Source of the DNA: Renibacterium sp.
GTDB lineage: Bacteria; Actinomycetota; Actinomycetes; Actinomycetales; Micrococcaceae
Reading direction: 5' to 3'
Length of the DNA: 64,000 nt
Assembly (NCBI GenBank): GCA_017419405.1
Contig: JAFOLH010000005.1
Span: 372,001-436,000 of the forward strand
Shown here piece by piece: positions 1 through 64,000 of this stretch; the stretch's first letter is position 1; every line of letters starts with the position of its first letter. The notes beneath the pieces were generated by a model. The model did no database searches. It saw only the letters and a program-made list of their open reading frames with translations, and was not told where the DNA came from. The position numbers were made by a program, and so were the translations under genes.

Positions 1-960
1 ACCGGCACCGTGCTGCTGCCCCGATCGCCATGGATCGGCCTGGGCGGCAGACCCTTGGTGGTTCAGACTCCGGGCACGCAGGGCCTGGGGGATGCCTGCG
101 CGCCGAGCAAGCAATTGGCGCTCGGCACGGAGTACGAAGGGATCTGGCTTTCCGGACTTCTGGCCCGGGGATATGCCGTCGTGATGCCGGACTACGAGGG
201 GTCGGGAACCGCACTGCCGAATACCTACATGAACCGGACCTCGATGGGCCAGGCGGTGCTGGACGCGGCCCGTGCGGCGATCAATCTGGACCTGCCCGGA
301 ATCGGCAGCACCAGCAGAGTGGCGATTTCCGGCTACTCGCAGGGCGGCGGGGCATCGGCGGCCGCGGCCGAGCTGGCTCCGGCTTACGCCCCGGAGCTGA
401 ACATCGTCGGCGCCTATGCGGGCTCTGTGCCGGCCGATGTGCAGAAGTTCGCCGCCTACAACGACAACGGGCCGTACTTGGCACTCACGCTCTATGCGGT
501 GAACGGGATCGCCGCTTCCGAAGGCATCGACCTGGCACGGTTCTTCAGCACAGCCGGACTGCGCGCGCTGCAACAGGCCGCCGAGGGGTGCGTGCTCCAG
601 GACATCGCCAAATTCGCTTTCCTGAAGAGTTCCAGCCTGACCAAAAGCGGCCAATCGATTTCGCAGTTGATCGCCCAGGAGCCTTTCCTTTCGGCACTGC
701 AAAAACAACGGATCGGAGTCGCGGCCGCACCGAAATTCCCGGTGCTGGTCGGCCAAAGCGTCGGCGACGAGATCGTGCCGGAGCCCCCGGTGACCGAACT
801 CGCCAAAAACTGGTGCGCGATGGGCGCCAACGTGCAGTACAAGCGCACCGTGGTGCCCACCCACGTGGCAGGCTACGCCGCCTTGCTGCCGGATCAGTTC
901 GCGTTCCTGGAGAGCCGGTTCGCCGGGCTGCCGGCGCTCAGCAACTGCCGGGTGATCTGA
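1..960 (+). CDS. Secretory lipase (LIP family), 5' end cut by window
   Basis: The frame is open from the first base, so the N-terminus and any signal peptide lie outside the window; a GTG at base 10 is probably internal. The protein is an alpha/beta hydrolase of the secretory (fungal LIP-like) lipase family, expected to hydrolyse lipid esters outside the cell. Visible are the nucleophile elbow GYSQGG near base 330, a late Asp in VGDEIVP and a late His in VPTHVAGY, the usual order of the Ser-Asp-His triad. A full paralogue lies at 45881-47305 and shares the GY-V-MPD-EG and LAP-YAP motifs, but the two are clearly diverged. A strong hairpin follows the stop. Confidence 0.8.
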   Translation, partial: TGTVLLPRSPWIGLGGRPLVVQTPGTQGLGDACAPSKQLALGTEYEGIWLSGLLARGYAVVMPDYEGSGTALPNTYMNRTSMGQAVLDAARAAINLDLPGIGSTSRVAISGYSQGGGASAAAAELAPAYAPELNIVGAYAGSVPADVQKFAAYNDNGPYLALTLYAVNGIAASEGIDLARFFSTAGLRALQQAAEGCVLQDIAKFAFLKSSSLTKSGQSISQLIAQEPFLSALQKQRIGVAAAPKFPVLVGQSVGDEIVPEPPVTELAKNWCAMGANVQYKRTVVPTHVAGYAALLPDQFAFLESRFAGLPALSNCRVI

Positions 961-982
961 CTCCGGGCGATGCTGCCGAGTC

Positions 983-1019
983 CGGGAGCCGGCAGTTCAT
1001 GGCGAACTGCTGGCTCCCG
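983..1019 (+). terminator. Hairpin terminator after lipase gene
   Basis: Arms 983-998 and 1004-1019 pair over 16 positions with one G-U pair and a 5-nt loop, 22 nt after the lipase stop. There is no clear T-tract, as is common in actinobacteria. Confidence 0.7.
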
Positions 1020-1112
1020 CCGTTCTCCGCCTATTAGGATGGTGCCCAGAGCGGCAGCCGCCCCGTAGTGCGGTGCTCAAGCCGCTGAACCGAAGACCGT
1101 CAAGGAGCCTGT

Positions 1113-2132
<1,020 letters not shown>

Positions 2133-2134
2133 AC

Positions 2135-2554
2135 ATGTCGGACGAATTCCGGACCAACCTGCTCGGCCCGGACGCGACCTTGCTTCCGGAGGAGACCGAG
2201 CTGCTCGCCCGGGTTGCCGCCGGAGACGAGGCCGAGGACCTGGCCGCCGGCTTCCCGGCGTCGTCCTTGCCCTGGGCGATCCTCGCAGACGAAGCTTTTG
2301 CCGAGGGCCGCACCATCGAGTCCTACGCCTACGCCCGGACCGGCTACCACCGCGGCCTCGATGCGTTGCGGCGCAACGGCTGGCGCGGCGTAGGACCGGT
2401 GCCCTGGTCGCACGAGCCGAACCGCGGGTTCCTGCGCGCGCTCTATGCGTTGGGCCGGGCCGCCCGGGCGATCGGCGAAAGCGGAGAGGCCGAGCGGATC
2501 ACGGTTTTCTTGAACGATTCCGATCCGAAGGCGCTGGCCGCACTCGAAGCCTAG
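2135..2554 (+). CDS. DUF3151 family protein
   Basis: A 139-residue soluble, acidic protein of unknown function. The family is restricted to actinobacteria and is regularly found directly after fbaA, as here with a 2-nt gap; that conserved pairing is the main support for the call. The sequence has no signal peptide or membrane segment and shows the family-like stretch around YARTGYHRGLDALRRNGW and the following PW-HEPNRGFLRALYALGRAA. Coupling to central carbon metabolism is inferred only from location. Confidence 0.85.
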   Translation: MSDEFRTNLLGPDATLLPEETELLARVAAGDEAEDLAAGFPASSLPWAILADEAFAEGRTIESYAYARTGYHRGLDALRRNGWRGVGPVPWSHEPNRGFLRALYALGRAARAIGESGEAERITVFLNDSDPKALAALEA

Positions 2555-2567
2555 CTCCAGAGCGTGG

Positions 2568-2647
2568 AAACGACGATGTCCCACTGAGTCAACGAACTCA
2601 GTGGGACATCGTCGTTTCTGCCCACTGGGCCAGCAAACTCAGTGGGC
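2568..2647. terminator. Bidirectional double hairpin between convergent genes
   Basis: The first hairpin has perfect 22-bp arms (2568-2589 and 2596-2617) with a 6-nt loop. The second has arms 2620-2627 and 2640-2647. Both contain the same CCACTG/CAGTGG core, so the second looks like a partial copy. They lie between the stops of DUF3151 (plus) and LtrA (minus) and should terminate both. Confidence 0.85.
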
Positions 2648-2652
2648 AGCAA

Positions 2653-3879
2653 TCAGACCAGGTGTTTGGTCCGCTTCGGCACCGTGTGCACGGTGAGCAA
2701 GACCACCAGCAGCACCAGGATCCCGGCGGTGATTTGCAGCGAGTAAGGCGCGAAGACGCTGAGCGCGATCAACACCGCTGCGCCGGGCATCACGAGATTG
2801 GTGGCCGTGGTGCATTGCGGCCGGACGATCAGCAGCCAGACGAAGAACACGAAGACCGCAACCGGAATGCACAGTGCAGCGGCTGCCGCCGCGGATTCAA
2901 GCGTGGCTTTATGGGTCTCCACGGCCAGCGCCACTTCGATGCCCGCGGACACCGCAGCCGCCGCGCCGAAGACGAAGTAGTGCCCGTAACCCCAGAACAG
3001 CCCGGTGCGCAGATTGGTGATCAACTCGTGCTGCGGCAGCGCGAAGTAGATCCACCACAAGCAGGCGACGATCACGAATCCGGTGCTCGCGACCAGGATC
3101 AGGTTGTCCAGCAGCTCCGGTGCTTTCTGGGCTTCGGCGGCCGCCTCGACGACGGCGTTGGTCGAGGCGAGGACTGATTCGCCGAGCACGATGATGGTGA
3201 ACAGGCCGTAACGTTCGGTGATGTGGTGCCGGTGCCACGGGGTGGTTTTGAACCGTTCGGCGATCACCGGGACGCTGATCTCCAAAACCATGCCGAGCCA
3301 GAACATGCCGAGCTTGAGTTCGTTCGGAATGAGGAACAGGTAGCAGACCCAGTAAACCTGCACCACGGCGATGCCGATCGCGTAGGCGAGTGCGGTTTTC
3401 CGGCCTTCCGGATCGCTGTACGCGGCGCGCAGCCATTGCGCGATCATCGCGATACGCATCAGCACGTAGCCGAGCACGCCGAGCGTGAAATCCGGGTTGT
3501 TCGGATTGGCGATGCCCGGCACGCCTGCCGCGAAGACGAGTGCGCCGGCCATCTGGACCACGGTCAGCACCCGGTAATACCAGTCGTCGGTGCCGTAGGA
3601 ATTGGCGAACCAGGTGAAGTTCATCCAGGCCCACCAGATCGCGATGAAGGACATCGCGAAACCGAGCAGCCCGACGCCGAAGTTCCCGCCTTCCTCAAAG
3701 GTGAACAGGGCCTTGCCGGCAGCAGCGACCGCGACCACGAAGACCAGGTCGAAGAAGAGTTCGAGCGGCGTTGCCGCGCGGTGCGGTTCATGCGGATCGC
3801 GGCGCATCATGCGCGGCAGGATCCGGCTCAGATTGCCGGCGAGGGCAGGTGTGGCGTTCGGCATGGCGTCCCCAATCAT
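2653..3879 (-). CDS. ltrA: Low temperature requirement protein A (LtrA) family membrane protein
   Basis: A polytopic membrane protein of 408 residues whose family was named from a Listeria cold-growth mutant; its molecular function is not established. The family signature near the N-terminus, LELFFDLVFVVAVA, follows a basic stretch (RRDPHEPHRAATP), and about ten hydrophobic segments follow with the RWLRAA-like and ERYGLFTIIVLGES motifs typical of LtrA. Start 3879 has AGGAA upstream; an ATG 15 nt downstream (3864) with GGGGA is equally possible and would give MPNATP. It is convergent with fbaA-DUF3151 and apparently monocistronic. Confidence 0.85.
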   Translation of the reverse strand: MIGDAMPNATPALAGNLSRILPRMMRRDPHEPHRAATPLELFFDLVFVVAVAAAGKALFTFEEGGNFGVGLLGFAMSFIAIWWAWMNFTWFANSYGTDDWYYRVLTVVQMAGALVFAAGVPGIANPNNPDFTLGVLGYVLMRIAMIAQWLRAAYSDPEGRKTALAYAIGIAVVQVYWVCYLFLIPNELKLGMFWLGMVLEISVPVIAERFKTTPWHRHHITERYGLFTIIVLGESVLASTNAVVEAAAEAQKAPELLDNLILVASTGFVIVACLWWIYFALPQHELITNLRTGLFWGYGHYFVFGAAAAVSAGIEVALAVETHKATLESAAAAAALCIPVAVFVFFVWLLIVRPQCTTATNLVMPGAAVLIALSVFAPYSLQITAGILVLLVVLLTVHTVPKRTKHLV

Positions 3880-3997
3880 TCGTTCCTGTGCAGAATAGTA
3901 GCGGTTCGGCCTGGGATCGGTGACTTGCCGCCGCAGCGGATGCGCACGGCAACGGCGGGCGCCCCCGGAGCTGGGAGCGACCTGCTGTGCGGGCGGC

Positions 3998-4378
3998 TCA
4001 GCCTTTGGTGGCGTTGGCGACCTGATCGGCCTTGAAACCGCCCAAGAACAAGATCCCCAACGGCACCACCCAGCAGAAAACGCCCACCATCACCAGGATG
4101 AGCGCACCGCCGGCCAGGCCGTTGGTGAGGAAGCCTGCGGCGGCCAACAGCAGGCCGCCGGCCAACGCCGCCCAGCTGCCGACTTTCAGGAAGGGCAGGG
4201 CGGCGAGATGCCCGGCATTCCAAGCCGCCGCGGATTTGCTGGTCGCCGGAGTGCGGAAGCCAAGCAGGACGTCGGACGGCCAGCGGCCGCTTTCGATCCG
4301 GCGCACCATGAACCGGCAGAAGGCGGCGATTGCGATGAGCAAGAGGCCGAAAACGACGCCGCTGATGATTGTCCCCAT
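3998..4378 (-). CDS. SdpI family small membrane protein
   Basis: About 126 residues with three or four hydrophobic helices. The motif GFRTPATSKSAAAWNAGH matches the SdpI/YhfL C-terminal domain; in Bacillus, SdpI confers immunity to the SdpC toxin, but most homologues have no assigned partner and no sdpC is visible here. I use the ATG at 4378 (MGTIISGVVF) because it starts directly before the first helix; an upstream start at 4444 would add an Ala-rich tail with no clear ribosome site. It stands alone, divergent from purA. Confidence 0.7.
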   Translation of the reverse strand: MGTIISGVVFGLLLIAIAAFCRFMVRRIESGRWPSDVLLGFRTPATSKSAAAWNAGHLAALPFLKVGSWAALAGGLLLAAAGFLTNGLAGGALILVMVGVFCWVVPLGILFLGGFKADQVANATKG

Positions 4379-4479
4379 GCTTCGAGTTTGCCATGCCGGA
4401 ACGGCCGAAAATGCCGCCCATGCCGCACCGGCCCGGGCCGCCACGTGGAACTGGGAATGCGGTTCCGCTAAACTTGGTG

Positions 4480-4504
4480 AGTAAGAGCCCCGGAAACTCT
4501 TACT
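4480..4504 (+). other. Small hairpin in the purA upstream region
   Basis: Perfect 8-bp arms AGTAAGAG and CTCTTACT with a 9-nt loop. Further on, CGGTTTC (4590-4596) can pair with GAAACCG (4607-4613), which can instead form a GAAACC/GGTTTC palindrome at 4607-4618, so mutually exclusive structures are possible before purA. The 273 nt between the SdpI-like gene and purA hold nothing else I recognise. Confidence 0.4.
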
Positions 4505-4651
4505 TCTGTGTTTTGCCTGTCAATATGGCACGGTCCGGCACAGGGAAGAGCGCAGGGGCATTTTCGTGTGCGGGCATTGCAGGATCAATCGGTTTCTGGC
4601 TTTGGCGAAACCGGTTTCCGGTGGTGTACGCAATGAATGGGGGAGGTTCCC

Positions 4652-5938
4652 ATGCCAGCAATCGTGATCGTCGGAGCCCAATGGGGCGACGAAGGCAAAG
4701 GCAAGGCGACGGATCTATTGGGTGGCCGCGTCGACTACGTGGTCAAACCCAACGGCGGAAACAACGCGGGGCACACCGTGGTGGTCAACGGCGAGAAGTA
4801 CGAGCTCAAGCTCCTTCCGGCCGGAATCCTGAGCCCCAATGCGATTCCGATCATCGGCAACGGCTGCGTGGTGAACCTGGAAGCGCTTTTCGATGAGATC
4901 GATGCGCTGGATGCGCGCGGCGCGGATACTTCCAAGCTCCGAGTGTCCGCCAATGCCCATTTGGTGGCCCCTTACCACCAAGTCTTGGACAAAGTCACCG
5001 AGCGTTTCCTCGGCAAACGGGCTATCGGCACTACCGGCCGCGGCATCGGCCCGGCGTATATGGACAAGGTGGCCCGCCTCGGCATCCGGGTCCAGGACGT
5101 TTTCGACGAGTCGATCCTGCGGCAGAAAGTCGAAGGATCGCTGGCGCAGAAAAATGAGCTGTTGGTCAAGGTGTACAACCGCCGGGCGATCGACGTCGAG
5201 GAGATCGTCGAGTACTTCCTCGGTTTCGCCGAACGGCTTCGTCCCCTGGTGATCGACTCCACCCTGGAGCTGAACTCCGCGCTCGACGATGGAAAAGTGG
5301 TCTTGATGGAGGGCGGGCAGGCGACCTACCTCGACGTCGACCACGGCACCTATCCGTTTGTGACCTCGTCGAACCCGACGGCCGGTGGGGCTTCGGTCGG
5401 ATCCGGGATCGGTCCGACCCGGATCACCCGCGTGGTCGGCATCATCAAGGCGTACACGACTCGGGTCGGTGCGGGTCCGTTCCCGACCGAGTTGTTCGAC
5501 GAGATGGGCGAATACCTGCAGAAAACCGGCGGCGAGTTCGGTGTGAACACCGGACGTCCGCGGCGTTGCGGCTGGTACGACGCGGTGCTGGCCCGGCACG
5601 CTTCGCGGATCAACGGCTTCACTGATTACTTCCTGACCAAGCTGGACGTACTGACCGGGATCGAAAGAATTCCGGTGTGCGTGGCCTACGATGTGGACGG
5701 CGTGCGGCACGACGAGATGCCGATGACGCAAACCGAGTTCCATCACGCCAAGCCGATTTTCGAGTATTTCGACGGTTGGACCGAGGACATTTCCGAAGCG
5801 AAGTCTTTGGACGATTTGCCGGAGAACGCGCGCAACTACGTCCTGGAATTGGAAAAGATGTCCGGGACCCGTTTTTCGGCGATCGGCGTCGGCCCGGACC
5901 GAGACCAGACGATCGTCGTGCACGACTTGATCGACTGA
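4652..5938 (+). CDS. purA: Adenylosuccinate synthetase
   Basis: Catalyses the GTP-dependent joining of IMP and aspartate, the first committed step to AMP. The 428-residue protein shows the P-loop-like GDEGKGK at residues 12-18, NNAGHTV with the catalytic His near 41, the IMP-binding GTTGRGIGP, and the C-terminal GTP-binding region around [11 protein letters not shown]. The start was chosen at 4652 because GGGGGAGG lies 6 nt upstream and [10 protein letters not shown] is the usual N-terminus; an earlier in-frame ATG at 4637 is less likely. It is monocistronic here, away from the purSQL cluster at 13-16 kb. Confidence 0.97.
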
Positions 5939-6052
5939 TCAGTTCGCCAAGGGTTCACGTAACTCAGCTTTCCGTCCCAGTCACGCCGGTTATGCTGGCT
6001 GAACACAGCAAGGGGGCCCGGCGGGTCCCGCAAAGAGGAAGCGAGCGCTTGG

Positions 6053-6859
6053 ATGAAAGTCAGCGTGGGTCAGTTCAGCCCGACCGGGGACGTTGCTGAA
6101 AACATCGAGACCATGCGTCGTCTTGCCGCTGCGGCGGCTCGGGAAGGCAGCGGGCTCATCCTGTTTCCGGAAGAAGCCATGTTCACGGTGGGCAAGGTCG
6201 ACGGGGATTTCCGGGCGGCGGTGGATGCCGGCTGGAGCATTTTCGTCCAGCGGCTGACGCTGGCCGCGGCGGAGTTCCGCATCGCGATCATCGCAGGCGG
6301 GTATGAATCGAGCGGTGAAGACCGTCCGTACAACACCTTGGTGGCGATCGGTGCCGATGGTGCAATCCTCGGGACCTATCGGAAGCTCCACCTTTACGAT
6401 GCGTTCTCCTATCAGGAGTCCAAGCGGATCATGCCCGGCGACGACGGGTTGACCGTGGTGCGGGTCGGCGAGCTGAACATCGGGATGATGACTTGCTACG
6501 ACTTGCGTTTCCCGGAGCTTGCCCGTGCCCTCACCGAGCAGGACGTCGATTTGATCTGCGTTCCGGCGGCTTGGTTCAAGGGCGAGCACAAGATCGACCA
6601 CTGGGAGACCTTGCTCAAGGCCCGCGCGATCGAAAACACCTGTTGGGTTGCTGCGGCGGGCTCGATGAGCTCGCACTGCATCGGGCATTCGGTGATCTTG
6701 GATCCGATGGGAGTCCCGGCGGCTTTCCTGGACGAGGAACCGGAGAGCATCGCGAGTGCAGATGTGACGGTCAAGCGGATCGAAGAGGTCCGCGAGTTCC
6801 TGCCGGTCCTGAAGAACCGGCGGATCAAATCGGTGCGGGAGATCGTCCCGGCGCACTGA
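6053..6859 (+). CDS. Carbon-nitrogen hydrolase (nitrilase superfamily)
   Basis: A 268-residue cytosolic C-N hydrolase. The Glu-Lys-Cys triad is present at E40 (LFPEEAM), K111 (YRKLHLYD) and C148 (TCYDLRFPE), followed by the usual RAIENTCWV. The length and the LHLYD and CYDLRFPEL motifs place it near the Nit/omega-amidase branch (deaminated-glutathione or 2-oxo-acid amides), but the substrate cannot be read from sequence. The ribosome site is poor: GAGGA lies about 13 nt before the ATG. A TATGCT box at 5991-5996 may be its -10. It is separated from purA by 114 nt. Confidence 0.85.
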   Translation: MKVSVGQFSPTGDVAENIETMRRLAAAAAREGSGLILFPEEAMFTVGKVDGDFRAAVDAGWSIFVQRLTLAAAEFRIAIIAGGYESSGEDRPYNTLVAIGADGAILGTYRKLHLYDAFSYQESKRIMPGDDGLTVVRVGELNIGMMTCYDLRFPELARALTEQDVDLICVPAAWFKGEHKIDHWETLLKARAIENTCWVAAAGSMSSHCIGHSVILDPMGVPAAFLDEEPESIASADVTVKRIEEVREFLPVLKNRRIKSVREIVPAH

Positions 6860-6899
6860 GCGTGATCAGCTCAGTCGCCGTGCCCGGCAGAATTTGCGC

Positions 6900-8663
6900 T
6901 CATCGCGCGTCTCCGGTCTTGCGCTTCCTGGTAAGCACGACGCAGCCCAGACCTGTAACCAGGAGCAAAGCTGCTGCGACGAAAAGGTTCTGCCCATTTG
7001 CCAGCCCGGTTTCGGCCAGTTCTTCGGTAGCGGAGGCCGGGACCACGACGGCGGGCGAAGCCTGCACGCAGACTGTTTCGCTCGGTTCACCGAAGTCGCT
7101 TTGCCAAGCCTCCAGTTCTTCCGAAGCATCGAAGGAAGCCACGACGGTGTAGCAGCCGGGGTCAAGCAGTGGTCCGAACTCGGCGGTAGCCCCATCGACC
7201 GCAGGCACGGTCTTGGTTTGGAACAGCGGGCTCTGCTCCGGGATGACCGAAGTCTGCGCCGGGAGCTGGGGCAGCGGCCCGTACATGCGCAGGGTCAGCG
7301 GTACCGGGTTGCGCCCGGCAGCCGGCGGCAATCCGCTGACGCTGACCCGGTCGGTCACCGTGCTGCCCGGGGTCACCTCGTGGCTGGAGAGCTCAGTCGA
7401 CAGTGTGGGCGACCAGGTCAGCAGCGAGGTCTCAGAAGCTTTGCCGAAGACCGATTGCCACGGCTTGACGAAATCCCTGGCGCTTTCCGGTACCGCGCTG
7501 GCGGGATCGATCCGTTCAGTCCATACGTAGTAACCGGGTTCGGACACCGGGATCGACGCGGTCCGGTATTCCCCGGGACCGCTGACCAGACTGCGTACCG
7601 AACCCGCTTCCGGGGCGCCGTCCGGGATCTCGGCCGATTCCGAGGGCCGCTCCGGAAACGGACCCCACAGGGTGGAAACCACCTCCAGGCGGACCGGATC
7701 CCCGTTCATCGGGTCGGTCAGCCACCCGGTGCCGTCGGCGGCCGACACCGTCAGGTTGTCGTAAAGCGCGCCGGGCGCCGTGATCCGGGATTCTGAAGTC
7801 TGTGTGGCGACGAGCGGCTGGAAAGCCTGCTCCGCGGCCAAACGTGCGACCGCTTCGAGCTTGATGGTCACTCCGGTGGTAATCAGGCGCTGCGCTTTCG
7901 GCGAATTCGGAACCAGCCAGTTGATCGCGGCCGTCGGCGCGGCGGCCACTTCCGCACTGAGGCTTCCGACGCCGAATGCCAGACGTTGCAGGGGCAGTAC
8001 CTCCGGGCCGCTGCCGGTGACCCATGAGTACTCGGATCCAGCGGCAGCGAACTGAAGCGAGCCACCGGCCCGGGCTTGCATGCCCAAGCCGGGGACTTGG
8101 GTCCCCGCCGGAGTCAGCAGACTCGCCCGAGCTTCGCTTGCGGCCCGCAGGTCCAGTTCGATCCGGTACGGTCCGGCGTAGGCCAAGGACTGCTCGGTCA
8201 ACGACCGGCCGAGCGCAACCGCCGATTCCGGCAGGTCTGCTTTGCGGATGATTTCCTGCATGCCGGAGCTGCCCTATTCGCGGCCGGGCGAACTGAGCGC
8301 CCAGACGGAAAGCTGCACCGCCGCCGCGGTTTCATTGTCGTTGCTCGGTCCCCAGCGCAGCAGCAGGTAGGACAGTGCACCGTTTTGCTGCTCCGAAAGC
8401 GCGCTTCCGTCACTGCGCACGAAACCACCCGGCGAGCTCTCCCGGTAACCTCCGGAATAGCCGGGACCGAGCAGCTCGTAATCCGAGCAGTAGGCGATCA
8501 CGCCGTCGTCGTTCACTTGTTGCCCGACGAAGAGATTCGCCGAACCCAGGCCGGCGGCCAGGCGCCAGCCCGGGGCGACGGCTTGGACCGGCGCGATGGC
8601 CCAAGCCAGCAGCAATCCTGCCAGGGCAATCGCGGTGACGGTCGAACTCAAAAGTCGTTTCAC
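6900..8663 (-). pseudogene. Thioester-domain, LAxTG-anchored surface adhesin, interrupted by one in-frame TAG
   Basis: Read as one frame from GTG 8663 (GAAAGGA upstream) to TGA 6900, this is about 587 residues with a single amber codon at 8274-8276 (codon 130). The first part has a signal peptide (VKRLLSSTVTAIALAGLLLA) and a TQxA-type thioester domain: Cys59 in AYCSDYE and Gln117 in AAVQLSVWAL are the expected cross-link pair. After the TAG the same frame continues with stalk-like beta domains and ends in LAETG, a hydrophobic helix and RKRKTGDAR, a class-E-type sortase signal. A second segment could initiate at ATG 8261 but would lack an export signal. A Tyr or Gln codon probably mutated to TAG; sequencing error or suppression cannot be excluded. 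Confidence 0.85.
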
Positions 8664-8830
8664 GGGGTTCCTTTCAATCAGTGGCTTCACTCGGGTGTGC
8701 ACCCACTGTGCCAAGCGGGAAACCCGTGATCGGCGAAAATCCGTGACGGATGAAGCAATGTGTGGAAAGCAGCCGAAACCTGTGATTGTGGGGGAGTAGT
8801 GGGTTGCGCCGGCCGGCGTATGCTGATCGG

Positions 8831-9250
8831 ATGAGCCATCACAATGACCCTGAAACCATTCGTCGACTGCTCACCGGAAAGGGCCGCTGGGCCGTCGTCG
8901 GGCTGTCCACGAACACCGCCCGTCCGGCCCATTCGGTGGCGCGCTTCCTGCAGCAGGACCTCGGCGTGGAGATCATCCCGGTGAACCGCAAAGGAGAACC
9001 AGTGCACGGGGCTGCCGGATTCCGGACGCTCGAGGAGGTCCCCGGGGAGCTCGACGTGGTCGATTGCTTCGTCAATTCGGAGCGGGTCGGCGAGGTGGTC
9101 GATCAAGCGATCGCGGTTGGCGCCAAGGCAGTCTGGCTGCAGTTGGGCGTCATCGACGAAGCCGCCGCAGCCCGCGCCGCGGAGGCCGGGCTGGACGTGG
9201 TGATGGACACGTGCCCGGCAATTGAAGCGCCACGACTGGGAATCGTCTGA
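8831..9250 (+). CDS. CoA-binding protein (YccU-like Rossmann fold)
   Basis: A 139-residue single-domain protein of the CoA_binding_2 family. The Rossmann start RWAVVGLS, then IIPVNRKGEPVHG and the late AGLDVVMDTCPAIE are typical of YccU/YneT proteins; their biochemical role is unknown. I chose ATG 8831 (MSHHNDPETI) because homologues start there. No good Shine-Dalgarno sequence precedes it, and a TATGCT box ends 6 nt upstream (8819-8824), so a leaderless mRNA is possible but unproven. Confidence 0.8.
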   Translation: MSHHNDPETIRRLLTGKGRWAVVGLSTNTARPAHSVARFLQQDLGVEIIPVNRKGEPVHGAAGFRTLEEVPGELDVVDCFVNSERVGEVVDQAIAVGAKAVWLQLGVIDEAAAARAAEAGLDVVMDTCPAIEAPRLGIV

Positions 9251-9324
9251 ACTGTCCGCACTGACTGCTAATCTGCTGGAGTAGGGGGAATCTACACGTC
9301 AGATCACTCATCCGAGGTCGCCCA

Positions 9325-10164
9325 GTGCCACGTCATCTCTCATTCCGCACCCTGAAGCTGAAGTGGCTGTGGGCGCTTGTCGCTTTGCTGCTCGTGGTGG
9401 CATTGGCCTCCGGTGGAATTTGGGTCGCGCGGGCGCTCAGCGACGAGACCCCGGCGGCATCGGCGCCGGATGCCGCACCTGCCACCGCGGCGCCCCCGGT
9501 GCCGTCGGCAAGCCCGACGGCGAGTGCGCTGCCGACGAAGCCTGCGATCGCTCCGGATTTCAGTCTGCCGCCGATCGAAGACGGCATGGTCCCGGTACTG
9601 ACCAAAATTCCGACCGCGCAAAAGGTAGTCTTCCTGACCATCGACGACGGTGGGGCGAAGTTGCCCGAGGACGTCGCGCTGCTCCGGGCGAACAAGATCA
9701 AGGCGTCTTTGTTCTTGGCAAAAATGTTCATCGCCAACGATCCGGATTACTTCAAACAATTCCTGACCGATGGCAGCAAGATCGAAAACCACACGATGTC
9801 GCATCAACTCAATTTCATCAAGCTCGGCTATCAAGAGCAGAAGAACGAGATTTGCAAGATGGCGGACTTCGAAGAGCAGACCTACGGCCGGCGACCGGTG
9901 TTTTTCCGGCCGCCCGGCGGGCCTTACACCAATGCCATCCGCAAAGCCGCGGCAGAGTGCGGGATGAAGGCCATCGTCACCTGGGAGGCCAAGGCGAATG
10001 CCGGGCGAGTGGACTACCAGGTAGGCCAGGCATTACGGCCCGGAGACATCGTGTTGATGCATTTCCGGCCGGAATTCGCCCAGGACTTCCAGGCTTTCCT
10101 GGACGCGAAGAATGCGGCCGGACTCGAAGTGGTGTTGCTCGAAGATTTCCTGAAAGTGCCCTGA
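9325..10164 (+). CDS. Membrane-anchored polysaccharide deacetylase (NodB domain)
   Basis: A 279-residue type II membrane protein: basic start, one helix (about residues 14-36), an Ala/Pro/Ser linker to about residue 80, then a NodB-homology carbohydrate esterase 4 domain outside the cell. Motifs are TIDDGG (catalytic and metal Asp), HTMSH (metal His), RPPGG and LMHF. Such enzymes remove N-acetyl groups from peptidoglycan or other glycans and can raise lysozyme resistance; the substrate here is not determinable. Start is GTG 9325 with GAGG upstream. The next gene begins 2 nt after its stop. Confidence 0.85.
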   Translation: MPRHLSFRTLKLKWLWALVALLLVVALASGGIWVARALSDETPAASAPDAAPATAAPPVPSASPTASALPTKPAIAPDFSLPPIEDGMVPVLTKIPTAQKVVFLTIDDGGAKLPEDVALLRANKIKASLFLAKMFIANDPDYFKQFLTDGSKIENHTMSHQLNFIKLGYQEQKNEICKMADFEEQTYGRRPVFFRPPGGPYTNAIRKAAAECGMKAIVTWEAKANAGRVDYQVGQALRPGDIVLMHFRPEFAQDFQAFLDAKNAAGLEVVLLEDFLKVP

Positions 10165-10166
10165 CG

Positions 10167-10571
10167 ATGGATTCCGGAACCTTGCGGTCGCTGTGTTTGC
10201 GGCTTCCCGGCGCGTTCGAAGATTTTCCGTTCGGCCCGGATGCTTCGGTGATCAAGATCGCTCCCTCGGCCTCGGCCGGCAGCAACGTGGAGTTCAAGAT
10301 GTTCGCGCTCTTCCGGGCGGCCAAAACCCCGCTGAGCGTCAATCTCAAATGCGATCCAGCGCTGGCAGAACAGTTGCGGGCAGCACATCCGGAAATCACG
10401 CCGGGCTACCACATGAACAAAAAGCACTGGAACACCGTGGATTGCACGGGAGGTCTTTCGGAACAGACGATTGCCGATCTGATCGAAGATTCCTACGACC
10501 TGGTGGTTGCATCGCTGCCGCGTCCGCAGCGGGAAGCGCTTGGTTGGACCGGGTTGGTGGAGCGTGGCTGA
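10167..10571 (+). CDS. MmcQ/YjbR family protein
   Basis: A 134-residue protein of the MmcQ/YjbR (CyaY-like fold) family with the typical N-terminus LRSLCLRLPGAFEDFPFG, then VNLKCDPALAEQLRAAHP, PGYHMNKKHWNTV and a C-terminal SYDLVVASLP. The fold resembles DNA-binding double-wing proteins, but function is unknown. It is in a short operon: 2 nt after the deacetylase stop and overlapping the next gene by 8 nt. Confidence 0.85.
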   Translation: MDSGTLRSLCLRLPGAFEDFPFGPDASVIKIAPSASAGSNVEFKMFALFRAAKTPLSVNLKCDPALAEQLRAAHPEITPGYHMNKKHWNTVDCTGGLSEQTIADLIEDSYDLVVASLPRPQREALGWTGLVERG

Positions 10572-11091
10572 ACTGACCTACCCGCAGATCGGCTTGACCA
10601 GGGAACTCCTGCGCGATGGACCCGAATCGGTTGCGGGGTGGCCCGGCGGCAACCAGCGGGTTTTCGAACGGATCGAAGTGGGGCGCGGAGCCGAGAGCTT
10701 CGGCCGGCTCAGCAGTGGAATCCTGGACTGGGGCATTCAGGAAGCTGCCGGCTTGCGGCCGCGCGCGGAGGGTCCCGCGGTGCTTGGCGCACGGGTGGTC
10801 TGCGGCTTCGGCGTCGGTCCGATCCGTTTGCCGGTGCCCTGCGAAGTGGTTTGGTCCGAACGCGGCGAACGCTTCGGCGGCTTCGGTTACGGAACCCTGA
10901 CCGGCCATCCGGCAAGTGGCGAGGAGGCGTTTGCCGCTGAGCTGGACGAGGCCGATCGGGTGTGGTTCTCAGTACTCGCCTTCAGTCGTCCCCGACCCGG
11001 AATCTACACCCTGGCGGCGCCGGTGAGCCGGCTGATGCAAAAGTTCGTGACCCGGAAGTATTTGGTGGCGGCCAGGGCCTTGGCCGAGTAG
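10564..11091 (+). CDS. DUF1990 family protein
   Basis: About 175 residues from GTG 10564, which lies inside the previous gene and has GGTGGAG just upstream. The C-terminal half shows the family pattern: CEVVWSERGERFGGFGYGTL, TGHPASGEEAF, then FSVLAFSRP and a final YL-AARAL. DUF1990 proteins have a START/Bet v1-like fold and unknown ligand. It ends 24 nt before the arginase-fold gene, so the four genes 9325-12018 may be cotranscribed. Confidence 0.8.
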   Translation: MAELTYPQIGLTRELLRDGPESVAGWPGGNQRVFERIEVGRGAESFGRLSSGILDWGIQEAAGLRPRAEGPAVLGARVVCGFGVGPIRLPVPCEVVWSERGERFGGFGYGTLTGHPASGEEAFAAELDEADRVWFSVLAFSRPRPGIYTLAAPVSRLMQKFVTRKYLVAARALAE

Positions 11092-11115
11092 CCGGCCCGC
11101 GGAGAGGACATCCGG

Positions 11116-12018
11116 ATGTTGCACCGTGCTTTGACGGTTTTGGCCGCGCCCAGCAACTTGGGCCTGCGCCCGCCGGAACCCGGCTCGGTTCCCGGCGTGG
11201 TCAAAGCACCGGAGGCCTTGCGGGAAGCGGGCTTGCATGCCGGCTTGGTGTCCCGGGGTGCGAACGAGGCCGGTGTGGTCCTGTCCGGGCCGTATCGCGA
11301 CGATTGGCAGCCCGGATCCGGAAGGATCCGGAACCAGGAAGCCCTTTTGGAGCATGCGGCCAGCTTGGCCGCCCGGCTGGCCGGCTTGCTCGACGACGGA
11401 GCCTGGCCGCTGGTGCTGGGCGGGGATTGTTCGATTCTGCTCGGCATCGGGGTGGCCTTGAAGCAGCGCGGCAGGTTCGGCTTGATCCATCTGGACGGCC
11501 ACACCGATTTCCGGAATCCCGGGAATTCGGACGATTGCGCCTCCCTGGCCGGCGAGGACCTCGCCGCAGTCACCGGGAAACATTGGCCGCAGATCAGCGA
11601 TGTGGCCGGGTTGGGCCCGTATTTCGACTCGGCGGACGCGGTGCACGCGGGTTGCCGGGACGATGATGCGGAGCTCGACGAAGTCCGGTGCCATCTTGCC
11701 GGGCTGTTCACCAGCGCGCAGATCCGCCAGTCGCCGTCGGCCGTTGCCGGGGGCCTTCTCAACAGCCTGCCCAGCGGCTTGGACGGGGTCTGGTTGCAAC
11801 TCGACGTCGACATCCTCGACCCGGAGATCATGCCGGCGGTCGATGCTCCGGACCCGGATGGCATCGACTGGGTGCAGCTGGAAGCGCTGTTGGCAGTGCT
11901 TTTGCCGCGGGTCAGCGGAATGAGCTTGACCGTATTCGACCCGGAGCTGGACCCGGGCGGTTCGCTGGCCAGGAGGCTCAGCAGCATGCTGCTGAGCCTC
12001 CTGGCCGATGAATCCTGA
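11116..12018 (+). CDS. Arginase/agmatinase fold protein
   Basis: A 300-residue member of the ureohydrolase superfamily, which hydrolyses guanidino groups using two Mn ions. The metal motifs are LGGDCSILLG, HLDGHTDF and DVDILDP. In most true arginases and agmatinases the first motif is GGDHS and the second DAHxD; here the first His is Cys and the second is DGHTD, so metal binding is altered and the substrate may differ. Related GGDCS proteins are common in actinobacteria. The last codons lie in a perfect 40-bp palindrome. It is convergent with the sphingomyelinase. Confidence 0.75.
   Translation: MLHRALTVLAAPSNLGLRPPEPGSVPGVVKAPEALREAGLHAGLVSRGANEAGVVLSGPYRDDWQPGSGRIRNQEALLEHAASLAARLAGLLDDGAWPLVLGGDCSILLGIGVALKQRGRFGLIHLDGHTDFRNPGNSDDCASLAGEDLAAVTGKHWPQISDVAGLGPYFDSADAVHAGCRDDDAELDEVRCHLAGLFTSAQIRQSPSAVAGGLLNSLPSGLDGVWLQLDVDILDPEIMPAVDAPDPDGIDWVQLEALLAVLLPRVSGMSLTVFDPELDPGGSLARRLSSMLLSLLADES
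11967..12006. terminator. Perfect 40-bp palindrome inside the end of the arginase-fold gene
   Basis: Bases 11967-11986 are the exact reverse complement of 11987-12006, with no spacer. It encodes part of the C-terminal RLSSMLLSLLA region and sits 12 nt before the stop, between two convergent genes, so it probably works as a bidirectional terminator. Confidence 0.65.
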
Positions 12019-12033
12019 GGACCTGCAAGAAGC

Positions 12034-12990
12034 CTATTTGGAACCGAAGACCGGGTAGTGGTCGGAGTAGTCGGTGAAGGTCTGGCTGCCGGCCGACCAG
12101 GGTGCGGAATGCAGTTGACGGGTGTTGACCCGCCAGCTGCTCGGTGATCCGTAGCCCTTGATCGGCAAGACGTAGTCCAACTGTTCGGCCGGGTGGTCGC
12201 CGTAGAAGTAGTTCGCCATGGAATTGCCCGCGTAGTCGAAGGACGGTCCACCGCTGAACTCGGGCTGCACCGCGTTCAGCGTGCGGTAGACCGCGCTTTC
12301 CTCCGGGGTGCCGGCGATGACATTGAGATCGCCTACGACGAAAAGCGGCTGGTCTTTCGGGAAATTCTGGGCATCGATGAATCGCTTCATTTCTGCGAAT
12401 TGGCTTTTGCGCATCTCAGCGGGGGCGACCTTGCAGGTTGAATCTTCGGCCTGGGTGTGAGTTCCGATGACGTTGACCAAGCCCGCCGGCGTCTTGATTT
12501 GCGCGTAAGCGAAACCTTTGTTGGTCAGCGGCTCCACCATGCCGCAGCTGTCCTTGTAGATGAATTGCTTCTTCACGGTGATCGGCCAACGGCTGACGAT
12601 CGATACACCGCCGTCCTCTGGCGTCAGGGTTCCATAACTGCCCAAGGTCTCATCCCAGCCGGATTTGCTGCGTCCGATCCAGGGCGTTTGGTTGGGGTAT
12701 TCGGCGGCGAGATTCGTCTGCAGTCTTTCCGAACCGGTGTTGTCGAAGCCTTCTTGGAAAACCACGACGTCCTGTCCGGAAACGACTTTGTCCTTGGCGA
12801 TCAGATCTGCCCGCATGGCTTGGTCCCAGCCTGCGGCCGCAATCGGCGGCAGCATCCGCAGGTTCATCGAACCGATCTTCAGATCGTCGTAACTGAATCC
12901 GGATTTCTGGCCCGCTGCCTGAGCAGGGAGGCCGAAACCGGTGAGGCCGAGTCCGACGGCGGCGATGGCCGCAAGGCGTTTGAGTGTCAT
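12034..12990 (-). CDS. Secreted neutral sphingomyelinase (sphingomyelin phosphodiesterase)
   Basis: A 318-residue exported DNase I-fold phosphodiesterase. A signal peptide ends near AQAAG (26-27). It resembles Bacillus cereus sphingomyelinase, sharing EYPNQT, WDETLGSYG and LTPEDGGVSIVSRWP. The Mg-binding and catalytic residues line up: N43, E80 (FQEGFDN), H178 (IGTHTQAED), D221 and N223 (GDLN), and D310-H311 (DYSDHYP). It should cleave sphingomyelin to ceramide and phosphocholine. The membrane-inserting beta-hairpin just before DYSDHYP looks shorter than in the Bacillus enzyme. ATG 12990 is preferred, with GGAG close upstream; a TTG at 13002 is possible. TATACA is visible upstream as a possible -10. 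Confidence 0.88.
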   Translation of the reverse strand: MTLKRLAAIAAVGLGLTGFGLPAQAAGQKSGFSYDDLKIGSMNLRMLPPIAAAGWDQAMRADLIAKDKVVSGQDVVVFQEGFDNTGSERLQTNLAAEYPNQTPWIGRSKSGWDETLGSYGTLTPEDGGVSIVSRWPITVKKQFIYKDSCGMVEPLTNKGFAYAQIKTPAGLVNVIGTHTQAEDSTCKVAPAEMRKSQFAEMKRFIDAQNFPKDQPLFVVGDLNVIAGTPEESAVYRTLNAVQPEFSGGPSFDYAGNSMANYFYGDHPAEQLDYVLPIKGYGSPSSWRVNTRQLHSAPWSAGSQTFTDYSDHYPVFGSK

Positions 12991-13090
12991 GACTCCAGCC
13001 AATCGCCCAAAGGTGTATATACAGGTCCGCTCAGATTAACGCCGAAAGAACCGAAGCTGGGAATTTCCCGGACTCCAATCCCCGGCTTAA

Positions 13091-13126
13091 CGACGCGCGA
13101 GTGCACACGTGTGCACTCGCGCGTCG
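13091..13126 (-). terminator. Perfect 36-bp palindrome after purL
   Basis: Bases 13091-13108 and 13109-13126 are exact reverse complements. It lies 30 nt beyond the purL stop and upstream of the sphingomyelinase gene, so it most likely ends the purSQL transcript. There is no T-tract on the minus strand. Confidence 0.7.
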
Positions 13127-13155
13127 AAGAAGGGGTGAGCGGCGGTGAAGGCGGA

Positions 13156-15447
13156 TCAGCCGAAGTACTTCGGCAGGGTCCCCTCATGGGCTTCGCGCAG
13201 CTCGTCCAAGCTCAGTGTGAAAGCTCCCTGCACATCGAGCGAGCCGGATTCGGCATCGACCACGCCGAGGCGGAGGTGCTCGAAGCCCCGTGCGGTGCAC
13301 ATGTCGTTGAACCGGACCTCTTCGGAACGCGGCACCGAAACCAGCGCCCGGCCCTGGGACTCGGAGAACAAAGCCTCGAAAACCGAAATCCCATCGCGGG
13401 CAGCCAATTCGTCCAAGCCAACCCGGGCGCCGACGCCGAAGCGCAGCGAGGACTCGACCAGCGCCGCAGCCAAACCGCCTTCAGACAGGTCATGTGCCGC
13501 ATCGACCATGCCGTCACGGGAAGCGTTGATCAGGATCTCGGCCAAGGCCTTTTCCCGGCCCAAGTCGACAACTGGCGGCTGGCCACCGAGGTGCCCGCGC
13601 AGATTGGACCATTCCGAGCCATCCAATTCAGCCCGGGTGGTGCCCAGCAGGTAAATTGCCTGACCGTCTTCACGCCAACCGGACGGGGTGCGCCGAGCAA
13701 CGTCGTCGAACACGCCCAGCACGCCGACCACTGGGGTCGGATGGATCGGCACGCCGCCGGTCTGGTTGTACAAGGAGACGTTGCCGCCGGTGACCGGCAC
13801 ACCGAGTTCCTGGCAGGCATCAGCCAGCCCGGTCACCGATTCGGCAAACTGCCACATGACCTCGGGATCCTCCGGCGAGCCGAAGTTCAAGCAGTCAGTG
13901 ACGGCCAACGGACGCGCACCCGACGTCGCGACATTCCGGTAGGCCTCGGCCAGCGCCAATTTCGCACCTTCGCGCGGGTTCAGGTAGCAGTAGCGGCCGT
14001 TTGCGTCCGTGGACAAAGCCACACCCAGGCCGGTGCTTTCGTCCACCCGGATCACGCCGGCGTCGTCGGGCATGGCCTGTGCGGTGTTGCCCTGAACATA
14101 GCGATCGTACTGGTCGGTGACCCAGGACTTCGAGGCCATGTTCGGCGAGGACATCAGTTCGACGACGGCGGCCCCCAAGTCAGCGGGCACCTCACCTTTG
14201 AACGAGTCGGCTTGCAGAGCGTCGAGCCACTCCGGGCGGTGGAACGGCCGGTTGTACACCGGTCCGTCGTGCGCCACGGTGCGCGGATCGACGTCGACGA
14301 TCGTCTCGCCATCCCAGTCAATGATCAGCCGGCCGGTGTCGGTCACTTCGCCCAGCCAGGAGTATTCCACGTCCCACTTGGCCATCACGGCCTCAAAAGC
14401 CGCGACATTTTCCGGTGTGACGACCGCCATCATGCGTTCTTGCGATTCGGACATCAGGATTTCGCCCGGAGTCAGCGTTGGGTCGCGCAGCAGCACCGAG
14501 GTCAGCTCAACGTGCATGCCGCCTTCGCCGTTGGATGCCAGCTCGGAGGTGGCGCAGGAGATACCCGCGGCACCGAGGTCTTGGATGCCATCCACGATCG
14601 ATGCCTTGAACAGTTCCAGGCAGCACTCGATGAGCACTTTCTCCGCGAACGGATCGCCCACTTGAACCGCGGGCCGCTTGGACGGCTTAGCGTCGTCGAA
14701 CGACTCCGAGGCCAGCACCGAGGCGCCGCCAATGCCATCGCCACCGGTACGCGCACCGAACAGGACCACGCGATTGCCCACGCCGGAGGCATTGGCCAAG
14801 CGGATGTCCTCGTGCCGCAGCACGCCGACTGCGAGTGCGTTGACCAGCGGATTGCCCTGGTACACCGAGTCGAAAACCACTTCGCCACCGATATTCGGCA
14901 GGCCCAGCGAGTTGCCGTAGCCGCCGATGCCGGAGACGATGCCGTGCACCAAACGGGCGGTGTCCGGGTGGTCAATCGCACCGAAGCGCAGCGGATCCAT
15001 CACGGCAACCGGGCGGGCACCCATCGAGATGATGTCACGGACAATGCCGCCGATGCCGGTCGCGGCACCCTGGTAAGGCTCGACGAAGGACGGGTGGTTG
15101 TGCGATTCGACCTTGAAGGTCACCGCCCAACCGTCGCCAATGTCCACGACGCCGGCGTTCTCGCCGATGCCGACCAGCAGGTGCTCTTTCATCTCCGGAG
15201 TGACCTTGTCGCCGAACTGACGCAAGTGCACCTTGGAGGACTTGTAGGAGCAGTGCTCGCTCCACATGACCGAATACATCGCCAGCTCGGCAGCGGTGGG
15301 CCGGCGGCCCAGAATCTCGTTGATCCGAGCGAACTCATTGTCCTTCAGGCCCAGCTCGGCCCAGGGCAGCTCGGTTTCCGGAGTCGAAGCCGCGTTCGCG
15401 ACGGTATCGATGTTGAAACTGGTTTTCTCAGCAGAAGAGTTGGTCAC
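13156..15447 (-). CDS. purL: Phosphoribosylformylglycinamidine synthase subunit PurL
   Basis: The ATP-dependent large subunit of the small-type FGAM synthase (763 residues), which joins ammonia from PurQ to FGAR in step 4 of purine synthesis. Recognisable parts are [11 protein letters not shown] with the catalytic His, the first nucleotide-site region [29 protein letters not shown] (split motif), [13 protein letters not shown], and [13 protein letters not shown] in the second half. It is the last gene of purS-purQ-purL and overlaps purQ by 4 nt (ATGA), indicating translational coupling and complex assembly. Confidence 0.97.
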
Positions 15448-16196
15448 GCGCGGGCTCCCGAAAGAATCGTGTGCAGAACAGAGGAAAAGAAGCCCAAGCC
15501 GTCGGTGCCGGTGTGATCCGGCCCGAAGCCGGTTTCCACCGCGTGCTCCGGGTGCGGCATGAGTCCGACGACGTTGCCCGCGGCATTGGAGATGCCTGCG
15601 ATGTCGCGGCGGGATCCATTCGGGTTGAATCCGACATAGCGGAACACCACGCGGCCTTCAGCCTCCAGGGCGTCCAGTGTTTTTTCGTCCGCGATGTATT
15701 GGCCGTCCTGGTTCTTCAACGGAACGGTGATCTCTTGGCCGGCGTCGAAAGCGCTGGTCCAAGCGGTGGCCGCGTTTTCAACCCGCAGCACCTGATCCCG
15801 GCAGATGAACTTCAGATGATCGTTCTTCACCATCGAGCCCGGCAGCAGATGCGATTCAGTGAGGATCTGGAAGCCGTTGCAGATACCCAGCACCGGCAGC
15901 TTGGCCTCCGAATTCGCGGCGTCGATGACCTTGGCCATCAGCGGCGCGAAGCGCGAGATCGCACCAGCACGCAGGTAATCACCGTAGGAGAAACCGCCGG
16001 GGATCACCACTGCGTCCACGTCTTTCAGCTCGGCATCGGCGTGCCAGAGTTCGACGGCGGTCGCGCCGGAAAGCCGGACCGCGCGGGATGCGTCGCGGTC
16101 GTCGAGCGTGCCCGGAAAAGTAATGACGCCGACGCGTGCGCTGGACAGGTCAGCCGAAGACAGGTCAGTGGACAAATCAGTATTCAGCTCAGTCAT
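15444..16196 (-). CDS. purQ: Phosphoribosylformylglycinamidine synthase subunit PurQ
   Basis: Class I glutamine amidotransferase subunit (250 residues) that delivers ammonia to PurL. The nucleophile elbow is GICNGFQIL and the His-Glu pair is in MPHPEHAVE; the N-terminal core [15 protein letters not shown] is typical. Ahead of that core is an unusual Ser/Asp-rich extension ([14 protein letters not shown]) encoded by imperfect repeats, so the exact start is less certain. The start overlaps the purS stop by 8 nt and the stop overlaps purL by 4 nt. Confidence 0.96.
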
Positions 16197-16440
16197 CGAC
16201 GGCCTCGACCTTGACCACGTCTTCGATCACCGGGTTGGAGAGCAGGGTTTCGGCGGCTTCGCGGGCTTTGGCCAGCACGGCTTCGGTGATCTCGCCGTCG
16301 ACCGTCAGTTCAAAGCGCTTGCCTTGGCGGACGCCGCTGAATTCGGTGAAGCCGAGCCGGGGGAGCGCCCCGACAATGGCCTTACCCTGCGGATCGAGGA
16401 TTTCGGGTTTGAGCATGACATCGACAACGATCCGGGGCAT
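16189..16440 (-). CDS. purS: Phosphoribosylformylglycinamidine synthase subunit PurS
   Basis: The 83-residue structural subunit that bridges PurL and Pur[21 protein letters not shown] and the C-terminal VKVEAVDD match the family. ATG 16440 was chosen because AGGAGT lies upstream and homologues start there. It is first in the purSQL operon and overlaps purQ by 8 nt. Confidence 0.96.
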
Positions 16441-16765
16441 CCGGTGACTCCTGTTTTTCGAAGCGAGGGGTCGCGGAGGCTGGTGAACAGCGGGAAAACT
16501 GTGCCGTCTCACGCTGGTTCCGGTCCGGAGGCATCAGCGCTCCGCGAGCTTGCAACACTATTCTACCGGCAGCGGCGCGATGGATTGTCCGCCTCCGGAC
16601 GGGGGTCTGCGGGTTACCGCTTAACTTGCTGCGCGCAAGCTGTGTCTTCGCTATGCTTCGGGCAACTCCTTGAATCATGCAAGGGGTTCGAACGCTCTGT
16701 TTCTCCTGGTGAGACGGTGTTTTTGGGGGAACATGGTTCGCAAACCATTGAGAGGTGGTAGTCAC
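16441..16765. other. Divergent intergenic region, purS / subtilase
   Basis: 325 nt without a convincing gene. It should hold the purSQL promoter (minus) and the subtilase promoter (plus). A TATGCT box lies at 16652-16657. Two short inverted repeats are visible: CTTGC/GCAAG at 16625-16639 and CCTTG/CAAGG at 16668-16684. No -35 with normal spacing was found. Confidence 0.4.
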
Positions 16766-19138
16766 GTGTTTAAACGCAAGACGAGCAGAGTCAGAAGTTT
16801 CGGGGTAGTTGCAGCTGCAGTTCTCTTGGCGGTCGGCGGATTCGTTCCGGCGGCCGTTGCGGCGCCCGGGGATGCGCAAACATTTCCGGACGGCCGGTAC
16901 ATCGTGGTGATGGCGAAAGAAGCCGTGGCCGCTTACGACGGCGGAGTCCCGGGACTTGCGCCGACCAAACCGGAGCTCGGGTCCAAGGTCGATGCGGCGG
17001 ATCCGGACGTGCAGAAGTACCAGCGGTACCTCACCCAAGAACAGCAACGGGTTGCCGGGGCCAAAAATGTGCGGATCGAGAAGAATTTGACCGTGGCGCT
17101 CAACGGCTTCGTGGCGAGCTTGACCGGGCAGCAGGCCAAGGAGCTCGCGGCATCGAAAGGCGTGGTGACGGTGGCCCCGGACACGCTGCTGCAACCGGAT
17201 TCCAGCAGCGCCCAGTGGCTGGGGCTCAGCGGAGGCAACGGCATTTGGCAGGACCAGTACGGCGGGTCGGCGAATGCCGGGAAAGGCGTCGTGGTCGGCG
17301 TGCTGGACACCGGCTATACCCCCGGCAACCCTTTGGTGGCGGGCAATCAGGTGCAGCCACTGCAGGGCGAAGCAAAAATGGGCGAGCCCTACCGGGACGC
17401 GGCCGGCGGCATTTCGATGCTCAAGGCCGACGGCGACACCTTCCGCGGCGAATGCCAGAGCGGCCAGGGCTTCGCCGGGACCGAGTGTAATTCCAAAGTG
17501 ATCAGCGCCCGGTATTACGGGGAGACCTATTTGGCGAACACGTTGATCGGGGACCGGGACCCGAAGGAGCTCGTCTCACCGGTGGACACCAATAACCACG
17601 GCACGCACACCGCCGGAACCGCGGTGGGCAGCGAAGGCGTGCAGGTGAACATGCCCGGCCGCAGCCCGGATATTGCTTCCGGAGTCGCGCCCGGTGCCAA
17701 ATTGGCGGTTTACAAGGTCTGCTGGACCACCGGGTGCTACACGTCGGACTCGGTGCAGGCCATCGACCAGGCGGTTTTGGACGGGGTCGACGTGATCAAC
17801 TTTTCGATCTCCGGGTCCAATACCCGGGTGAATGATCCGGTCTCCTTGGCCTTCCTCTCCGCGGCGTCCGCGGGCATCGTGGTTTCCGCTTCGGCCGGCA
17901 ACAGCGGTCCGGAAGCCAATACCGTCAACCACGGCGGCCCCTGGGTGACCACAGTGGCTGCAACCACCTGGCCGGATGAGGCGAAAGGGACCTTGGAGCT
18001 CGCCGATGGGACCCGTTACCGCGGCTCCTCCATCGCGAGTGCTTCGGTGTTCAACAAGCCTCTGGTCCTGGCCGAGACGCTCGCTCCCGCCAGGGCCAGC
18101 GCCTCGAAACTCTGCATGCCCGGGTCTTTGGATCCGGCCAAGACAGCAGACAAGATCGTGGTCTGCGAACGCGGCGTGAATGCCCGGGTGGAAAAGAGCC
18201 AGGTGGTCAAGGATGCCGGCGGCGTCGGAATGGTGCTTGGCAATCCGACGCCGAACAGCTCCGATTTGGATGTGCATGCGGTGCCTTCGGTGCACCTGGA
18301 CGCGCCGGACTACCTGGCGTTGCGCGCCACGTTGGTCAGTGCGCCCGGCCAACCCGGCAACATCGTGAACCGGGACACCTCCGGAAAACCCGTGGACAAG
18401 ACGCCGCAGATCGCCGGCTTCTCCTCGCGCGGACCGCACAATGCCGCCGGCGGCGATATTTTGAAGCCTGATCTGGCCGCCACCGGAGTCAATGTGCTTT
18501 CCGGATTCTCGCCGATCGCGTCGGGGGGAAGCCAATTCGGCTATGCTTCCGGGACGTCGATGGCGGCACCCCATGTGGCCGGCTACGCGGCGATGATTCT
18601 GGGCAAGTATCCGACCGCCTCGCCGGCCGCGGTGAAGTCCGCGATGATGACCACCGCGGGGAATGTGCTGAACGCGGACGGCTCGCGGAACACCGACAAG
18701 CTCGCGGTCGGTGCCGGTCAGGTCGATCCGCTCAGGTTCTTGAGCCCGGGCCTCTACTTCGAGGCGGGCAACAAGGACTATCTCGGCTATCTCCTGGGAC
18801 TCGGCTACAACTTGGGCATCGATGGTCTGAGCCCGGTCAAAGCCCGGGATTTCAACCAGGCTTCGGTGGCGGTGGGCAATCTCGACGGCCGGGTGGAAAC
18901 CAGCCGGACGGCGACCGCGCTCACCCCGGGGGTGTACCAGATCTCGGTGGATACCCCGGGCGTGCGGGTGCGCACGATTCCGTCGATCCTGGTCTTCGAA
19001 CAGGCCGGGGCCAGCAAAACGTTCAAGATCGTCATTGAACGTTCCGGTGGTGCTTCCGGCCAGATCTACAACGGCGACATCACCTTGTCCGGCGCCGGGG
19101 TCAAGGTCAAGATGCCGGTTTCGATCCGGAACCGCTAG
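16766..19138 (+). CDS. Secreted subtilisin-like serine protease (S8) with PA domain
   Basis: A 790-residue exported protease with cucumisin-like layout: signal peptide (1 to about 33), I9-type propeptide (about 43-140), catalytic domain with D181 (GVLDTG), H278 (NNHGTHTAG) and S598 (SGTSMAAPH), an inserted protease-associated domain around ADKIVVCERGVNARVEKSQ, and a C-terminal Fn3-like beta domain. It probably digests extracellular protein. GTG 16766 is preferred because GAGGTGG lies about 7 nt upstream; an ATG at 16733 would add eleven basic residues. A subtilisin-inhibitor-like lipoprotein is encoded 2.2 kb downstream. Confidence 0.9.
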   Translation: MFKRKTSRVRSFGVVAAAVLLAVGGFVPAAVAAPGDAQTFPDGRYIVVMAKEAVAAYDGGVPGLAPTKPELGSKVDAADPDVQKYQRYLTQEQQRVAGAKNVRIEKNLTVALNGFVASLTGQQAKELAASKGVVTVAPDTLLQPDSSSAQWLGLSGGNGIWQDQYGGSANAGKGVVVGVLDTGYTPGNPLVAGNQVQPLQGEAKMGEPYRDAAGGISMLKADGDTFRGECQSGQGFAGTECNSKVISARYYGETYLANTLIGDRDPKELVSPVDTNNHGTHTAGTAVGSEGVQVNMPGRSPDIASGVAPGAKLAVYKVCWTTGCYTSDSVQAIDQAVLDGVDVINFSISGSNTRVNDPVSLAFLSAASAGIVVSASAGNSGPEANTVNHGGPWVTTVAATTWPDEAKGTLELADGTRYRGSSIASASVFNKPLVLAETLAPARASASKLCMPGSLDPAKTADKIVVCERGVNARVEKSQVVKDAGGVGMVLGNPTPNSSDLDVHAVPSVHLDAPDYLALRATLVSAPGQPGNIVNRDTSGKPVDKTPQIAGFSSRGPHNAAGGDILKPDLAATGVNVLSGFSPIASGGSQFGYASGTSMAAPHVAGYAAMILGKYPTASPAAVKSAMMTTAGNVLNADGSRNTDKLAVGAGQVDPLRFLSPGLYFEAGNKDYLGYLLGLGYNLGIDGLSPVKARDFNQASVAVGNLDGRVETSRTATALTPGVYQISVDTPGVRVRTIPSILVFEQAGASKTFKIVIERSGGASGQIYNGDITLSGAGVKVKMPVSIRNR

Positions 19139-19157
19139 TCCTTATGCGGTGATTGTG

Positions 19158-19200
19158 CCCGTGGTCTGGAGCGGTTGACTTTCCGGTTCCAGACCACGGG
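19158..19200 (+). terminator. Hairpin terminator after subtilase
   Basis: Perfect 13-bp arms (19158-19170 and 19188-19200) with a 17-nt loop, 19 nt after the subtilase stop. Confidence 0.8.
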
Positions 19201-19393
19201 TGCGGCACGGTGGATTTCTCCCAGGGATTCCTGGGCATGATACCGATGGTGAAAAGTTCCGGAACAAGCTCACAGCTTTTTCATTACTCTGTGGCGGATT
19301 CGTACCCAGTCAAAAGGCTTAGGCTGTGTCTGAGCGTGGTTTTGAATGCATGTGATTTTGACTGTGGGCGAAACTTCGAAGACGGGGCTGACG

Positions 19394-21319
19394 ATGACTT
19401 CTACCACGCGTAGAGATTTTTTGGTGGGTTCTACGGCGTTACCATTCACCCCAATTTTCTTTCCCCCGACGTCGGGCCAGGAATCTGTGGAGCTGGTTGA
19501 TGTCTCTGCTTTGGGCAGTTATTTCACGACTGCATCCGAGGAATATGGGGTGCCGGTGGCAGTGCTTCTTGCCTGTGCTCGGGTCCAGTCGCAAGACGAT
19601 GTTGCGGCGGCGAGTTCTCCGCTTACCGGCGGCGGCCAAGGTCCGATGAAGCTTGTGGACGGCGCAATTGCCAAGGAGAAAAGATCCGTTGCGGGCAAGC
19701 CCGATGCGGCAGTGATCGATTCCATGGGTGAGGCTGCTGCGATCACGGGTCAGAGCAAGGATCAAATACGCACGGATGTGAAGGCGAATATTTCGGGGGC
19801 AGCAGCCGTACTCGCGGCGACGCAGAAAAAACTTGGCGGTCCGGTGGGGAGCGAAACGCCGGAGAACTCCTGGTATGCCGCGATTGCCATGTCTAGCGGG
19901 GCCGCCCTGCCCACGGTGCAACGGCAATTTTCGGACGATGTCATGAAGGCCTTAATGCAAGGAGGTCAGGTGGACATCGGAGGTGCACAGGTTCCGGTAC
20001 CGCGGAAAGAGATCGGTGACGTCTCAGGCCAGAAAAATCTTCTCACCAGCCGGGAAACCGCGGCACAGGCTATTGAAGCCGGCGGCATGGTCGAGGCCCC
20101 GCCCGGGCTCAGCAGTGAATGGGTTCCGGCACCCTATGTGCAGTACGGGGCTACGCCTTCCGAGTATGGAAACCACGATGTTGCCAATCGCCCGGTCAGC
20201 CCAGAACTGAACCAGATAGTGATGCATTCGACGGAGGCTTCCTTTGCGGAAACCCTGAATTTGGTTCAAGATCCGACGTATCTTGGCTGGCATTATTCTT
20301 TTCGCTCCAGCGATGGCTTTTTCGCCCAGCATATCCGCACAAAAGACCTCGGCTGGCATGCCGGAAACTGGTACGTCAATTCCCATTCGATTGGCATCGA
20401 ACACGAAGGCTATGCTGCCCAGGGAGCTCAATGGTTTACCGAAGCCATGTATTCCACCTCGGCGAAACTAGTTTCCTATTTGGCCAAAAAATACCAGATC
20501 CCTTTGGACCGGGCTCATATTATCGAGCACGGACAAGTACCGGCGATAAATAGGGCCGGCATTCCAGCCATGCACTGGGACCCGGGCCCCTACTGGGACT
20601 GGGAACGCTACTTCGCTCTCCTGGGCGCCCCGTTGGACCGCGGGACTGTGCTCCGGCTTCCCAGCGCGGGTGAGGTGGTGCGGATTCTGCCTGGATTTGC
20701 CAACAACTTCCAGGACGTTTCCGGGTGCGGTTCCGATCCGGGTGCGGCCTGCCCGGTGCAGGGGACGAATTTTGTCCCGATCCGGGTGTCTCCCGATGCC
20801 GGAGCCGCTCTGGTCAATGATCTCGGCCTCCATCAAACCGGGCAGCCGGCATCGACGGAAATTTCCGATATCAGTTCCCGGGCCTCGGCGGGCACCGACT
20901 ATGTGGTGGCTGAGGTGAAAGGGGATTGGACCGCTATCTGGTATCTGGGAGTGCAGGGCTGGTTCAAGAATCCGGCAAAATCCCCCACCGCGAGGGTAGT
21001 GCTCGCCGGAAAGGCGATCACACCGAAACCGGAACTGGCTACCGTAAAAACTTATGGCACGGCGTACCCGGAAGCATCCGCTTACCCAGATCCGGCGACC
21101 GCGAAGCCGATTAGCCCGCTCGGATATGAGATTCCCTCCGGTCAGCGTTACCCCCTGCTTGACGCCCTGGTTCCAACGGACGCCTATCTGACGAATGGCT
21201 ATGATGCCAGCGGCACCGGGAAGCTCAATACCGATGTCCATGGGCGCACCAAATACTACTTAATCAATATCGGACACCGACTGGCGTATGTCCAGAGCTC
21301 TGATGTGGCCATTGTGTAA
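19394..21319 (+). CDS. Exported N-acetylmuramoyl-L-alanine amidase (Amidase_2)
   Basis: About 641 residues from ATG 19394. The N-terminus TTRRDFLVGS resembles a twin-arginine signal. A helical region follows (about 25-230), then an Amidase_2/PGRP-type zinc domain: MHSTEASF, WHYSF, SIGIEHEG, HIIEHGQVP and MHWDPGPYWDWERY carry the expected His and Asp ligands. The C-terminal half (about 430 on) has SH3-like segments that may bind the wall. It should cut the bond between MurNAc and the stem peptide. The 5' part and the stretch before it look more AT-rich than neighbours. An alternative start at 19346 would bury the TAT motif. Confidence 0.85.
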   Translation: MTSTTRRDFLVGSTALPFTPIFFPPTSGQESVELVDVSALGSYFTTASEEYGVPVAVLLACARVQSQDDVAAASSPLTGGGQGPMKLVDGAIAKEKRSVAGKPDAAVIDSMGEAAAITGQSKDQIRTDVKANISGAAAVLAATQKKLGGPVGSETPENSWYAAIAMSSGAALPTVQRQFSDDVMKALMQGGQVDIGGAQVPVPRKEIGDVSGQKNLLTSRETAAQAIEAGGMVEAPPGLSSEWVPAPYVQYGATPSEYGNHDVANRPVSPELNQIVMHSTEASFAETLNLVQDPTYLGWHYSFRSSDGFFAQHIRTKDLGWHAGNWYVNSHSIGIEHEGYAAQGAQWFTEAMYSTSAKLVSYLAKKYQIPLDRAHIIEHGQVPAINRAGIPAMHWDPGPYWDWERYFALLGAPLDRGTVLRLPSAGEVVRILPGFANNFQDVSGCGSDPGAACPVQGTNFVPIRVSPDAGAALVNDLGLHQTGQPASTEISDISSRASAGTDYVVAEVKGDWTAIWYLGVQGWFKNPAKSPTARVVLAGKAITPKPELATVKTYGTAYPEASAYPDPATAKPISPLGYEIPSGQRYPLLDALVPTDAYLTNGYDASGTGKLNTDVHGRTKYYLINIGHRLAYVQSSDVAIV

Positions 21320-21336
21320 CCGCTAGGCGGGGACGG

Positions 21337-21903
21337 TCACAAACCGCTTCCGGCACTTTCCCCGAACAAAGCCGCGAAGCTGTTCCAGTCCGAGATTTCG
21401 CAACCGTCGGTCAACGAGAACGATTTGGCGACTGCCTGGCCCTTGACTGTGCCGGTGACCTGGGCGGTCTGCGGGCCGCCGAATTGCATGGTGCATTGCC
21501 GGTTCGGTACCGTGGGCGAAAAGATCGCCGAACCGAATTTCTGCACCGCAGCGCAGGCTGCTGCCGGGTCGCTGACCGAGCTCTCCGGCAGCGGGCTGCT
21601 GCCATTGCAGATCAAGGTGGTCGCCTTTGCCGGATCCTCCGGGCCGGCCTTGACCGCGATGGACAAGCCGATATCGGCTCCGGCGGGCAAGCTGATCGCG
21701 GGTGAAGGATTGGCCGATCCGGGCAGACCGGTGCTTGCCGACGGCGGCAATCCCGGCCCGGAAGTCGCAGCCGGCGGGGCGTTCGTCGGGTTGTCGGTGC
21801 CTGACGGCGGGCTGGCGCAACCGGCCAACAACGCGGCGCCCGTCAGGATCAGGAGCGCCGAAGCCGTGGGGACACCGTATCGTCCTGTGCTGCTGCGTTT
21901 CAC
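21337..21903 (-). CDS. Lipoprotein with subtilisin-inhibitor (SSI)-like domain
   Basis: A 188-residue lipoprotein: the lipobox LLAGC gives lipidated Cys29, then a Pro/Ser-rich linker, then a domain resembling Streptomyces subtilisin inhibitor. Four Cys (99, 117, 137, 168) have nearly the SSI spacing, and QCTMQFGG corresponds to the SSI reactive-site segment (C-P-M-V-Y), with Met139 as the likely P1; GTVKGQAV and DGCEI match the GxWxGxxV and NECE regions. It may guard the envelope against the nearby secreted subtilase. It is convergent with the amidase (17 nt gap). Confidence 0.75.
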   Translation of the reverse strand: MKRSSTGRYGVPTASALLILTGAALLAGCASPPSGTDNPTNAPPAATSGPGLPPSASTGLPGSANPSPAISLPAGADIGLSIAVKAGPEDPAKATTLICNGSSPLPESSVSDPAAACAAVQKFGSAIFSPTVPNRQCTMQFGGPQTAQVTGTVKGQAVAKSFSLTDGCEISDWNSFAALFGESAGSGL

Positions 21904-21930
21904 GGGACCTCCGTTCGGGATCTTCCCAGC

Positions 21931-22863
21931 CTAGGCCTGTGGGACCGGGAGTTCCAGCCGTTCCCGCAGATCGTTCAGCAACCGTGACCGCAGACCGGCG
22001 GATTCCTCGCTGAAGCCGCGCTGGGCGGCCACGTACTCGGCTTTGCCTTCCGCGGATTCGATGGGGATCGCCGGATAGCCCCAATCGGACAAGTCATAAG
22101 GCGCTGCCCGCATGTCCATCGCCCGGATTCGCCAGGAGAGCTCGAAAGCGTCCATCAGCATTTCGCTGGGCAGCATCGGGATGAGTTTGTACGCCCATTT
22201 GTAGAGGTCCATATTGGCGTGCAGGCAGCCCGGCTGTTCCATGGTCCGCTGGTTTTCCCGATTCGGCGAGAGTTCGTTCAGCGGCACGGCTTGCGGGGTG
22301 TAGAACCGGAACGCGTCGAAGTGCGAGCAGCGGATCCGATTCGACTCCACCACCTGGTCGGTACCCGCCGCGCCGAGGCGCAATGGCAGGTATTCGTGCC
22401 GGATGCCGTTTTCTTCGCTGCGGTAGGCCATCGCCCATTCATGCAGTCCGAAGCAGCCGAACTGAGCCGGCCGGGCCGCGGTTCCGGCCAAGATCAGCAG
22501 CGCGAAGTCCAGGGCACTGCGCCGGGCGGCCAGGAACTCCACGACGTCCACGGTCACCGCGGGCTCGGCCGGGTCCAGGCCCAGCGCCTCGCGTTCGCCG
22601 TCGTCGGCGGTCCGGTAGAACCGCCAGGCCAAGCGCTCCGCTGCGGCCTCGCCGAGCAGGACCACTCCGCTGCCTGGGTGCCAGCGCCGCAACTGGGCCG
22701 GTTTGAGCGTGTAATAGGTGAACAGGAAGTCCTCGACCGGGTGTTTTTCGCCGTGCGAGCGCCGTTGCAGGTAAGGCGCGGCGTAGCCGTCCACCCGCTC
22801 GGCATGCGTCCGGGCAAGCGGCAGCCACTCGGCTGGGCTGAGCGCGCGGAGCTGGCAAGTCAC
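21931..22863 (-). CDS. Putative 3-methyladenine DNA glycosylase-type protein (annotation by family name)
   Basis: About 310 residues. The stretches RRSHGEKHPVEDFLFTYY and LRRWHPGSGVVL are highly characteristic of an actinobacterial family usually labelled 3-methyladenine DNA glycosylase; I see no helix-hairpin-helix or AAG active-site motif, so the enzymatic label is weakly founded. No signal peptide or membrane helix. GTG 22863 is preferred (GGGAG 9 nt upstream); ATG 22896 is possible. It is divergent from vanR with a 71-nt gap, and its 5' end may share control sequences with vanRS. Confidence 0.6.
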   Translation of the reverse strand: MTCQLRALSPAEWLPLARTHAERVDGYAAPYLQRRSHGEKHPVEDFLFTYYTLKPAQLRRWHPGSGVVLLGEAAAERLAWRFYRTADDGEREALGLDPAEPAVTVDVVEFLAARRSALDFALLILAGTAARPAQFGCFGLHEWAMAYRSEENGIRHEYLPLRLGAAGTDQVVESNRIRCSHFDAFRFYTPQAVPLNELSPNRENQRTMEQPGCLHANMDLYKWAYKLIPMLPSEMLMDAFELSWRIRAMDMRAAPYDLSDWGYPAIPIESAEGKAEYVAAQRGFSEESAGLRSRLLNDLRERLELPVPQA

Positions 22864-22934
22864 CCGACCATTCTCCCAGCCCCGGCGGGTTTTCAATACG
22901 CCGAGGATATGCCCCGGCTCTTAGGATGGAGTCC

Positions 22935-23621
22935 ATGCGGGTGCTGGTGGTCGAGGACGAGCCTTATATGGCGGACGCCATCCGCGATGGGCTGCGGCTG
23001 GAAGCGATCGCGGCAGACGTGGCCGGGGACGGCGACGCCGCCCTGGAATTGCTGGCCACCAACGCCTACGACATCGCGATCCTGGACCGGGACATCCCCG
23101 GGCCCTCCGGCGACGAGATCGCCAAAGCCATCGTGCGCTCCGGCAGCGGCATTCCGGTCATCATGCTCACGGCCGCCGACCGGCTCGACGACAAGGCTTC
23201 CGGTTTCGAACTCGGCGCCGACGATTACCTCACCAAGCCGTTCGAGTTGCGCGAGTTGGTGCTCCGGCTGCGGGCATTGGACCGCAGGCGGGGCAGCAGC
23301 CGGCCCCCGGTCCAGGAACTGGCCGGCCTGCGCCTGGACCCGTTCCGGCGCGAGGTCTACCGGGACGGCCGCTATGTGGCGCTGACCCGGAAACAATTCG
23401 CGGTTCTCGAAGTGCTGATCGCGGCCGGCGGCGGGGTGATCAGCGCCGAAGAGCTGTTGGAGAAGGCCTGGGACGAGAATGCCGACCCGTTCACCAATGC
23501 GGTGCGGATCACCGTCTCGGCGCTTCGCAAACGCCTCGGTGAACCGTGGATCATCGCCACCGTGCCGGGCGTCGGCTACCGGATCGACCTCGGCCCGGAG
23601 GCCGGCGAAAACCGTGGCTAG
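22935..23621 (+). CDS. vanR: OmpR-type response regulator VanR
   Basis: A 228-residue regulator: receiver domain with phospho-acceptor D51 (AILDRDIPGPSGDE) and K in LTKPFEL, then a winged-helix DNA-binding domain (about 130-220, ALTRKQFAVLEVLI, FTNAVRITVSALRKRLGEP). It closely resembles the Streptomyces coelicolor VanR as I remember it. It is expected to activate the facing vanH operon. GGAG lies 4 nt before ATG 22935, which also aligns with homologues. The vanS start follows within 10 nt or overlaps. Confidence 0.9.
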   Translation: MRVLVVEDEPYMADAIRDGLRLEAIAADVAGDGDAALELLATNAYDIAILDRDIPGPSGDEIAKAIVRSGSGIPVIMLTAADRLDDKASGFELGADDYLTKPFELRELVLRLRALDRRRGSSRPPVQELAGLRLDPFRREVYRDGRYVALTRKQFAVLEVLIAAGGGVISAEELLEKAWDENADPFTNAVRITVSALRKRLGEPWIIATVPGVGYRIDLGPEAGENRG

Positions 23622-23631
23622 GAAATCCGGG

Positions 23632-24714
23632 ATGAGCGTCCGGCTCAAGCTCACCTTGAGCTACGCCGGCTTCCTGATGCTCGCCGGCGTGCTGCTGCTC
23701 GCCGTGGTCTGGCTCTTCCTGCTGCGCTATGTGCCCGAGGTGGTGGCCAATCCCGTGGACTCCGGATTCTTCCCGGGGTACAACATGCCCAGCCGCTCCG
23801 ATCTGCTCGACGCCTTCGCGCCCCGGGCCGCCGTCGCGCTGGGCTTCCTGCTGGTCTTCGGCCTGGTCGGCGGTTGGCTGCTCGCCGGCCGGATGCTGGC
23901 GCCACTTGCCCGGTTGACCAAGGCCACCCGCGAAGCTGCCGGAGGGTCGCTGTCGCACCGGATTCAGCTGGAAGGCCGCAAAGACGAGTTCCGCGCACTC
24001 GCCGACGACTTCGACGCGATGCTCGAGCGGATCGAAACGCACGACGCCGAGCAACGCAGGTTCGCGGCCAATGCCTCGCACGAACTGCGCACGCCGTTGG
24101 CGATCACCCAGACGCTTCTGGAAGTGGCGCGCAGCGGCCCCGGGCAGGAGAACTCGGAGCTGCTGGAACGGCTGCAATACGTCAACACGCGGGCGATCGA
24201 GCTCACCGAGGCATTGCTCCTGTTGAGCCGGGCCGAGCAGCAGTCGTTCACCCGGGAACCCGTCGATTTGTCGCTCATCGCGGAGGAAGCCACCGAAACG
24301 CTGCATGCGCTCGCCGAAAAGCACGGGGTGACGGTCACCACCACGGGAGAGATCACGCCCACCACCGGCTCGCCCACGCTCTTGTTGCAGTTGGCCACGA
24401 ATCTGGTGCACAACGCGATCGTGCACAATCTCCCGGAGCACGGAACCGTGGAGGTCAGCACCGCCGTCGAAACGGATTCGGTGACCCTGATCGTGAAAAA
24501 CACCGGGGTGCAGCTGGCGCCGCAACTGGTGGCGACCTTCACCGAACCGTTCCAGCGCGGCAACGGCCGGATCCGGAAAGACCATTCGGGCGTCGGGCTG
24601 GGCCTGGCGATCGTGAAAAGCATCACCGAAGCCCACCAGGGAAAACTCAGCGTGGTCCCGCGGCCGGGCGGCGGACTCTGGATCGGGGTGCGGCTGCCCG
24701 GCGGCCAGCAATGA
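23632..24714 (+). CDS. vanS: Sensor histidine kinase VanS
   Basis: A 360-residue membrane kinase that should sense glycopeptide and control VanR. It has two helices (about 9-32 and 65-88) flanking a short outer loop of about 30 residues, a HAMP domain, the phospho-acceptor H150 (FAANASHELRTPLA), an N-box (LATNLVHNAIVHN) and a G-box (GVGLGLAIVKSI). The short loop and opening MSVRLKLTLSYAGF resemble Streptomyces VanS rather than the enterococcal type. ATG 23632 has AGGAAA upstream; GTG 23614, overlapping vanR by 8 nt, is possible. Its 3' end overlaps the convergent murG-like gene by 68 nt. Confidence 0.88.
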   Translation: MSVRLKLTLSYAGFLMLAGVLLLAVVWLFLLRYVPEVVANPVDSGFFPGYNMPSRSDLLDAFAPRAAVALGFLLVFGLVGGWLLAGRMLAPLARLTKATREAAGGSLSHRIQLEGRKDEFRALADDFDAMLERIETHDAEQRRFAANASHELRTPLAITQTLLEVARSGPGQENSELLERLQYVNTRAIELTEALLLLSRAEQQSFTREPVDLSLIAEEATETLHALAEKHGVTVTTTGEITPTTGSPTLLLQLATNLVHNAIVHNLPEHGTVEVSTAVETDSVTLIVKNTGVQLAPQLVATFTEPFQRGNGRIRKDHSGVGLGLAIVKSITEAHQGKLSVVPRPGGGLWIGVRLPGGQQ

Positions 24715-25825
24715 GACCGAGCACGCGCCCGGCCAAATCGGCATCCGCGTGGGGCGTGCCGAAGGCAGCTGCCCGGGACGACATCCGGCGCAACCGTCCG
24801 GCATCGGTGAGGACCGGAATCACCTGCCGCTCGACCCAGGCCGCATCGGCCTCGGCGTCCTCGGCGAGCAACGCCCCGCCGAGTGCAACCAGCGGCTCGG
24901 CGTTCCGCCGCTGCTCGCCGCCGCGCAGCGGCAACGGGACGTAGGCGGCGGGCAGGCCGACCGCGGCCAGCTCCGCGCAGGTCATCGCCCCCGACCGGCA
25001 GATCACGAAGTCGGCCGCGGCATAGGCGAACCGCATTTCCTCGAGGTAGGGCAGCAGCACGTAAGGCGGATCGGTTGGGAGGCCTTCCGGCACGGTCACG
25101 GACCTGCCCGGGCCGGCGATGTGCAGCACTTGCACACCGGCCGAACGCAAGGCCGGTGCGGCGCCGGAGACTGCCCGGTTGAGCGTCTGGGCACCTTGCG
25201 AACCACCGGTGACCAGCAGCACCGGCCCTGCGGCGCGCAGGCCGAACCGGCTCCGGGCTTCGGCCCGGAGGGATGCCCGGTCCAGCCCGGCAATCGAAGG
25301 CCGCAGCGGAATGCCGATCGCGGAAGCGTGCGCCAAACGCACGTCCGGCGTGCCGGTGAAGACCTGGCGGGTCAGCCGGGCGGCCAGGCGATTGGCCAAT
25401 CCGGGACGGGCGTTCGCTTCGTGGACGACGATCGGCAGGCCCCGGCAGAATGCTGCGAGATAGCCGGACAGGGCCACGTAGCCGCCGAACCCCACAACGG
25501 CCTCGGCGCGCGTCCGGTCCAGCACCGAGCCGGCCGCGCGCACCGACCGGACCAGCCGGGCCGGAGTGCGCAGCAGTTCCCGGCCCAGAGCCCGGGGCAG
25601 GGGAGCCGCTGGAATCAGCTCGAGCGGATAACCCCGTGCCGGGATCAGCGCCGTGTCCAAACCCCTGCTGGTGCCGAGCGCGGTGACCTCGGCGTCGGGG
25701 GCCAGCCGGCGCAGCGCATCGGCGAAGTTCATCGCCGGTTCGATGTGCCCGGCCGAATGCCCGCCGGCCACCACGACGCGCGGCCCGGCCACTGCCGGCG
25801 GAAGGGCCGCGGGATCATGCGGCAA
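24647..25825 (-). CDS. MurG-like UDP-GlcNAc transferase in the van operon
   Basis: A 392-residue GT28 glycosyltransferase of the MurG type, which adds GlcNAc to lipid I at the inner membrane face. Motifs are GGHSAGHIEPAM (variant of GGTGGHI), GFGGYVALSGYLAA, HEANARPGLANR, TGGSQGAQTLN and RSGAMTCAELAA. The housekeeping murG would normally sit in the dcw cluster, so this is probably an extra copy devoted to lipid I ending in D-Ala-D-Lac (inference). Its start overlaps the vanX stop by 11 nt; its 3' end overlaps the vanS 3' end by 68 nt. Confidence 0.85.
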   Translation of the reverse strand: MPHDPAALPPAVAGPRVVVAGGHSAGHIEPAMNFADALRRLAPDAEVTALGTSRGLDTALIPARGYPLELIPAAPLPRALGRELLRTPARLVRSVRAAGSVLDRTRAEAVVGFGGYVALSGYLAAFCRGLPIVVHEANARPGLANRLAARLTRQVFTGTPDVRLAHASAIGIPLRPSIAGLDRASLRAEARSRFGLRAAGPVLLVTGGSQGAQTLNRAVSGAAPALRSAGVQVLHIAGPGRSVTVPEGLPTDPPYVLLPYLEEMRFAYAAADFVICRSGAMTCAELAAVGLPAAYVPLPLRGGEQRRNAEPLVALGGALLAEDAEADAAWVERQVIPVLTDAGRLRRMSSRAAAFGTPHADADLAGRVLGLIAGRRAAAPRSRVRRPAAGPR

Positions 25826-26447
25826 GGTTCACCGCCGACCAGGCGATCGGGAAATCGAAATAGGAATCCGGGTACGGTTCGTCGACCAGCGTGTAGTGCC
25901 ACCATTCGACGTCGTACCTGCGGAAGCCGCTTTCCTCCATCACCGCGCAGAGCTGCGCACGGTCCCTGGCCTCGGCACTGGTGATGCCGGGCGCGCCGTG
26001 ATGCGAGATCGGATCCATCAGATCGTGGCGGCCGCCCATCGCCACCTGTTCGCCGGTAGCCAGGTGGAACAGGCTCAGGTCGACGGTGCTGCCCCGGCTG
26101 TGCCCAGACCGCGCAGCCACATACCCGCGGTCGAACATCTCGGCGCGGTCGATGTTCGGATAGTGCCGCATTTTGGTTTCGCCGGTTTCCGGTTGTTCCG
26201 ACCAGCGCAGGAAGCTGTCCACGGCGCGCTGCGGGCGGTAACCATCCCACAGCAGCAGGCCGAAACCCAGCGCCGCCGCATTGTCCCTGGCCCGGGCCAA
26301 CCCGGCGCACAACGCCCGGGTCCCGACGATGCGGTTCGCCAAATAGCCGTCCACCGGTTTCCCGGTGAAGTTGTCCCAGGTGGCGTACTTGGCGTCCCAG
26401 CGGATGCCGGCCACGGCCTCGTCGACGAAAACGAAATCCCGGTTCAT
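25815..26447 (-). CDS. vanX: D-Ala-D-Ala dipeptidase VanX
   Basis: A 210-residue zinc dipeptidase that removes D-Ala-D-Ala so that only D-Ala-D-Lac is used. The active-site residues fall at the enterococcal VanX numbers as remembered: R71 (GYRPQ), H116 and D123 (SGHSRGSTVDL), E181 and H184 (EWWHY). It is cytosolic with no signal peptide. The ATG overlaps the vanA TGA by 4 nt, so translation is coupled. Confidence 0.97.
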   Translation of the reverse strand: MNRDFVFVDEAVAGIRWDAKYATWDNFTGKPVDGYLANRIVGTRALCAGLARARDNAAALGFGLLLWDGYRPQRAVDSFLRWSEQPETGETKMRHYPNIDRAEMFDRGYVAARSGHSRGSTVDLSLFHLATGEQVAMGGRHDLMDPISHHGAPGITSAEARDRAQLCAVMEESGFRRYDVEWWHYTLVDEPYPDSYFDFPIAWSAVNLAA

Positions 26448-27484
26448 CGGTTTCCTTCGGCCAGGGCCAGCGATATGAGCCGGTCGATCACTTCGGCCAG
26501 CGGCAGCCCGGCGGCCTGCATCATCCGGGGGTAACGGCTGTACGAGGTCAACCCGGGCAAGGTGTTGACTTCGTTGAGCACGACCGAGCCGTCTGCCTTG
26601 AGGAACATGTCCACCCGGGCCAGCCCGCGGCAGCCCAATGCCCGGTAAACGGCTTTCGCCGTGGTCTGGACGAGCGAGCGCGCGGCCACCGAAATATCCG
26701 CCGGCACGATCGGCGTGGAGTTTTCCGAGCCGCGCTCCGGTTCGAATTCCTGGTGGATCCGGAAGAAGCCGTGCGAGAGCGCGATCCGGTCCACCTCGCC
26801 CGCGATCTGGGCCAGACCATTGCCCAAGATGGCGCAACCGACTTCATCGCCGTCCACCGCGGCCTCGACGAGCACTTTCGAGTCATATTGCCGGGCCGCG
26901 TCCAGGGCGGCCGACAGCTCGGCTTTGCCGGTTACCTTGCTGACTCCGAAGGAAGACCCCGAACGCGCGGGTTTGACGAAGACCGGGTAGCTGAACTGAT
27001 CCGGATCGGGGCTTTCCTGCGGGTGCACGGTCCAGCAGGCCGGGGTCGCGATGCCGGCGTCCCGGGCGACGAGGTAGGCCAAAGACTTGTCCATGCACAG
27101 TGCGGAACTCGGTACGTCGCAGCCCACATAGGGGATGCCGGAAAGTTCCAACAGGCCTTGTACCGCACCGTCCTCGCCGAGCGTGCCGTGCAGCACCGGG
27201 AACACCACATCGAGGCGGACCGGGCGGAAACCAGCATCGTCCAAGACCAGCAAGCCGTGCACATCCCGGTCGGGCGAGATCAGGACCGAGGATCCGTCCT
27301 GATCCTGCCAGCCGGGTTCCGGGCCGCTGCAGAGCTGCCAGCGGCCGGCCGCTGTGATGCCGATCCAGTATGGCTCATACTTTGCGGTATCCAGGTTCTT
27401 CGCCACTTCTTGTGCCGACTTGACGGAGATCGAATGCTCCTCCGACGAGCCGCCGAAGAGAATTCCGACTCTGGTCTTGTTCAT
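26444..27484 (-). CDS. vanA: D-alanine--D-lactate ligase (VanA type)
   Basis: A 346-residue ATP-grasp ligase making D-Ala-D-Lac. The omega-loop HGFFRIHQEFEPE carries H244, the residue tied to D-lactate preference in VanA; GCRGLARVDMF and EVNTLPGLTSYSRYPRMM are the usual Mg/ATP and C-terminal motifs. The start MNKTRVGILFGGSSEEH is family-typical, with AGAAGGA 6 nt before ATG 27484. It is inside the 3' end of vanH (110-nt overlap) and is coupled to vanX. By homology this is a VanA/VanB/VanM-class or actinobacterial VanA-like ligase; the exact subclass cannot be set without alignment. Confidence 0.95.
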   Translation of the reverse strand: MNKTRVGILFGGSSEEHSISVKSAQEVAKNLDTAKYEPYWIGITAAGRWQLCSGPEPGWQDQDGSSVLISPDRDVHGLLVLDDAGFRPVRLDVVFPVLHGTLGEDGAVQGLLELSGIPYVGCDVPSSALCMDKSLAYLVARDAGIATPACWTVHPQESPDPDQFSYPVFVKPARSGSSFGVSKVTGKAELSAALDAARQYDSKVLVEAAVDGDEVGCAILGNGLAQIAGEVDRIALSHGFFRIHQEFEPERGSENSTPIVPADISVAARSLVQTTAKAVYRALGCRGLARVDMFLKADGSVVLNEVNTLPGLTSYSRYPRMMQAAGLPLAEVIDRLISLALAEGNR

Positions 27485-28508
27485 TGCGATTCCTTCTTTC
27501 GAATATCAGGCAGTTGTTGAGGCTGTCCTCGACGATGTCGCGCAAGGCGTGGTCGGTGTAATAGGCGGTGTGCGGGCTGATCAGCACATTGGGCAGTTTC
27601 TGCAACTGCAGGATCTGCTGGTTCTCCGGCGGCCGGCCGCCGTGGTCGGTGTAGAAGATCCGTTCCTCGCCTTCAACGACGTCGAGCGCGGCGCCGCCCA
27701 GCTTTCCGCTCGCCAAAGCCGAGGCAAGGGCCTCGGTGTCCAGCAGCCCGCCCCGGCCGGTGTTGATCAGGTACGCGCCGGATTTCAACATCCCGATCCG
27801 TTCGCGATCCAGCAGGTGCTGGGTTTCCGCGGTGAGCGGCAGGTGCAGGGTGACGATGTCGCTGTGCCGCAGCAGGTGATCGAGCGGCATGCTCCGGATC
27901 GGGCCGGTTGCTCGTTTGTCGGAGGTCAGGATCCGGCAACCGAAGCCGCGCAGCCGCTCGATCACCGCGTTCCCGATCCGCCCGGTGCCGACCACCCCGA
28001 CGGTGAGGTCGCGCAATTCCTTGCCGCGTACTTCGTTCAGCCGGTAGTCATGGGCATCGGTGCGGCGGACCATGGATTTGGCCTGCCGCAGCGTCATCAG
28101 GATCAGCATCAAGGTGTAGTCGGCGACACTGTCCGGCGAATAGGCGACGTTGCCGACCGCGAGGCCGAGCTGCTGCGCGTATGCCAGGTCGAGGTGGTTG
28201 AATCCGATGCTCCGGGTCGAAAGGTACTCCACGCCGGCCCGGCGAAGCATCAACAGTGCGGCATTGCTGACGCCGGTTTTGTGTCCGATGCTGACGCAAC
28301 GGGTTCCCGCGGCCAGCCGGGCGTTCTGTTCCGTGACCGGCTCTGCGACAATCGTGGGAAGCACGCCGAAGCCCGGCGCCAATTCCTGGAAGAGCGCAAC
28401 CTCGTCCGGCTCGGCGCCATAGACGGTCAGCCCCGGGTTACCCGCGGCTGACGGGTGCTGGGCCCGAGGGTGGGCCGCCGCGATTCGCCTTGCGCTCCGG
28501 TCATCCAT
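27375..28508 (-). CDS. vanH: D-lactate dehydrogenase VanH
   Basis: A 377-residue D-2-hydroxyacid dehydrogenase that reduces pyruvate to D-lactate for VanA. It shows VGVVGTGRIGNAVIERL (NAD site), STRSIGFNHLD, YSPDSVADYTLMLIL, GAYLINTGRGGLLD and ISPHTAYYTDHALRD. About 25 N-terminal residues precede the usual start (GLTVYG), so the true start may be internal. At the 3' end the frame passes through the vanA start and ends 110 nt inside vanA, adding roughly 36 residues after FERR compared with enterococcal VanH. It is first in the vanH-vanA-vanX-murG operon. Confidence 0.93.
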   Translation of the reverse strand: MDDRSARRIAAAHPRAQHPSAAGNPGLTVYGAEPDEVALFQELAPGFGVLPTIVAEPVTEQNARLAAGTRCVSIGHKTGVSNAALLMLRRAGVEYLSTRSIGFNHLDLAYAQQLGLAVGNVAYSPDSVADYTLMLILMTLRQAKSMVRRTDAHDYRLNEVRGKELRDLTVGVVGTGRIGNAVIERLRGFGCRILTSDKRATGPIRSMPLDHLLRHSDIVTLHLPLTAETQHLLDRERIGMLKSGAYLINTGRGGLLDTEALASALASGKLGGAALDVVEGEERIFYTDHGGRPPENQQILQLQKLPNVLISPHTAYYTDHALRDIVEDSLNNCLIFERRNRNEQDQSRNSLRRLVGGAFDLRQVGTRSGEEPGYRKV

Positions 28509-28555
28509 GCATCCCAGTCAAGCGGGCCCGCTGTTGCCGGGGCGTATCCGGTTTT

Positions 28556-28572
28556 CGATATCCGGACGATAT
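28556..28572 (-). promoter_or_regulatory. Candidate VanR operator before vanH
   Basis: CGATAT occurs at 28556-28561 and 28567-28572, an exact 11-bp repeat period on the same face of DNA, as OmpR-type regulators prefer; the minus strand reads ATATCG-N5-ATATCG about 50 nt before vanH. CCGGATAT and CCGGATAC are repeated nearby. The binding regulator is inferred. Confidence 0.45.
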
Positions 28573-28615
28573 GTGCGGCCGGGCGGAATCCGACGGCCGA
28601 ATCCAGCAGCCAGGC

Positions 28616-29473
28616 TCAGTAAACCACCGGTATCCGGTAGGCAGCGGCCGCGGTCTGCCAGCCGACCGCAGCGCGCTCCGCCCCGGAGAGCCCGGAGATC
28701 AGTTCCTCGCTCGCCGTCCAGATCCGGGCATAGTCCCCAGCCAGCGTGCTGACCGGCCAATCCGAACCGATCATCAGCCGGTCCGGGCCGAAGCTGGCCA
28801 GCAGGCGCTCCACGACCGGGCGCAGATCGCCGATGGTCCAGGAATCCCAGGCCGCCTCGGTCATCAGCCCGGAAAGCTTGCAGCGCAGGTTCGGCGCCGT
28901 GCCGAGTTCTGCGAGATCCGTGTGCCAGCGGGTCAGCTCGCCGGAGGCGATGGGCGGCTTTCCCGCGTGGTCGAGCACGAAGCCGACGTCGGGCAGCCGG
29001 CGCACGGCCCGGGCCGCCATGCCGAGCTGGTCCGGCCGGAGGACCAGATCGAATTGCAGTCCGGCCCGGCCCACGGCCTGCAAGCCGCGCTGGACCGCGG
29101 GCCGGAGCAACCAGTCCGGATCGGCCTCGCTTTGCACCTGGTGCCGGATCCCGCGCAGGTATCTGCCGCCGGGCAAAGCGCTGAGTTCGGCGAGCCGATC
29201 GACGACGTCGGGCGATTCCAGATCCACCCAGCCGACCACCGCCTGGATGAGCGGTGACCGCTCCGCGATCGCCAAGAACTCCGGAGTCTCCGCCGGCACG
29301 CAGACGGTCTGCACCAGAACGCTCGCGTGGACGCCGTTCGCGGCAGCCAGTGATTCGAACTCCTCGATCAGGAAGTCCCGGTCGATTGCCGCCATCTCGG
29401 GGCCGCTGATCCAGTCCTGGGGCCGGACGGCCAAATCCCAGAGGTGGTGGTGCGCGTCGATCCTCGGGTTCAT
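28616..29473 (-). CDS. Amidohydrolase 2 family, likely L-fuconolactone hydrolase
   Basis: A 285-residue TIM-barrel amidohydrolase (Amidohydro_2). It starts RIDAHHHLWDL, the HxH metal motif typical of fuconolactone/rhamnonolactone hydrolases, with later VLDHAGKP, RCKLSGLMTEA and MIGSDWPV carrying the other His and Asp. Its ATG lies 4 nt after the fucosidase stop, so it is coupled to it, which supports a role in L-fucose oxidation. No strong ribosome site of its own is visible, consistent with coupling. It ends 107 nt before vanH, in the same orientation, but a VanR-type site separates them. Confidence 0.8.
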   Translation of the reverse strand: MNPRIDAHHHLWDLAVRPQDWISGPEMAAIDRDFLIEEFESLAAANGVHASVLVQTVCVPAETPEFLAIAERSPLIQAVVGWVDLESPDVVDRLAELSALPGGRYLRGIRHQVQSEADPDWLLRPAVQRGLQAVGRAGLQFDLVLRPDQLGMAARAVRRLPDVGFVLDHAGKPPIASGELTRWHTDLAELGTAPNLRCKLSGLMTEAAWDSWTIGDLRPVVERLLASFGPDRLMIGSDWPVSTLAGDYARIWTASEELISGLSGAERAAVGWQTAAAAYRIPVVY

Positions 29474-29477
29474 CCGA

Positions 29478-32153
29478 TCAGGGTACCGGAGTACCGAAGG
29501 ACAGTTGCCAGCCCTTGACGGTGTACGGGGCCAGCACTTCACTGGCCGGCTTGCCGCCGATGCTCGGTTCCGCGGTTCCGGCATAACCGGTCGCGGTGAT
29601 CGGCAGCTGGGCAGTGCCGTAGCCCCAGATCCCGGATCCGCCGGCGGCGCAATCGGTGCCGGACTTGATCCGCAGGAAACTTCCCGGCGCCAAGGTGACC
29701 TGGCGGAGTTGTTCCAGGGAATTGAACGGCGCCAACCGGGAACCATCGCCGGCCCGTGAGGCGGAGCAATCGAGGTAGGTTTCTGCCGGCTGCGGCAGGG
29801 CTACCGCTGATTCGCCCCAGAGCGAGAGGGCGGCAAGCTGCACCGGAGCGCGGGAGGCTTTGACCGAGAGCCGGAACTTCTGCGCGGTGACGGTTGCCGG
29901 CAAGACCAGGATCCGGGATTGGCCCACCGCACCGGATTGGGCGATTTCCTTCCAGGTTCCGTTCTGCTCCGCCTCGATGGTGATTTTCTCTGCGGTCTGG
30001 CCGAAGTTCAGTACATTTTCGGCCAGCGAAATCCGTTTCACCGGCTTCGGCGCACCGAGGTCCACGGTGACGCTGCCGGCGCCGGTCTGGCCGGAACTCC
30101 ATGACGTCAGCGGATTGTCGTCGGTGAGCGTGCGGACCACGGTGCCGTCCGCGGATACCGCATCCCGGCCACGGGCGAAGTCGGTGGCGTAGGCCTTGTC
30201 CCGTTCGGCCTTGAAGTCTTTCAGGGCTTGGACCGAAGCTGCTGAGAACGAACCATTCGTGGTCGGCGGCACGTTCATCAGGAACACCGCATTGCGACCC
30301 ACCGATTCTTCGTATTTCTGAAGCTGCTGTTTTCCAGTGAGCGGTTTGTCGTTGGGGTGCGCGAACCAGCCTTGGGTCAATTTGAAGTCGGCTTCGGCGG
30401 GCCACCAGTGCAAGGTATTGGCGCCCTGCCTGACGGCGGAGATCAAGCTGGACCGATCGCCCAGGGCTTGGGCGTCGGTGGGGATGATTTCGGTGAACTT
30501 CCCTTTGTCCGCGGGATCGCCCACGGCTAGCGGACTCCACTCATTGTCCGCCCGGGCCTGCCCGGCTTCGTTGCCGACCCAGCGGACGTCGCGGCCGCCT
30601 ACCGCGACGACGGCATTCGGCTGCAACTTGCCGATCAGGTCGTAGAAGGCCGGGTAATCGTACTTTTCGGTCTTCGCGGTATTGCCGTTCGAGCCGTCGA
30701 ACCAGACTTCGCTGATCTTCCCGTACTGGGTCAGGATCTCGTAGAGCGTGTTCAGGAAGTAGGCGCCGTAATCAGTCGCCTGGTAGCTGAAGCTGGGCAG
30801 GTTGGGCTGGCCCGCTCGGGTGTCCCCGGGGACCAGAGTCGGGATGCTCCGGGTGCTCGGGGCGCTGCCGTTGCCGTACACGCCGCGCACTTCCTGGTTG
30901 GAATCCGCCGGGGAGAGGTACAGGCCGACGTCGAGCCCGTACTTCCGGGCCGAATCGGTGAGCTGCTTGACCACATCGCCTTTGCCGTCCAACCACGGTG
31001 AGGATGCCACCGAATAGTCCGTGTAACGGCTCGGATAGAGCAGGAACCCGTCGTGGTGTTTCACGGTCAGGATGACCCGCCGGAAGCCGGCGTCGGCCAG
31101 GCTGCTGACCCACTGGTCGGTATTGACCGGGCCGGTGGGGTTGAAACGCTTCGGATCTTCGGTTCCGTTGCCCCACTCCTGGTTGTAGAAAGTATTGATG
31201 CCGAAGTGCACGAACGCGCTCAGCCGGTCGTCCTGCCACTGCCACTGCTGCGCGGTGGGCCGGACCATCGTCGACTTGGTCACGATGTCCTGGTCGCAAT
31301 CATCGGCGCTGACCGGGATGTAATTCCCGGGTGAAAGTTGGCTGAGATCGGTGCATTTTCCGCCCGGCCCGGGGCCGGTCCCGCCGTCGCCGAGCACGAA
31401 GGCCTTCGGGTCGAAGGCGTCCGGACCGGTGGTCACCCGGAGTTGCTGCAAGGAGCCGACGAAGCCCCGGCTGGTTCCGCTCGGGTGCACTTCGTTGCCG
31501 AAACCGAAGGCTTTCTCCCCGCCCGAGACCAGGCCGAAGCCCTTGCTGGCAGTCACCGTGGGCAACTGCTTGCCGTCGAGGATCACGTAGAGCGAGGCTC
31601 CGGTGCTGCTGGGCAGGTATTGCAAGGACAAGGTGTGCTTCTGATTGAGCGTCGGGAACGCGGTCGATGCCGAGTTGTTGGTCCATTGGCTGCCATTGGG
31701 CGAATTGAATCCGTAGCGCAGCTGCCCGGCTTCGGCCCGGACATAGAAATTGCCGCCAGCGGACAGCAAAGTGCTGAGGCTCGCCGGCGTCGCCGTCGGT
31801 GTGAATTGCAGCTCCGCGATGAAATTCTTCGTCGCGGTGCCTTGGCCCAGAGTCCAGTCACTGGGCTCGAAGCGCAATCCCTGGGTTCCGCCGGAGAGCT
31901 TCACCCCGGTGCCGACGACCTGTTCTTCGCCGCCTTGGACCCGGCGCAGCGAGCCGCGCAACTGCTCATCGCCGGCAGTGGTGTAAGCGGTGGTGCCGAC
32001 GAGTGACCCGGCGAAGCGGACCTTCAAGTCGTCGCTCGCCGGCACTGCTGCGGAGCTGTCCGCGACGGCTGGTGGCACCAATCCTCCCAACAGAAGGGCT
32101 CCGATGGCCAGTGCCGCGCAGAACCCGGCAGCCCGTCGTCGAACTCGCATCAT
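29478..32153 (-). CDS. Secreted alpha-L-fucosidase (GH29)
   Basis: An 891-residue exported glycosidase that releases L-fucose from glycans. Order: signal peptide (about 1-32), LamG-like beta-sandwich (about 45-260, AELQFTPTATPASLSTLL), GH29 catalytic barrel (about 290-620) with the conserved start RPTAQQWQWQDDRLSAFVHFGINTF in two parts and the nucleophile Asp in EVWFDGSNG, then a discoidin-like F5/8C region (about 660-800) and a further beta segment. The double ATG at 32153 was chosen because AAGGGG lies 6 nt upstream. It is first of a two-gene operon and divergent from the mutarotase gene. Confidence 0.9.
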   Translation of the reverse strand: MMRVRRRAAGFCAALAIGALLLGGLVPPAVADSSAAVPASDDLKVRFAGSLVGTTAYTTAGDEQLRGSLRRVQGGEEQVVGTGVKLSGGTQGLRFEPSDWTLGQGTATKNFIAELQFTPTATPASLSTLLSAGGNFYVRAEAGQLRYGFNSPNGSQWTNNSASTAFPTLNQKHTLSLQYLPSSTGASLYVILDGKQLPTVTASKGFGLVSGGEKAFGFGNEVHPSGTSRGFVGSLQQLRVTTGPDAFDPKAFVLGDGGTGPGPGGKCTDLSQLSPGNYIPVSADDCDQDIVTKSTMVRPTAQQWQWQDDRLSAFVHFGINTFYNQEWGNGTEDPKRFNPTGPVNTDQWVSSLADAGFRRVILTVKHHDGFLLYPSRYTDYSVASSPWLDGKGDVVKQLTDSARKYGLDVGLYLSPADSNQEVRGVYGNGSAPSTRSIPTLVPGDTRAGQPNLPSFSYQATDYGAYFLNTLYEILTQYGKISEVWFDGSNGNTAKTEKYDYPAFYDLIGKLQPNAVVAVGGRDVRWVGNEAGQARADNEWSPLAVGDPADKGKFTEIIPTDAQALGDRSSLISAVRQGANTLHWWPAEADFKLTQGWFAHPNDKPLTGKQQLQKYEESVGRNAVFLMNVPPTTNGSFSAASVQALKDFKAERDKAYATDFARGRDAVSADGTVVRTLTDDNPLTSWSSGQTGAGSVTVDLGAPKPVKRISLAENVLNFGQTAEKITIEAEQNGTWKEIAQSGAVGQSRILVLPATVTAQKFRLSVKASRAPVQLAALSLWGESAVALPQPAETYLDCSASRAGDGSRLAPFNSLEQLRQVTLAPGSFLRIKSGTDCAAGGSGIWGYGTAQLPITATGYAGTAEPSIGGKPASEVLAPYTVKGWQLSFGTPVP

Positions 32154-32170
32154 TGCGCACCCCTTATTCA

Positions 32171-32292
32171 TACATCAGACCTTTAAGAATCAAGAATGAG
32201 CTACTGTGAATCAGCTGTCAAGCAATTTAAAAGAGATTTCCTTTTCAGATCTTGCAAGAGGGTGAGCAAATTGATTGAATTCATCTGATGTA
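32171..32292. promoter_or_regulatory. AT-rich divergent control region with inverted operator pair (fucose genes)
   Basis: The 9-mer TACATCAGA (32171-32179) and its reverse complement TCTGATGTA (32284-32292) flank this AT-rich region, one near each divergent start. The right copy overlaps a perfect 10-bp palindrome GATGTACATC (32287-32296). This looks like a two-site operator for a local repressor that is not encoded in the window. Confidence 0.45.
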
Positions 32293-32328
32293 CATCCAAA
32301 TTTTCCCTTCTTACTTTTAAGGAATCGC

Positions 32329-32643
32329 ATGCCACGAATCGCGCTGCACACCAAGCTCAAACCCGGTATGGCCGCAGATTACGAGCGGGCGCATGCGGTG
32401 ATCCCGGCCGAGCTCGATCAGCTGCTCCGCCAGCACGGCGTCACCGCCTGGCGGATCTGGCGCTCGGGCGAAGACCTCTTCCACGAAGTCGAGGTCCGGG
32501 ATTGGGCGCAGTTCAAAGCCGCAATGGCGGCCGAGCCGGTGGACCGGGCATGGCAGGAGCGGATGAACGTCTTCCTGGACACCACCGAGGGGCAGAGCTA
32601 CCAGCGCGAGCTCGGCCAGGTCTGGCAGCTGCCGGAGTCCTGA
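32329..32643 (+). CDS. L-rhamnose/L-fucose mutarotase (RhaM family)
   Basis: A 104-residue protein of the RhaM/YiiL (DUF718) family, which interconverts sugar anomers. The pattern LHTKLKPGMAADYERAH, the His/Trp pairs (TAWRIWRSGEDLFHEVEV) and the late WQERMNVFL are typical. AAGGAA lies 5 nt before the ATG. Because it is divergent from a fucosidase operon with shared control sequences, L-fucose is the more likely substrate than L-rhamnose. It is convergent with the antiporter gene (16 nt gap). Confidence 0.85.
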   Translation: MPRIALHTKLKPGMAADYERAHAVIPAELDQLLRQHGVTAWRIWRSGEDLFHEVEVRDWAQFKAAMAAEPVDRAWQERMNVFLDTTEGQSYQRELGQVWQLPES

Positions 32644-32659
32644 ACCCCGGTCCCGCAGC

Positions 32660-34351
32660 TCAGGAACGCATCCGCGACTGCCAAGACTTGTCCAGGGCGA
32701 ACTCTTCGGTGTCCAGCTCCAGCAATACGGTACGCATGACTTCTTCATCGAGGTTGCCTTGGTCCCGCTCCTCGATCAGCACCTTCCGGCGCAGTTCGTT
32801 CATCTGCCGGCGGGCATCGGTCATGTATTTCGCCATTTGCTGCTGCGGCACCCGGTCCAAGCCGAGCCGGCTCGGCTGCGCGGCTGCAGCGCCGTCGTCG
32901 TCGTCCTGCAAGGCCGCCATCCTGGCGGCTGCCGAGCCCTGGATCCGGGCCATCAATTTGTCCGCTTTGTCCTGGCCGATTTTCGCGGCGAGCTTTTCCC
33001 AGGTCGGCTGCATTTGTTCCATGGCCACCTTGAAGGTCTTCGACATCAAGGCCTGCTCGGCGGCCAAGTCCCGCGCTTCCTGGTCGGGATCGCTGACTTT
33101 GAGCGCTTTGATCACCCAGGGCAGCGTCAGCCCTTGCAACAGCAAAGTACCGATGGTGACCACGAAGGCGATCAGGAAGATCAAATCGCCGGCCGGCCCC
33201 AGGGCAGCTTTCGCAGCCGCCGCGGCAGCCAAAGTCACCACCCCGCGCATGCCGGTCCAGGAGACTACGGTCAGATCCTGCCAGCTCATTTCCGGCTCGG
33301 CCTGGCCGCGGCGGATCCTGCGTTCCTTGAACACCGGGATCTGTCTGCGGTAGTAGGAGAAGAAGACGTAAGCCGGCCGGATCAGGATCACCACGCCCAG
33401 CACGATGAAGGCGACGCCCAGACTGTAGCCCAGCCCGCGCTCGCTGTTGATCGCTTCGATCAGCACGTTCTTGAATTGCAGGCCGATCAGGGCGAAGACG
33501 AAGGCTTCGAGCAGGACATCCAACGAGGCCCAGATCGGCTGCTCCTGGAGCCGCATCACATAGCTGGCTTTGGGCGCGTTGTAACCGAGGTAGAGCCCGG
33601 CCGCGACGACGGCGAGCACCCCGGAGCCCTGCAGCTCTTCGGCCAGCAGATAGGCCGCGAACGGCACCAGCAAACCGATCACGGTTTCGATCAGCGGATC
33701 GTTGATCCGGATCCGGACGAACTGGATCACGAAAGCAATCGCCAAACCCACCCCGACGCCGACCACGATATTGACCAGGAGCAGCACGAAGCCTTGGCCG
33801 AAATTCACCTCGGTGTGCTGGTTGAGCCCGGTCAGGAAGAGCGTGAACATGGTCAGCGCCGCAGCGTCGTTGATCAGGCTTTCGCCGGAGAGCACCGTCA
33901 TCACCCGACGCGGCAGGCCCAGCTTCTTGCCGATCGCGGTGGCCGATACGGCGTCCGGCGGGGCCACGATGGCACCGAGCAGCAGCGCGGCGAGCAACCC
34001 GATTTCGCCGATCAGGATGTTCGCCATGCCGCCGACCACCAGGGCTGTGATGATCACCAGCCCGATGCCCAAACGGCGGATTTGCCGCAACGACGTCCGG
34101 AAGTCCTGGAACGAGATGTCCAGGGCCGCCGAATACAGCAGCGGCGGCAGGACCAGGGTCAGGATCAGTTCCGGCTCGATTTCGACATTCAGATTGGGCA
34201 GGAAAGAGACCGCGATCGCCACCGCGGTGACCAGCAGCGGCGCCGGCCAGCCGAGTTTCCGGGCCAAAGCGGTCACCGCGAGGGCTCCGACGAGCAGGAG
34301 CAGGAGCATTTCCGGATTCAACGGACCTCCAAGGGTCGGGGGCGTGGTCAA
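32660..34351 (-). CDS. Na+/H+ antiporter, CPA1 family
   Basis: A 563-residue membrane exchanger with about 12 helices in the first 430 residues. Conserved CPA1 features include LVLPPLLYSAALDISF, LGAIVAPPDAVSATAI, SGESLINDAAALTMF with the transport-site ND, and SWTGMRGVVTLAAA. The last 130 residues form a charged, helical cytoplasmic tail (MSKTFKVAMEQMQPTWEKL). It exchanges Na+ or K+ for protons for pH and salt balance. The gene stands alone, divergent from the GNAT gene. Confidence 0.9.
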   Translation of the reverse strand: MTTPPTLGGPLNPEMLLLLLVGALAVTALARKLGWPAPLLVTAVAIAVSFLPNLNVEIEPELILTLVLPPLLYSAALDISFQDFRTSLRQIRRLGIGLVIITALVVGGMANILIGEIGLLAALLLGAIVAPPDAVSATAIGKKLGLPRRVMTVLSGESLINDAAALTMFTLFLTGLNQHTEVNFGQGFVLLLVNIVVGVGVGLAIAFVIQFVRIRINDPLIETVIGLLVPFAAYLLAEELQGSGVLAVVAAGLYLGYNAPKASYVMRLQEQPIWASLDVLLEAFVFALIGLQFKNVLIEAINSERGLGYSLGVAFIVLGVVILIRPAYVFFSYYRRQIPVFKERRIRRGQAEPEMSWQDLTVVSWTGMRGVVTLAAAAAAKAALGPAGDLIFLIAFVVTIGTLLLQGLTLPWVIKALKVSDPDQEARDLAAEQALMSKTFKVAMEQMQPTWEKLAAKIGQDKADKLMARIQGSAAARMAALQDDDDGAAAAQPSRLGLDRVPQQQMAKYMTDARRQMNELRRKVLIEERDQGNLDEEVMRTVLLELDTEEFALDKSWQSRMRS

Positions 34352-34463
34352 ACCTCAGCATACTGTCCGCCTCGCGCTCGGAATTCGCGTACTGGAATCC
34401 CGGATGCGCATCGAATTCAGCATGCGAAAGGGATTTCCCTACGCGAAAACGTAGGCTGGTCCG

Positions 34464-35009
34464 GTGATCACCTCGATTCGACTATCCGAAGACCTCGAGC
34501 TGCGGCTCGTCGCGGCAAGCGATGCGGCCTCCCTGGCGGCGGCCTACCGGCGCAATCGGGAGCATCTAGCGCCCTGGGACCCGGCGCGCCCGGAGGAGTT
34601 CTACACCGATCCGGGCCAAGCCGAACGGATCGCGGGCTTGCTTGCGGGCTACGCTGCCGGGACCACCCTGCCGCTGCTGATCACGAAAGCCGGTGCGGCG
34701 ATCGGTGCGGTCACGATCAGCGACATCGTCCGGGGGCCCTTCGAGAACGGCCATCTCGGTTACTGGATCGATGCCGCAGAGCAAGGCCGAGGGTCGATGA
34801 CCAGAGCTGTGAACGCCGTCATCGGCCTCGCTTTCGGCACCCTCGGCCTGCACCGGCTGCAAGCCGGCACCCTGCTGCACAACACCGGTTCGCAGCAGGT
34901 CCTGGCGAACTGCGGATTCCAGCGGATCGGCGTGGCCGAGAAATACCTGCGGATCCAGAACCGCTGGCAGGACAACGTGTTGTTCCAGTTGGTCGCTCCG
35001 GGCGACTGA
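34464..35009 (+). CDS. GNAT family acetyltransferase (RimJ/RimL-like)
   Basis: A 181-residue acetyl-CoA-dependent N-acetyltransferase. The N-terminal ELRLVAASDAASLAAAYRRNREHL, the GYWIDAAEQGRGSMTRAV acetyl-CoA loop (Q/RxxGxG/A variant) and LHRLQAGTLLHNTGSQQVLANCGF are typical of the RimJ/RimL group, which acetylates ribosomal proteins or small molecules. The target is unknown. GTG 34464 is used as start. It is convergent with ask (16 nt gap). Confidence 0.8.
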   Translation: MITSIRLSEDLELRLVAASDAASLAAAYRRNREHLAPWDPARPEEFYTDPGQAERIAGLLAGYAAGTTLPLLITKAGAAIGAVTISDIVRGPFENGHLGYWIDAAEQGRGSMTRAVNAVIGLAFGTLGLHRLQAGTLLHNTGSQQVLANCGFQRIGVAEKYLRIQNRWQDNVLFQLVAPGD

Positions 35010-35025
35010 TCGCCGGCGGTTGCTG

Positions 35026-36302
<1,277 letters not shown>

Positions 36303-36312
<10 letters not shown>

Positions 36313-36350
36313 GACGGCAGCCAGGGCAAAACGGGGCTTCGGAAAAGCAC
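36303..36350 (-). CDS. Leader peptide overlapping the ask start
   Basis: A GTG at 36350 with AGGAG 5 nt upstream opens a 15-residue frame, [15 protein letters not shown], whose TGA (36305-36303) lies across the second and third codons of ask. Ribosomes finishing it would be placed on the ask ATG. It has no lysine or threonine codons, so amino-acid attenuation by those end products is unlikely. Confidence 0.45.
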
Positions 36351-36566
36351 GGGGACTCCTGAGCGAAGGGACAAGATTGTGGCCAGTTTATCCGCCGGCC
36401 CGCGTGACGGTGAATCCGCGGCCGAAGATTGCGCAGGAAGTTCTGCGCTGCCGGACCGCCTGAGCCCAGCTCGGCGGCACGCCGACCCTTCCGGTCTCCC
36501 GGCAATGCCCCTAGGATGAGCGGAAAGGGGTCGGCACCCGGCTCCTGCCGATGAAGGAGTTTTGAC

Positions 36567-36980
36567 ATGGCCGTTCGGCTCAACCCTTATCTGAGCTTCC
36601 AAGACACCGCGAAAGACGCGATGACGTTCTACCAGTCGGTGTTCGGCGGTGAGCTCACGATGTCCAGTTTCGGAGAATTCCAGGTGAGCGAAGACCCGGC
36701 TGAGCAGGACAAAATCATGCACGGGATGCTCGTGGCGGACAACGGTTTGGTGCTGATGGGGGCGGACACCCCGAACAGCATGGAACTCGGCGCCAACGGC
36801 ACGTTGTCGCTCAGCGGCGAGGACGAATCCGTGCTGCGCGGGTATTGGGAGAAGCTCATCGCCGGCGGGGTCGTCGCGATGCCTCTGGAACAGGCCCCGT
36901 GGGGCGACTTCTTCGGCCAATGCAAAGACAAGTTCGGCGTGGACTGGATGGTCAACATCACCGGAACCCCGGCCGGCTGA
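36567..36980 (+). CDS. VOC family protein (PhnB-like)
   Basis: A 137-residue vicinal-oxygen-chelate protein. LNPYLSFQDTAKDAMTFYQSVFGGEL, the internal HGMLVADNGLVLMGADTP and the final FGVDWMVNI are typical of the PhnB/3-dmu-9_3-mt group, whose members have glyoxalase-like folds and mostly unknown substrates. AAGGAG precedes the ATG. It is divergent from ask (216 nt after the leader peptide, with no other gene seen) and convergent with the sugar permease. Confidence 0.85.
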   Translation: MAVRLNPYLSFQDTAKDAMTFYQSVFGGELTMSSFGEFQVSEDPAEQDKIMHGMLVADNGLVLMGADTPNSMELGANGTLSLSGEDESVLRGYWEKLIAGGVVAMPLEQAPWGDFFGQCKDKFGVDWMVNITGTPAG

Positions 36981-36991
36981 ATCCACACCGC

Positions 36992-37022
36992 ACCCGGCCT
37001 GCCCGCGGAGCGCGGGCCGGGT
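36992..37022. terminator. Bidirectional GC-rich hairpin
   Basis: ACCCGGCC (36992-36999) pairs with GGCCGGGT (37015-37022); an alternative inner stem GCCCGCG/CGCGGGC (37001-37017) is also possible. It lies between the convergent VOC and malG-type stops and touches the latter. Confidence 0.7.
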
Positions 37023-37942
37023 TACTTTCCGGAGCCGGCAGTCAGCCCGCCCACGATGAACCGCTGCAGCCAGAGGAACAGCAGTACCACCGGGATCGCG
37101 ATCAGCAGCGAGCCGGCCGCGAAAATGCCCAGGTTGTTGCTCCGGTCGCCGGTGATGATCGAGTAAAGCCCGACGGCGAGGGTCTTCACCGAATTATCGG
37201 TCAAGAAGATGCTGGCCAACAGAAATTCGCCGATCACGCCGACGAATGCCAGTAGTACGGTCACGGCCAGGACCGGGCGGATCAGCGGCAGGATGATCCG
37301 CAGGAAGATCTGGAAATGGCCGGCGCCGTCGAGCCGGGCCGCCTCATCCAGCTCTTGGGGCAAGGAATCAAAAAAGCCTTTGATCAGCCAGACTTGGCCC
37401 AGGGCGCCGCCCATCAGGACCAGACCGTAGCCGGCCAGGGTGTTCAGGCCGACCGCCGGAAGCACATCGCCGATCGCGCCGATCATCGCATACAGCGCAA
37501 CGATGGCCAAGAACGCTGGGAACATCTGGATCAACAGGATCGCCAACAAGCCGGTCCGCCGGCCCCGGAACCGCATCCGGGAGAAGGCGTAGGCGGCGAG
37601 CGTGCTCGCGGCCACTTGGGCCAAGGAAACCACCGCGCAGATCAGCAGCGTGTTCAGGTACCACTGGGCGAAGGGGAATTGCTGGGAGCTGAGCAGCGCG
37701 CTGAAATTGTCCAGCCCGAGGCTCGAAGGGATCAGTGATGTGCTCGCCACCGTGCCCAGCGGGTTGAAGGCCGCGGACAGGATGTAGACCACGGGGAACA
37801 AGGAAAATACCACTGCGAAAAGCCCGACCAGGTGCCGCCAACCGATCTCCCGCCACCACCGGCCGCCGGTGGGAACCTCGAGACCGTCTTTGCGCACTTT
37901 GCTGCGCCGTTTGGCCGGTCGGGTAGCCGTGGGAATGCTCAT
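37022..37942 (-). CDS. malG: Maltose-type ABC transporter permease (MalG-like)
   Basis: A 306-residue inner-membrane permease with six helices and the EAA loop DSLPQELDEAARLDGAGHFQIFLRIILPLIRP that docks the ATPase. It pairs with the MalF-like protein just upstream (4-nt overlap) and the lipoprotein at 39561. The MalG family handles maltose, maltodextrin and related oligosaccharides; the sugar is inferred from similarity. No ATPase (MsiK-type) gene is in the operon, as usual in actinobacteria where one ATPase serves several importers. Confidence 0.88.
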   Translation of the reverse strand: MSIPTATRPAKRRSKVRKDGLEVPTGGRWWREIGWRHLVGLFAVVFSLFPVVYILSAAFNPLGTVASTSLIPSSLGLDNFSALLSSQQFPFAQWYLNTLLICAVVSLAQVAASTLAAYAFSRMRFRGRRTGLLAILLIQMFPAFLAIVALYAMIGAIGDVLPAVGLNTLAGYGLVLMGGALGQVWLIKGFFDSLPQELDEAARLDGAGHFQIFLRIILPLIRPVLAVTVLLAFVGVIGEFLLASIFLTDNSVKTLAVGLYSIITGDRSNNLGIFAAGSLLIAIPVVLLFLWLQRFIVGGLTAGSGK

Positions 37943-39543
37943 CGGACGTCCTCCAGAGCTTTGGTGAACTTGAATTGGATGCTGGCCAGAACTGCGGTGA
38001 CCACGAACAACAACACCGAAATCGCCGCCGCGAAGCCGAAGTCCGCCCCGGAGCTGCCGAAAGCCACCCGGTAGGTGGCGCTGATCATGATGTCGGTGGA
38101 GCCGATTTGCGCGCCGTCGCTCGGGAACGGCGCGCCTCCGGTGAGCAGTTGGATGATCGCGAAGTTATTGAAATTGAAGGCAAAGGATGCCACCAGCAAA
38201 GGTGCCACCGCGACCATCACCAAGGGGAATTTGACCCGGGTGAACGACTGGAAAGCCGAAGCGCCGTCGATCTTCGCCGCCTCATCGACGTCGCCGGGCA
38301 AGGACTGCAGTGCGCCGAGGCAGATCAGGAACATGTAGGGGAACCCGACCCAGAGATTGGTCAGCAGAATGGCGACCTTGGCCAAGGTCGGGTCGCCGAG
38401 CCAGTCGATTTGGGCGCCGCCGAGGAAGCCGTTGATCAGGCCGAAATCCTTGTTGTAGAAACTCGCCCAGACCAGGAAGGAAATGAACGTGGGGATTGCA
38501 TATGGGATGAGCATCGCGGCGCGGTAGTACCTCAGTCCGCGCATCCTGCGTTCGTTGAGGGTCAGGGCGAGCAGCAACCCCAGCAGGAACGTGCTGGCCA
38601 CCGAGACCACCGCGAACACTACGGTCCAGAGGAAGGTGCCGGCAAAGGCGTCGCGCAGCGAGCTATCGGTGAACAACTTCAGATAGTTGCTTGCGCCGAC
38701 GTACTTCTGCCAACTCTGGTCGAAGGCCGGGCTGCCGTCCGCTCGCACGAAGTAATCTTTGCCGTTGATTTCGCGCACCGGATACAGCTCCCCGGTGGCG
38801 CTGTTGCGCATCGAGTCGCTGGCCTGGTCGTAACGGTATTGCTGACTGCCTTCGAATGCGAAACTCAGCCCGATCAGATGGATGCTTTCCCGACCGGACG
38901 GGAACTCGGCTGCCGCAAGGGCTTTCCCGGCCTGCGCCACTTGGCGGGGGTCCAAGAAAGCGAAGCCCGGCGCGCTGCGCACGAAGCCGTCTTGGATCTG
39001 GGCCTGCGGGGCCGGCTCGGTGCCGTTGGCATCGGCGCGAAGTGCTTCGCCGTTCTTCTGGTCCACGAGGAACAAAGTGAACGGCCCGTCACTGTTCGCG
39101 GTGCTGCCGGGAACCGCGATCGACAAGTTGAAATTGCGGGATTCGGGGCCCTGCAAAACTGAGTTCCGTTCGATCGTCTGAATCGTCTCGGCCTTGCTGC
39201 CTCTGGTCCCATCCGCTTGATTGGTGGTGGAAATCTGTACCGTGTAAAGAATCGGCACGATCACGAAGACCGCAAGGAAGACGGTTCCTGGAGCAAGATA
39301 CTTCGCCGGGATCAGACGTTTTCCGGCGTAAATGACGAACAGGGCGATCGTGGCCAGCCACAGGCCGCCCAGCAACAGCCAGCTTCCGGAGGCCAAGAGC
39401 ACCGGAGTGGCTCCGATCGCCAACGCTGCGGCGAGGCCCAAACCGAGGATCTTCACGGTCAGTCCGATCACGGAATTCGTGCTGCCCAAGCGCAGCGGAA
39501 GTTCCGGGGCGGAGCTTTTCGGGCCGCTTTTCGCAGTGGGCAT
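37939..39543 (-). CDS. malF: Maltose-type ABC transporter permease (MalF-like)
   Basis: A 534-residue permease: N-terminal helices, a large outer domain typical of MalF (about 110-250, absent in most related permeases), then six helices and the EAA loop QSLPGDVDEAAKIDGASAFQSFTRVKFPL in two parts. The large outer domain argues for a genuine maltose/maltodextrin-type importer. ATG 39543 has AAGGA upstream; an ATG at 39564 overlapping the binding-protein stop (ATGA) would add seven residues. Confidence 0.88.
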   Translation of the reverse strand: MPTAKSGPKSSAPELPLRLGSTNSVIGLTVKILGLGLAAALAIGATPVLLASGSWLLLGGLWLATIALFVIYAGKRLIPAKYLAPGTVFLAVFVIVPILYTVQISTTNQADGTRGSKAETIQTIERNSVLQGPESRNFNLSIAVPGSTANSDGPFTLFLVDQKNGEALRADANGTEPAPQAQIQDGFVRSAPGFAFLDPRQVAQAGKALAAAEFPSGRESIHLIGLSFAFEGSQQYRYDQASDSMRNSATGELYPVREINGKDYFVRADGSPAFDQSWQKYVGASNYLKLFTDSSLRDAFAGTFLWTVVFAVVSVASTFLLGLLLALTLNERRMRGLRYYRAAMLIPYAIPTFISFLVWASFYNKDFGLINGFLGGAQIDWLGDPTLAKVAILLTNLWVGFPYMFLICLGALQSLPGDVDEAAKIDGASAFQSFTRVKFPLVMVAVAPLLVASFAFNFNNFAIIQLLTGGAPFPSDGAQIGSTDIMISATYRVAFGSSGADFGFAAAISVLLFVVTAVLASIQFKFTKALEDVR

Positions 39544-39560
39544 GGTTCCTTTTCCCCGGA

Positions 39561-40955
39561 TCATCCGATCGCCTTGCGGATCGCGGCGCCGGTTTGTTCG
39601 ATGGTGCTCTCTGCCGCGGATCCCGCGATGATCGAGGAAAAGGCATTGCCCAACGGCGCCCAGACGGCGTTCATCGCCGGGATCGACGGCAGCGGGACGC
39701 CGGTCGCTGCGGATTGCAGGACCGTGGCGATGTTTTTGTCTTGGGCGGAGATCTCATCCGCCAACGCCGACAGCGACGGCGGCAAGGGGTTCGCGTCGTA
39801 AAGCTGGCGCTGCGCCTGCGGCGAGGTGAGGATGGTGCGCACGAATTCCTGGGCGAAGACTTTGTTCCGGGCCTTCGATGCCACGTAGAAGGCATTCACG
39901 CCGACGAACGGCTGAGCCGGAGACTTGCCTTCGAACCCCGGGATCAGGCTGGTCGCAAAGGGGAAGCCGGCCTTCGCGACGTCGGCCAGGGCCCACGGGC
40001 CGCTGACCATGAACGGGATCTTGCCTTGGGTGAAGAGCGAGATGTAGTTGTCGTTGGTCACCGAACGGCTGAAGACCCCGTTGCCGGTTTCGCCGTACTG
40101 GGCGATCAGCTTCGCCGCTTCGACGGAACCCGGTTTGCCGATGCCCAGATCTTTCGGGTCGGGCGTCCCGTCGGCCGCGGAGCCGAAGATGTAGCCGCCC
40201 GCCGAGGAGAACACCGGCTGCATGTGGTAAGCATCGCCAATGGTGCCGACCGGCAGGCTGAGCACCCGTTCCGCGCCCTGGGATTGCCGGGCCGCCTGGC
40301 CGATCGCCACCAGTTCTTCGAAGCTGGCCGGTGCCTGCGGCGCGAGGTTCTGGTTCCGGAACAGCACCAGGGTCTCCATCGAATACGGCACGCCATAGGC
40401 TTGGCCGTTGAACTCGATCGCGGTCATCGCGATCGGTGCGATCGCGGACCGCTGTTCTGCGCTGATCAGCACCGGGTCGATCGCGGAGTTCTGCACCAGG
40501 TTGCCGATCCAGTCATTGGCGGCCAGCAACACGTCCGGGCCTTTGCCGGCTTGGTTGGCAGTGATGAAGTTCGGTTGCAGGTTGGTGCCGACGGTCTGCA
40601 CCGCGACTTTGATGCCCCAGCGGGTTCCGAACTCGGCCGCGACCGGTGCTACCGCAGCGGCCTTTTTCGCATCTGCCCAGACCACCAGATCGGCGTCGCC
40701 GGGTTTTTCCGGGGGAACGGTGGCCGATTCATCCGGTCCGGCCGCTCCGGCTGTGGGATTTGCGGCCGGAGCGGTGCAGGCGGCGAGCGCTGCGGCGCCC
40801 GCGGCAAACGTGGCACCGAGGAACATTCTGCGGCGGACCGCTGCCGCTGCGGCAGGGCTCTGGTCGATGGCGCTTCCGGCCGCAATGGTGCTGCCCGGAA
40901 TCGGGGCGGTTCCAAGACCGGGGCCTTGGCGGTTCGTCTTCGAGCCGCTTGACAT
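39561..40955 (-). CDS. malE: Maltose-type solute-binding lipoprotein (MalE-like)
   Basis: A 464-residue extracellular binding protein. A Ser/Gly/Pro-rich start of about 40 residues precedes RRRMFLGATFAAGAAALAAC, a TAT-like motif joined to a lipobox, so it is probably exported folded and lipidated. The mature part is a type 1 solute-binding fold (DLVVWADAKKAAAVAPVAAEF, YGVPYSMETLVLFRN, FTQGKIPFMVSGPWAL). It feeds the MalF/MalG pair. It is first in the operon, 65 nt or less after a promoter that carries a LacI-type operator. Confidence 0.9.
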   Translation of the reverse strand: MSSGSKTNRQGPGLGTAPIPGSTIAAGSAIDQSPAAAAAVRRRMFLGATFAAGAAALAACTAPAANPTAGAAGPDESATVPPEKPGDADLVVWADAKKAAAVAPVAAEFGTRWGIKVAVQTVGTNLQPNFITANQAGKGPDVLLAANDWIGNLVQNSAIDPVLISAEQRSAIAPIAMTAIEFNGQAYGVPYSMETLVLFRNQNLAPQAPASFEELVAIGQAARQSQGAERVLSLPVGTIGDAYHMQPVFSSAGGYIFGSAADGTPDPKDLGIGKPGSVEAAKLIAQYGETGNGVFSRSVTNDNYISLFTQGKIPFMVSGPWALADVAKAGFPFATSLIPGFEGKSPAQPFVGVNAFYVASKARNKVFAQEFVRTILTSPQAQRQLYDANPLPPSLSALADEISAQDKNIATVLQSAATGVPLPSIPAMNAVWAPLGNAFSSIIAGSAAESTIEQTGAAIRKAIG

Positions 40956-40996
40956 GTGTTGCCTGCTTCGGGTGGGACGGTGATCAGAGTCATGTC

Positions 40997-41033
40997 ACCG
41001 TAACAGGCGTTAAGGCCGTGTGCAAGCGTTTGC
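40997..41033 (-). promoter_or_regulatory. Promoter with overlapping LacI-type operator for malEFG
   Basis: On the minus strand TTGCAC (41025-41020) and TACGGT (41002-40997) are separated by exactly 17 nt, a good sigma-70-type promoter. GCAAGCGTTTGC (41022-41033), a near-palindrome with central CG typical of LacI-family operators, overlaps the -35. Repression by a MalR-like regulator outside the window is expected. Confidence 0.7.
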
Positions 41034-41233
41034 GCAAAGCCACATCAACGTGGTTTGTGGCAGCCATTTTCCTTGATTATCAGGGGTTTTGCGGCTAATT
41101 TCGAGATTGCACCGCCGCGATGCGCCCGGGGCTCGGTCAGCATGTCCCAACCCGTTGACCGGCTCCTCGGGCGACAATGGGGTTGTCCCAGCGGCCCCGC
41201 AACCCAGTGGGGTATCGCCGCAGTACGCCGGGC

Positions 41234-41833
41234 TCAGTTCAAGGCGTTGCGGCGGCCTTCGAAGGCCCGGCCCAAGGTGATTTCGTCCGCGTATTCGAGG
41301 TCGCCGCCGACCGGCAGGCCGGAGGCCAATCTGGTGACCGTGATGCCGATGGTTTTGAGCATCCGGGCGAGATAGGTCGCGGTCGCTTCGCCTTCGAGGT
41401 TGGGATCGGTGGCGATGATGACTTCTTCGATCTGGCTGTCGTTGAGCCGGCCCAAAAGTTCCCGGATGCGCAACTGGTCGGGGCCAACGCCGGCGATCGG
41501 GTTGATCGCGCCGCCGAGCACATGGTAGCGGCCACGGAAACTGCGGGTCCGTTCGACGGCGATCACGTCTTTGGACTCTTCCACGACGCAGATCACGGTG
41601 GGATCGCGACGCGGATCGCGGCAGATGCCGCAGGTTTCCTGCTCTGCGACATTGCCGCAGATGGTGCAGAACTTCACCCGTTCTTTGACGGTGACGATCG
41701 ATGCGACCAGCCGTTTGATGTCTTCCGGATCCGCCTCGAGGACATGGAATGCCAGGCGTTGCGCTGATTTCGGGCCGATTCCGGGCAACCGCCCCAATTC
41801 GTCGATCAGTTCTTGGACTGCGCCTTCGTACAC
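41234..41833 (-). CDS. recR: Recombination protein RecR
   Basis: A 199-residue protein of the RecFOR pathway, which loads RecA at gaps. It shows the N-terminal HhH ([17 protein letters not shown]), the four-Cys zinc finger ([17 protein letters not shown]), the Toprim motif ([20 protein letters not shown]) and the C-terminal Walker-like [22 protein letters not shown]. It lies 76 nt downstream of dnaX on the same strand. No ybaB/ebfC gene lies between them, although that gene usually does. Confidence 0.97.
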
Positions 41834-41861
41834 TGTCTGTTCTGCTTCCCTAGGATCCGCG

Positions 41862-41899
41862 CGGCAGGCCCGGGAGGATGCGCTGTACCTGGCCTGCCG
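41862..41899 (-). other. Hairpin between dnaX and recR
   Basis: CGGCAGGCC (41862-41870) pairs perfectly with GGCCTGCCG (41891-41899) across a 20-nt loop. It may attenuate or process the dnaX-recR transcript. Confidence 0.5.
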
Positions 41900-41909
41900 G
41901 GCTGCTGTT

Positions 41910-44414
41910 TCAGTTCTTGTTGCTGAGGCGTTCTTCGATCAGTCTGCCACCGAGGATCCGTTCCACTGCGGCCCGACCCACCAACCCGGACTCCTCAATG
42001 GTCTCATCGTCGGCACTCGGAATGTCCTCGACATAGGTTACCGGCTCCGGCGCTGCTTCGGGAGCCGCTTTCTTGGCCTGTTCGCTCAACCGTTGGTAGA
42101 GGCTGGTCTTGCCGGGGCCCTCGGGTTGCTCCGCTGCCGATGGTGCGGTTTCGGCAGGAGCGGACGAGGACCCTCCCGGGGTTGCCGGCGCGGCCGGCGC
42201 CGCCGGATCGGCGGCGCCGCTGATCCAATCCGGCGCTGCCGAAATCTCGCCCCAGCCGGGTTCGGCCACCGGGGTGGCGCGGCTCAGCGCAGTGGGCTGG
42301 GCCGTCGGCGCGGGCACGGGCGCGGTCGCTGCGCTTGGTTCAGCCGGGCGGCGCCAGATCTGTTCCCGCGGATCGTCCTCCGGAGCCGGTGGTTCCTCCG
42401 GGAAGCCGCCCTCGTCGTCCACTGGCGGAACGTCGTCCGGTGCCGACAGCTCCGCCGGCTCAACCGGAGTGCTCAGGCCTTTTGGGTTTGGTTCAGAGCT
42501 CGCTGTGCTGTTGAAGGCCGCCGGAGCACTGGCCCCGGCGGTCGCGGAGACCTGGCAATCCATGCCGAGCGTCGCTTTGATCGCGGAGCGCAGATTCTCG
42601 GCGTGCTCGCCGCGGCTGAATGCGGCGGCCAGGCCATCGGTGCTGAAGGCCAAGGCCAAAGCGCCGCCGGTGAAGCTCTGCGGTGTCGAGTTGGGGGCGA
42701 TGAGCGCCCAACTCGAGCGTTTGATCTTGCTCAGCTGGTCCAGGACATCCGGCCAGGCGCGGCGGATCATTTCAATGCCCTGCGCGGAACCGGGGTCGTT
42801 GCCGGACGCCGGGCCCGCAGCGGGTGCCGGGTCGGCAGCGGGCGGGGGAGCCGGCGTCGAGGTGGCCGGAGCGGATGGCGCGGCTGTCGAATCCGCCGGC
42901 TCCGAGGCGATCGGAGCCGGGGTTGCCGATTCCCGGGGTTGCATCGGGATGCCCCAGTCGTCCAACTCGGTCGAAGCTGCCGGTGCGGCAGGTGTCGCCG
43001 GTTCCGGCTCAGCCGGTGGCTGCGGCTCTTGGCGCACCGGCTCGGCCGCGGCCGGACGGGAGTCCGGCGCGGCAACCGGAACCTCGGCGGCCGGAGCTGC
43101 GGCCGCCGGTGCGGAGGCGACCGGTGCTGAGACAACCGGCGCGGAGGCGACCGGTGCTGCCGACCGTGGCGCAGCGGGGTTGCTCGCCGGTTGTTCGCGT
43201 TGCGGTGCCGGCTGCGCGGCCGCGGGTGCCGCATCGGCGGGAGCGGTCCCCGCATAGGAGAGCCGCCGTTCGATCCGGTCCACCCTGGCGGCCATGCCGC
43301 GTTCGCTCTGTTCTGCACCCGGGAGCAGCAAGCGGGCGCAGAGCAGTTCCAAATGCAGCCGGGGAGAGGTGGCTCCGGTCATTTCGGTCAATGCAGTATT
43401 GCTGACGTCGGCCGCCCGGGAGAGTTCCGCCCGGCCCAGTTGCGCGGACTGGTTCTGCATCCGGGCGATTTGGTCGTCCGGCATGCCGCGCAGGATCGCC
43501 GGCGCGCTTTCCGGCATGGCCTGCACGATAATCAGGTCGCGGAAGCGTTCCAACAGGTCTTCCACGAAGCGCCGCGGGTCCAGCCCGGTCTGGATGATGC
43601 GGTCTACCGCTCGGAACACGGTAGCTGCGTCGGCGGCGGCCAGGGCGTCCACCACATCGTCGAGCAACGAGGCATGCGTATAGCCGAGCAGCGAAACCGC
43701 GAGCTCGTAATCGAGGCCCTGTTCACCGGCGCCCGCCATGAGCTGGTCCAGCACGGAGAGCGAGTCCCGCACCGAGCCGCCGCCGGCCCGCACCACCAGC
43801 GAGAGCACCCCGGGGGCGACCTTGACGTGTTCCTGGTCGGACAGCAACTGGAGGTAGGCCATCAAGGGCTCCGGCGGCACCAAGCGGAAGGGGTAGTGGT
43901 GGGTGCGCGAACGGATCGTGCCGATGACCTTGTCCGGCTCGGTGGTCGCGAAGATGAACTTGATGTGCTCCGGTGGCTCTTCGACGATTTTCAGCAGCGC
44001 GTTGAAGCCGGCACTGGTGACCATGTGGGCTTCGTCGATGATGAAGATCTTGTAGCGGTCCCGAACCGGGGCGAAGGTAGCGCGTTCCCGCAAATCCCGG
44101 GCATCGTCGACGCCGCCGTGGCTGGCCGCGTCGATCTCGATCACGTCGAGGCTGCCGGGGCCGCCGGTGCGCAGCTCCACGCAGCTGTCGCACACGCCGC
44201 AGGGCGTGTCCGTGGGCCCCTGGGCGCAGTTCAGGCAGCGGGCCAGGATTCTGGCCGACGTCGTCTTGCCGCAGCCGCGCGGGCCGGAGAACAGGTAGGC
44301 GTGATTCACCCGGTTCTTGCGCAGCGCCGCCATCAGCGGTTCGGTGACATGGCCCTGCCCGATCACGTCCGCAAACGTGTCCGGCCGATACCTGCGATAA
44401 AGAGCTGTGGTCAC
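41910..44414 (-). CDS. dnaX: DNA polymerase III subunits gamma and tau
   Basis: The 834-residue clamp-loader ATPase. The N-terminal 370 residues hold Walker [12 protein letters not shown], a Cys zinc site (CLNCAQG, CGVCDSC), Walker [10 protein letters not shown] and the sensor [13 protein letters not shown]. The middle is an Ala/Pro-rich linker with short repeats ([17 protein letters not shown]), and the C-terminal tau-like part (about 530-640) should contact the polymerase. The protein is long, mainly because of the low-complexity linker and acidic tail. It is followed by recR; gluQ lies 9 nt upstream of its start on the same strand. Confidence 0.96.
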
Positions 44415-44423
44415 GTAGAAACC

Positions 44424-45344
44424 CTACCGTCCGGCGCCGACATTGTTAGTACCGTGCCCCGGCGCCGGGCGGACCAGCCAGGCCTCACGGGGCAACCGGG
44501 CAGGATCGAATTCGGCCAAGGCGGCCGGCAATGCGGGCGGCAAGCCGAGTGAACCGAAGATCAGGCCGAGCGCTGCATCGCGGCCGACGTCGGCCAGGGT
44601 CACCGCGCCGTCGCGCTTGGCCAGACGTTGCCCGGCCGGGTTCAGGGCAAGCGGGACATGGGCGTATCCGGGCACCGGATAACCCAGCAGCGAAGCCAAA
44701 TAGGCTTGGCCCGGTGCCGCCGCCAGCAGATCGTCGCCGCGGACTACTTGGTCCACGCCCTGCAGCGCGTCGTCGACGACCACTGCGAGGTTGTAGGCGG
44801 TGACGCCGTCGTTCCGGAGCAGCACGAAGTCATCCACCGGGCCGCGGAACTCGCCGTGCTGCCGATCGTGGATCCGGAATTCCGCGACGTCGCTGCGCAA
44901 CCGCCAGGCGGCCGGGCGTTCGCTCCGCTTCCGGACCCGCTCCGTTTCGGTGAGGTTCCGGCAGGTGCCCGGATAGCGCCCCGGCGCTTGGTGCGGCGCA
45001 CTCGCGGCCTCGGCGATGTCCCGTCGGGTGCAGAAGCATTCGTACAACCGGCCCTGCCCGCGGAGCCGGTCGATGGCCTCGCGGTACCGGGCGACCCGGT
45101 CGCTCTGCCGGATCGGGGCTTCGTCCCAGTCCAAGCCGATCAGCGCCAGATCCCGGAGCTGCTCGGCCTCCGCCCCGGCACGCGCCCGGTCCAGGTCTTC
45201 GATCCGGAGCAGGAAGCGCCGGCCGGTGCTGCGGGCGAAGAGCCAGGCCAGGATCGCGGTGCGCAGGTTTCCCAGATGGAGTTCGCCGGATGGGCTGGGC
45301 GCGAATCGGCCGGCCCCAGAATGGAGCCCTGGAAGATCTGGCAT
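44424..45344 (-). CDS. gluQ: Glutamyl-Q tRNA(Asp) synthetase
   Basis: A 306-residue truncated GluRS-like enzyme that attaches glutamate to queuosine in tRNA(Asp) and lacks the anticodon-binding domain. The HIGH-type motif is HLGN (PSPSGELHLGNLRTA), the KMSK-type motif is LAKRDGA, and zinc Cys lie in CFCTRRD and YPGTC. ATG 45344 was chosen since AGGAG lies 5 nt upstream and it clears the SRP RNA; a further upstream start would run into it. Actinobacteria often carry gluQ even where queuosine synthesis is not obvious. Confidence 0.9.
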   Translation of the reverse strand: MPDLPGLHSGAGRFAPSPSGELHLGNLRTAILAWLFARSTGRRFLLRIEDLDRARAGAEAEQLRDLALIGLDWDEAPIRQSDRVARYREAIDRLRGQGRLYECFCTRRDIAEAASAPHQAPGRYPGTCRNLTETERVRKRSERPAAWRLRSDVAEFRIHDRQHGEFRGPVDDFVLLRNDGVTAYNLAVVVDDALQGVDQVVRGDDLLAAAPGQAYLASLLGYPVPGYAHVPLALNPAGQRLAKRDGAVTLADVGRDAALGLIFGSLGLPPALPAALAEFDPARLPREAWLVRPAPGHGTNNVGAGR

Positions 45345-45362
45345 GGCGCTCCTAGAACGTAA

Positions 45363-45451
45363 GGACCCCTCGTGCACCCGCCAGAGCCCGCTTACCCTTG
45401 CTACCTTCCGGTCCTGGGGGAGTTCACAGGGTGACGCCGCACGAGGGGCTG
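45363..45451 (-). ncRNA. ffs: Signal recognition particle RNA (small bacterial type)
   Basis: On the minus strand the conserved domain IV core CCGGAAGGTAGCAAGG is present, with the arms of a long hairpin closing at GCCCCTCGTGC / GCACGAGGGG (45439-45448 with 45366-45375). Ends are approximate. It pairs with Ffh to target membrane and secreted proteins. It sits between gluQ and tRNA-Ser. Confidence 0.93.
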
Positions 45452-45586
45452 CCGTCCATTCTACTGGATCCGAGCCGGTGGTTCGAACCGGGTCGCAGCC
45501 GGTGATTTCGTGGCGCTGTCCGCTTCGGGTATTCTGGAGTCTGCTCTTCTCTGGCCTGCCTTTGGCGGCCGATGGAAAGCAGCCAA

Positions 45587-45671
45587 GGAGGATTCGCCTA
45601 GCGGCCTATGGCGCACGCCTGGAACGCGTGTTGGGTTAACGCCCTCGGGGGTTCAAATCCCCCATCCTCCG
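45587..45671 (+). tRNA. tRNA-Ser (anticodon GGA)
   Basis: The acceptor stem GGAGGAT pairs with ATCCTCC (45664-45670) and discriminator G45671. The anticodon stem is CACGC/GCGTG around loop CTGGAAC, giving GGA. There is a long variable arm, as in class II tRNAs, and GGTTCAAATCC forms the T loop. The CCA end is not encoded. Confidence 0.95.
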
Positions 45672-45680
45672 CCGGAGAAC

Positions 45681-45712
45681 GCCCCGGAGCCCTTGCGGCC
45701 CCGGGGCTTTTT
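45681..45712 (+). terminator. Intrinsic terminator after tRNA-Ser
   Basis: GCCCCGG (45681-45687) pairs with CCGGGGC (45701-45707), followed by five T. This is one of the few classical T-tract terminators in the window. Confidence 0.85.
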
Positions 45713-45880
45713 CGTGGGCGAGTCAGATTCTGGGCCGTCGAATGATGGCGGCAGGCGCCAAGCTGGCAATATCCTGACAGTTCGATCCGGGCCCTGCTCC
45801 AGCAACTTGACTGTCGGTAAAGTTAGCCTCCTAGGGTCGGTGAACCAGGTCACGGGCCATGAGTTCGAATTGGGGAATCA

Positions 45881-47305
45881 ATGATGATGCTCAAATCTCG
45901 TGCCATCGCAGCCGGGCCCGCCCTGCTCCTCGCGGCCGGTCTGGTCGTGACTGCAGCGCCGGTGGCGAATGCCGCGCCATTGGCCGGCCCGGTGCCGGCT
46001 GCTGCTCAGCCGACTGCCAGCGCAAAAGCCGCAGCCAATGCAGACCCGTTCTTCGACTACGACGGCAGCCGGCCACTGGCGGAATTCGCGCCGGGCGAGC
46101 TGCTCAAAACCCGCACCATCGCGTACCACGTGGCCGGAATCCCGTTGCCGGTCACCGTGGAGCAATTGCTCTACCGCTCGACGAATTTGCGCGGTGAGGC
46201 GGTCGCCAATGCGACGTCGGTCATCAAACCGGCACCGCCGACTCCGCTGGAGTTCCTTTCGCCGCTGAAGGGCCGGGGAAAGCTCGTCTCCTACCAGTCG
46301 GCTTACAACTCGCTCAATCCGGAAGACGGGCCGTCGCGGGCGATCGCAGGCGACTTCAGTTTGGGCAATCTGGTCACTGGATCGGGTAGCGCCGGCGCGG
46401 TGGTTCCCACCGCGGAAGGTGCGATCCTGGTGCCGTTGCTGAAGCAGGGCTATACTGTGGCGATGCCGGACACCGAAGGGCCCGCCGCCGAATTCGGTAC
46501 CGGGGCGGCATATGGGCGCTACACGCTGGATGCCTTGCGCGCTGCCTACAACTCACCGAAGGCGGGCTTGAACAAAGACACCAAGACGGCCCTGATCGGA
46601 TATTCCGGCGGTGCGATCGGGACGAATTGGACTGCGGCGTTGGCCCCGACCTACGCGCCGGACGTCAATAAGAATCTGGTCGGTGCAACCTCCGGCGGAC
46701 TCCTGGTGGCGCCGGTGAACAACCTCGACTATGTTTCGGGGACGCCGTTGTGGGCGGGCATCGCACCGATGGCGGTCAAGGGCGTATCCCGGGCCTTGGG
46801 CATCGATCTCACGCCATATTTGAATGACCGGGGAGTCAAGCTGTTCAACCAGCTGGAAAATGCCAGCGTGCTGGTCGGGGTCCCGTTGGGATCCGGGGTC
46901 ACCTGGGCTGATCTGGCGAAGCCGGAGTACTCGGACCCGTTGTCTGTCCCGGCCTTCGTCGAAGCAGTCAACAAAGTGAACCTGGGTCTGATCGGGTCAC
47001 CCACGACGCCGATACAGACCGCCATGGGAGGCAACGGCGTGCTTGAAGGGACGCCTGGATTCGGCACCGGAGACGGAGTGATGCTGGTCGGCGATATCCG
47101 ATCGTTGGCCAGGCAATACTGTGCCGCGGGCACGCCGGTCGACTACACCGAGCACCCGCTGCTTTCGCATGCCGGTGCGGCGATCGCCTGGTACCCGGGG
47201 GCCTTGTCCTGGATCAACGACCGGTTCGCCGGCAAAGCCGCGCCGAACAACTGCGCCGGCATCGCGCCCGGGAATCCGCTGGTCCCGGCGCAAGTGACTC
47301 GCTGA
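45881..47305 (+). CDS. Secretory lipase (LIP family)
   Basis: A 474-residue exported alpha/beta hydrolase. A signal peptide covers about residues 1-30 (ALLLAAGLVVTAAPVANA). The nucleophile elbow is GYSGGAIG near residue 243, with a late Asp (MLVGDIRS) and His (LLSHAGAA). It belongs to the same family as the truncated gene at the window start. GGGGA lies 5 nt before the first of three consecutive ATG codons. It has its own promoter region after the tRNA terminator (about 170 nt, nothing else seen) and a strong terminator behind. Confidence 0.85.
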   Translation: MMMLKSRAIAAGPALLLAAGLVVTAAPVANAAPLAGPVPAAAQPTASAKAAANADPFFDYDGSRPLAEFAPGELLKTRTIAYHVAGIPLPVTVEQLLYRSTNLRGEAVANATSVIKPAPPTPLEFLSPLKGRGKLVSYQSAYNSLNPEDGPSRAIAGDFSLGNLVTGSGSAGAVVPTAEGAILVPLLKQGYTVAMPDTEGPAAEFGTGAAYGRYTLDALRAAYNSPKAGLNKDTKTALIGYSGGAIGTNWTAALAPTYAPDVNKNLVGATSGGLLVAPVNNLDYVSGTPLWAGIAPMAVKGVSRALGIDLTPYLNDRGVKLFNQLENASVLVGVPLGSGVTWADLAKPEYSDPLSVPAFVEAVNKVNLGLIGSPTTPIQTAMGGNGVLEGTPGFGTGDGVMLVGDIRSLARQYCAAGTPVDYTEHPLLSHAGAAIAWYPGALSWINDRFAGKAAPNNCAGIAPGNPLVPAQVTR

Positions 47306-47331
47306 CCGCTCCCGCACCGCTCAAACGTCCG

Positions 47332-47369
47332 CCGGCGCCGGTCCTAGCCTCAGCCAGGACCGGCGCCGG
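47332..47369 (+). terminator. Hairpin terminator after lipase
   Basis: Perfect 14-bp GC-rich arms (47332-47345 and 47356-47369) with a 10-nt loop, 27 nt after the lipase stop. Confidence 0.8.
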
Positions 47370-47416
47370 GGCTAGAATGGAGGCCTCCACAACGGCGTAT
47401 GAGGCGGTTGATCCCG

Positions 47417-48028
47417 ATGCCCCAGCAGGATATGAACGAGTTCGACAATCCAGTGACCCGCGCGGCCCGGTACCGGGCCAGCCAGGAAGCGCAGGCAGAA
47501 TCCGGAGCGCCTGCTGAGGCGGAAATTCCGCCCTTCCGGCCGGAGGACGTTGCGGCCCGGGCGGACGCCGCGGTGGACCTGGCCGTGGCCCGGGGCGATT
47601 TCGACAATCTGGCCTACGCCGGCAAACCGCTTCCGGCGATGGGTGCCAACCTGGACCCGGACTGGTGGGTCCAGGGGTTGATCCAGCGGGAGCAGCTGAC
47701 CGGTTTGGGCCCGCCGGCGATCATGCTCCGCAAAGAAGACGCCGAGCTCGACGCCGAACTGGACAAACTGCCGACCGAAGGCCAGGTCCGGGAAATGCTC
47801 GAAGACTTCAATGCCCGGGTGGTCGATGCCCGGCGGCAGCTGCTCGGCGGCCCTCCGGTGGTGACGAAAGTCCGTGACATCGAACAGGAGATCCAACGCT
47901 GGCGGGCGCGACGGGCTGCGGCCAATCCGTCCCCGGTACCGGCGACGGGCCGGAGCCGGCGGAAAACCGGTCCCGGGATCTGGGCCAGATGGTTCCGGCG
48001 GGAGAAACTCCCAGGCCGCTTCCATTGA
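47417..48028 (+). CDS. DUF1992 (DnaJ-subfamily C member 28-like) protein
   Basis: About 203 residues. The domain around residues 42-110 (ARADAAVDLAVARGDFDNLAYAGKPLP, then DPDWWVQGLIQREQL) matches DUF1992, found in bacteria and in animal DNAJC28; its role is unknown. A charged helical part and a basic Arg-rich tail (RSRRKTGPGIWARWFRREK) follow. ATG 47417 has GAGGCGG upstream; ATG 47399 would add six residues. Confidence 0.8.
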   Translation: MPQQDMNEFDNPVTRAARYRASQEAQAESGAPAEAEIPPFRPEDVAARADAAVDLAVARGDFDNLAYAGKPLPAMGANLDPDWWVQGLIQREQLTGLGPPAIMLRKEDAELDAELDKLPTEGQVREMLEDFNARVVDARRQLLGGPPVVTKVRDIEQEIQRWRARRAAANPSPVPATGRSRRKTGPGIWARWFRREKLPGRFH

Positions 48029-48102
48029 AGCAATGAAACAACTCCTGTAGTTTTGTTACTCACTAGTAGCATTCGATGCCGCTAGAACACAGGGAGGTGT
48101 TC

Positions 48103-49587
48103 ATGTCAGCGAAACATGTGGACGTGCTGATCGTCGGCGCAGGGATGTCCGGAATCGGCGTCGCCTGCCATCTGCGCCGCACGCATCCGGACCGCAGCTA
48201 CGCGATTCTGGAAGCCCGCGAGGTCAGCGGCGGCACCTGGGACCTGTTCCGTTATCCCGGGATCCGTTCGGATTCGGACATGCACACTTTCGGCTTCGGC
48301 TTCCGGCCTTGGGAATCCGAGGACTCGATTGCCGACGGCCCGGCGATCCTCAAGTACTTGCGGGAGACCGCGGTCGAATACGGCGTCGACCAGCACATCA
48401 TCTACCAACGCAAGCTGGTGGCCGCCGATTGGTCCTCCGAGCGCGGGATCTGGACTGTCGAGGCGGTCCGCCAGGACAACGGCGAGACCGAGCAGTACAC
48501 CTGCAATTTCCTGCTGATGAACACCGGGTACTACCAGCACGATTCCGGCTACCAGCCTGAGTTCGCCGGCCGGGACCGGTACCGGGGCGAATTCGTGCAC
48601 CCGCAATTCTGGCCGGAGGAGCTGGACTACGCCGGGAAGAAGGTCGTGGTGATCGGCAGCGGAGCCACCGCGGTCACCTTGGTGCCGACCATGGCCGGGA
48701 CCGCTGAGCACGTGACCATGTTGCAGCGTTCGCCCACCTACATCGTCGCGCAGCCAAAGCAGGATCCGCTCGATCGCGCGCTGCGCAAGGTGTTGCCGCT
48801 TTCGGTCAGCTACCCGATCGTGAAATGGGCGAACATCCTCAAGCAAGTCGCGATCTACAAGTCGTCGAAGGCCATGCCCCGGGTGATCCGGAAAGGGCTG
48901 ATCCGGATGGTGGCCAAGCAGCTGCCCAAAGGCTACGACGTCGAAACCGACTTCGGCCCGCGCTACAACCCCTGGGACCAACGCCTGTGCCTGGTGCCCG
49001 ACGGCGACCTGTTCCGGTCGATCCGCAACGGCGAGGCCTCGGTGGTCACCGATCAGATCGACACTTTCACCGAAAACGGCATCCGGTTGCGCTCGGGCAA
49101 AGAGCTCGAAGCCGACATCGTGGTGTCCGCGACCGGCCTGAACATGTCCGCGCTGAGCGGCATCCGGGCGTCCGTGGACGGAGTTCCGGTCGACGTTTCG
49201 AAAGTGGTCGTCTACCGGGACACGATGGCGTCCGGAGTGCCGAATTTCGCCTTCACGTTCGGCTACATCAATTCGTCGTGGACGCTCAAAGTGGATCTCA
49301 CCGCGGATTTCATCTGCCGGTTGATGAAGCACATGGACGAACACGGCTACCACAGCGTGGTCCCGCAGATCACCGATCCGTCGATGAAACTCCGCCGGAT
49401 GCTGGATTTCAAGGCCGGTTACATGGAGCGCAGCGCGCAGCAGTTCCCGCTGCAGGGGGATCGGCGCCAATGGCAGGTGCGGATGAGCTACCTCTCCGAC
49501 TACCGGGCCTTGCGGGCAGCCAAATTCGATGTCCCGGAGCTGGGTTTCAGCACGCGGAAAAAGCTGCAGGAGAAAGCCGAGGTGTAG
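48103..49587 (+). CDS. Flavin monooxygenase, Baeyer-Villiger type (EthA-like)
   Basis: A 494-residue NADPH- and FAD-dependent monooxygenase. It has the FAD GxGxxG site (LIVGAGMSGIG), the Baeyer-Villiger fingerprint YRGEFVHPQFWP, and the NADPH GxGxxA site (VVVIGSGATAV). The overall pattern (GGTWDLFRYPGIRSDSDMHTFGF, ATGLNM) is close to mycobacterial EthA, which oxidises ketones and thioamides. Substrate here is unknown. GGGAGG lies 5 nt before ATG 48103. There is no adjacent TetR gene like ethR. Confidence 0.88.
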   Translation: MSAKHVDVLIVGAGMSGIGVACHLRRTHPDRSYAILEAREVSGGTWDLFRYPGIRSDSDMHTFGFGFRPWESEDSIADGPAILKYLRETAVEYGVDQHIIYQRKLVAADWSSERGIWTVEAVRQDNGETEQYTCNFLLMNTGYYQHDSGYQPEFAGRDRYRGEFVHPQFWPEELDYAGKKVVVIGSGATAVTLVPTMAGTAEHVTMLQRSPTYIVAQPKQDPLDRALRKVLPLSVSYPIVKWANILKQVAIYKSSKAMPRVIRKGLIRMVAKQLPKGYDVETDFGPRYNPWDQRLCLVPDGDLFRSIRNGEASVVTDQIDTFTENGIRLRSGKELEADIVVSATGLNMSALSGIRASVDGVPVDVSKVVVYRDTMASGVPNFAFTFGYINSSWTLKVDLTADFICRLMKHMDEHGYHSVVPQITDPSMKLRRMLDFKAGYMERSAQQFPLQGDRRQWQVRMSYLSDYRALRAAKFDVPELGFSTRKKLQEKAEV

Positions 49588-49619
49588 CCGGTGCAAGCCG
49601 GCCGCAATGCAGCTCCAGC

Positions 49620-50192
49620 TCAGCCGGCGCGCAGCACCGGAACGGCCGCGGGGCCGAGGAAATCCTCGGCTCCGCGCATCGCGGTGTGGTCCTGGCGGAC
49701 GTCGCCGGGCTGATCGCCGTTTCCGTACAGCAGCCCACCCCAGGCCATCCCCAGATACTCGGCGGTCAGCCGCAACGAGGTGGCCAGGCCATCGGCCTTG
49801 CCGGCGTCGTCGGTGTATCCGGCGCTGATCGCCCAGAGCGTCCGGCCGGCCATGGTGCGACGGAACCGGAGCCCCGGAATATGCAGCCAGCCGTCCCAAT
49901 GGTCGAGGTAGCGTTTCACCGGCGCGGAGACCGAATACCAATACAACGGTGAGACGATCACCAAGTCGGTGGCGCGCAGGGTCGCGGCGAGCAGCGCGCC
50001 CTCGTTGCCGTCCGGAAAGATCGGCGCCGCGTCGGCGTCGGCGTCGAAATCCGGCAATGGCAGGTCGGCGAGCCGGAGCCATTCCGAGCTGGCGCCGTCG
50101 GGCAGGTGCTGTTCGGTCCGGCGGGCCAGGATCGCGGAGTTCCCGTTCGGCCGGGAGCTGCCTTCGATGAAGACGAAATGCCGCTCGCTCAT
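49620..50192 (-). CDS. NAD(P)H-dependent flavin reductase / flavodoxin-fold oxidoreductase
   Basis: A 190-residue flavodoxin-like protein of the NADPH-dependent FMN reductase family. The phosphate loop is EGSSRPNGNSAILA, and VSPLYWYSVSAPVKRYLDHW is the usual flavin-stacking region. It may reduce quinones, azo or nitro compounds. The ATG overlaps the MFS transporter stop by 4 nt, so the two work as a coupled pair, probably in detoxification, under MarR control. Confidence 0.85.
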   Translation of the reverse strand: MSERHFVFIEGSSRPNGNSAILARRTEQHLPDGASSEWLRLADLPLPDFDADADAAPIFPDGNEGALLAATLRATDLVIVSPLYWYSVSAPVKRYLDHWDGWLHIPGLRFRRTMAGRTLWAISAGYTDDAGKADGLATSLRLTAEYLGMAWGGLLYGNGDQPGDVRQDHTAMRGAEDFLGPAAVPVLRAG

Positions 50193-51649
50193 CGGACGGC
50201 CTCCGGCCGAACGGCTTTGCGGCGCTGCGGCGCGGCTGCGATGGCCAGGGCCGCGATGGCGACCACCGCGCTGAGGATCAGCCCGGGGCGGAAGGTGTCC
50301 AGGGTCGCCGCCGCATCTCCGGCCGGGTGCCCGGCCTGCGCGCCGGCGACGATCGCCGTGGTCACGGCCAGCACCAAAGCTGCGCCGACTTGTGCGCTGG
50401 TCTGGATCAAACCTGCGGCCAAGCCTTGTTCGTCGTCGTGGATTCCGGCCGTAGCCTGCACGTTGATGGACGGGAAGCCCAAGGCGAAACCGATGCCCAG
50501 CAGAATCACCGACGGCAGAATGTCCAGGGCGTAGTTGGGGCTGGTGCCCACGTGCAGGAACAAGAGGTAACCCAGCGACAGGGCAGCCAATCCGGCGACG
50601 ATGAGCTTCACCGCGCCGATCCGGTCAATCAGCGCGGAAGCGAACGGAGAGCTCGCCGCCACGATCAGGCCGGTCGGCAGCAAAGCCAATGCCATGGCCA
50701 GCGGGGACCAGCCGAGCACGTTCTGCAGGTACATGGTCAAGATGAACTGGAAGCTCAGGTAGGAACCGAACAAACCGATGATGCTCAGGTTGGCCCGGGC
50801 CACCCAGCCTTGGCGCAGGATGCCGAATCGGACGAGCGGGTGTTTGACCTTGGCTTCGATGATGCCGAAGGCGGCCAGCAGGAGCGCGGACAACGCGAAG
50901 CCGACGATGGTCCGCGGCGCCGTCCAGCCGGCCTCCGGGGCGGAAACCACCGTGTACACCAGAGTGAGCATGCCTAGCGCCAAGGTGATGGCGCCGCCGA
51001 TGTCGTGCCCGCCGTCGGTGGCCGGTTTGTCTTTGGGAATGAATTTGAAGCCCAGGAGAACCGCGACGACGGCGATCGGCACCGCGACCAGGAAGGTCCA
51101 GCGCCAGCTCAGCGAGGTCATCAGGCCGCCGAGCACCAAGCCCAGCGAGAAGCCGCTGGCGCCGAAGGTGGAATAGATCGAGATCGCGCGGTTGCGGGCC
51201 GGGCCTTCGGCGAAGTTGGTGGTGATGATCGAGAAGCCGGTGGGTGCGGTGAAGGCTGCAGCCAGGCCCTTGATGAAACGGGTGGCGATCAAAAGGGTCG
51301 GATCGTTGACGATTCCGCCCAGAAGCGAGGCGATCGCGAATATGCTCAGCGCGATCAGGAAGATTTTGCGGCGGCCGAGCAGATCGGCCATTCGGCCGCC
51401 GAGCAGCAACAGGCTGCCGTAACCGAGCACGTAGGCGGAGACGATCCATTGCAGGGATTCGGTGCCCAGGCCCAGTTCGCGGCCCATCGAGGGAAGGGCG
51501 ACGCCGACCATGGAGACGTCCAGGGCGTCGAGGGCCAGGACCGTGCACAGGACGAGCAGGAGCATGATCTGCCGACCGGACCATTTGCCGGTGGGCGCGG
51601 AGTGTGGCTTCGTCGCAGGCGTGGCGACGAGAGGTGGTGTCGTGGTCAT
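50189..51649 (-). CDS. MFS drug efflux transporter (DHA2 family)
   Basis: A 486-residue transporter with 14 predicted helices. The MFS signature GGRMADLLGRRKIF follows helix 2, and the start LALDALDVSMVGVALPSMG is typical of DHA2 (EmrB/QacA-like) drug:H+ antiporters. It is divergent from marR with an operator between, and is first in an operon with the flavin reductase. It likely exports toxic aromatic or cationic compounds; the substrate is unknown. Confidence 0.88.
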   Translation of the reverse strand: MTTTPPLVATPATKPHSAPTGKWSGRQIMLLLVLCTVLALDALDVSMVGVALPSMGRELGLGTESLQWIVSAYVLGYGSLLLLGGRMADLLGRRKIFLIALSIFAIASLLGGIVNDPTLLIATRFIKGLAAAFTAPTGFSIITTNFAEGPARNRAISIYSTFGASGFSLGLVLGGLMTSLSWRWTFLVAVPIAVVAVLLGFKFIPKDKPATDGGHDIGGAITLALGMLTLVYTVVSAPEAGWTAPRTIVGFALSALLLAAFGIIEAKVKHPLVRFGILRQGWVARANLSIIGLFGSYLSFQFILTMYLQNVLGWSPLAMALALLPTGLIVAASSPFASALIDRIGAVKLIVAGLAALSLGYLLFLHVGTSPNYALDILPSVILLGIGFALGFPSINVQATAGIHDDEQGLAAGLIQTSAQVGAALVLAVTTAIVAGAQAGHPAGDAAATLDTFRPGLILSAVVAIAALAIAAAPQRRKAVRPEAVR

Positions 51650-51692
51650 GGCATCAAACTATATGACGCATCATTGAATGACAAGGAAAAAG

Positions 51693-51719
51693 ATGACATA
51701 GAATTTAATTCTTCGTCAT
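51693..51719. promoter_or_regulatory. MarR-type operator
   Basis: A 27-bp dyad centred at 51706: ATGAC near the left end, GAATTTAATTC in the centre, GTCAT at the right; 11 of 13 positions per half are complementary. It lies between the divergent MFS and marR genes, 16 nt before the marR ATG. Confidence 0.75.
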
Positions 51720-51734
51720 GGTAAACTGGCCGGC

Positions 51735-52145
51735 ATGACGAAACTTGGAGTGTCCTCCAGGAGTGCGGCTGAGGCCGCGGATTCTGGGCTGGTTGAGCAA
51801 TGGCGCTCGGTGCAGGATGCCTACTTGCGTACTTCGAACGCGATCGAACGGGAATTGGAAAGCAAGTTCGACATCGGCTTCAGCGAGTTCGAGATTTTGG
51901 ATCTTCTGGCCGAGTATTCGCCGGAGAACTGCCGGATGAAGGATTTGGCGCTCACCTCTCCGTTGACCCAGAGTGCCTTGTCCAGGATCGTGGACCGGTT
52001 GGAGAAAGCCGGAATGGTGGAGCGGGCCGCGTGCGCCGACGACCGCCGCGCGATGCTGGTCGCGCTCACTCCGCTGGGCCGCAGCGTGCACGCCGAAGCG
52101 GCGGTCGCCCAACGTGCGGTGCTCAAGGAGTGCCTGGGCGCTTGA
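51735..52145 (+). CDS. MarR family transcriptional regulator
   Basis: A 136-residue winged-helix repressor. Visible are the helical dimer part (LVEQWRSVQDAYLRTSNAIERELE), the DNA-binding core (SEFEILDLLAEY, LTQSALSRIVDRLEKAGMVERAACADDRRAMLVALTPLG in two parts) and a short C-terminal helix. Length is slightly below the usual 140-150. It is divergent from the MFS/flavin-reductase pair and most likely represses both directions through the shared 27-bp dyad, released by a small aromatic ligand (family knowledge). Confidence 0.88.
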   Translation: MTKLGVSSRSAAEAADSGLVEQWRSVQDAYLRTSNAIERELESKFDIGFSEFEILDLLAEYSPENCRMKDLALTSPLTQSALSRIVDRLEKAGMVERAACADDRRAMLVALTPLGRSVHAEAAVAQRAVLKECLGA

Positions 52146-52231
52146 GCCTGCACGGTTGAGCCGGTCCGCGCCGGCTCCGATGGTTTTGCGCGGAAAATCA
52201 GGGTATTCATCGGAAGGTTCCAGTGTGTGGT

Positions 52232-52308
52232 GATGACCTCTAGGTGGTTGCCCCCTGGTCATCCGAAGACTCGGGATCCGGTGGCCGGCGCGCCCTGACC
52301 GGCGTGCC
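52232..52308 (+). other. Structured leader before matrixin gene
   Basis: GATGACC (52232-52238) pairs with GGTCATC (52257-52263), and the enclosed part can extend the stem (AGGTGG/CCCCCT with one mismatch). A second hairpin pairs GGCGCGCC (52287-52294) with GGCGTGCC (52301-52308). The marR stop is followed by a further hairpin at 52158-52177. No known riboswitch was recognised. Confidence 0.4.
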
Positions 52309-52335
52309 TACTTCGATGAAAATCAGGAGATATTC

Positions 52336-53355
52336 GTGAAGACTCTGATTCGTCCACTCGGCGCCGCTGCGGTCGCCTTCGCCCTACTCGCCGGCGGCAC
52401 CGCAACCGCCCAGGCGTACAACCTCTCCGGCGGACATCTGCCGACCACCAGCCCCAGCTACAAGATCAACGGAGGCTCCTCAGCGTCGAGGACTGCTTGG
52501 TCAGCCGGGGTGTCCGATTGGAACAACGCCGGCGCCGGGGTCAGCCCCAGCACGACCTCCGGTTCCGCCACCGTCGCATTGAGCGAAGCCAATGATTCCA
52601 GCGTCAGCTGGGACGGCATCACCTATTGGAACAACGGGGCCAACGGCGTGATGACCAATGTCAGCGCGCAGCTCAATGCGGCCTACACGGCAGGCTACAG
52701 TGCATCGAAGCGCGAAGGCGTCGCGGCGCACGAGGTCGGGCACACGCTGGGCCTGGCGCACAGCAATAGCTGCGTTTTGATGAACCCGACCACCCCGGAC
52801 CGCACCAATTGCGGGGTGTACACGCCGCAGCAGGACGACATCAACGGGGTTCGGGCGATTTACGGCGCCAGCAGTCGCGCTGCTGCGCAATCGGGCACCG
52901 TGATGCACCTGTCCCAGGCGGAAAGCTTCAAAGACCTCAAGAGCCTGCACCGGAGCGCTGACGCCGTGGTCGTCGCCAGCGTGGGCGGCCAGAGCTCCAC
53001 GGTCAAGGACGGGATTCCGTTCACCGACCACAACCTCAAGGTCCGGGCTTGGCTCAAAGGCGGCAGCAGCACCGGTTCCGCGACGGTCCACCAGACCGGT
53101 GGCACGGTCGACGGTGCGCTGATGCAAGACGATCGGGATCCGCTGCTCCAGGAGGGCCAGACCGGAATCTATTTCCTGCGCCAGTACGCGCCGGGCAAAT
53201 TCTTCATCATCGGCGGTGCGGACGGCCGGTTCGAGATCACGGCCGGCAACTCGGTGTCCGCACTCGCTTCGTCGAATGTGAAAGACGTCTCGGGGTCGTT
53301 GTCCGATCTGGTCTCCCGGACCCAGGGCCTGACCCGGGCCGAAGGATCCCGCTAG
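52336..53355 (+). CDS. Secreted matrixin-family zinc metalloprotease
   Basis: A 339-residue exported protein. Signal peptide about 1-27 (ATAQA). The zinc motif HEVGHTLGLAH gives H132, E133, H136 and H142, and Met149 (VLMNP) is the Met-turn, so it is a metzincin of the matrixin/snapalysin-like type, catalytically complete. A C-terminal beta-rich domain (about 185-320) follows. It probably degrades extracellular protein. GTG 52336 has AGGAG 7 nt upstream. Confidence 0.85.
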   Translation: MKTLIRPLGAAAVAFALLAGGTATAQAYNLSGGHLPTTSPSYKINGGSSASRTAWSAGVSDWNNAGAGVSPSTTSGSATVALSEANDSSVSWDGITYWNNGANGVMTNVSAQLNAAYTAGYSASKREGVAAHEVGHTLGLAHSNSCVLMNPTTPDRTNCGVYTPQQDDINGVRAIYGASSRAAAQSGTVMHLSQAESFKDLKSLHRSADAVVVASVGGQSSTVKDGIPFTDHNLKVRAWLKGGSSTGSATVHQTGGTVDGALMQDDRDPLLQEGQTGIYFLRQYAPGKFFIIGGADGRFEITAGNSVSALASSNVKDVSGSLSDLVSRTQGLTRAEGSR

Positions 53356-53397
53356 ACGGCCGTGCGGCAGTAGCGTCGCTGCGCTGAACCCTGCGCT

Positions 53398-53458
53398 CGG
53401 TTCTCCCGTCCGCGCCCGGAATGACCGGTGCGGGCGGGAGGGCCTTAGGCGAGAACCG
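53398..53458. terminator. Nested hairpin between convergent genes
   Basis: Inner arms 53403-53413 and 53430-53440 pair over 11 positions with one G-U pair. An outer pair CGGTTCTC (53398-53405) and GAGAACCG (53451-53458) competes with it. It follows the matrixin stop and precedes the MpaB-family gene end. Confidence 0.65.
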
Positions 53459-53480
53459 CGCCGATCGGTTGCGCACCGGC

Positions 53481-54380
53481 TCACCGCGAGGCGGTGCGCA
53501 GCCGTTCGATCCGGCGCAGCGCGGCCTGTTCGCTGGGCCGGACCCTGCCCAAGCCGATCCGCACGATGCCCAAAACCACCCGGACCCCGGCCCGGGTCAA
53601 CCGGGGGAACCGTGAGCGGCGCAAGCCCAGCAGCTCGCGGAACTCGGGTTCCAGAGAGTCCACCGCAGCGCTGAAAATCACCCGGTATCCCTTCAGCTGC
53701 GAGCCGGGCAATGGCGGATTCCGGATGAATGCCAGCACTTCGCGCACCCGCGCGTCGGCCCGCAGTTCGCCGCGGCGGTGCCATTCCCGCAATTCGGTCC
53801 GCATGGCGGCCTCGGATTCCGGTGGTGCCGCGACGCCCATCAACCGCCCGGCCTGCGCCCATTCGCGGACGTAGGCGTCCCCGTCGACCTGGCGGCCATA
53901 GCGCTGGTTGGCGCTGAGGAACGCGTCCATGAAGGCGATGTGCACCCAGCGCAACAACTCCGGATCAGCGGCCGAGTAGTTGCGGGCCACGCCGTGGCCG
54001 TCGGTGAATTCGCCGGATACCGATTCGTGCATCCGGCTCACCCAGGCAGAAGCCGCACGGGCGGCTCCGGTGGACCCGTAGGTCACTGTGAAGATCCAGC
54101 GGATGGTGCCGGCGAGCCGGCCCAAGGGGTCTTCGCGGAAACGGGAATGGTCCCAGACCCCGGCCAGGGCGCCCGGGTGGAGTGCTTGCATGAGCAGTGC
54201 TCGGACGCCGGCGACGATCGTGGTCGTCGAACTGTGCACCGCCCATACCGCTGACGACGGCGGGAAGTAGCCGGCGTCGTCGCCGTCGGCGAGCCGCCCG
54301 ACCCATTCCGGGCGGGATTCCGGATCGCCGGTGAAAGTCTGCTTCAACTCGGCGCTCCAACGGCGGAACGGGTTCGCCAT
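53481..54380 (-). CDS. Oxygenase MpaB family protein (DUF2236)
   Basis: A 299-residue protein of the DUF2236/MpaB family, related to latex-clearing protein, with a mostly helical heme-binding-type fold. Family features are LLMQALHPGALAGVWDHSRFREDPLGRL, then YGS, RMHESVSGEF and WVHIAFMDAF. The reaction is unknown; some relatives are oxygenases. It starts 2 nt after the stop of the lipoprotein gene, so they are likely cotranscribed. Confidence 0.8.
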   Translation of the reverse strand: MANPFRRWSAELKQTFTGDPESRPEWVGRLADGDDAGYFPPSSAVWAVHSSTTTIVAGVRALLMQALHPGALAGVWDHSRFREDPLGRLAGTIRWIFTVTYGSTGAARAASAWVSRMHESVSGEFTDGHGVARNYSAADPELLRWVHIAFMDAFLSANQRYGRQVDGDAYVREWAQAGRLMGVAAPPESEAAMRTELREWHRRGELRADARVREVLAFIRNPPLPGSQLKGYRVIFSAAVDSLEPEFRELLGLRRSRFPRLTRAGVRVVLGIVRIGLGRVRPSEQAALRRIERLRTASR

Positions 54381-54382
54381 GC

Positions 54383-54865
54383 TCAGCCCACGGAGTTCCC
54401 GGAGACCCAGAACCAGCGGCCATCGACCTTGACCACTTCCAGGCCCACCCGGACCGGATCGACCCCGCCGGGGAAACTGAGCGCGTCCGGACCGAAGATG
54501 AAGCCCTGCTCCACCTGGACGGTGACCCTCGCGTCATTGGGCATCTCGAAGCTCCGGGTCGGCTGGTCGACCGGGGTGGCTTTGCCGGCGTCGATGGCCG
54601 GGTCGCGGAAGAAGCTCGTCTTGTCCTGGTAGAGGTCGGCGATGAACTTTTCGCAATAGCCGCCCAGGGCATTGCGCGCCGCGGGCAGGGCCAGGGCGCA
54701 GACCCCGTTCCAATTGCCGGCGAGCACGGCTTCGTAATACTGCCGGACGACGGCGGCCGCTTCGCTGTTCGGGTCCGTCGGCTTCGGGTCGGCGTTCTGC
54801 ACGCTGCACGCGCTGAGCAGCACGAGCAGGACGGCTAGCGGCAGGACGCCGCGGGTGAACTTCAT
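54383..54865 (-). CDS. Lipoprotein of unknown function
   Basis: About 160 residues. A lipobox LLSAC gives a lipidated Cys near residue 20. The rest (AAAVVRQYYEAVLAGNWNGVCALALPAARNAL) looks like an NTF2-like small alpha+beta domain, seen in many actinobacterial lipoproteins, and ends in a beta-rich part (VGLEVVKVDGRWFWVSG). ATG 54865 (MKFTRGVLPL) is preferred; ATG 54877 is possible. No partner is known; the MpaB-family gene follows. Confidence 0.7.
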   Translation of the reverse strand: MKFTRGVLPLAVLLVLLSACSVQNADPKPTDPNSEAAAVVRQYYEAVLAGNWNGVCALALPAARNALGGYCEKFIADLYQDKTSFFRDPAIDAGKATPVDQPTRSFEMPNDARVTVQVEQGFIFGPDALSFPGGVDPVRVGLEVVKVDGRWFWVSGNSVG

Positions 54866-55217
54866 TACCCCATGCAATCACATGTCGCAGCCGGGGTGGC
54901 ATCGATGCCCGGCCCGGCCAGTTTCACGCCGTCGATTTTGGCCGACGCCGCAGAAATTTCCCCGCGTCGGCCAAAACCGACGGCGCCGTTCTATGACCTG
55001 GGCCTGCATTCAGAACGCGGTCCCGGCTTGCCGGTGAGCTCCAGCCAAAGTTTGTTGCTTATGGCATCAAATTCTACATCGAGATTTTGATGATAACGGT
55101 TTGGTCTCTTATTCATATTCTGGCTGCAGTTTAATTCGACAATAACGTAACCTAAAATTTGCCTCGAGGGGGATGCTCTAGGCGGTTCTTTTCACTCGCC
55201 ATTTAACGAGGTCTGCC
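54866..55217. other. Divergent intergenic region with orphan hairpin and AT-rich half
   Basis: 352 nt with no convincing gene. A strong hairpin (54928-54948 with 54964-54984, 21-bp arms, one mismatch, 15-nt loop) lies upstream of both flanking genes, where a terminator is not expected. From about 55040 the sequence becomes AT-rich up to the TTG start of the next gene, which suggests a junction or a strong promoter. Confidence 0.5.
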
Positions 55218-58076
55218 TTGCGCCCATTTTTGCGTCTTCTCGCACTGCCATTGTCCGCTTCTCTGCTCGTGGCCGTGGTCACCCCGGCAGCTGCCGGGGA
55301 CGAGATGCCGGCTGCTCCGAGCTCAATCTCATCCGCTTCCAGCGAGGAATCAGCCGCCTTGGTTGAAGCCAAGAAAGCCGGCGACCCAGTCGAGGTGGCA
55401 TCGTTGACTACCGCCACGGAGCAGGTCATGGCGATGCCTGACGGGACCTTTTCCAAGACCGTCAATACCAGCCCGGTTCGGATGGAGCAGGAAGGGCAGT
55501 GGAAGGATATCTCGACTGATCTGGTGATTCAGTCGGAGAATGGCCAGGCGATTTTGGCGCCAGAAATGACGCCTACGGACGTCAAATTCGGGGCAGGTGG
55601 GAATTCCCATGTGGCCACCATTAAAGATGACAAAGGCAACCAAATAGTCGAGTCCTGGCCATTCGGCGATTTGCCGACTCCGCTGATCGAGAAAAACACC
55701 GCAACCTACCGGAGTGTATTGCCCGGTGTCGATTTTATCCAGACCGCGCACGTCGACGGGCTCTCCCAGGTACTCAAGATTTATACTCCGGAGGCTGCCC
55801 GCGACCCGAGGGTCAAAGCGATGCGGCTCTACCTGGATTCGAATAATCTGAAAATCAAAGAGGACGGCTCAGGGGGTCTCAAGGCTGAGGCAGCTGACTC
55901 GGGAGAATCAGTTCTCCGGGCGGCGCAAGGCCAATGGTGGGATTCCACGTATCCTGACGCTTCAGCCGCCGAGCCCGGCGGTCCCGGAATCACCCGTCCG
56001 TTTTCCATCGACCTGAGCGGCCCGGAGGGTGCGAAGTCGCAAGGCTTCGGTATGGAGGATATTTTCCGCACCGAGAATCTGGTCTACCCGGTTTATGTGG
56101 ATCCGGACTGGAGCGCAGGCCGGGTGGCATTCCTCTATGTCGACAGCGGGTATGCGTCCACTTCCTATTGGAACGGGCGTTACACCGATGGCGCGATGAA
56201 AGTCGGTTACCTGCAACCGGCATGGGCAGCTGACGGACGACCGCATGTGACCCGTTCCTTTTGGCAGTTCGACACCCGGCCGATCAACGACAAAGCCATC
56301 TTCGCGGCCCAGTTCAAAGTCGTCGCCAAATGGGCGCCGTCCTGTCAGGCGCGGCCGGTGAGCGCTTGGGTCACCGGAGTGATCGAAGACGGGAATTCCT
56401 GGAACTCGCAGCCGGGGCAGTTGCGGAAACTGGACACGCAGAGCTTCGCCAAGGGCAAGGAAGGTTGTGAAGGGCAAGGCAGTGTCGCCTTCAATATGGC
56501 TGCGGCAAAGGATTGGTTGGCCGGTTCACCGCGATGGGTCGTGGGTCTTTATGCGGATAACGAAAGCGACCCCCTGGCCTGGAAGCAGTTTTACAACGAA
56601 GCGAGCATCACGATCCGTTACGGGACGCCACCGGCAAAGCCGATTCTGAACAGTATTTCGAGCTGCGCCTTTGCGTGCCTTGGCCAAGGCGTCAATGAAC
56701 CGCCGTTGACCAGGGACGCGCAGCCGACGTTCTCCTTGAGCTCCAGCGACCCCGATGGATCGGTCGACGGCGACATCGGCATCAACATGACGATCCGGGA
56801 CGGGCAGGGCCGCGCGGTTGCGCACACGCCCTGGACCAGCCAGAAGTTGCCTGGCGGCGGTGGTTCAACGACGTGGCGTGTGCCGACAAGGCTTTCCGAT
56901 GGTGTCTACAGCTTCGAAGCGCAGACTACGGATTCAACGTACCTCGCATCGACACCGATAAGTACCAGGTTCGAGGTTGCGACCACGGCACCTGCACCGC
57001 CCAAGATCACCAGCGGATCCGCGTATCTGAACAACAACCAGATCGACCCGGACGCCGTCGTCGGTGCCACCGAGTTGTCGTTCTCCTTGTCCAATGACAG
57101 CCAACGGCCGGTCAAAGGGTTCGTCTACGCCGTGACTGCTGCCGATGCCACGCCGCCCACCTTTCCCGCTGATAATGCAGCCCTGGGTTGCGGCCGGCGA
57201 ACTGGACCCTATGTGACGGTCTGCTTGACCGAACAATCGGGTACCAGCATCAAAGTTGCGGCGGTGGACGAGGCCTCCGTGCTGACCGCCTGGTCGTTCG
57301 ACCGGGCAGGGAATGTCGATCTGCCGCAGCAGGGTGCGGCCAAATCCGTTCCGTTCCGAGTCGGCCAAACTGCGCCGATGCCGGAAACCGTTCTTCCGCT
57401 GGAGCTGAAAAATGGCGCCAAGTGGGTTGGCATCCAAGCCAATCGCGGCATCCCCGCGAGTAACAGCTGTCAAGGGAGTGCTCCTGACGGGACGGAACCC
57501 CGTAACACTGTGAAGGTCCTCGAGCTCAGCGGATCAGGCCAGTATGCCCAGACTTCGGAACGGGCGGTCGACACTTCGCAGAGTTTCAGCACCAGCGGTT
57601 GGTTCTGCCCCTCCAGCCCCGCGGCGCCGTCGCCGCAGACGGTGATGGCCCAGATGAACGACTCCGGAAACGCGGCAGGGATGATTCGATTGGCCAGTGG
57701 AGGACGTTGGGAATTCGCGATGCCGACGGCGGGAACGCCGCCAGTGTTGGAGAGTGTCAGGACCGCTGAGGGAGCAGTGGCCGACGGCTGGTTTTTCGTC
57801 AACTCGATCTATGACCGGGTCAATCAGCAGCTGCGACTCACGGTCGCCGATTCACGGGTCAGAAACACCTGGATCATCGCTACGACTTCGGCCGTCCATC
57901 CTGGAGCGCAGCCGGACAAACCAGCGTTGTTGGGTGCTAGCAATCCAATGAATCCGGCGCTGGACGGATTCATCGGACAGATCTTCCAGCCGGTCTTCGC
58001 CCAGGGCGTGTTGATCGACGCTCAATTGACCAGTGCTTGGAACACCAAGCGCGGAGAGCAAGGTGTGCTCAAGTGA
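55218..58076 (+). CDS. Large secreted DNRLRE/LamG protein preceding an RHS gene
   Basis: A 952-residue exported protein. TTG 55218 is preferred (GAGG 6 nt upstream), opening RPFLRLLALPLSASLLVAVV, a signal peptide. The middle (about 270-480) has the DNRLRE-type beta domain seen beside Rhs genes (VAFLYVDSGYASTSYWNGRY, RSFWQFDTRPI, CQARPVSAWVT), then an Fn3-like part (about 510-590), and a C-terminal LamG-like domain (about 800-940, GSGQYAQTSERAVDTSQSFSTSGW). It is the usual upstream partner of actinobacterial RHS/YD proteins. Its stop overlaps the RHS start (GTGA). Confidence 0.75.
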   Translation: MRPFLRLLALPLSASLLVAVVTPAAAGDEMPAAPSSISSASSEESAALVEAKKAGDPVEVASLTTATEQVMAMPDGTFSKTVNTSPVRMEQEGQWKDISTDLVIQSENGQAILAPEMTPTDVKFGAGGNSHVATIKDDKGNQIVESWPFGDLPTPLIEKNTATYRSVLPGVDFIQTAHVDGLSQVLKIYTPEAARDPRVKAMRLYLDSNNLKIKEDGSGGLKAEAADSGESVLRAAQGQWWDSTYPDASAAEPGGPGITRPFSIDLSGPEGAKSQGFGMEDIFRTENLVYPVYVDPDWSAGRVAFLYVDSGYASTSYWNGRYTDGAMKVGYLQPAWAADGRPHVTRSFWQFDTRPINDKAIFAAQFKVVAKWAPSCQARPVSAWVTGVIEDGNSWNSQPGQLRKLDTQSFAKGKEGCEGQGSVAFNMAAAKDWLAGSPRWVVGLYADNESDPLAWKQFYNEASITIRYGTPPAKPILNSISSCAFACLGQGVNEPPLTRDAQPTFSLSSSDPDGSVDGDIGINMTIRDGQGRAVAHTPWTSQKLPGGGGSTTWRVPTRLSDGVYSFEAQTTDSTYLASTPISTRFEVATTAPAPPKITSGSAYLNNNQIDPDAVVGATELSFSLSNDSQRPVKGFVYAVTAADATPPTFPADNAALGCGRRTGPYVTVCLTEQSGTSIKVAAVDEASVLTAWSFDRAGNVDLPQQGAAKSVPFRVGQTAPMPETVLPLELKNGAKWVGIQANRGIPASNSCQGSAPDGTEPRNTVKVLELSGSGQYAQTSERAVDTSQSFSTSGWFCPSSPAAPSPQTVMAQMNDSGNAAGMIRLASGGRWEFAMPTAGTPPVLESVRTAEGAVADGWFFVNSIYDRVNQQLRLTVADSRVRNTWIIATTSAVHPGAQPDKPALLGASNPMNPALDGFIGQIFQPVFAQGVLIDAQLTSAWNTKRGEQGVLK

Positions 58077-58417
58077 ACTCGTTTTTCAACCGTTGCGTCA
58101 CTCGGATCAAGCAGTCGTCGCTGGCGGTGTTGGCTACCGCGGTGATCCTGAGCGGCATGGGTCCGATTCCGGACAGTGTCGCGATAGCCCCGTTGTCCCT
58201 CAACCCGTTCGAAACGGAACAGATCCCACCGGTTGCTGCTGTGCCCTGGGCCGGAGTCGGTACCCTGGCCGATCCGTTGACCTCGCCGGAAGTCGCCGGA
58301 AGTCGCCGGAAGCAAGGCCAGCGTCATAGGGGCGGCTGCTGCCAAGCTAGCCGGGCGGCCTTCAGGCGCCGCGAAGCTTGCTGCCTTGCCTGCGGCTCCG
58401 CAGGCAGGTTCGGATAA
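58073..58417 (+). pseudogene. N-terminal fragment of the frameshifted RHS gene (signal peptide)
   Basis: GTG 58073 overlaps the previous stop by 4 nt and opens a frame with a signal-peptide-like segment (SSLAVLATAVILSGMGPIPDS) ending at TAA 58415-58417. Its frame is lost in the 10-bp repeats at 58283-58312; after them the reading becomes Arg/Cys-rich nonsense. With one repeat less it would join the RHS body in frame. An in-frame ATG at 58037 was judged less likely. Confidence 0.8.
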
Positions 58418-61400
58418 AGGGGCGGGCGATGTCACGGCCTTACCGGGTGCTTCCGGCGGTGACTGGGGCGTCGCCGGGCAAACAGGTGCGTTCACCTGGT
58501 CCTACCCGTTCCCGATCCGAATTGCGACGGCGGGAGCCACGCCGTCCTTGTCGCTCTCCTACGATTCGAGCCGGGTCGATGGGCTGACCAGCGCCACCAA
58601 CAATCAGGCTTCGCCAGTGGGCGATGGCTGGCTGCTCGCCGGTGCCGGGCAGATTCGGCAAAAGTTCACTCCGTGTGCGGATCAAGGAGTTTCCGGTTCC
58701 TTCGACCTGTGCGGGAATCAAGGCGGGCAGTCCTTCACCGCGTCTTTCGCCGGTCGCTCCGGGCAGCTGGTCCAGGACGCTGCTTCTGGGACTTGGCGGA
58801 TGCAATCCGATGACAATACGCGCATCGAGTACAAGACCTCGCCGGGGTCCAACGGAACTTACGACGGCGGCTATTGGGAAGTGACCGACGCCGCCGGTAC
58901 CAAATACTTCTTCGGGCTCAACCGGCTGCCGAGTTGGTCAGCAGGCAAAGCGACGACCAATTCGGTGGACCGGGTGCCAGTGGGCGCGGCTTCAGCCGGC
59001 CAGCCATGTGCAGCAGCGTCGTTTGCGGCCAGTCTTTGCCAACAGGCCTGGGCGTGGAATCTCGACTACGTGGTTGATCCGAACGGAAACAGTCAGGCCT
59101 TCTACTACGCCCAAGACGTCAACTTCTACTCCAGCCGGGCCGGGCAAGGCCCTCGGATGGACTACATCCGGTCCAGCCGCCTGGTCCGGGTGGACTACAA
59201 CATGCGGGAAGGCAAGGAGCTCAACACGCCGGCACCGCTGAAAGTCGAGCTTGAGTACGCCGGGCGTTGCGACGGCATTGACTGTGCAAAGGGCAATGAT
59301 GTCCCCACAGGTTTCGATTGCTCGGCCACCGGCAACTGTGGCTCAGTTTCGCCTGCCTTCTACAGTGACAAGCGTTTGGCCAAGGTGACTTCCGGCACCC
59401 GCTTGGCGGACAAGTACCAGAGCGCGGATGTTTGGACGCTCAAACAGTCGATGCCGGATCCCGGTGACGGGACGCGACCTTCGCTGTGGCTCGGATCAGT
59501 GGAACAGCAAGGCGCAAATGCCGCCGCCGGTGCAGCAATCAGTACGCCTCCTCTGGTTTTCGGCGGGCAGACCTTGCAGAACCGGGTCTGGGTGGTCGAC
59601 GGCCAGGCGCCGTTGAATCGGTATCGGATTTCACAGATCAAACAGCCAGCCGGCGCGACCATCGCGGTATCTTACCTGGCTTCGGATTGTGCACCCGGAA
59701 GGCTTCCTGCTTCGCCGGAATCCAATACCCAGCGTTGCTTCCCGCAGTGGTGGGCTCCCACGGCACCGGTGGCAGAAAAGGCCCGGATGGACTATTTCAA
59801 TGTCTACCCGGTGTCTTCGGTAACCACCAATGGCGGTCCGGCGGGCGAAGGCTCTCAGGATCTGGTATCCCGTTTCGAGTACTTGGGGGCACCGGGTTGG
59901 AAATACGCTGCACCTAAAGTCGTGCAGTCCAACGGCAAATCCCAAGTGACCTGGTCTGTGGGCACTGGTTGGTCGAAAGTCCGGACCACCAAAGGAGCCC
60001 CGAGCACTCCTGCGCAAAACAGCGTGCTCGAAACGAGCTACCTCCGCGGTTTGGACGGGAGCCCGGCGGACAATTCCGGTGGGTTGAGAAACGTCAGTCT
60101 GACTGCAGTCGACGGTTCCGTGATCCGGGACTCGCCCTGGCTGGCCGGACGGGTTGTACAAACCCAAGCCTTCTTGAACGAAGGCGGCGCGCTGCTGACC
60201 TCGACGGTAACCGCACCCTGGTCATCGGCACCGACGGCAACGGCGAAGGACAGCCTGGGCAAGCTGGAGTCCCGGCAGCATGGCATCGCGGCGGTGACCA
60301 CTTTGGAAAACCAGCCCGCTGGAGGGGCGCGGGTCAGCAAGACCAGCAACGTCTTCGACAGCTTGGGCCGTGTGGTTGCGGTGTCCGCTACCGGGGACCC
60401 GGTGAGCGGGTCGGAAGGCACCTGTACGGCGACGGTATTTGCCGAGAACCGGGCCGCGAACCTTCTCAACCTGCCGGCCAGCAATACGACGCGCGCGGGC
60501 CAGTGCGGTCCGGACGGCAACTCGACCGGGACGCTTCTTGCGGCCAGCCGGGTGCTTTACGATAGCTCGTCGTCGGCCATTCCGGGAAGCGCCGGGTACC
60601 TGGCCCCGCAGAAGGGCAATCCGAGCCGTACGGATAAGGCCAAATCGGTCGATGGTGGACAAGTCATTTGGCAGAACGGCTCAGTTCGGACATTCGATGC
60701 GTTGGGTCGGACGATTTCGGAAACCGATTCCAGCACCGGAACCCCTCGGACCATCTCGGTCAGCTATGCCCCTGCGGAGGGGCCGGTGGCCGAAGTCAGC
60801 GCACGCAACCCCTTGGGCTGGACCACAACCCAGTCGTTCGATCCGGTGCGCGGAAAACTGCTGAAATCAGTTGACGCGAACGGGGCGGTGACCAGCTACG
60901 GCTACGATGCCGCCGGTCAGCAGACCGGGATGTGGGATCCCTCCCGACCGCAGGACAAAAACCCCACTCCGACCGCGGGAACGGCCTACCGACTCTCGCA
61001 GACTGAACCGTCCTGGACCCGCACGGACCAGATCAATGGCAGAGGCCAGACGATCAGCAGTTTTGCGGTGTTCGACGGACTGGGGCGTTTGCGGCAGACC
61101 CAACGCCCCTCGCCGGCCGGTGGCACGATCGCCAGTGATGTTCTGTACAACGGTTCCGGGGATCAGCGATTGGTCCGAAACCCCTATTACCTGTCCAGCA
61201 ATCCGGACGGGGTGCTGCGGATTCCAGCGGTGGCGGTTCCATCCTCAACCGAGTTCGAGTACGACGGAGTCGGTCGGCCGACGCGGATCAGGGCTTTGGC
61301 GAACGACAACCAGGAACAATGGGTCACGACGTTCGGCTACCAGGGCCTGAACGTGGAGACGGTCTTCGGCCCTGCCGGTGAGGCGGCCAGACGTCTGACC

Positions 61401-64000
61401 AAGGACGTATCTGGGAATGTGGTCAAACGGGAACAATTCCGCGGGCCCGATGTTTCCGGTGCTGCCGACGTGACTTCGTACACTTTCGATCCGCTGCAAC
61501 GGATGACTTCGATGTCCGATCCGGCAGGCAATGGATGGACGTGGTCTTACGATCTGCTGGGCAATGAACTGAGCAGCAAAGATCCGGACAGCGGCGTTTC
61601 GACGAGCAGTTACGACGGCGCCGGCCGCTTGGCCTCGGTACGGGATTCGAACGGAACCATCGGCTCGTACCGGTACGACGTGCTGGACCGGATGGTCGAA
61701 TACCAGATCGCTGAAGCCGGGAAATCGGCCAAGACTTTGGTTTCCAAGGTGTACGACTCGGAGAAGAAGGGACTGCAGAGTTCCAGTACCCGGTTCAACG
61801 GATCGAACTTCGACCAACCGGTGACGGTTCGGCAATCCGGATTCACGGTTTTGAACCAGCCGACCAAGAGCAGCTTGGAGGTTCCAGGCAGTGCCGCGCA
61901 GCTGGGCGGCAAATACGACACCTCGGCGAGCTATACCAGGACCGGGAAGATCGCCAGGGTCGATGTGCCCAAAATCGGCGCCTTGCCCGGCGAAGAGCTG
62001 TATTACAGTTACGACTCATTGGACAATCCGGCGTCTCTGGACAACCAGGACTGGGACATGTACGCGGGCAACACGCAATACAACCAGCTCGGTTGGTTGT
62101 CCGGATATCAACAGACCGACGACCAGCTATACACCACATCGCCCACCAATGGGCTGAACCGGGTGTCCTTCGTCTGGGATGCCACGACCGCACGCCTGAC
62201 CAAGACTACGGCGACCAACACCACGAGATCGCGTTGGACTTCCTTGGGCGAGACCAGCTACGGCTACGCACCGTCCGGCAGGCTCACGTCTCGGACGACT
62301 GAGGCTGCGGCGGGTGGTGGAGCGGATGCGGCTTCCGGAGGCACCGACCGGCAGTGCTACAACTACGACTATGCCGGGCGGTTGAGCCAGGTTTGGACGC
62401 CGGGCAGTGCAGAGTGTTCGGCAGGCTTCGACCCCCAGGCATTGGGCGGTCCGGCGGCGTACGCCCAGCAGTTCAGTTACACCTTGAGCGGTGCGCGTTC
62501 CCAGGTGAAGCGTTTTTCCGGAAGCGGAGATGTGGTTTCCACTGAGGATTACCAGTACCCGGCGGCGGGTTCGGCGGGTGCCAACCAGGTGCAGAAGATC
62601 GTGGCCACGGCGGCCAACGGCAGCAAAACGGACCAGGTTTTCGGCTGGGATGCTTCCGGCAGGATGGTTGACCGGGCTGGGCAGAGGCTCAGCTACACGG
62701 CGGACGGGTTGTTGCTCAATTCAGTGGGGCAGAGCCAAGTTCCGGCGAATCCGAATTTCAGTCCGACGCTGGGCGGGACGTCCGCAGCCAATTCTCCGGG
62801 GGACGAGCGCTGGTACACGGCCGAAGGTGATCTGGTATTGGTCAAGGACAGCACCGGGACCACTCTGACTGTGGACAGCGCGACCGTGCACGCGGACAAG
62901 AGCGGCAAGACTTCGGGCACCCGAACCTACGCCTTCGCCGGCAAGAACGTGGCACAGCGGGTCACGGTGCCGGGCGCGACCGGTGCCAACGCGACGGTGA
63001 AGCAGTTCATGGTTTCGGATTCGGTCAACACCGGCCAGGTGCTTACCGGGCCGAGTACTGGTTCTGCTGGTATCTCGGTTCGGACCCGGTATACGGATCC
63101 GATGGGGTTGCAGCGCGGCTCGGTGCAGAGCGCGGCGATTGCAAGTAATGGCAGCAACCCTGAGGGGTTCGGGGCGGCCAACGGGTACATCGGCGGATTG
63201 GTCGACGCCGGCAGCGGGCTGACGCATCTGGGTGCCCGGGACCTGGACCCGGTGACCGGTATATTTACTGCCCCGGACCCGATACTGGATGTGAGCAACG
63301 CGAACCAGTTCATGCCGTATGCGTATTCGGAGAACGATCCAATCAACAAGTCGGATCCGTCGGGGTTGTTTGCGTTCTTGATCCCGCTCATCCCCTACAT
63401 TCCATACATAGTCGCCGGGATCAAAGCAGCGCTCTACACGACGGCTTTGGTGGGGGCCGCAGCGGTGGCAACTGAAGGCATCAATCGGTGGCAGCAGAGC
63501 TACAGATTCCCGTCATCCAATGGAACGGGCGCAGCAGCTGCGGGTGCCGGTGCTATCACCGCTGCAGCTGGGGCTGTATTGAATTTCGGTTCAGTATCGG
63601 TCAGCAGCTCATCTGCTGCGAGTAATGGATATCGGGCTCCTTCCGGTTACCGGGCACCGAGCGGATATCGAGGCCCGGCCGGGTATCGCGGACCGGCATC
63701 TGCCGGTGGTTCAGGCGCTATTGCTAACCAGGCCGCTGCCTTGGCGGCGGCTGCCGCAGCCGCTGCGGCCGCTGAAGCAGCGCGAATAGCCGCCATGATC
63801 GAAGCGAATCGGGTGGCGGCGGCACAGAGTTTGGCTGCTGTGAACGGTCAGCGGTTGAATAATGAGTCAGCGAATGCGGGTGCTGCCGCGAGCGGTGCGG
63901 CGGCGGGCGGTGCCGCTGCGGCCAGCGGCATGCCGGATCCTGACGATGATTGGACCGACCTATTTAGATTTGTGTCTCACCCGGAAGCTGAAGATATTGC
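58281..64000 (+). CDS. RHS/YD-repeat protein body, likely polymorphic toxin, 3' end beyond window
   Basis: An uninterrupted frame from the stop at 58278-58280 to the end of the window (over 1,900 codons), in a different frame from the GTG 58073 start. It begins with an Ala-rich linker, then a SpvB/TcB-like opening (GDWGVAGQTGAFTWSYPFPI, YDSSRVDG), many YD repeats (YGYDAAGQ, FDALGRTISETD, YDGAGRLASV), and the RHS core end NGYIGGLVDAGSGLTHLGARDLDPVTG followed by SENDPINKSDPSGL. After that a hydrophobic segment (IPYIVAGIKAALYTTALVGAAAVA), GYRAPS repeats and an Ala-rich helix begin the variable C-terminal region. The toxin domain, if any, and an immunity gene lie beyond the window. Confidence 0.85.
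58283..58312 (+). repeat. Three tandem copies of a 10-bp unit causing a frameshift
   Basis: TCGCCGGAAG is repeated three times with no differences (58283-58292, 58293-58302, 58303-58312). Because 10 is not a multiple of three, changing the copy number by one changes the frame. Two copies give ...TSPEVAGSKASVIG..., which continues into the long RHS frame. Confidence 0.95.
63627..63698 (+). repeat. Four 18-bp repeats in the RHS C-terminal region
   Basis: Four degenerate 18-nt units encode GYRAPS, GYRAPS, GYRGPA and GYRGPA, directly before a poly-Ala/Gly stretch. They form a Tyr/Arg/Pro-rich linker between the RHS cage end and the tail. Confidence 0.85.

What the first reader, a model, noticed from the sequence alone, without database searches (positions are those of the whole stretch)
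58073..64000. RHS toxin-like gene switched out of frame by a 10-bp triplication
Three identical 10-bp units at 58283-58312 separate a coupled start and signal peptide (frame of 58073) from a >5.6-kb RHS frame. Removing one copy rejoins them exactly at SPEVAGSKAS. A tandem unit not divisible by three at the 5' end of a surface/toxin gene is what a phase-variable contingency locus looks like; it could also be a recent inactivating slip or an assembly error. Slippage-controlled RHS expression in an actinobacterium would be new to me.
Basis: partly seen in the sequence, partly recalled or inferred. Interest (0 to 1): 0.75.

Follow-up and report, generated by a model that had tools for sequence, protein, structure and literature searches.

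The report
RHS toxin gene split by repeat
A bacterium that likely belongs to Psychromicrobium carries a large RHS-family gene, predicted to make a toxin, whose start lies out of reading frame with its body across three identical 10-base units; this is likely a recent slip that would silence the protein and could flip back only rarely, not a demonstrated on-off switch.

Summary
Three perfect TCGCCGGAAG units (58283-58312) lie between a GTG start that overlaps the upstream gene's stop and a 1988-codon RHS frame running past the window (to about 64247); the two frames are out of register. The array is far beyond chance and the only one of its class in about 478 kb examined of this 3.76-Mb genome. 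It is unlikely to be an assembly slip: the 114-residue product of this exact arrangement is recorded in 17 contigs other than the window's. The RHS body shows no decay compared with its two closest relatives. The switch reading is only partly supported: in 8 of 8 relatives with the same 5' end the frame is uninterrupted and has no such array, no second array length was seen, and the one search that might have shown an in-frame copy of this allele was blind to it. A same-species genome lacks the whole island of about 11.5 kb. Best reading: a recent slippage expansion that would silence export of an otherwise intact polymorphic toxin, reversible in principle but probably rarely. An evolved phase-variable locus remains possible and unproven.

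The parts
55218..58076 (+). Upstream 952-aa ORF; relatives are named LamG-like or hypothetical secreted-type proteins; its stop overlaps the start of the next frame
   Evidence: relatives of it lie directly upstream of the RHS gene in 8 of 8 loci; no Pfam or NCBIfam match of its own
58073..58417 (+). ORF1: coupled GTG start, leader read by eye as a Sec signal peptide, 114 codons, then TAA; passes through the array and out of the RHS frame
   Evidence: identical product (GTG read as M) recorded in 17 contigs, longest 19,109 bases
58283..58312 (+). Tandem array, 3 perfect copies of TCGCCGGAAG
58281..64000 (+). RHS frame, 1988 codons open, continues beyond the window to about 64247 (L004:14248); RHS repeats, RHS core, variable C-terminal tip without known family
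   Evidence: no decay against P0001 and P0002; tip (L005:425-745) shared with P0001 and P0021, different in P0002
54975..64000 (.). Strain-variable island (goes on beyond the window, about 11.5 kb in all, to about L004:16740) absent from a same-species genome
   Evidence: GC 0.59 against 0.66-0.67 of the flanks; candidate immunity ORF at L005:757-1119, 8 bases after the RHS stop, lies beyond the window

Best explanation
The coupled start of an RHS-family gene is out of reading frame with its 1988-codon body across a perfect 3 x 10-bp array, which likely arose by a recent slippage expansion that would silence export of a predicted polymorphic toxin and would reverse only rarely. Shown: the array, the two frames, the overlapping start, the intact body, uninterrupted relatives, and other contigs with the same 114-aa product. 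Inferred: that ribosomes from the coupled start end at TAA 58415-58417; that internal starts could at most give an RHS protein without leader; that the expansion is recent; that reversal occurs, at rates published for short repeats in other bacteria (about 1e-9 to 1e-5 per division; one scheme places 3 or more copies of a 5-base unit higher).
For: Array and frames. 8 of 8 relatives with the whole 5' end have one uninterrupted frame from start to RHS body and no perfect array of 3 or more copies there; the two nearest proteins read on through the linker too. Only this state of the allele is seen: 1 protein among 26 candidates, in 17 contigs. No other array of this class in 478.5 kb of the genome, so no sign of a genome habit of repeat switches in that part. 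Body not decayed: 13 of 244 invariant columns changed against 12 and 12 in P0001 and P0002, so the break is young or hardly costly. Strain-variable island.
Against: An off-phase switch looks identical in one genome. The intact body is equally expected if the gene is sometimes on. One search listed nothing above 88% identity although the window's own contig is in that collection, so it was blind to this allele and says nothing about in-frame copies. If the 17 contigs come from different samples, the state is widespread, which fits a single fresh slip less well. Two internal starts in the RHS frame (TTG 58548, ATG 59157) have SD-like matches as long as that of the coupled start (4 bases), so some RHS protein without leader may still be made.
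Confidence: 0.6

Rival explanations
1. A phase-variable contingency locus: gain or loss of 10-bp units during replication would switch the RHS protein between made and not made, so that only part of a clone deploys the toxin.
For: Unit not divisible by three, directly after the leader, far beyond chance; body not decayed; state recorded in 17 other contigs, so it persists.
Against: No array at this place in 8 of 8 relatives, nor in 3 other RHS genes of the genus with a readable 5' end; no second array length found; only three copies. Copy number between siblings could not be compared because G003 lacks the locus.
Confidence: 0.25
2. Sequencing or assembly error: the true genome has another array length.
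For: Draft assembly of 17 contigs; reads were not available.
Against: A 30-bp array is shorter than common reads, and 17 contigs other than the window's encode the identical 114-aa product, although their samples are hidden and may include reads of the same isolate.
Confidence: 0.04
3. The split is bypassed or used: an internal start, ribosomal frameshifting or hopping makes RHS protein in spite of the array, or the 114-aa product has a role of its own.
For: The frames overlap for about 135 bases; internal starts exist, two with a 4-base SD-like match.
Against: 8 of 8 relatives need no recoding; an internal start gives no leader; the single strand around the array folds no better than shuffles (z 0.76); ORF1's tail has no relative other than itself among 26 candidates.
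Confidence: 0.06

Closest known systems
RHS polymorphic toxins with exchangeable C-terminal tips (RHS_repeat PF05593, Rhs_assc_core TIGR03696)
   Same: RHS repeats and core, variable tip followed at once by a small ORF, strain-variable island
   Different: Start and leader out of frame with the body; in 8 of 8 relatives they are one frame. Toxicity and immunity untested.
Silent (orphan) Rhs toxin gene of Salmonella Typhimurium LT2, switched on by recombination (PMC3967940, abstract and outline seen)
   Same: A toxin frame without its own start and export signal, kept intact
   Different: There a fragment is fused to a main rhs gene by recombination; here leader and body lie side by side, separated by frame alone, and the own genome has one RHS core match
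Tandem-duplication phase variation of pneumococcal capsule genes (cap3A, cap8E, tts; recalled, seen cited in PMC4022640, passages)
   Same: A short perfect tandem repeat puts a reading frame out of register and could excise
   Different: There off and on variants were isolated; here one state only
Reversible silencing by frameshift indels in Mycobacterium tuberculosis (PMC8339072, passages) and homopolymer phase variation in Gardnerella (PMC11287997, passages)
   Same: Actinobacterial genes put out of frame by indels that may later be compensated
   Different: Those rest on many isolates or on colony variants; here one strain, a 10-bp unit and an RHS gene

Membership tests
RHS polymorphic toxin | RHS/YD repeats and RHS-associated core | tested here: met
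   PF05593 7.9e-18; TIGR03696 7.6e-12, TIGR01643 7e-10
RHS polymorphic toxin | Exchangeable C-terminal tip on a conserved body | tested here: met
   P0002 has an 88%-identical body but a different tail; P0001 and P0021 share the window's tip
RHS polymorphic toxin | Cognate immunity gene directly downstream | tested here: inconclusive
   120-aa ORF 8 bases after the RHS stop; no family match above a cut-off; function not testable here
RHS polymorphic toxin | Tip is toxic | not testable with these tools
   No match above a cut-off in Pfam or NCBIfam, none in PDB sequences at E up to 1
Phase-variable (contingency) locus | Repeat unit not divisible by three, inside the 5' part of a coding frame | tested here: met
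Phase-variable (contingency) locus | Array length differs between cells, siblings or strains | tested here: inconclusive
   Only one length seen; sibling G003 lacks the locus; blind to this allele; no reads
Phase-variable (contingency) locus | Repeat number high enough for frequent slippage | tested here: inconclusive
   3 copies of 10 bp; PMC4235727 Table 1 has no such class; it rates 2 copies of a 5-base unit mutable and 3 or more hypermutable
Phase-variable (contingency) locus | Array kept in relatives of the gene (usual, not strictly required) | tested here: not met
   0 of 8 relatives have a perfect array of 3 or more copies at the 5' end
Old pseudogene | Decay of the body | tested here: not met
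   13 of 244 invariant columns changed, against 12 and 12 in intact relatives; no gaps; no further stop in 1988 codons

The most novel reading that the evidence does not exclude
A tandem-repeat phase switch on the leader of an actinobacterial RHS toxin: slippage of a 10-bp array decides which cells of a clone export the toxin, while the rest keep the gene in reserve.
Probability: 0.2. Interest if true: 0.7.

Novelty: new member of a known kind. Interest (0 to 1): 0.38.

Why it matters
If it switches, it would be a simple, countable toggle on a large predicted toxin of a Gram-positive bacterium, and directly testable by reading the array in single colonies. If it does not, it is a clean case of a polymorphic toxin gene put out of frame very recently by a short tandem expansion inside a strain-variable island, useful for asking how often such genes go silent.

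Tried and rejected
Assembly error: judged unlikely, because 17 contigs other than the window's encode the identical 114-aa product.

Old pseudogene: rejected, no decay. At looser thresholds the window has slightly more changes than P0001 and P0002 (30 against 28 and 27 of 369 columns; 55 against 49 and 50 of 494), too small a difference to build on.

Conserved array or recoding: rejected. A loose TRF run on seven relatives did show short imperfect repeats in some linkers (for example 9 bp x 2.4 and 11 bp x 1.9, and 5 bp x 3.8 with many indels), none perfect with 3 or more copies.

Hairpin-driven slippage: no unusual folding of the strand (z 0.76).

Tip identity: no match above a cut-off in Pfam or NCBIfam, none in PDB sequences at E up to 1. 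No structure prediction was run.

The five that paired RHS with phase variation, tandem repeats or duplication, or frameshift (39, 51, 57, 58, 64) listed 8 papers; passages of three were seen and none of these describes a repeat-switched RHS gene; the other five I saw as listings only. Most subscription papers are not held.

Rows dropped before counting: G262:C135 (contig edge, no 5' end) and G126 (weak partial match) are not among the 8 relatives. In one search, L007 (contig edge) and L056 (1090-codon frame without a recognisable leader) hold no true 5' end and are not counted.

Own slips: one search read five minus-strand loci the wrong way round and was repeated. My note gives ORF1's stop as TGA; it is TAA.

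Full report
What is there. At 58283-58312 the sequence holds three perfect copies of TCGCCGGAAG. Upstream, a 952-aa ORF (55218-58076) ends in a TGA that overlaps a GTG at 58073. From that GTG runs a 114-codon frame with a basic start, a hydrophobic stretch and a small-residue motif, read by eye as a Sec signal peptide (no predictor was used). It passes through the array and stops at TAA 58415-58417. The RHS frame is a different one: TGA at 58278-58280, then 1988 open codons to about window 64247, beyond the window's end. It matches RHS_repeat (7.9e-18), Rhs_assc_core (7.6e-12) and YD repeats (7e-10). After an alanine-rich linker comes a tip of about 100 residues without known family, and 8 bases after the stop a 120-aa ORF, a candidate immunity gene. 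P0002, with an 88%-identical body, has another tail, while P0001 and P0021 share the window's tip: the usual pattern of exchanged tips.

Chance and artefact. Base composition predicts about 3e-7 such arrays per 64 kb. In 478,501 bases of the window's own genome (window, L005 and 20 stretches of 20 kb) it is the only perfect array with a unit of 7 or more and 3 or more copies; five first-order Markov resamplings gave none. A search with the 114-aa product found one protein among 26 candidates, identical except that its GTG start is read as M; it stands for 17 contigs, the longest of 19,109 bases. Another array length would give another product, and the window's own contig has 566,918 bases, so these are other contigs with the same array. 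Their samples are hidden and may include reads of the same isolate. An assembly slip is therefore unlikely.

Relatives. A search of 395 genomes of the family found 10 with a match. Eight besides the window's own have the whole 5' end: G001, G024, G025, G052, G174, G215, G238 and G262. In 8 of 8, start, leader, linker and RHS frame are one frame without a stop. In 6 of 8 the start overlaps the stop of a relative of the upstream gene; in the other two it lies 28 and 48 bases on. None of the 8 has a perfect array of 3 or more copies between -300 and +900 of the start, nor have three other RHS genes of the genus with a readable 5' end (one in G003, two in G005). Short imperfect repeats do occur in some of the linkers. 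The two nearest proteins, P0001 (84%) and P0002 (88%), also read on through this linker. Intact relatives thus exist, and the array is, as far as seen, private to this allele.

Is the body decaying? In an alignment with 40 relatives, at 244 core columns invariant among 38 of them, the window deviates at 13, P0001 at 12 and P0002 at 12, without gaps; at looser thresholds the window is slightly higher (30 against 28 and 27 of 369; 55 against 49 and 50 of 494). Of 1720 sites, changes unique to one of the three number 90 (window), 133 (P0001) and 68 (P0002). The body has evolved like an intact gene. Either the split is recent or the gene is still used at times; this test cannot tell which.

Setting. 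The genus is likely Psychromicrobium: G001, of the same genus, has a contig of 3,595,718 bases, the length listed for the Psychromicrobium lacuslunae proteins P0020 and P0134. A genome of the same species (G003) has the flanks at 98-99% identity but about 215 bases in place of about 11.8 kb with both genes, the candidate immunity gene and a DUF6984 gene. GC is 0.59 in the island and 0.66-0.67 on both sides. A repeat of about 60-130 bases lies at both edges. Because the island is strain-variable, no sibling with the same allele was at hand to compare array lengths.

How it most likely works. A ribosome starting at the coupled GTG would make the 114-aa product and stop, so the RHS protein would not be exported. 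Internal starts exist in the RHS frame; two of them (TTG 58548, ATG 59157) have an SD-like match as long as that of the coupled start (4 bases), the first one (TTG 58386) 3 bases. Any protein from them would lack the leader. The array most likely grew by slippage. As the unit is not divisible by three, a gain or loss of a unit changes the frame relation, so reversal is possible in principle. For rates I rely on other bacteria: PMC4235727, section 3.1 with Table 1 (read whole), gives 1e-9 to 1e-7 per division for proto-mutable and 1e-7 to 1e-5 for mutable repeats, and places 3 or more copies of a 5-base unit among the hypermutable (above 1e-5); PMC4022640 (passages) expects at most about 1e-5 for a 9-bp insertion. 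Where three copies of 10 bp in this organism fall is not known.

Against my reading. An off-phase switch looks the same in one genome. One search listed no protein above 88% identity, yet the window's own RHS frame might be expected there: its contig is in that collection, since P0122 has a longest contig of 566,918. That search is thus blind to this allele and says nothing about in-frame copies. Seventeen contigs, if from different samples, would also mean that the state has spread or persisted, which a fresh slip explains less well.

Known kinds. Silent RHS toxin fragments can be switched on by recombination (PMC3967940, abstract). Tandem duplications switch pneumococcal capsule genes (recalled works, seen cited). 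Frameshift indels are proposed as reversible silencing in Mycobacterium tuberculosis (PMC8339072, passages), and homopolymer-based phase variation is reported in Gardnerella, an actinobacterium (PMC11287997, passages). The ingredients are known; a repeat switch on an RHS gene was not met in the searches I made.

Noticed in passing
window about 54975 to beyond 64000 (L004 about 4975-16740): The RHS gene, its upstream partner, the candidate immunity gene and a DUF6984 gene form an island of lower GC that is absent from a same-species genome (G003); a repeat of about 60-130 bases lies at both edges and elsewhere nearby.
   Followed up: partly
L005:425-745 (beyond the window's end, about 63924-64244): C-terminal tip of about 100 residues without a known family, shared with P0001 and with P0021 of an Arthrobacter whose RHS body is much more distant.
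   Followed up: partly
63662-63697: An 18-bp repeat encoding GYR-type hexapeptides in the linker before the tip; its unit is divisible by three, so its length can vary without changing the frame.
   Followed up: no
G003:C1:48555 and C1:549370; G005:C2:219498 and C2:927655: The same-species genome and another of the genus carry two other RHS core matches each; the three with a readable 5' end have no array there.
   Followed up: partly
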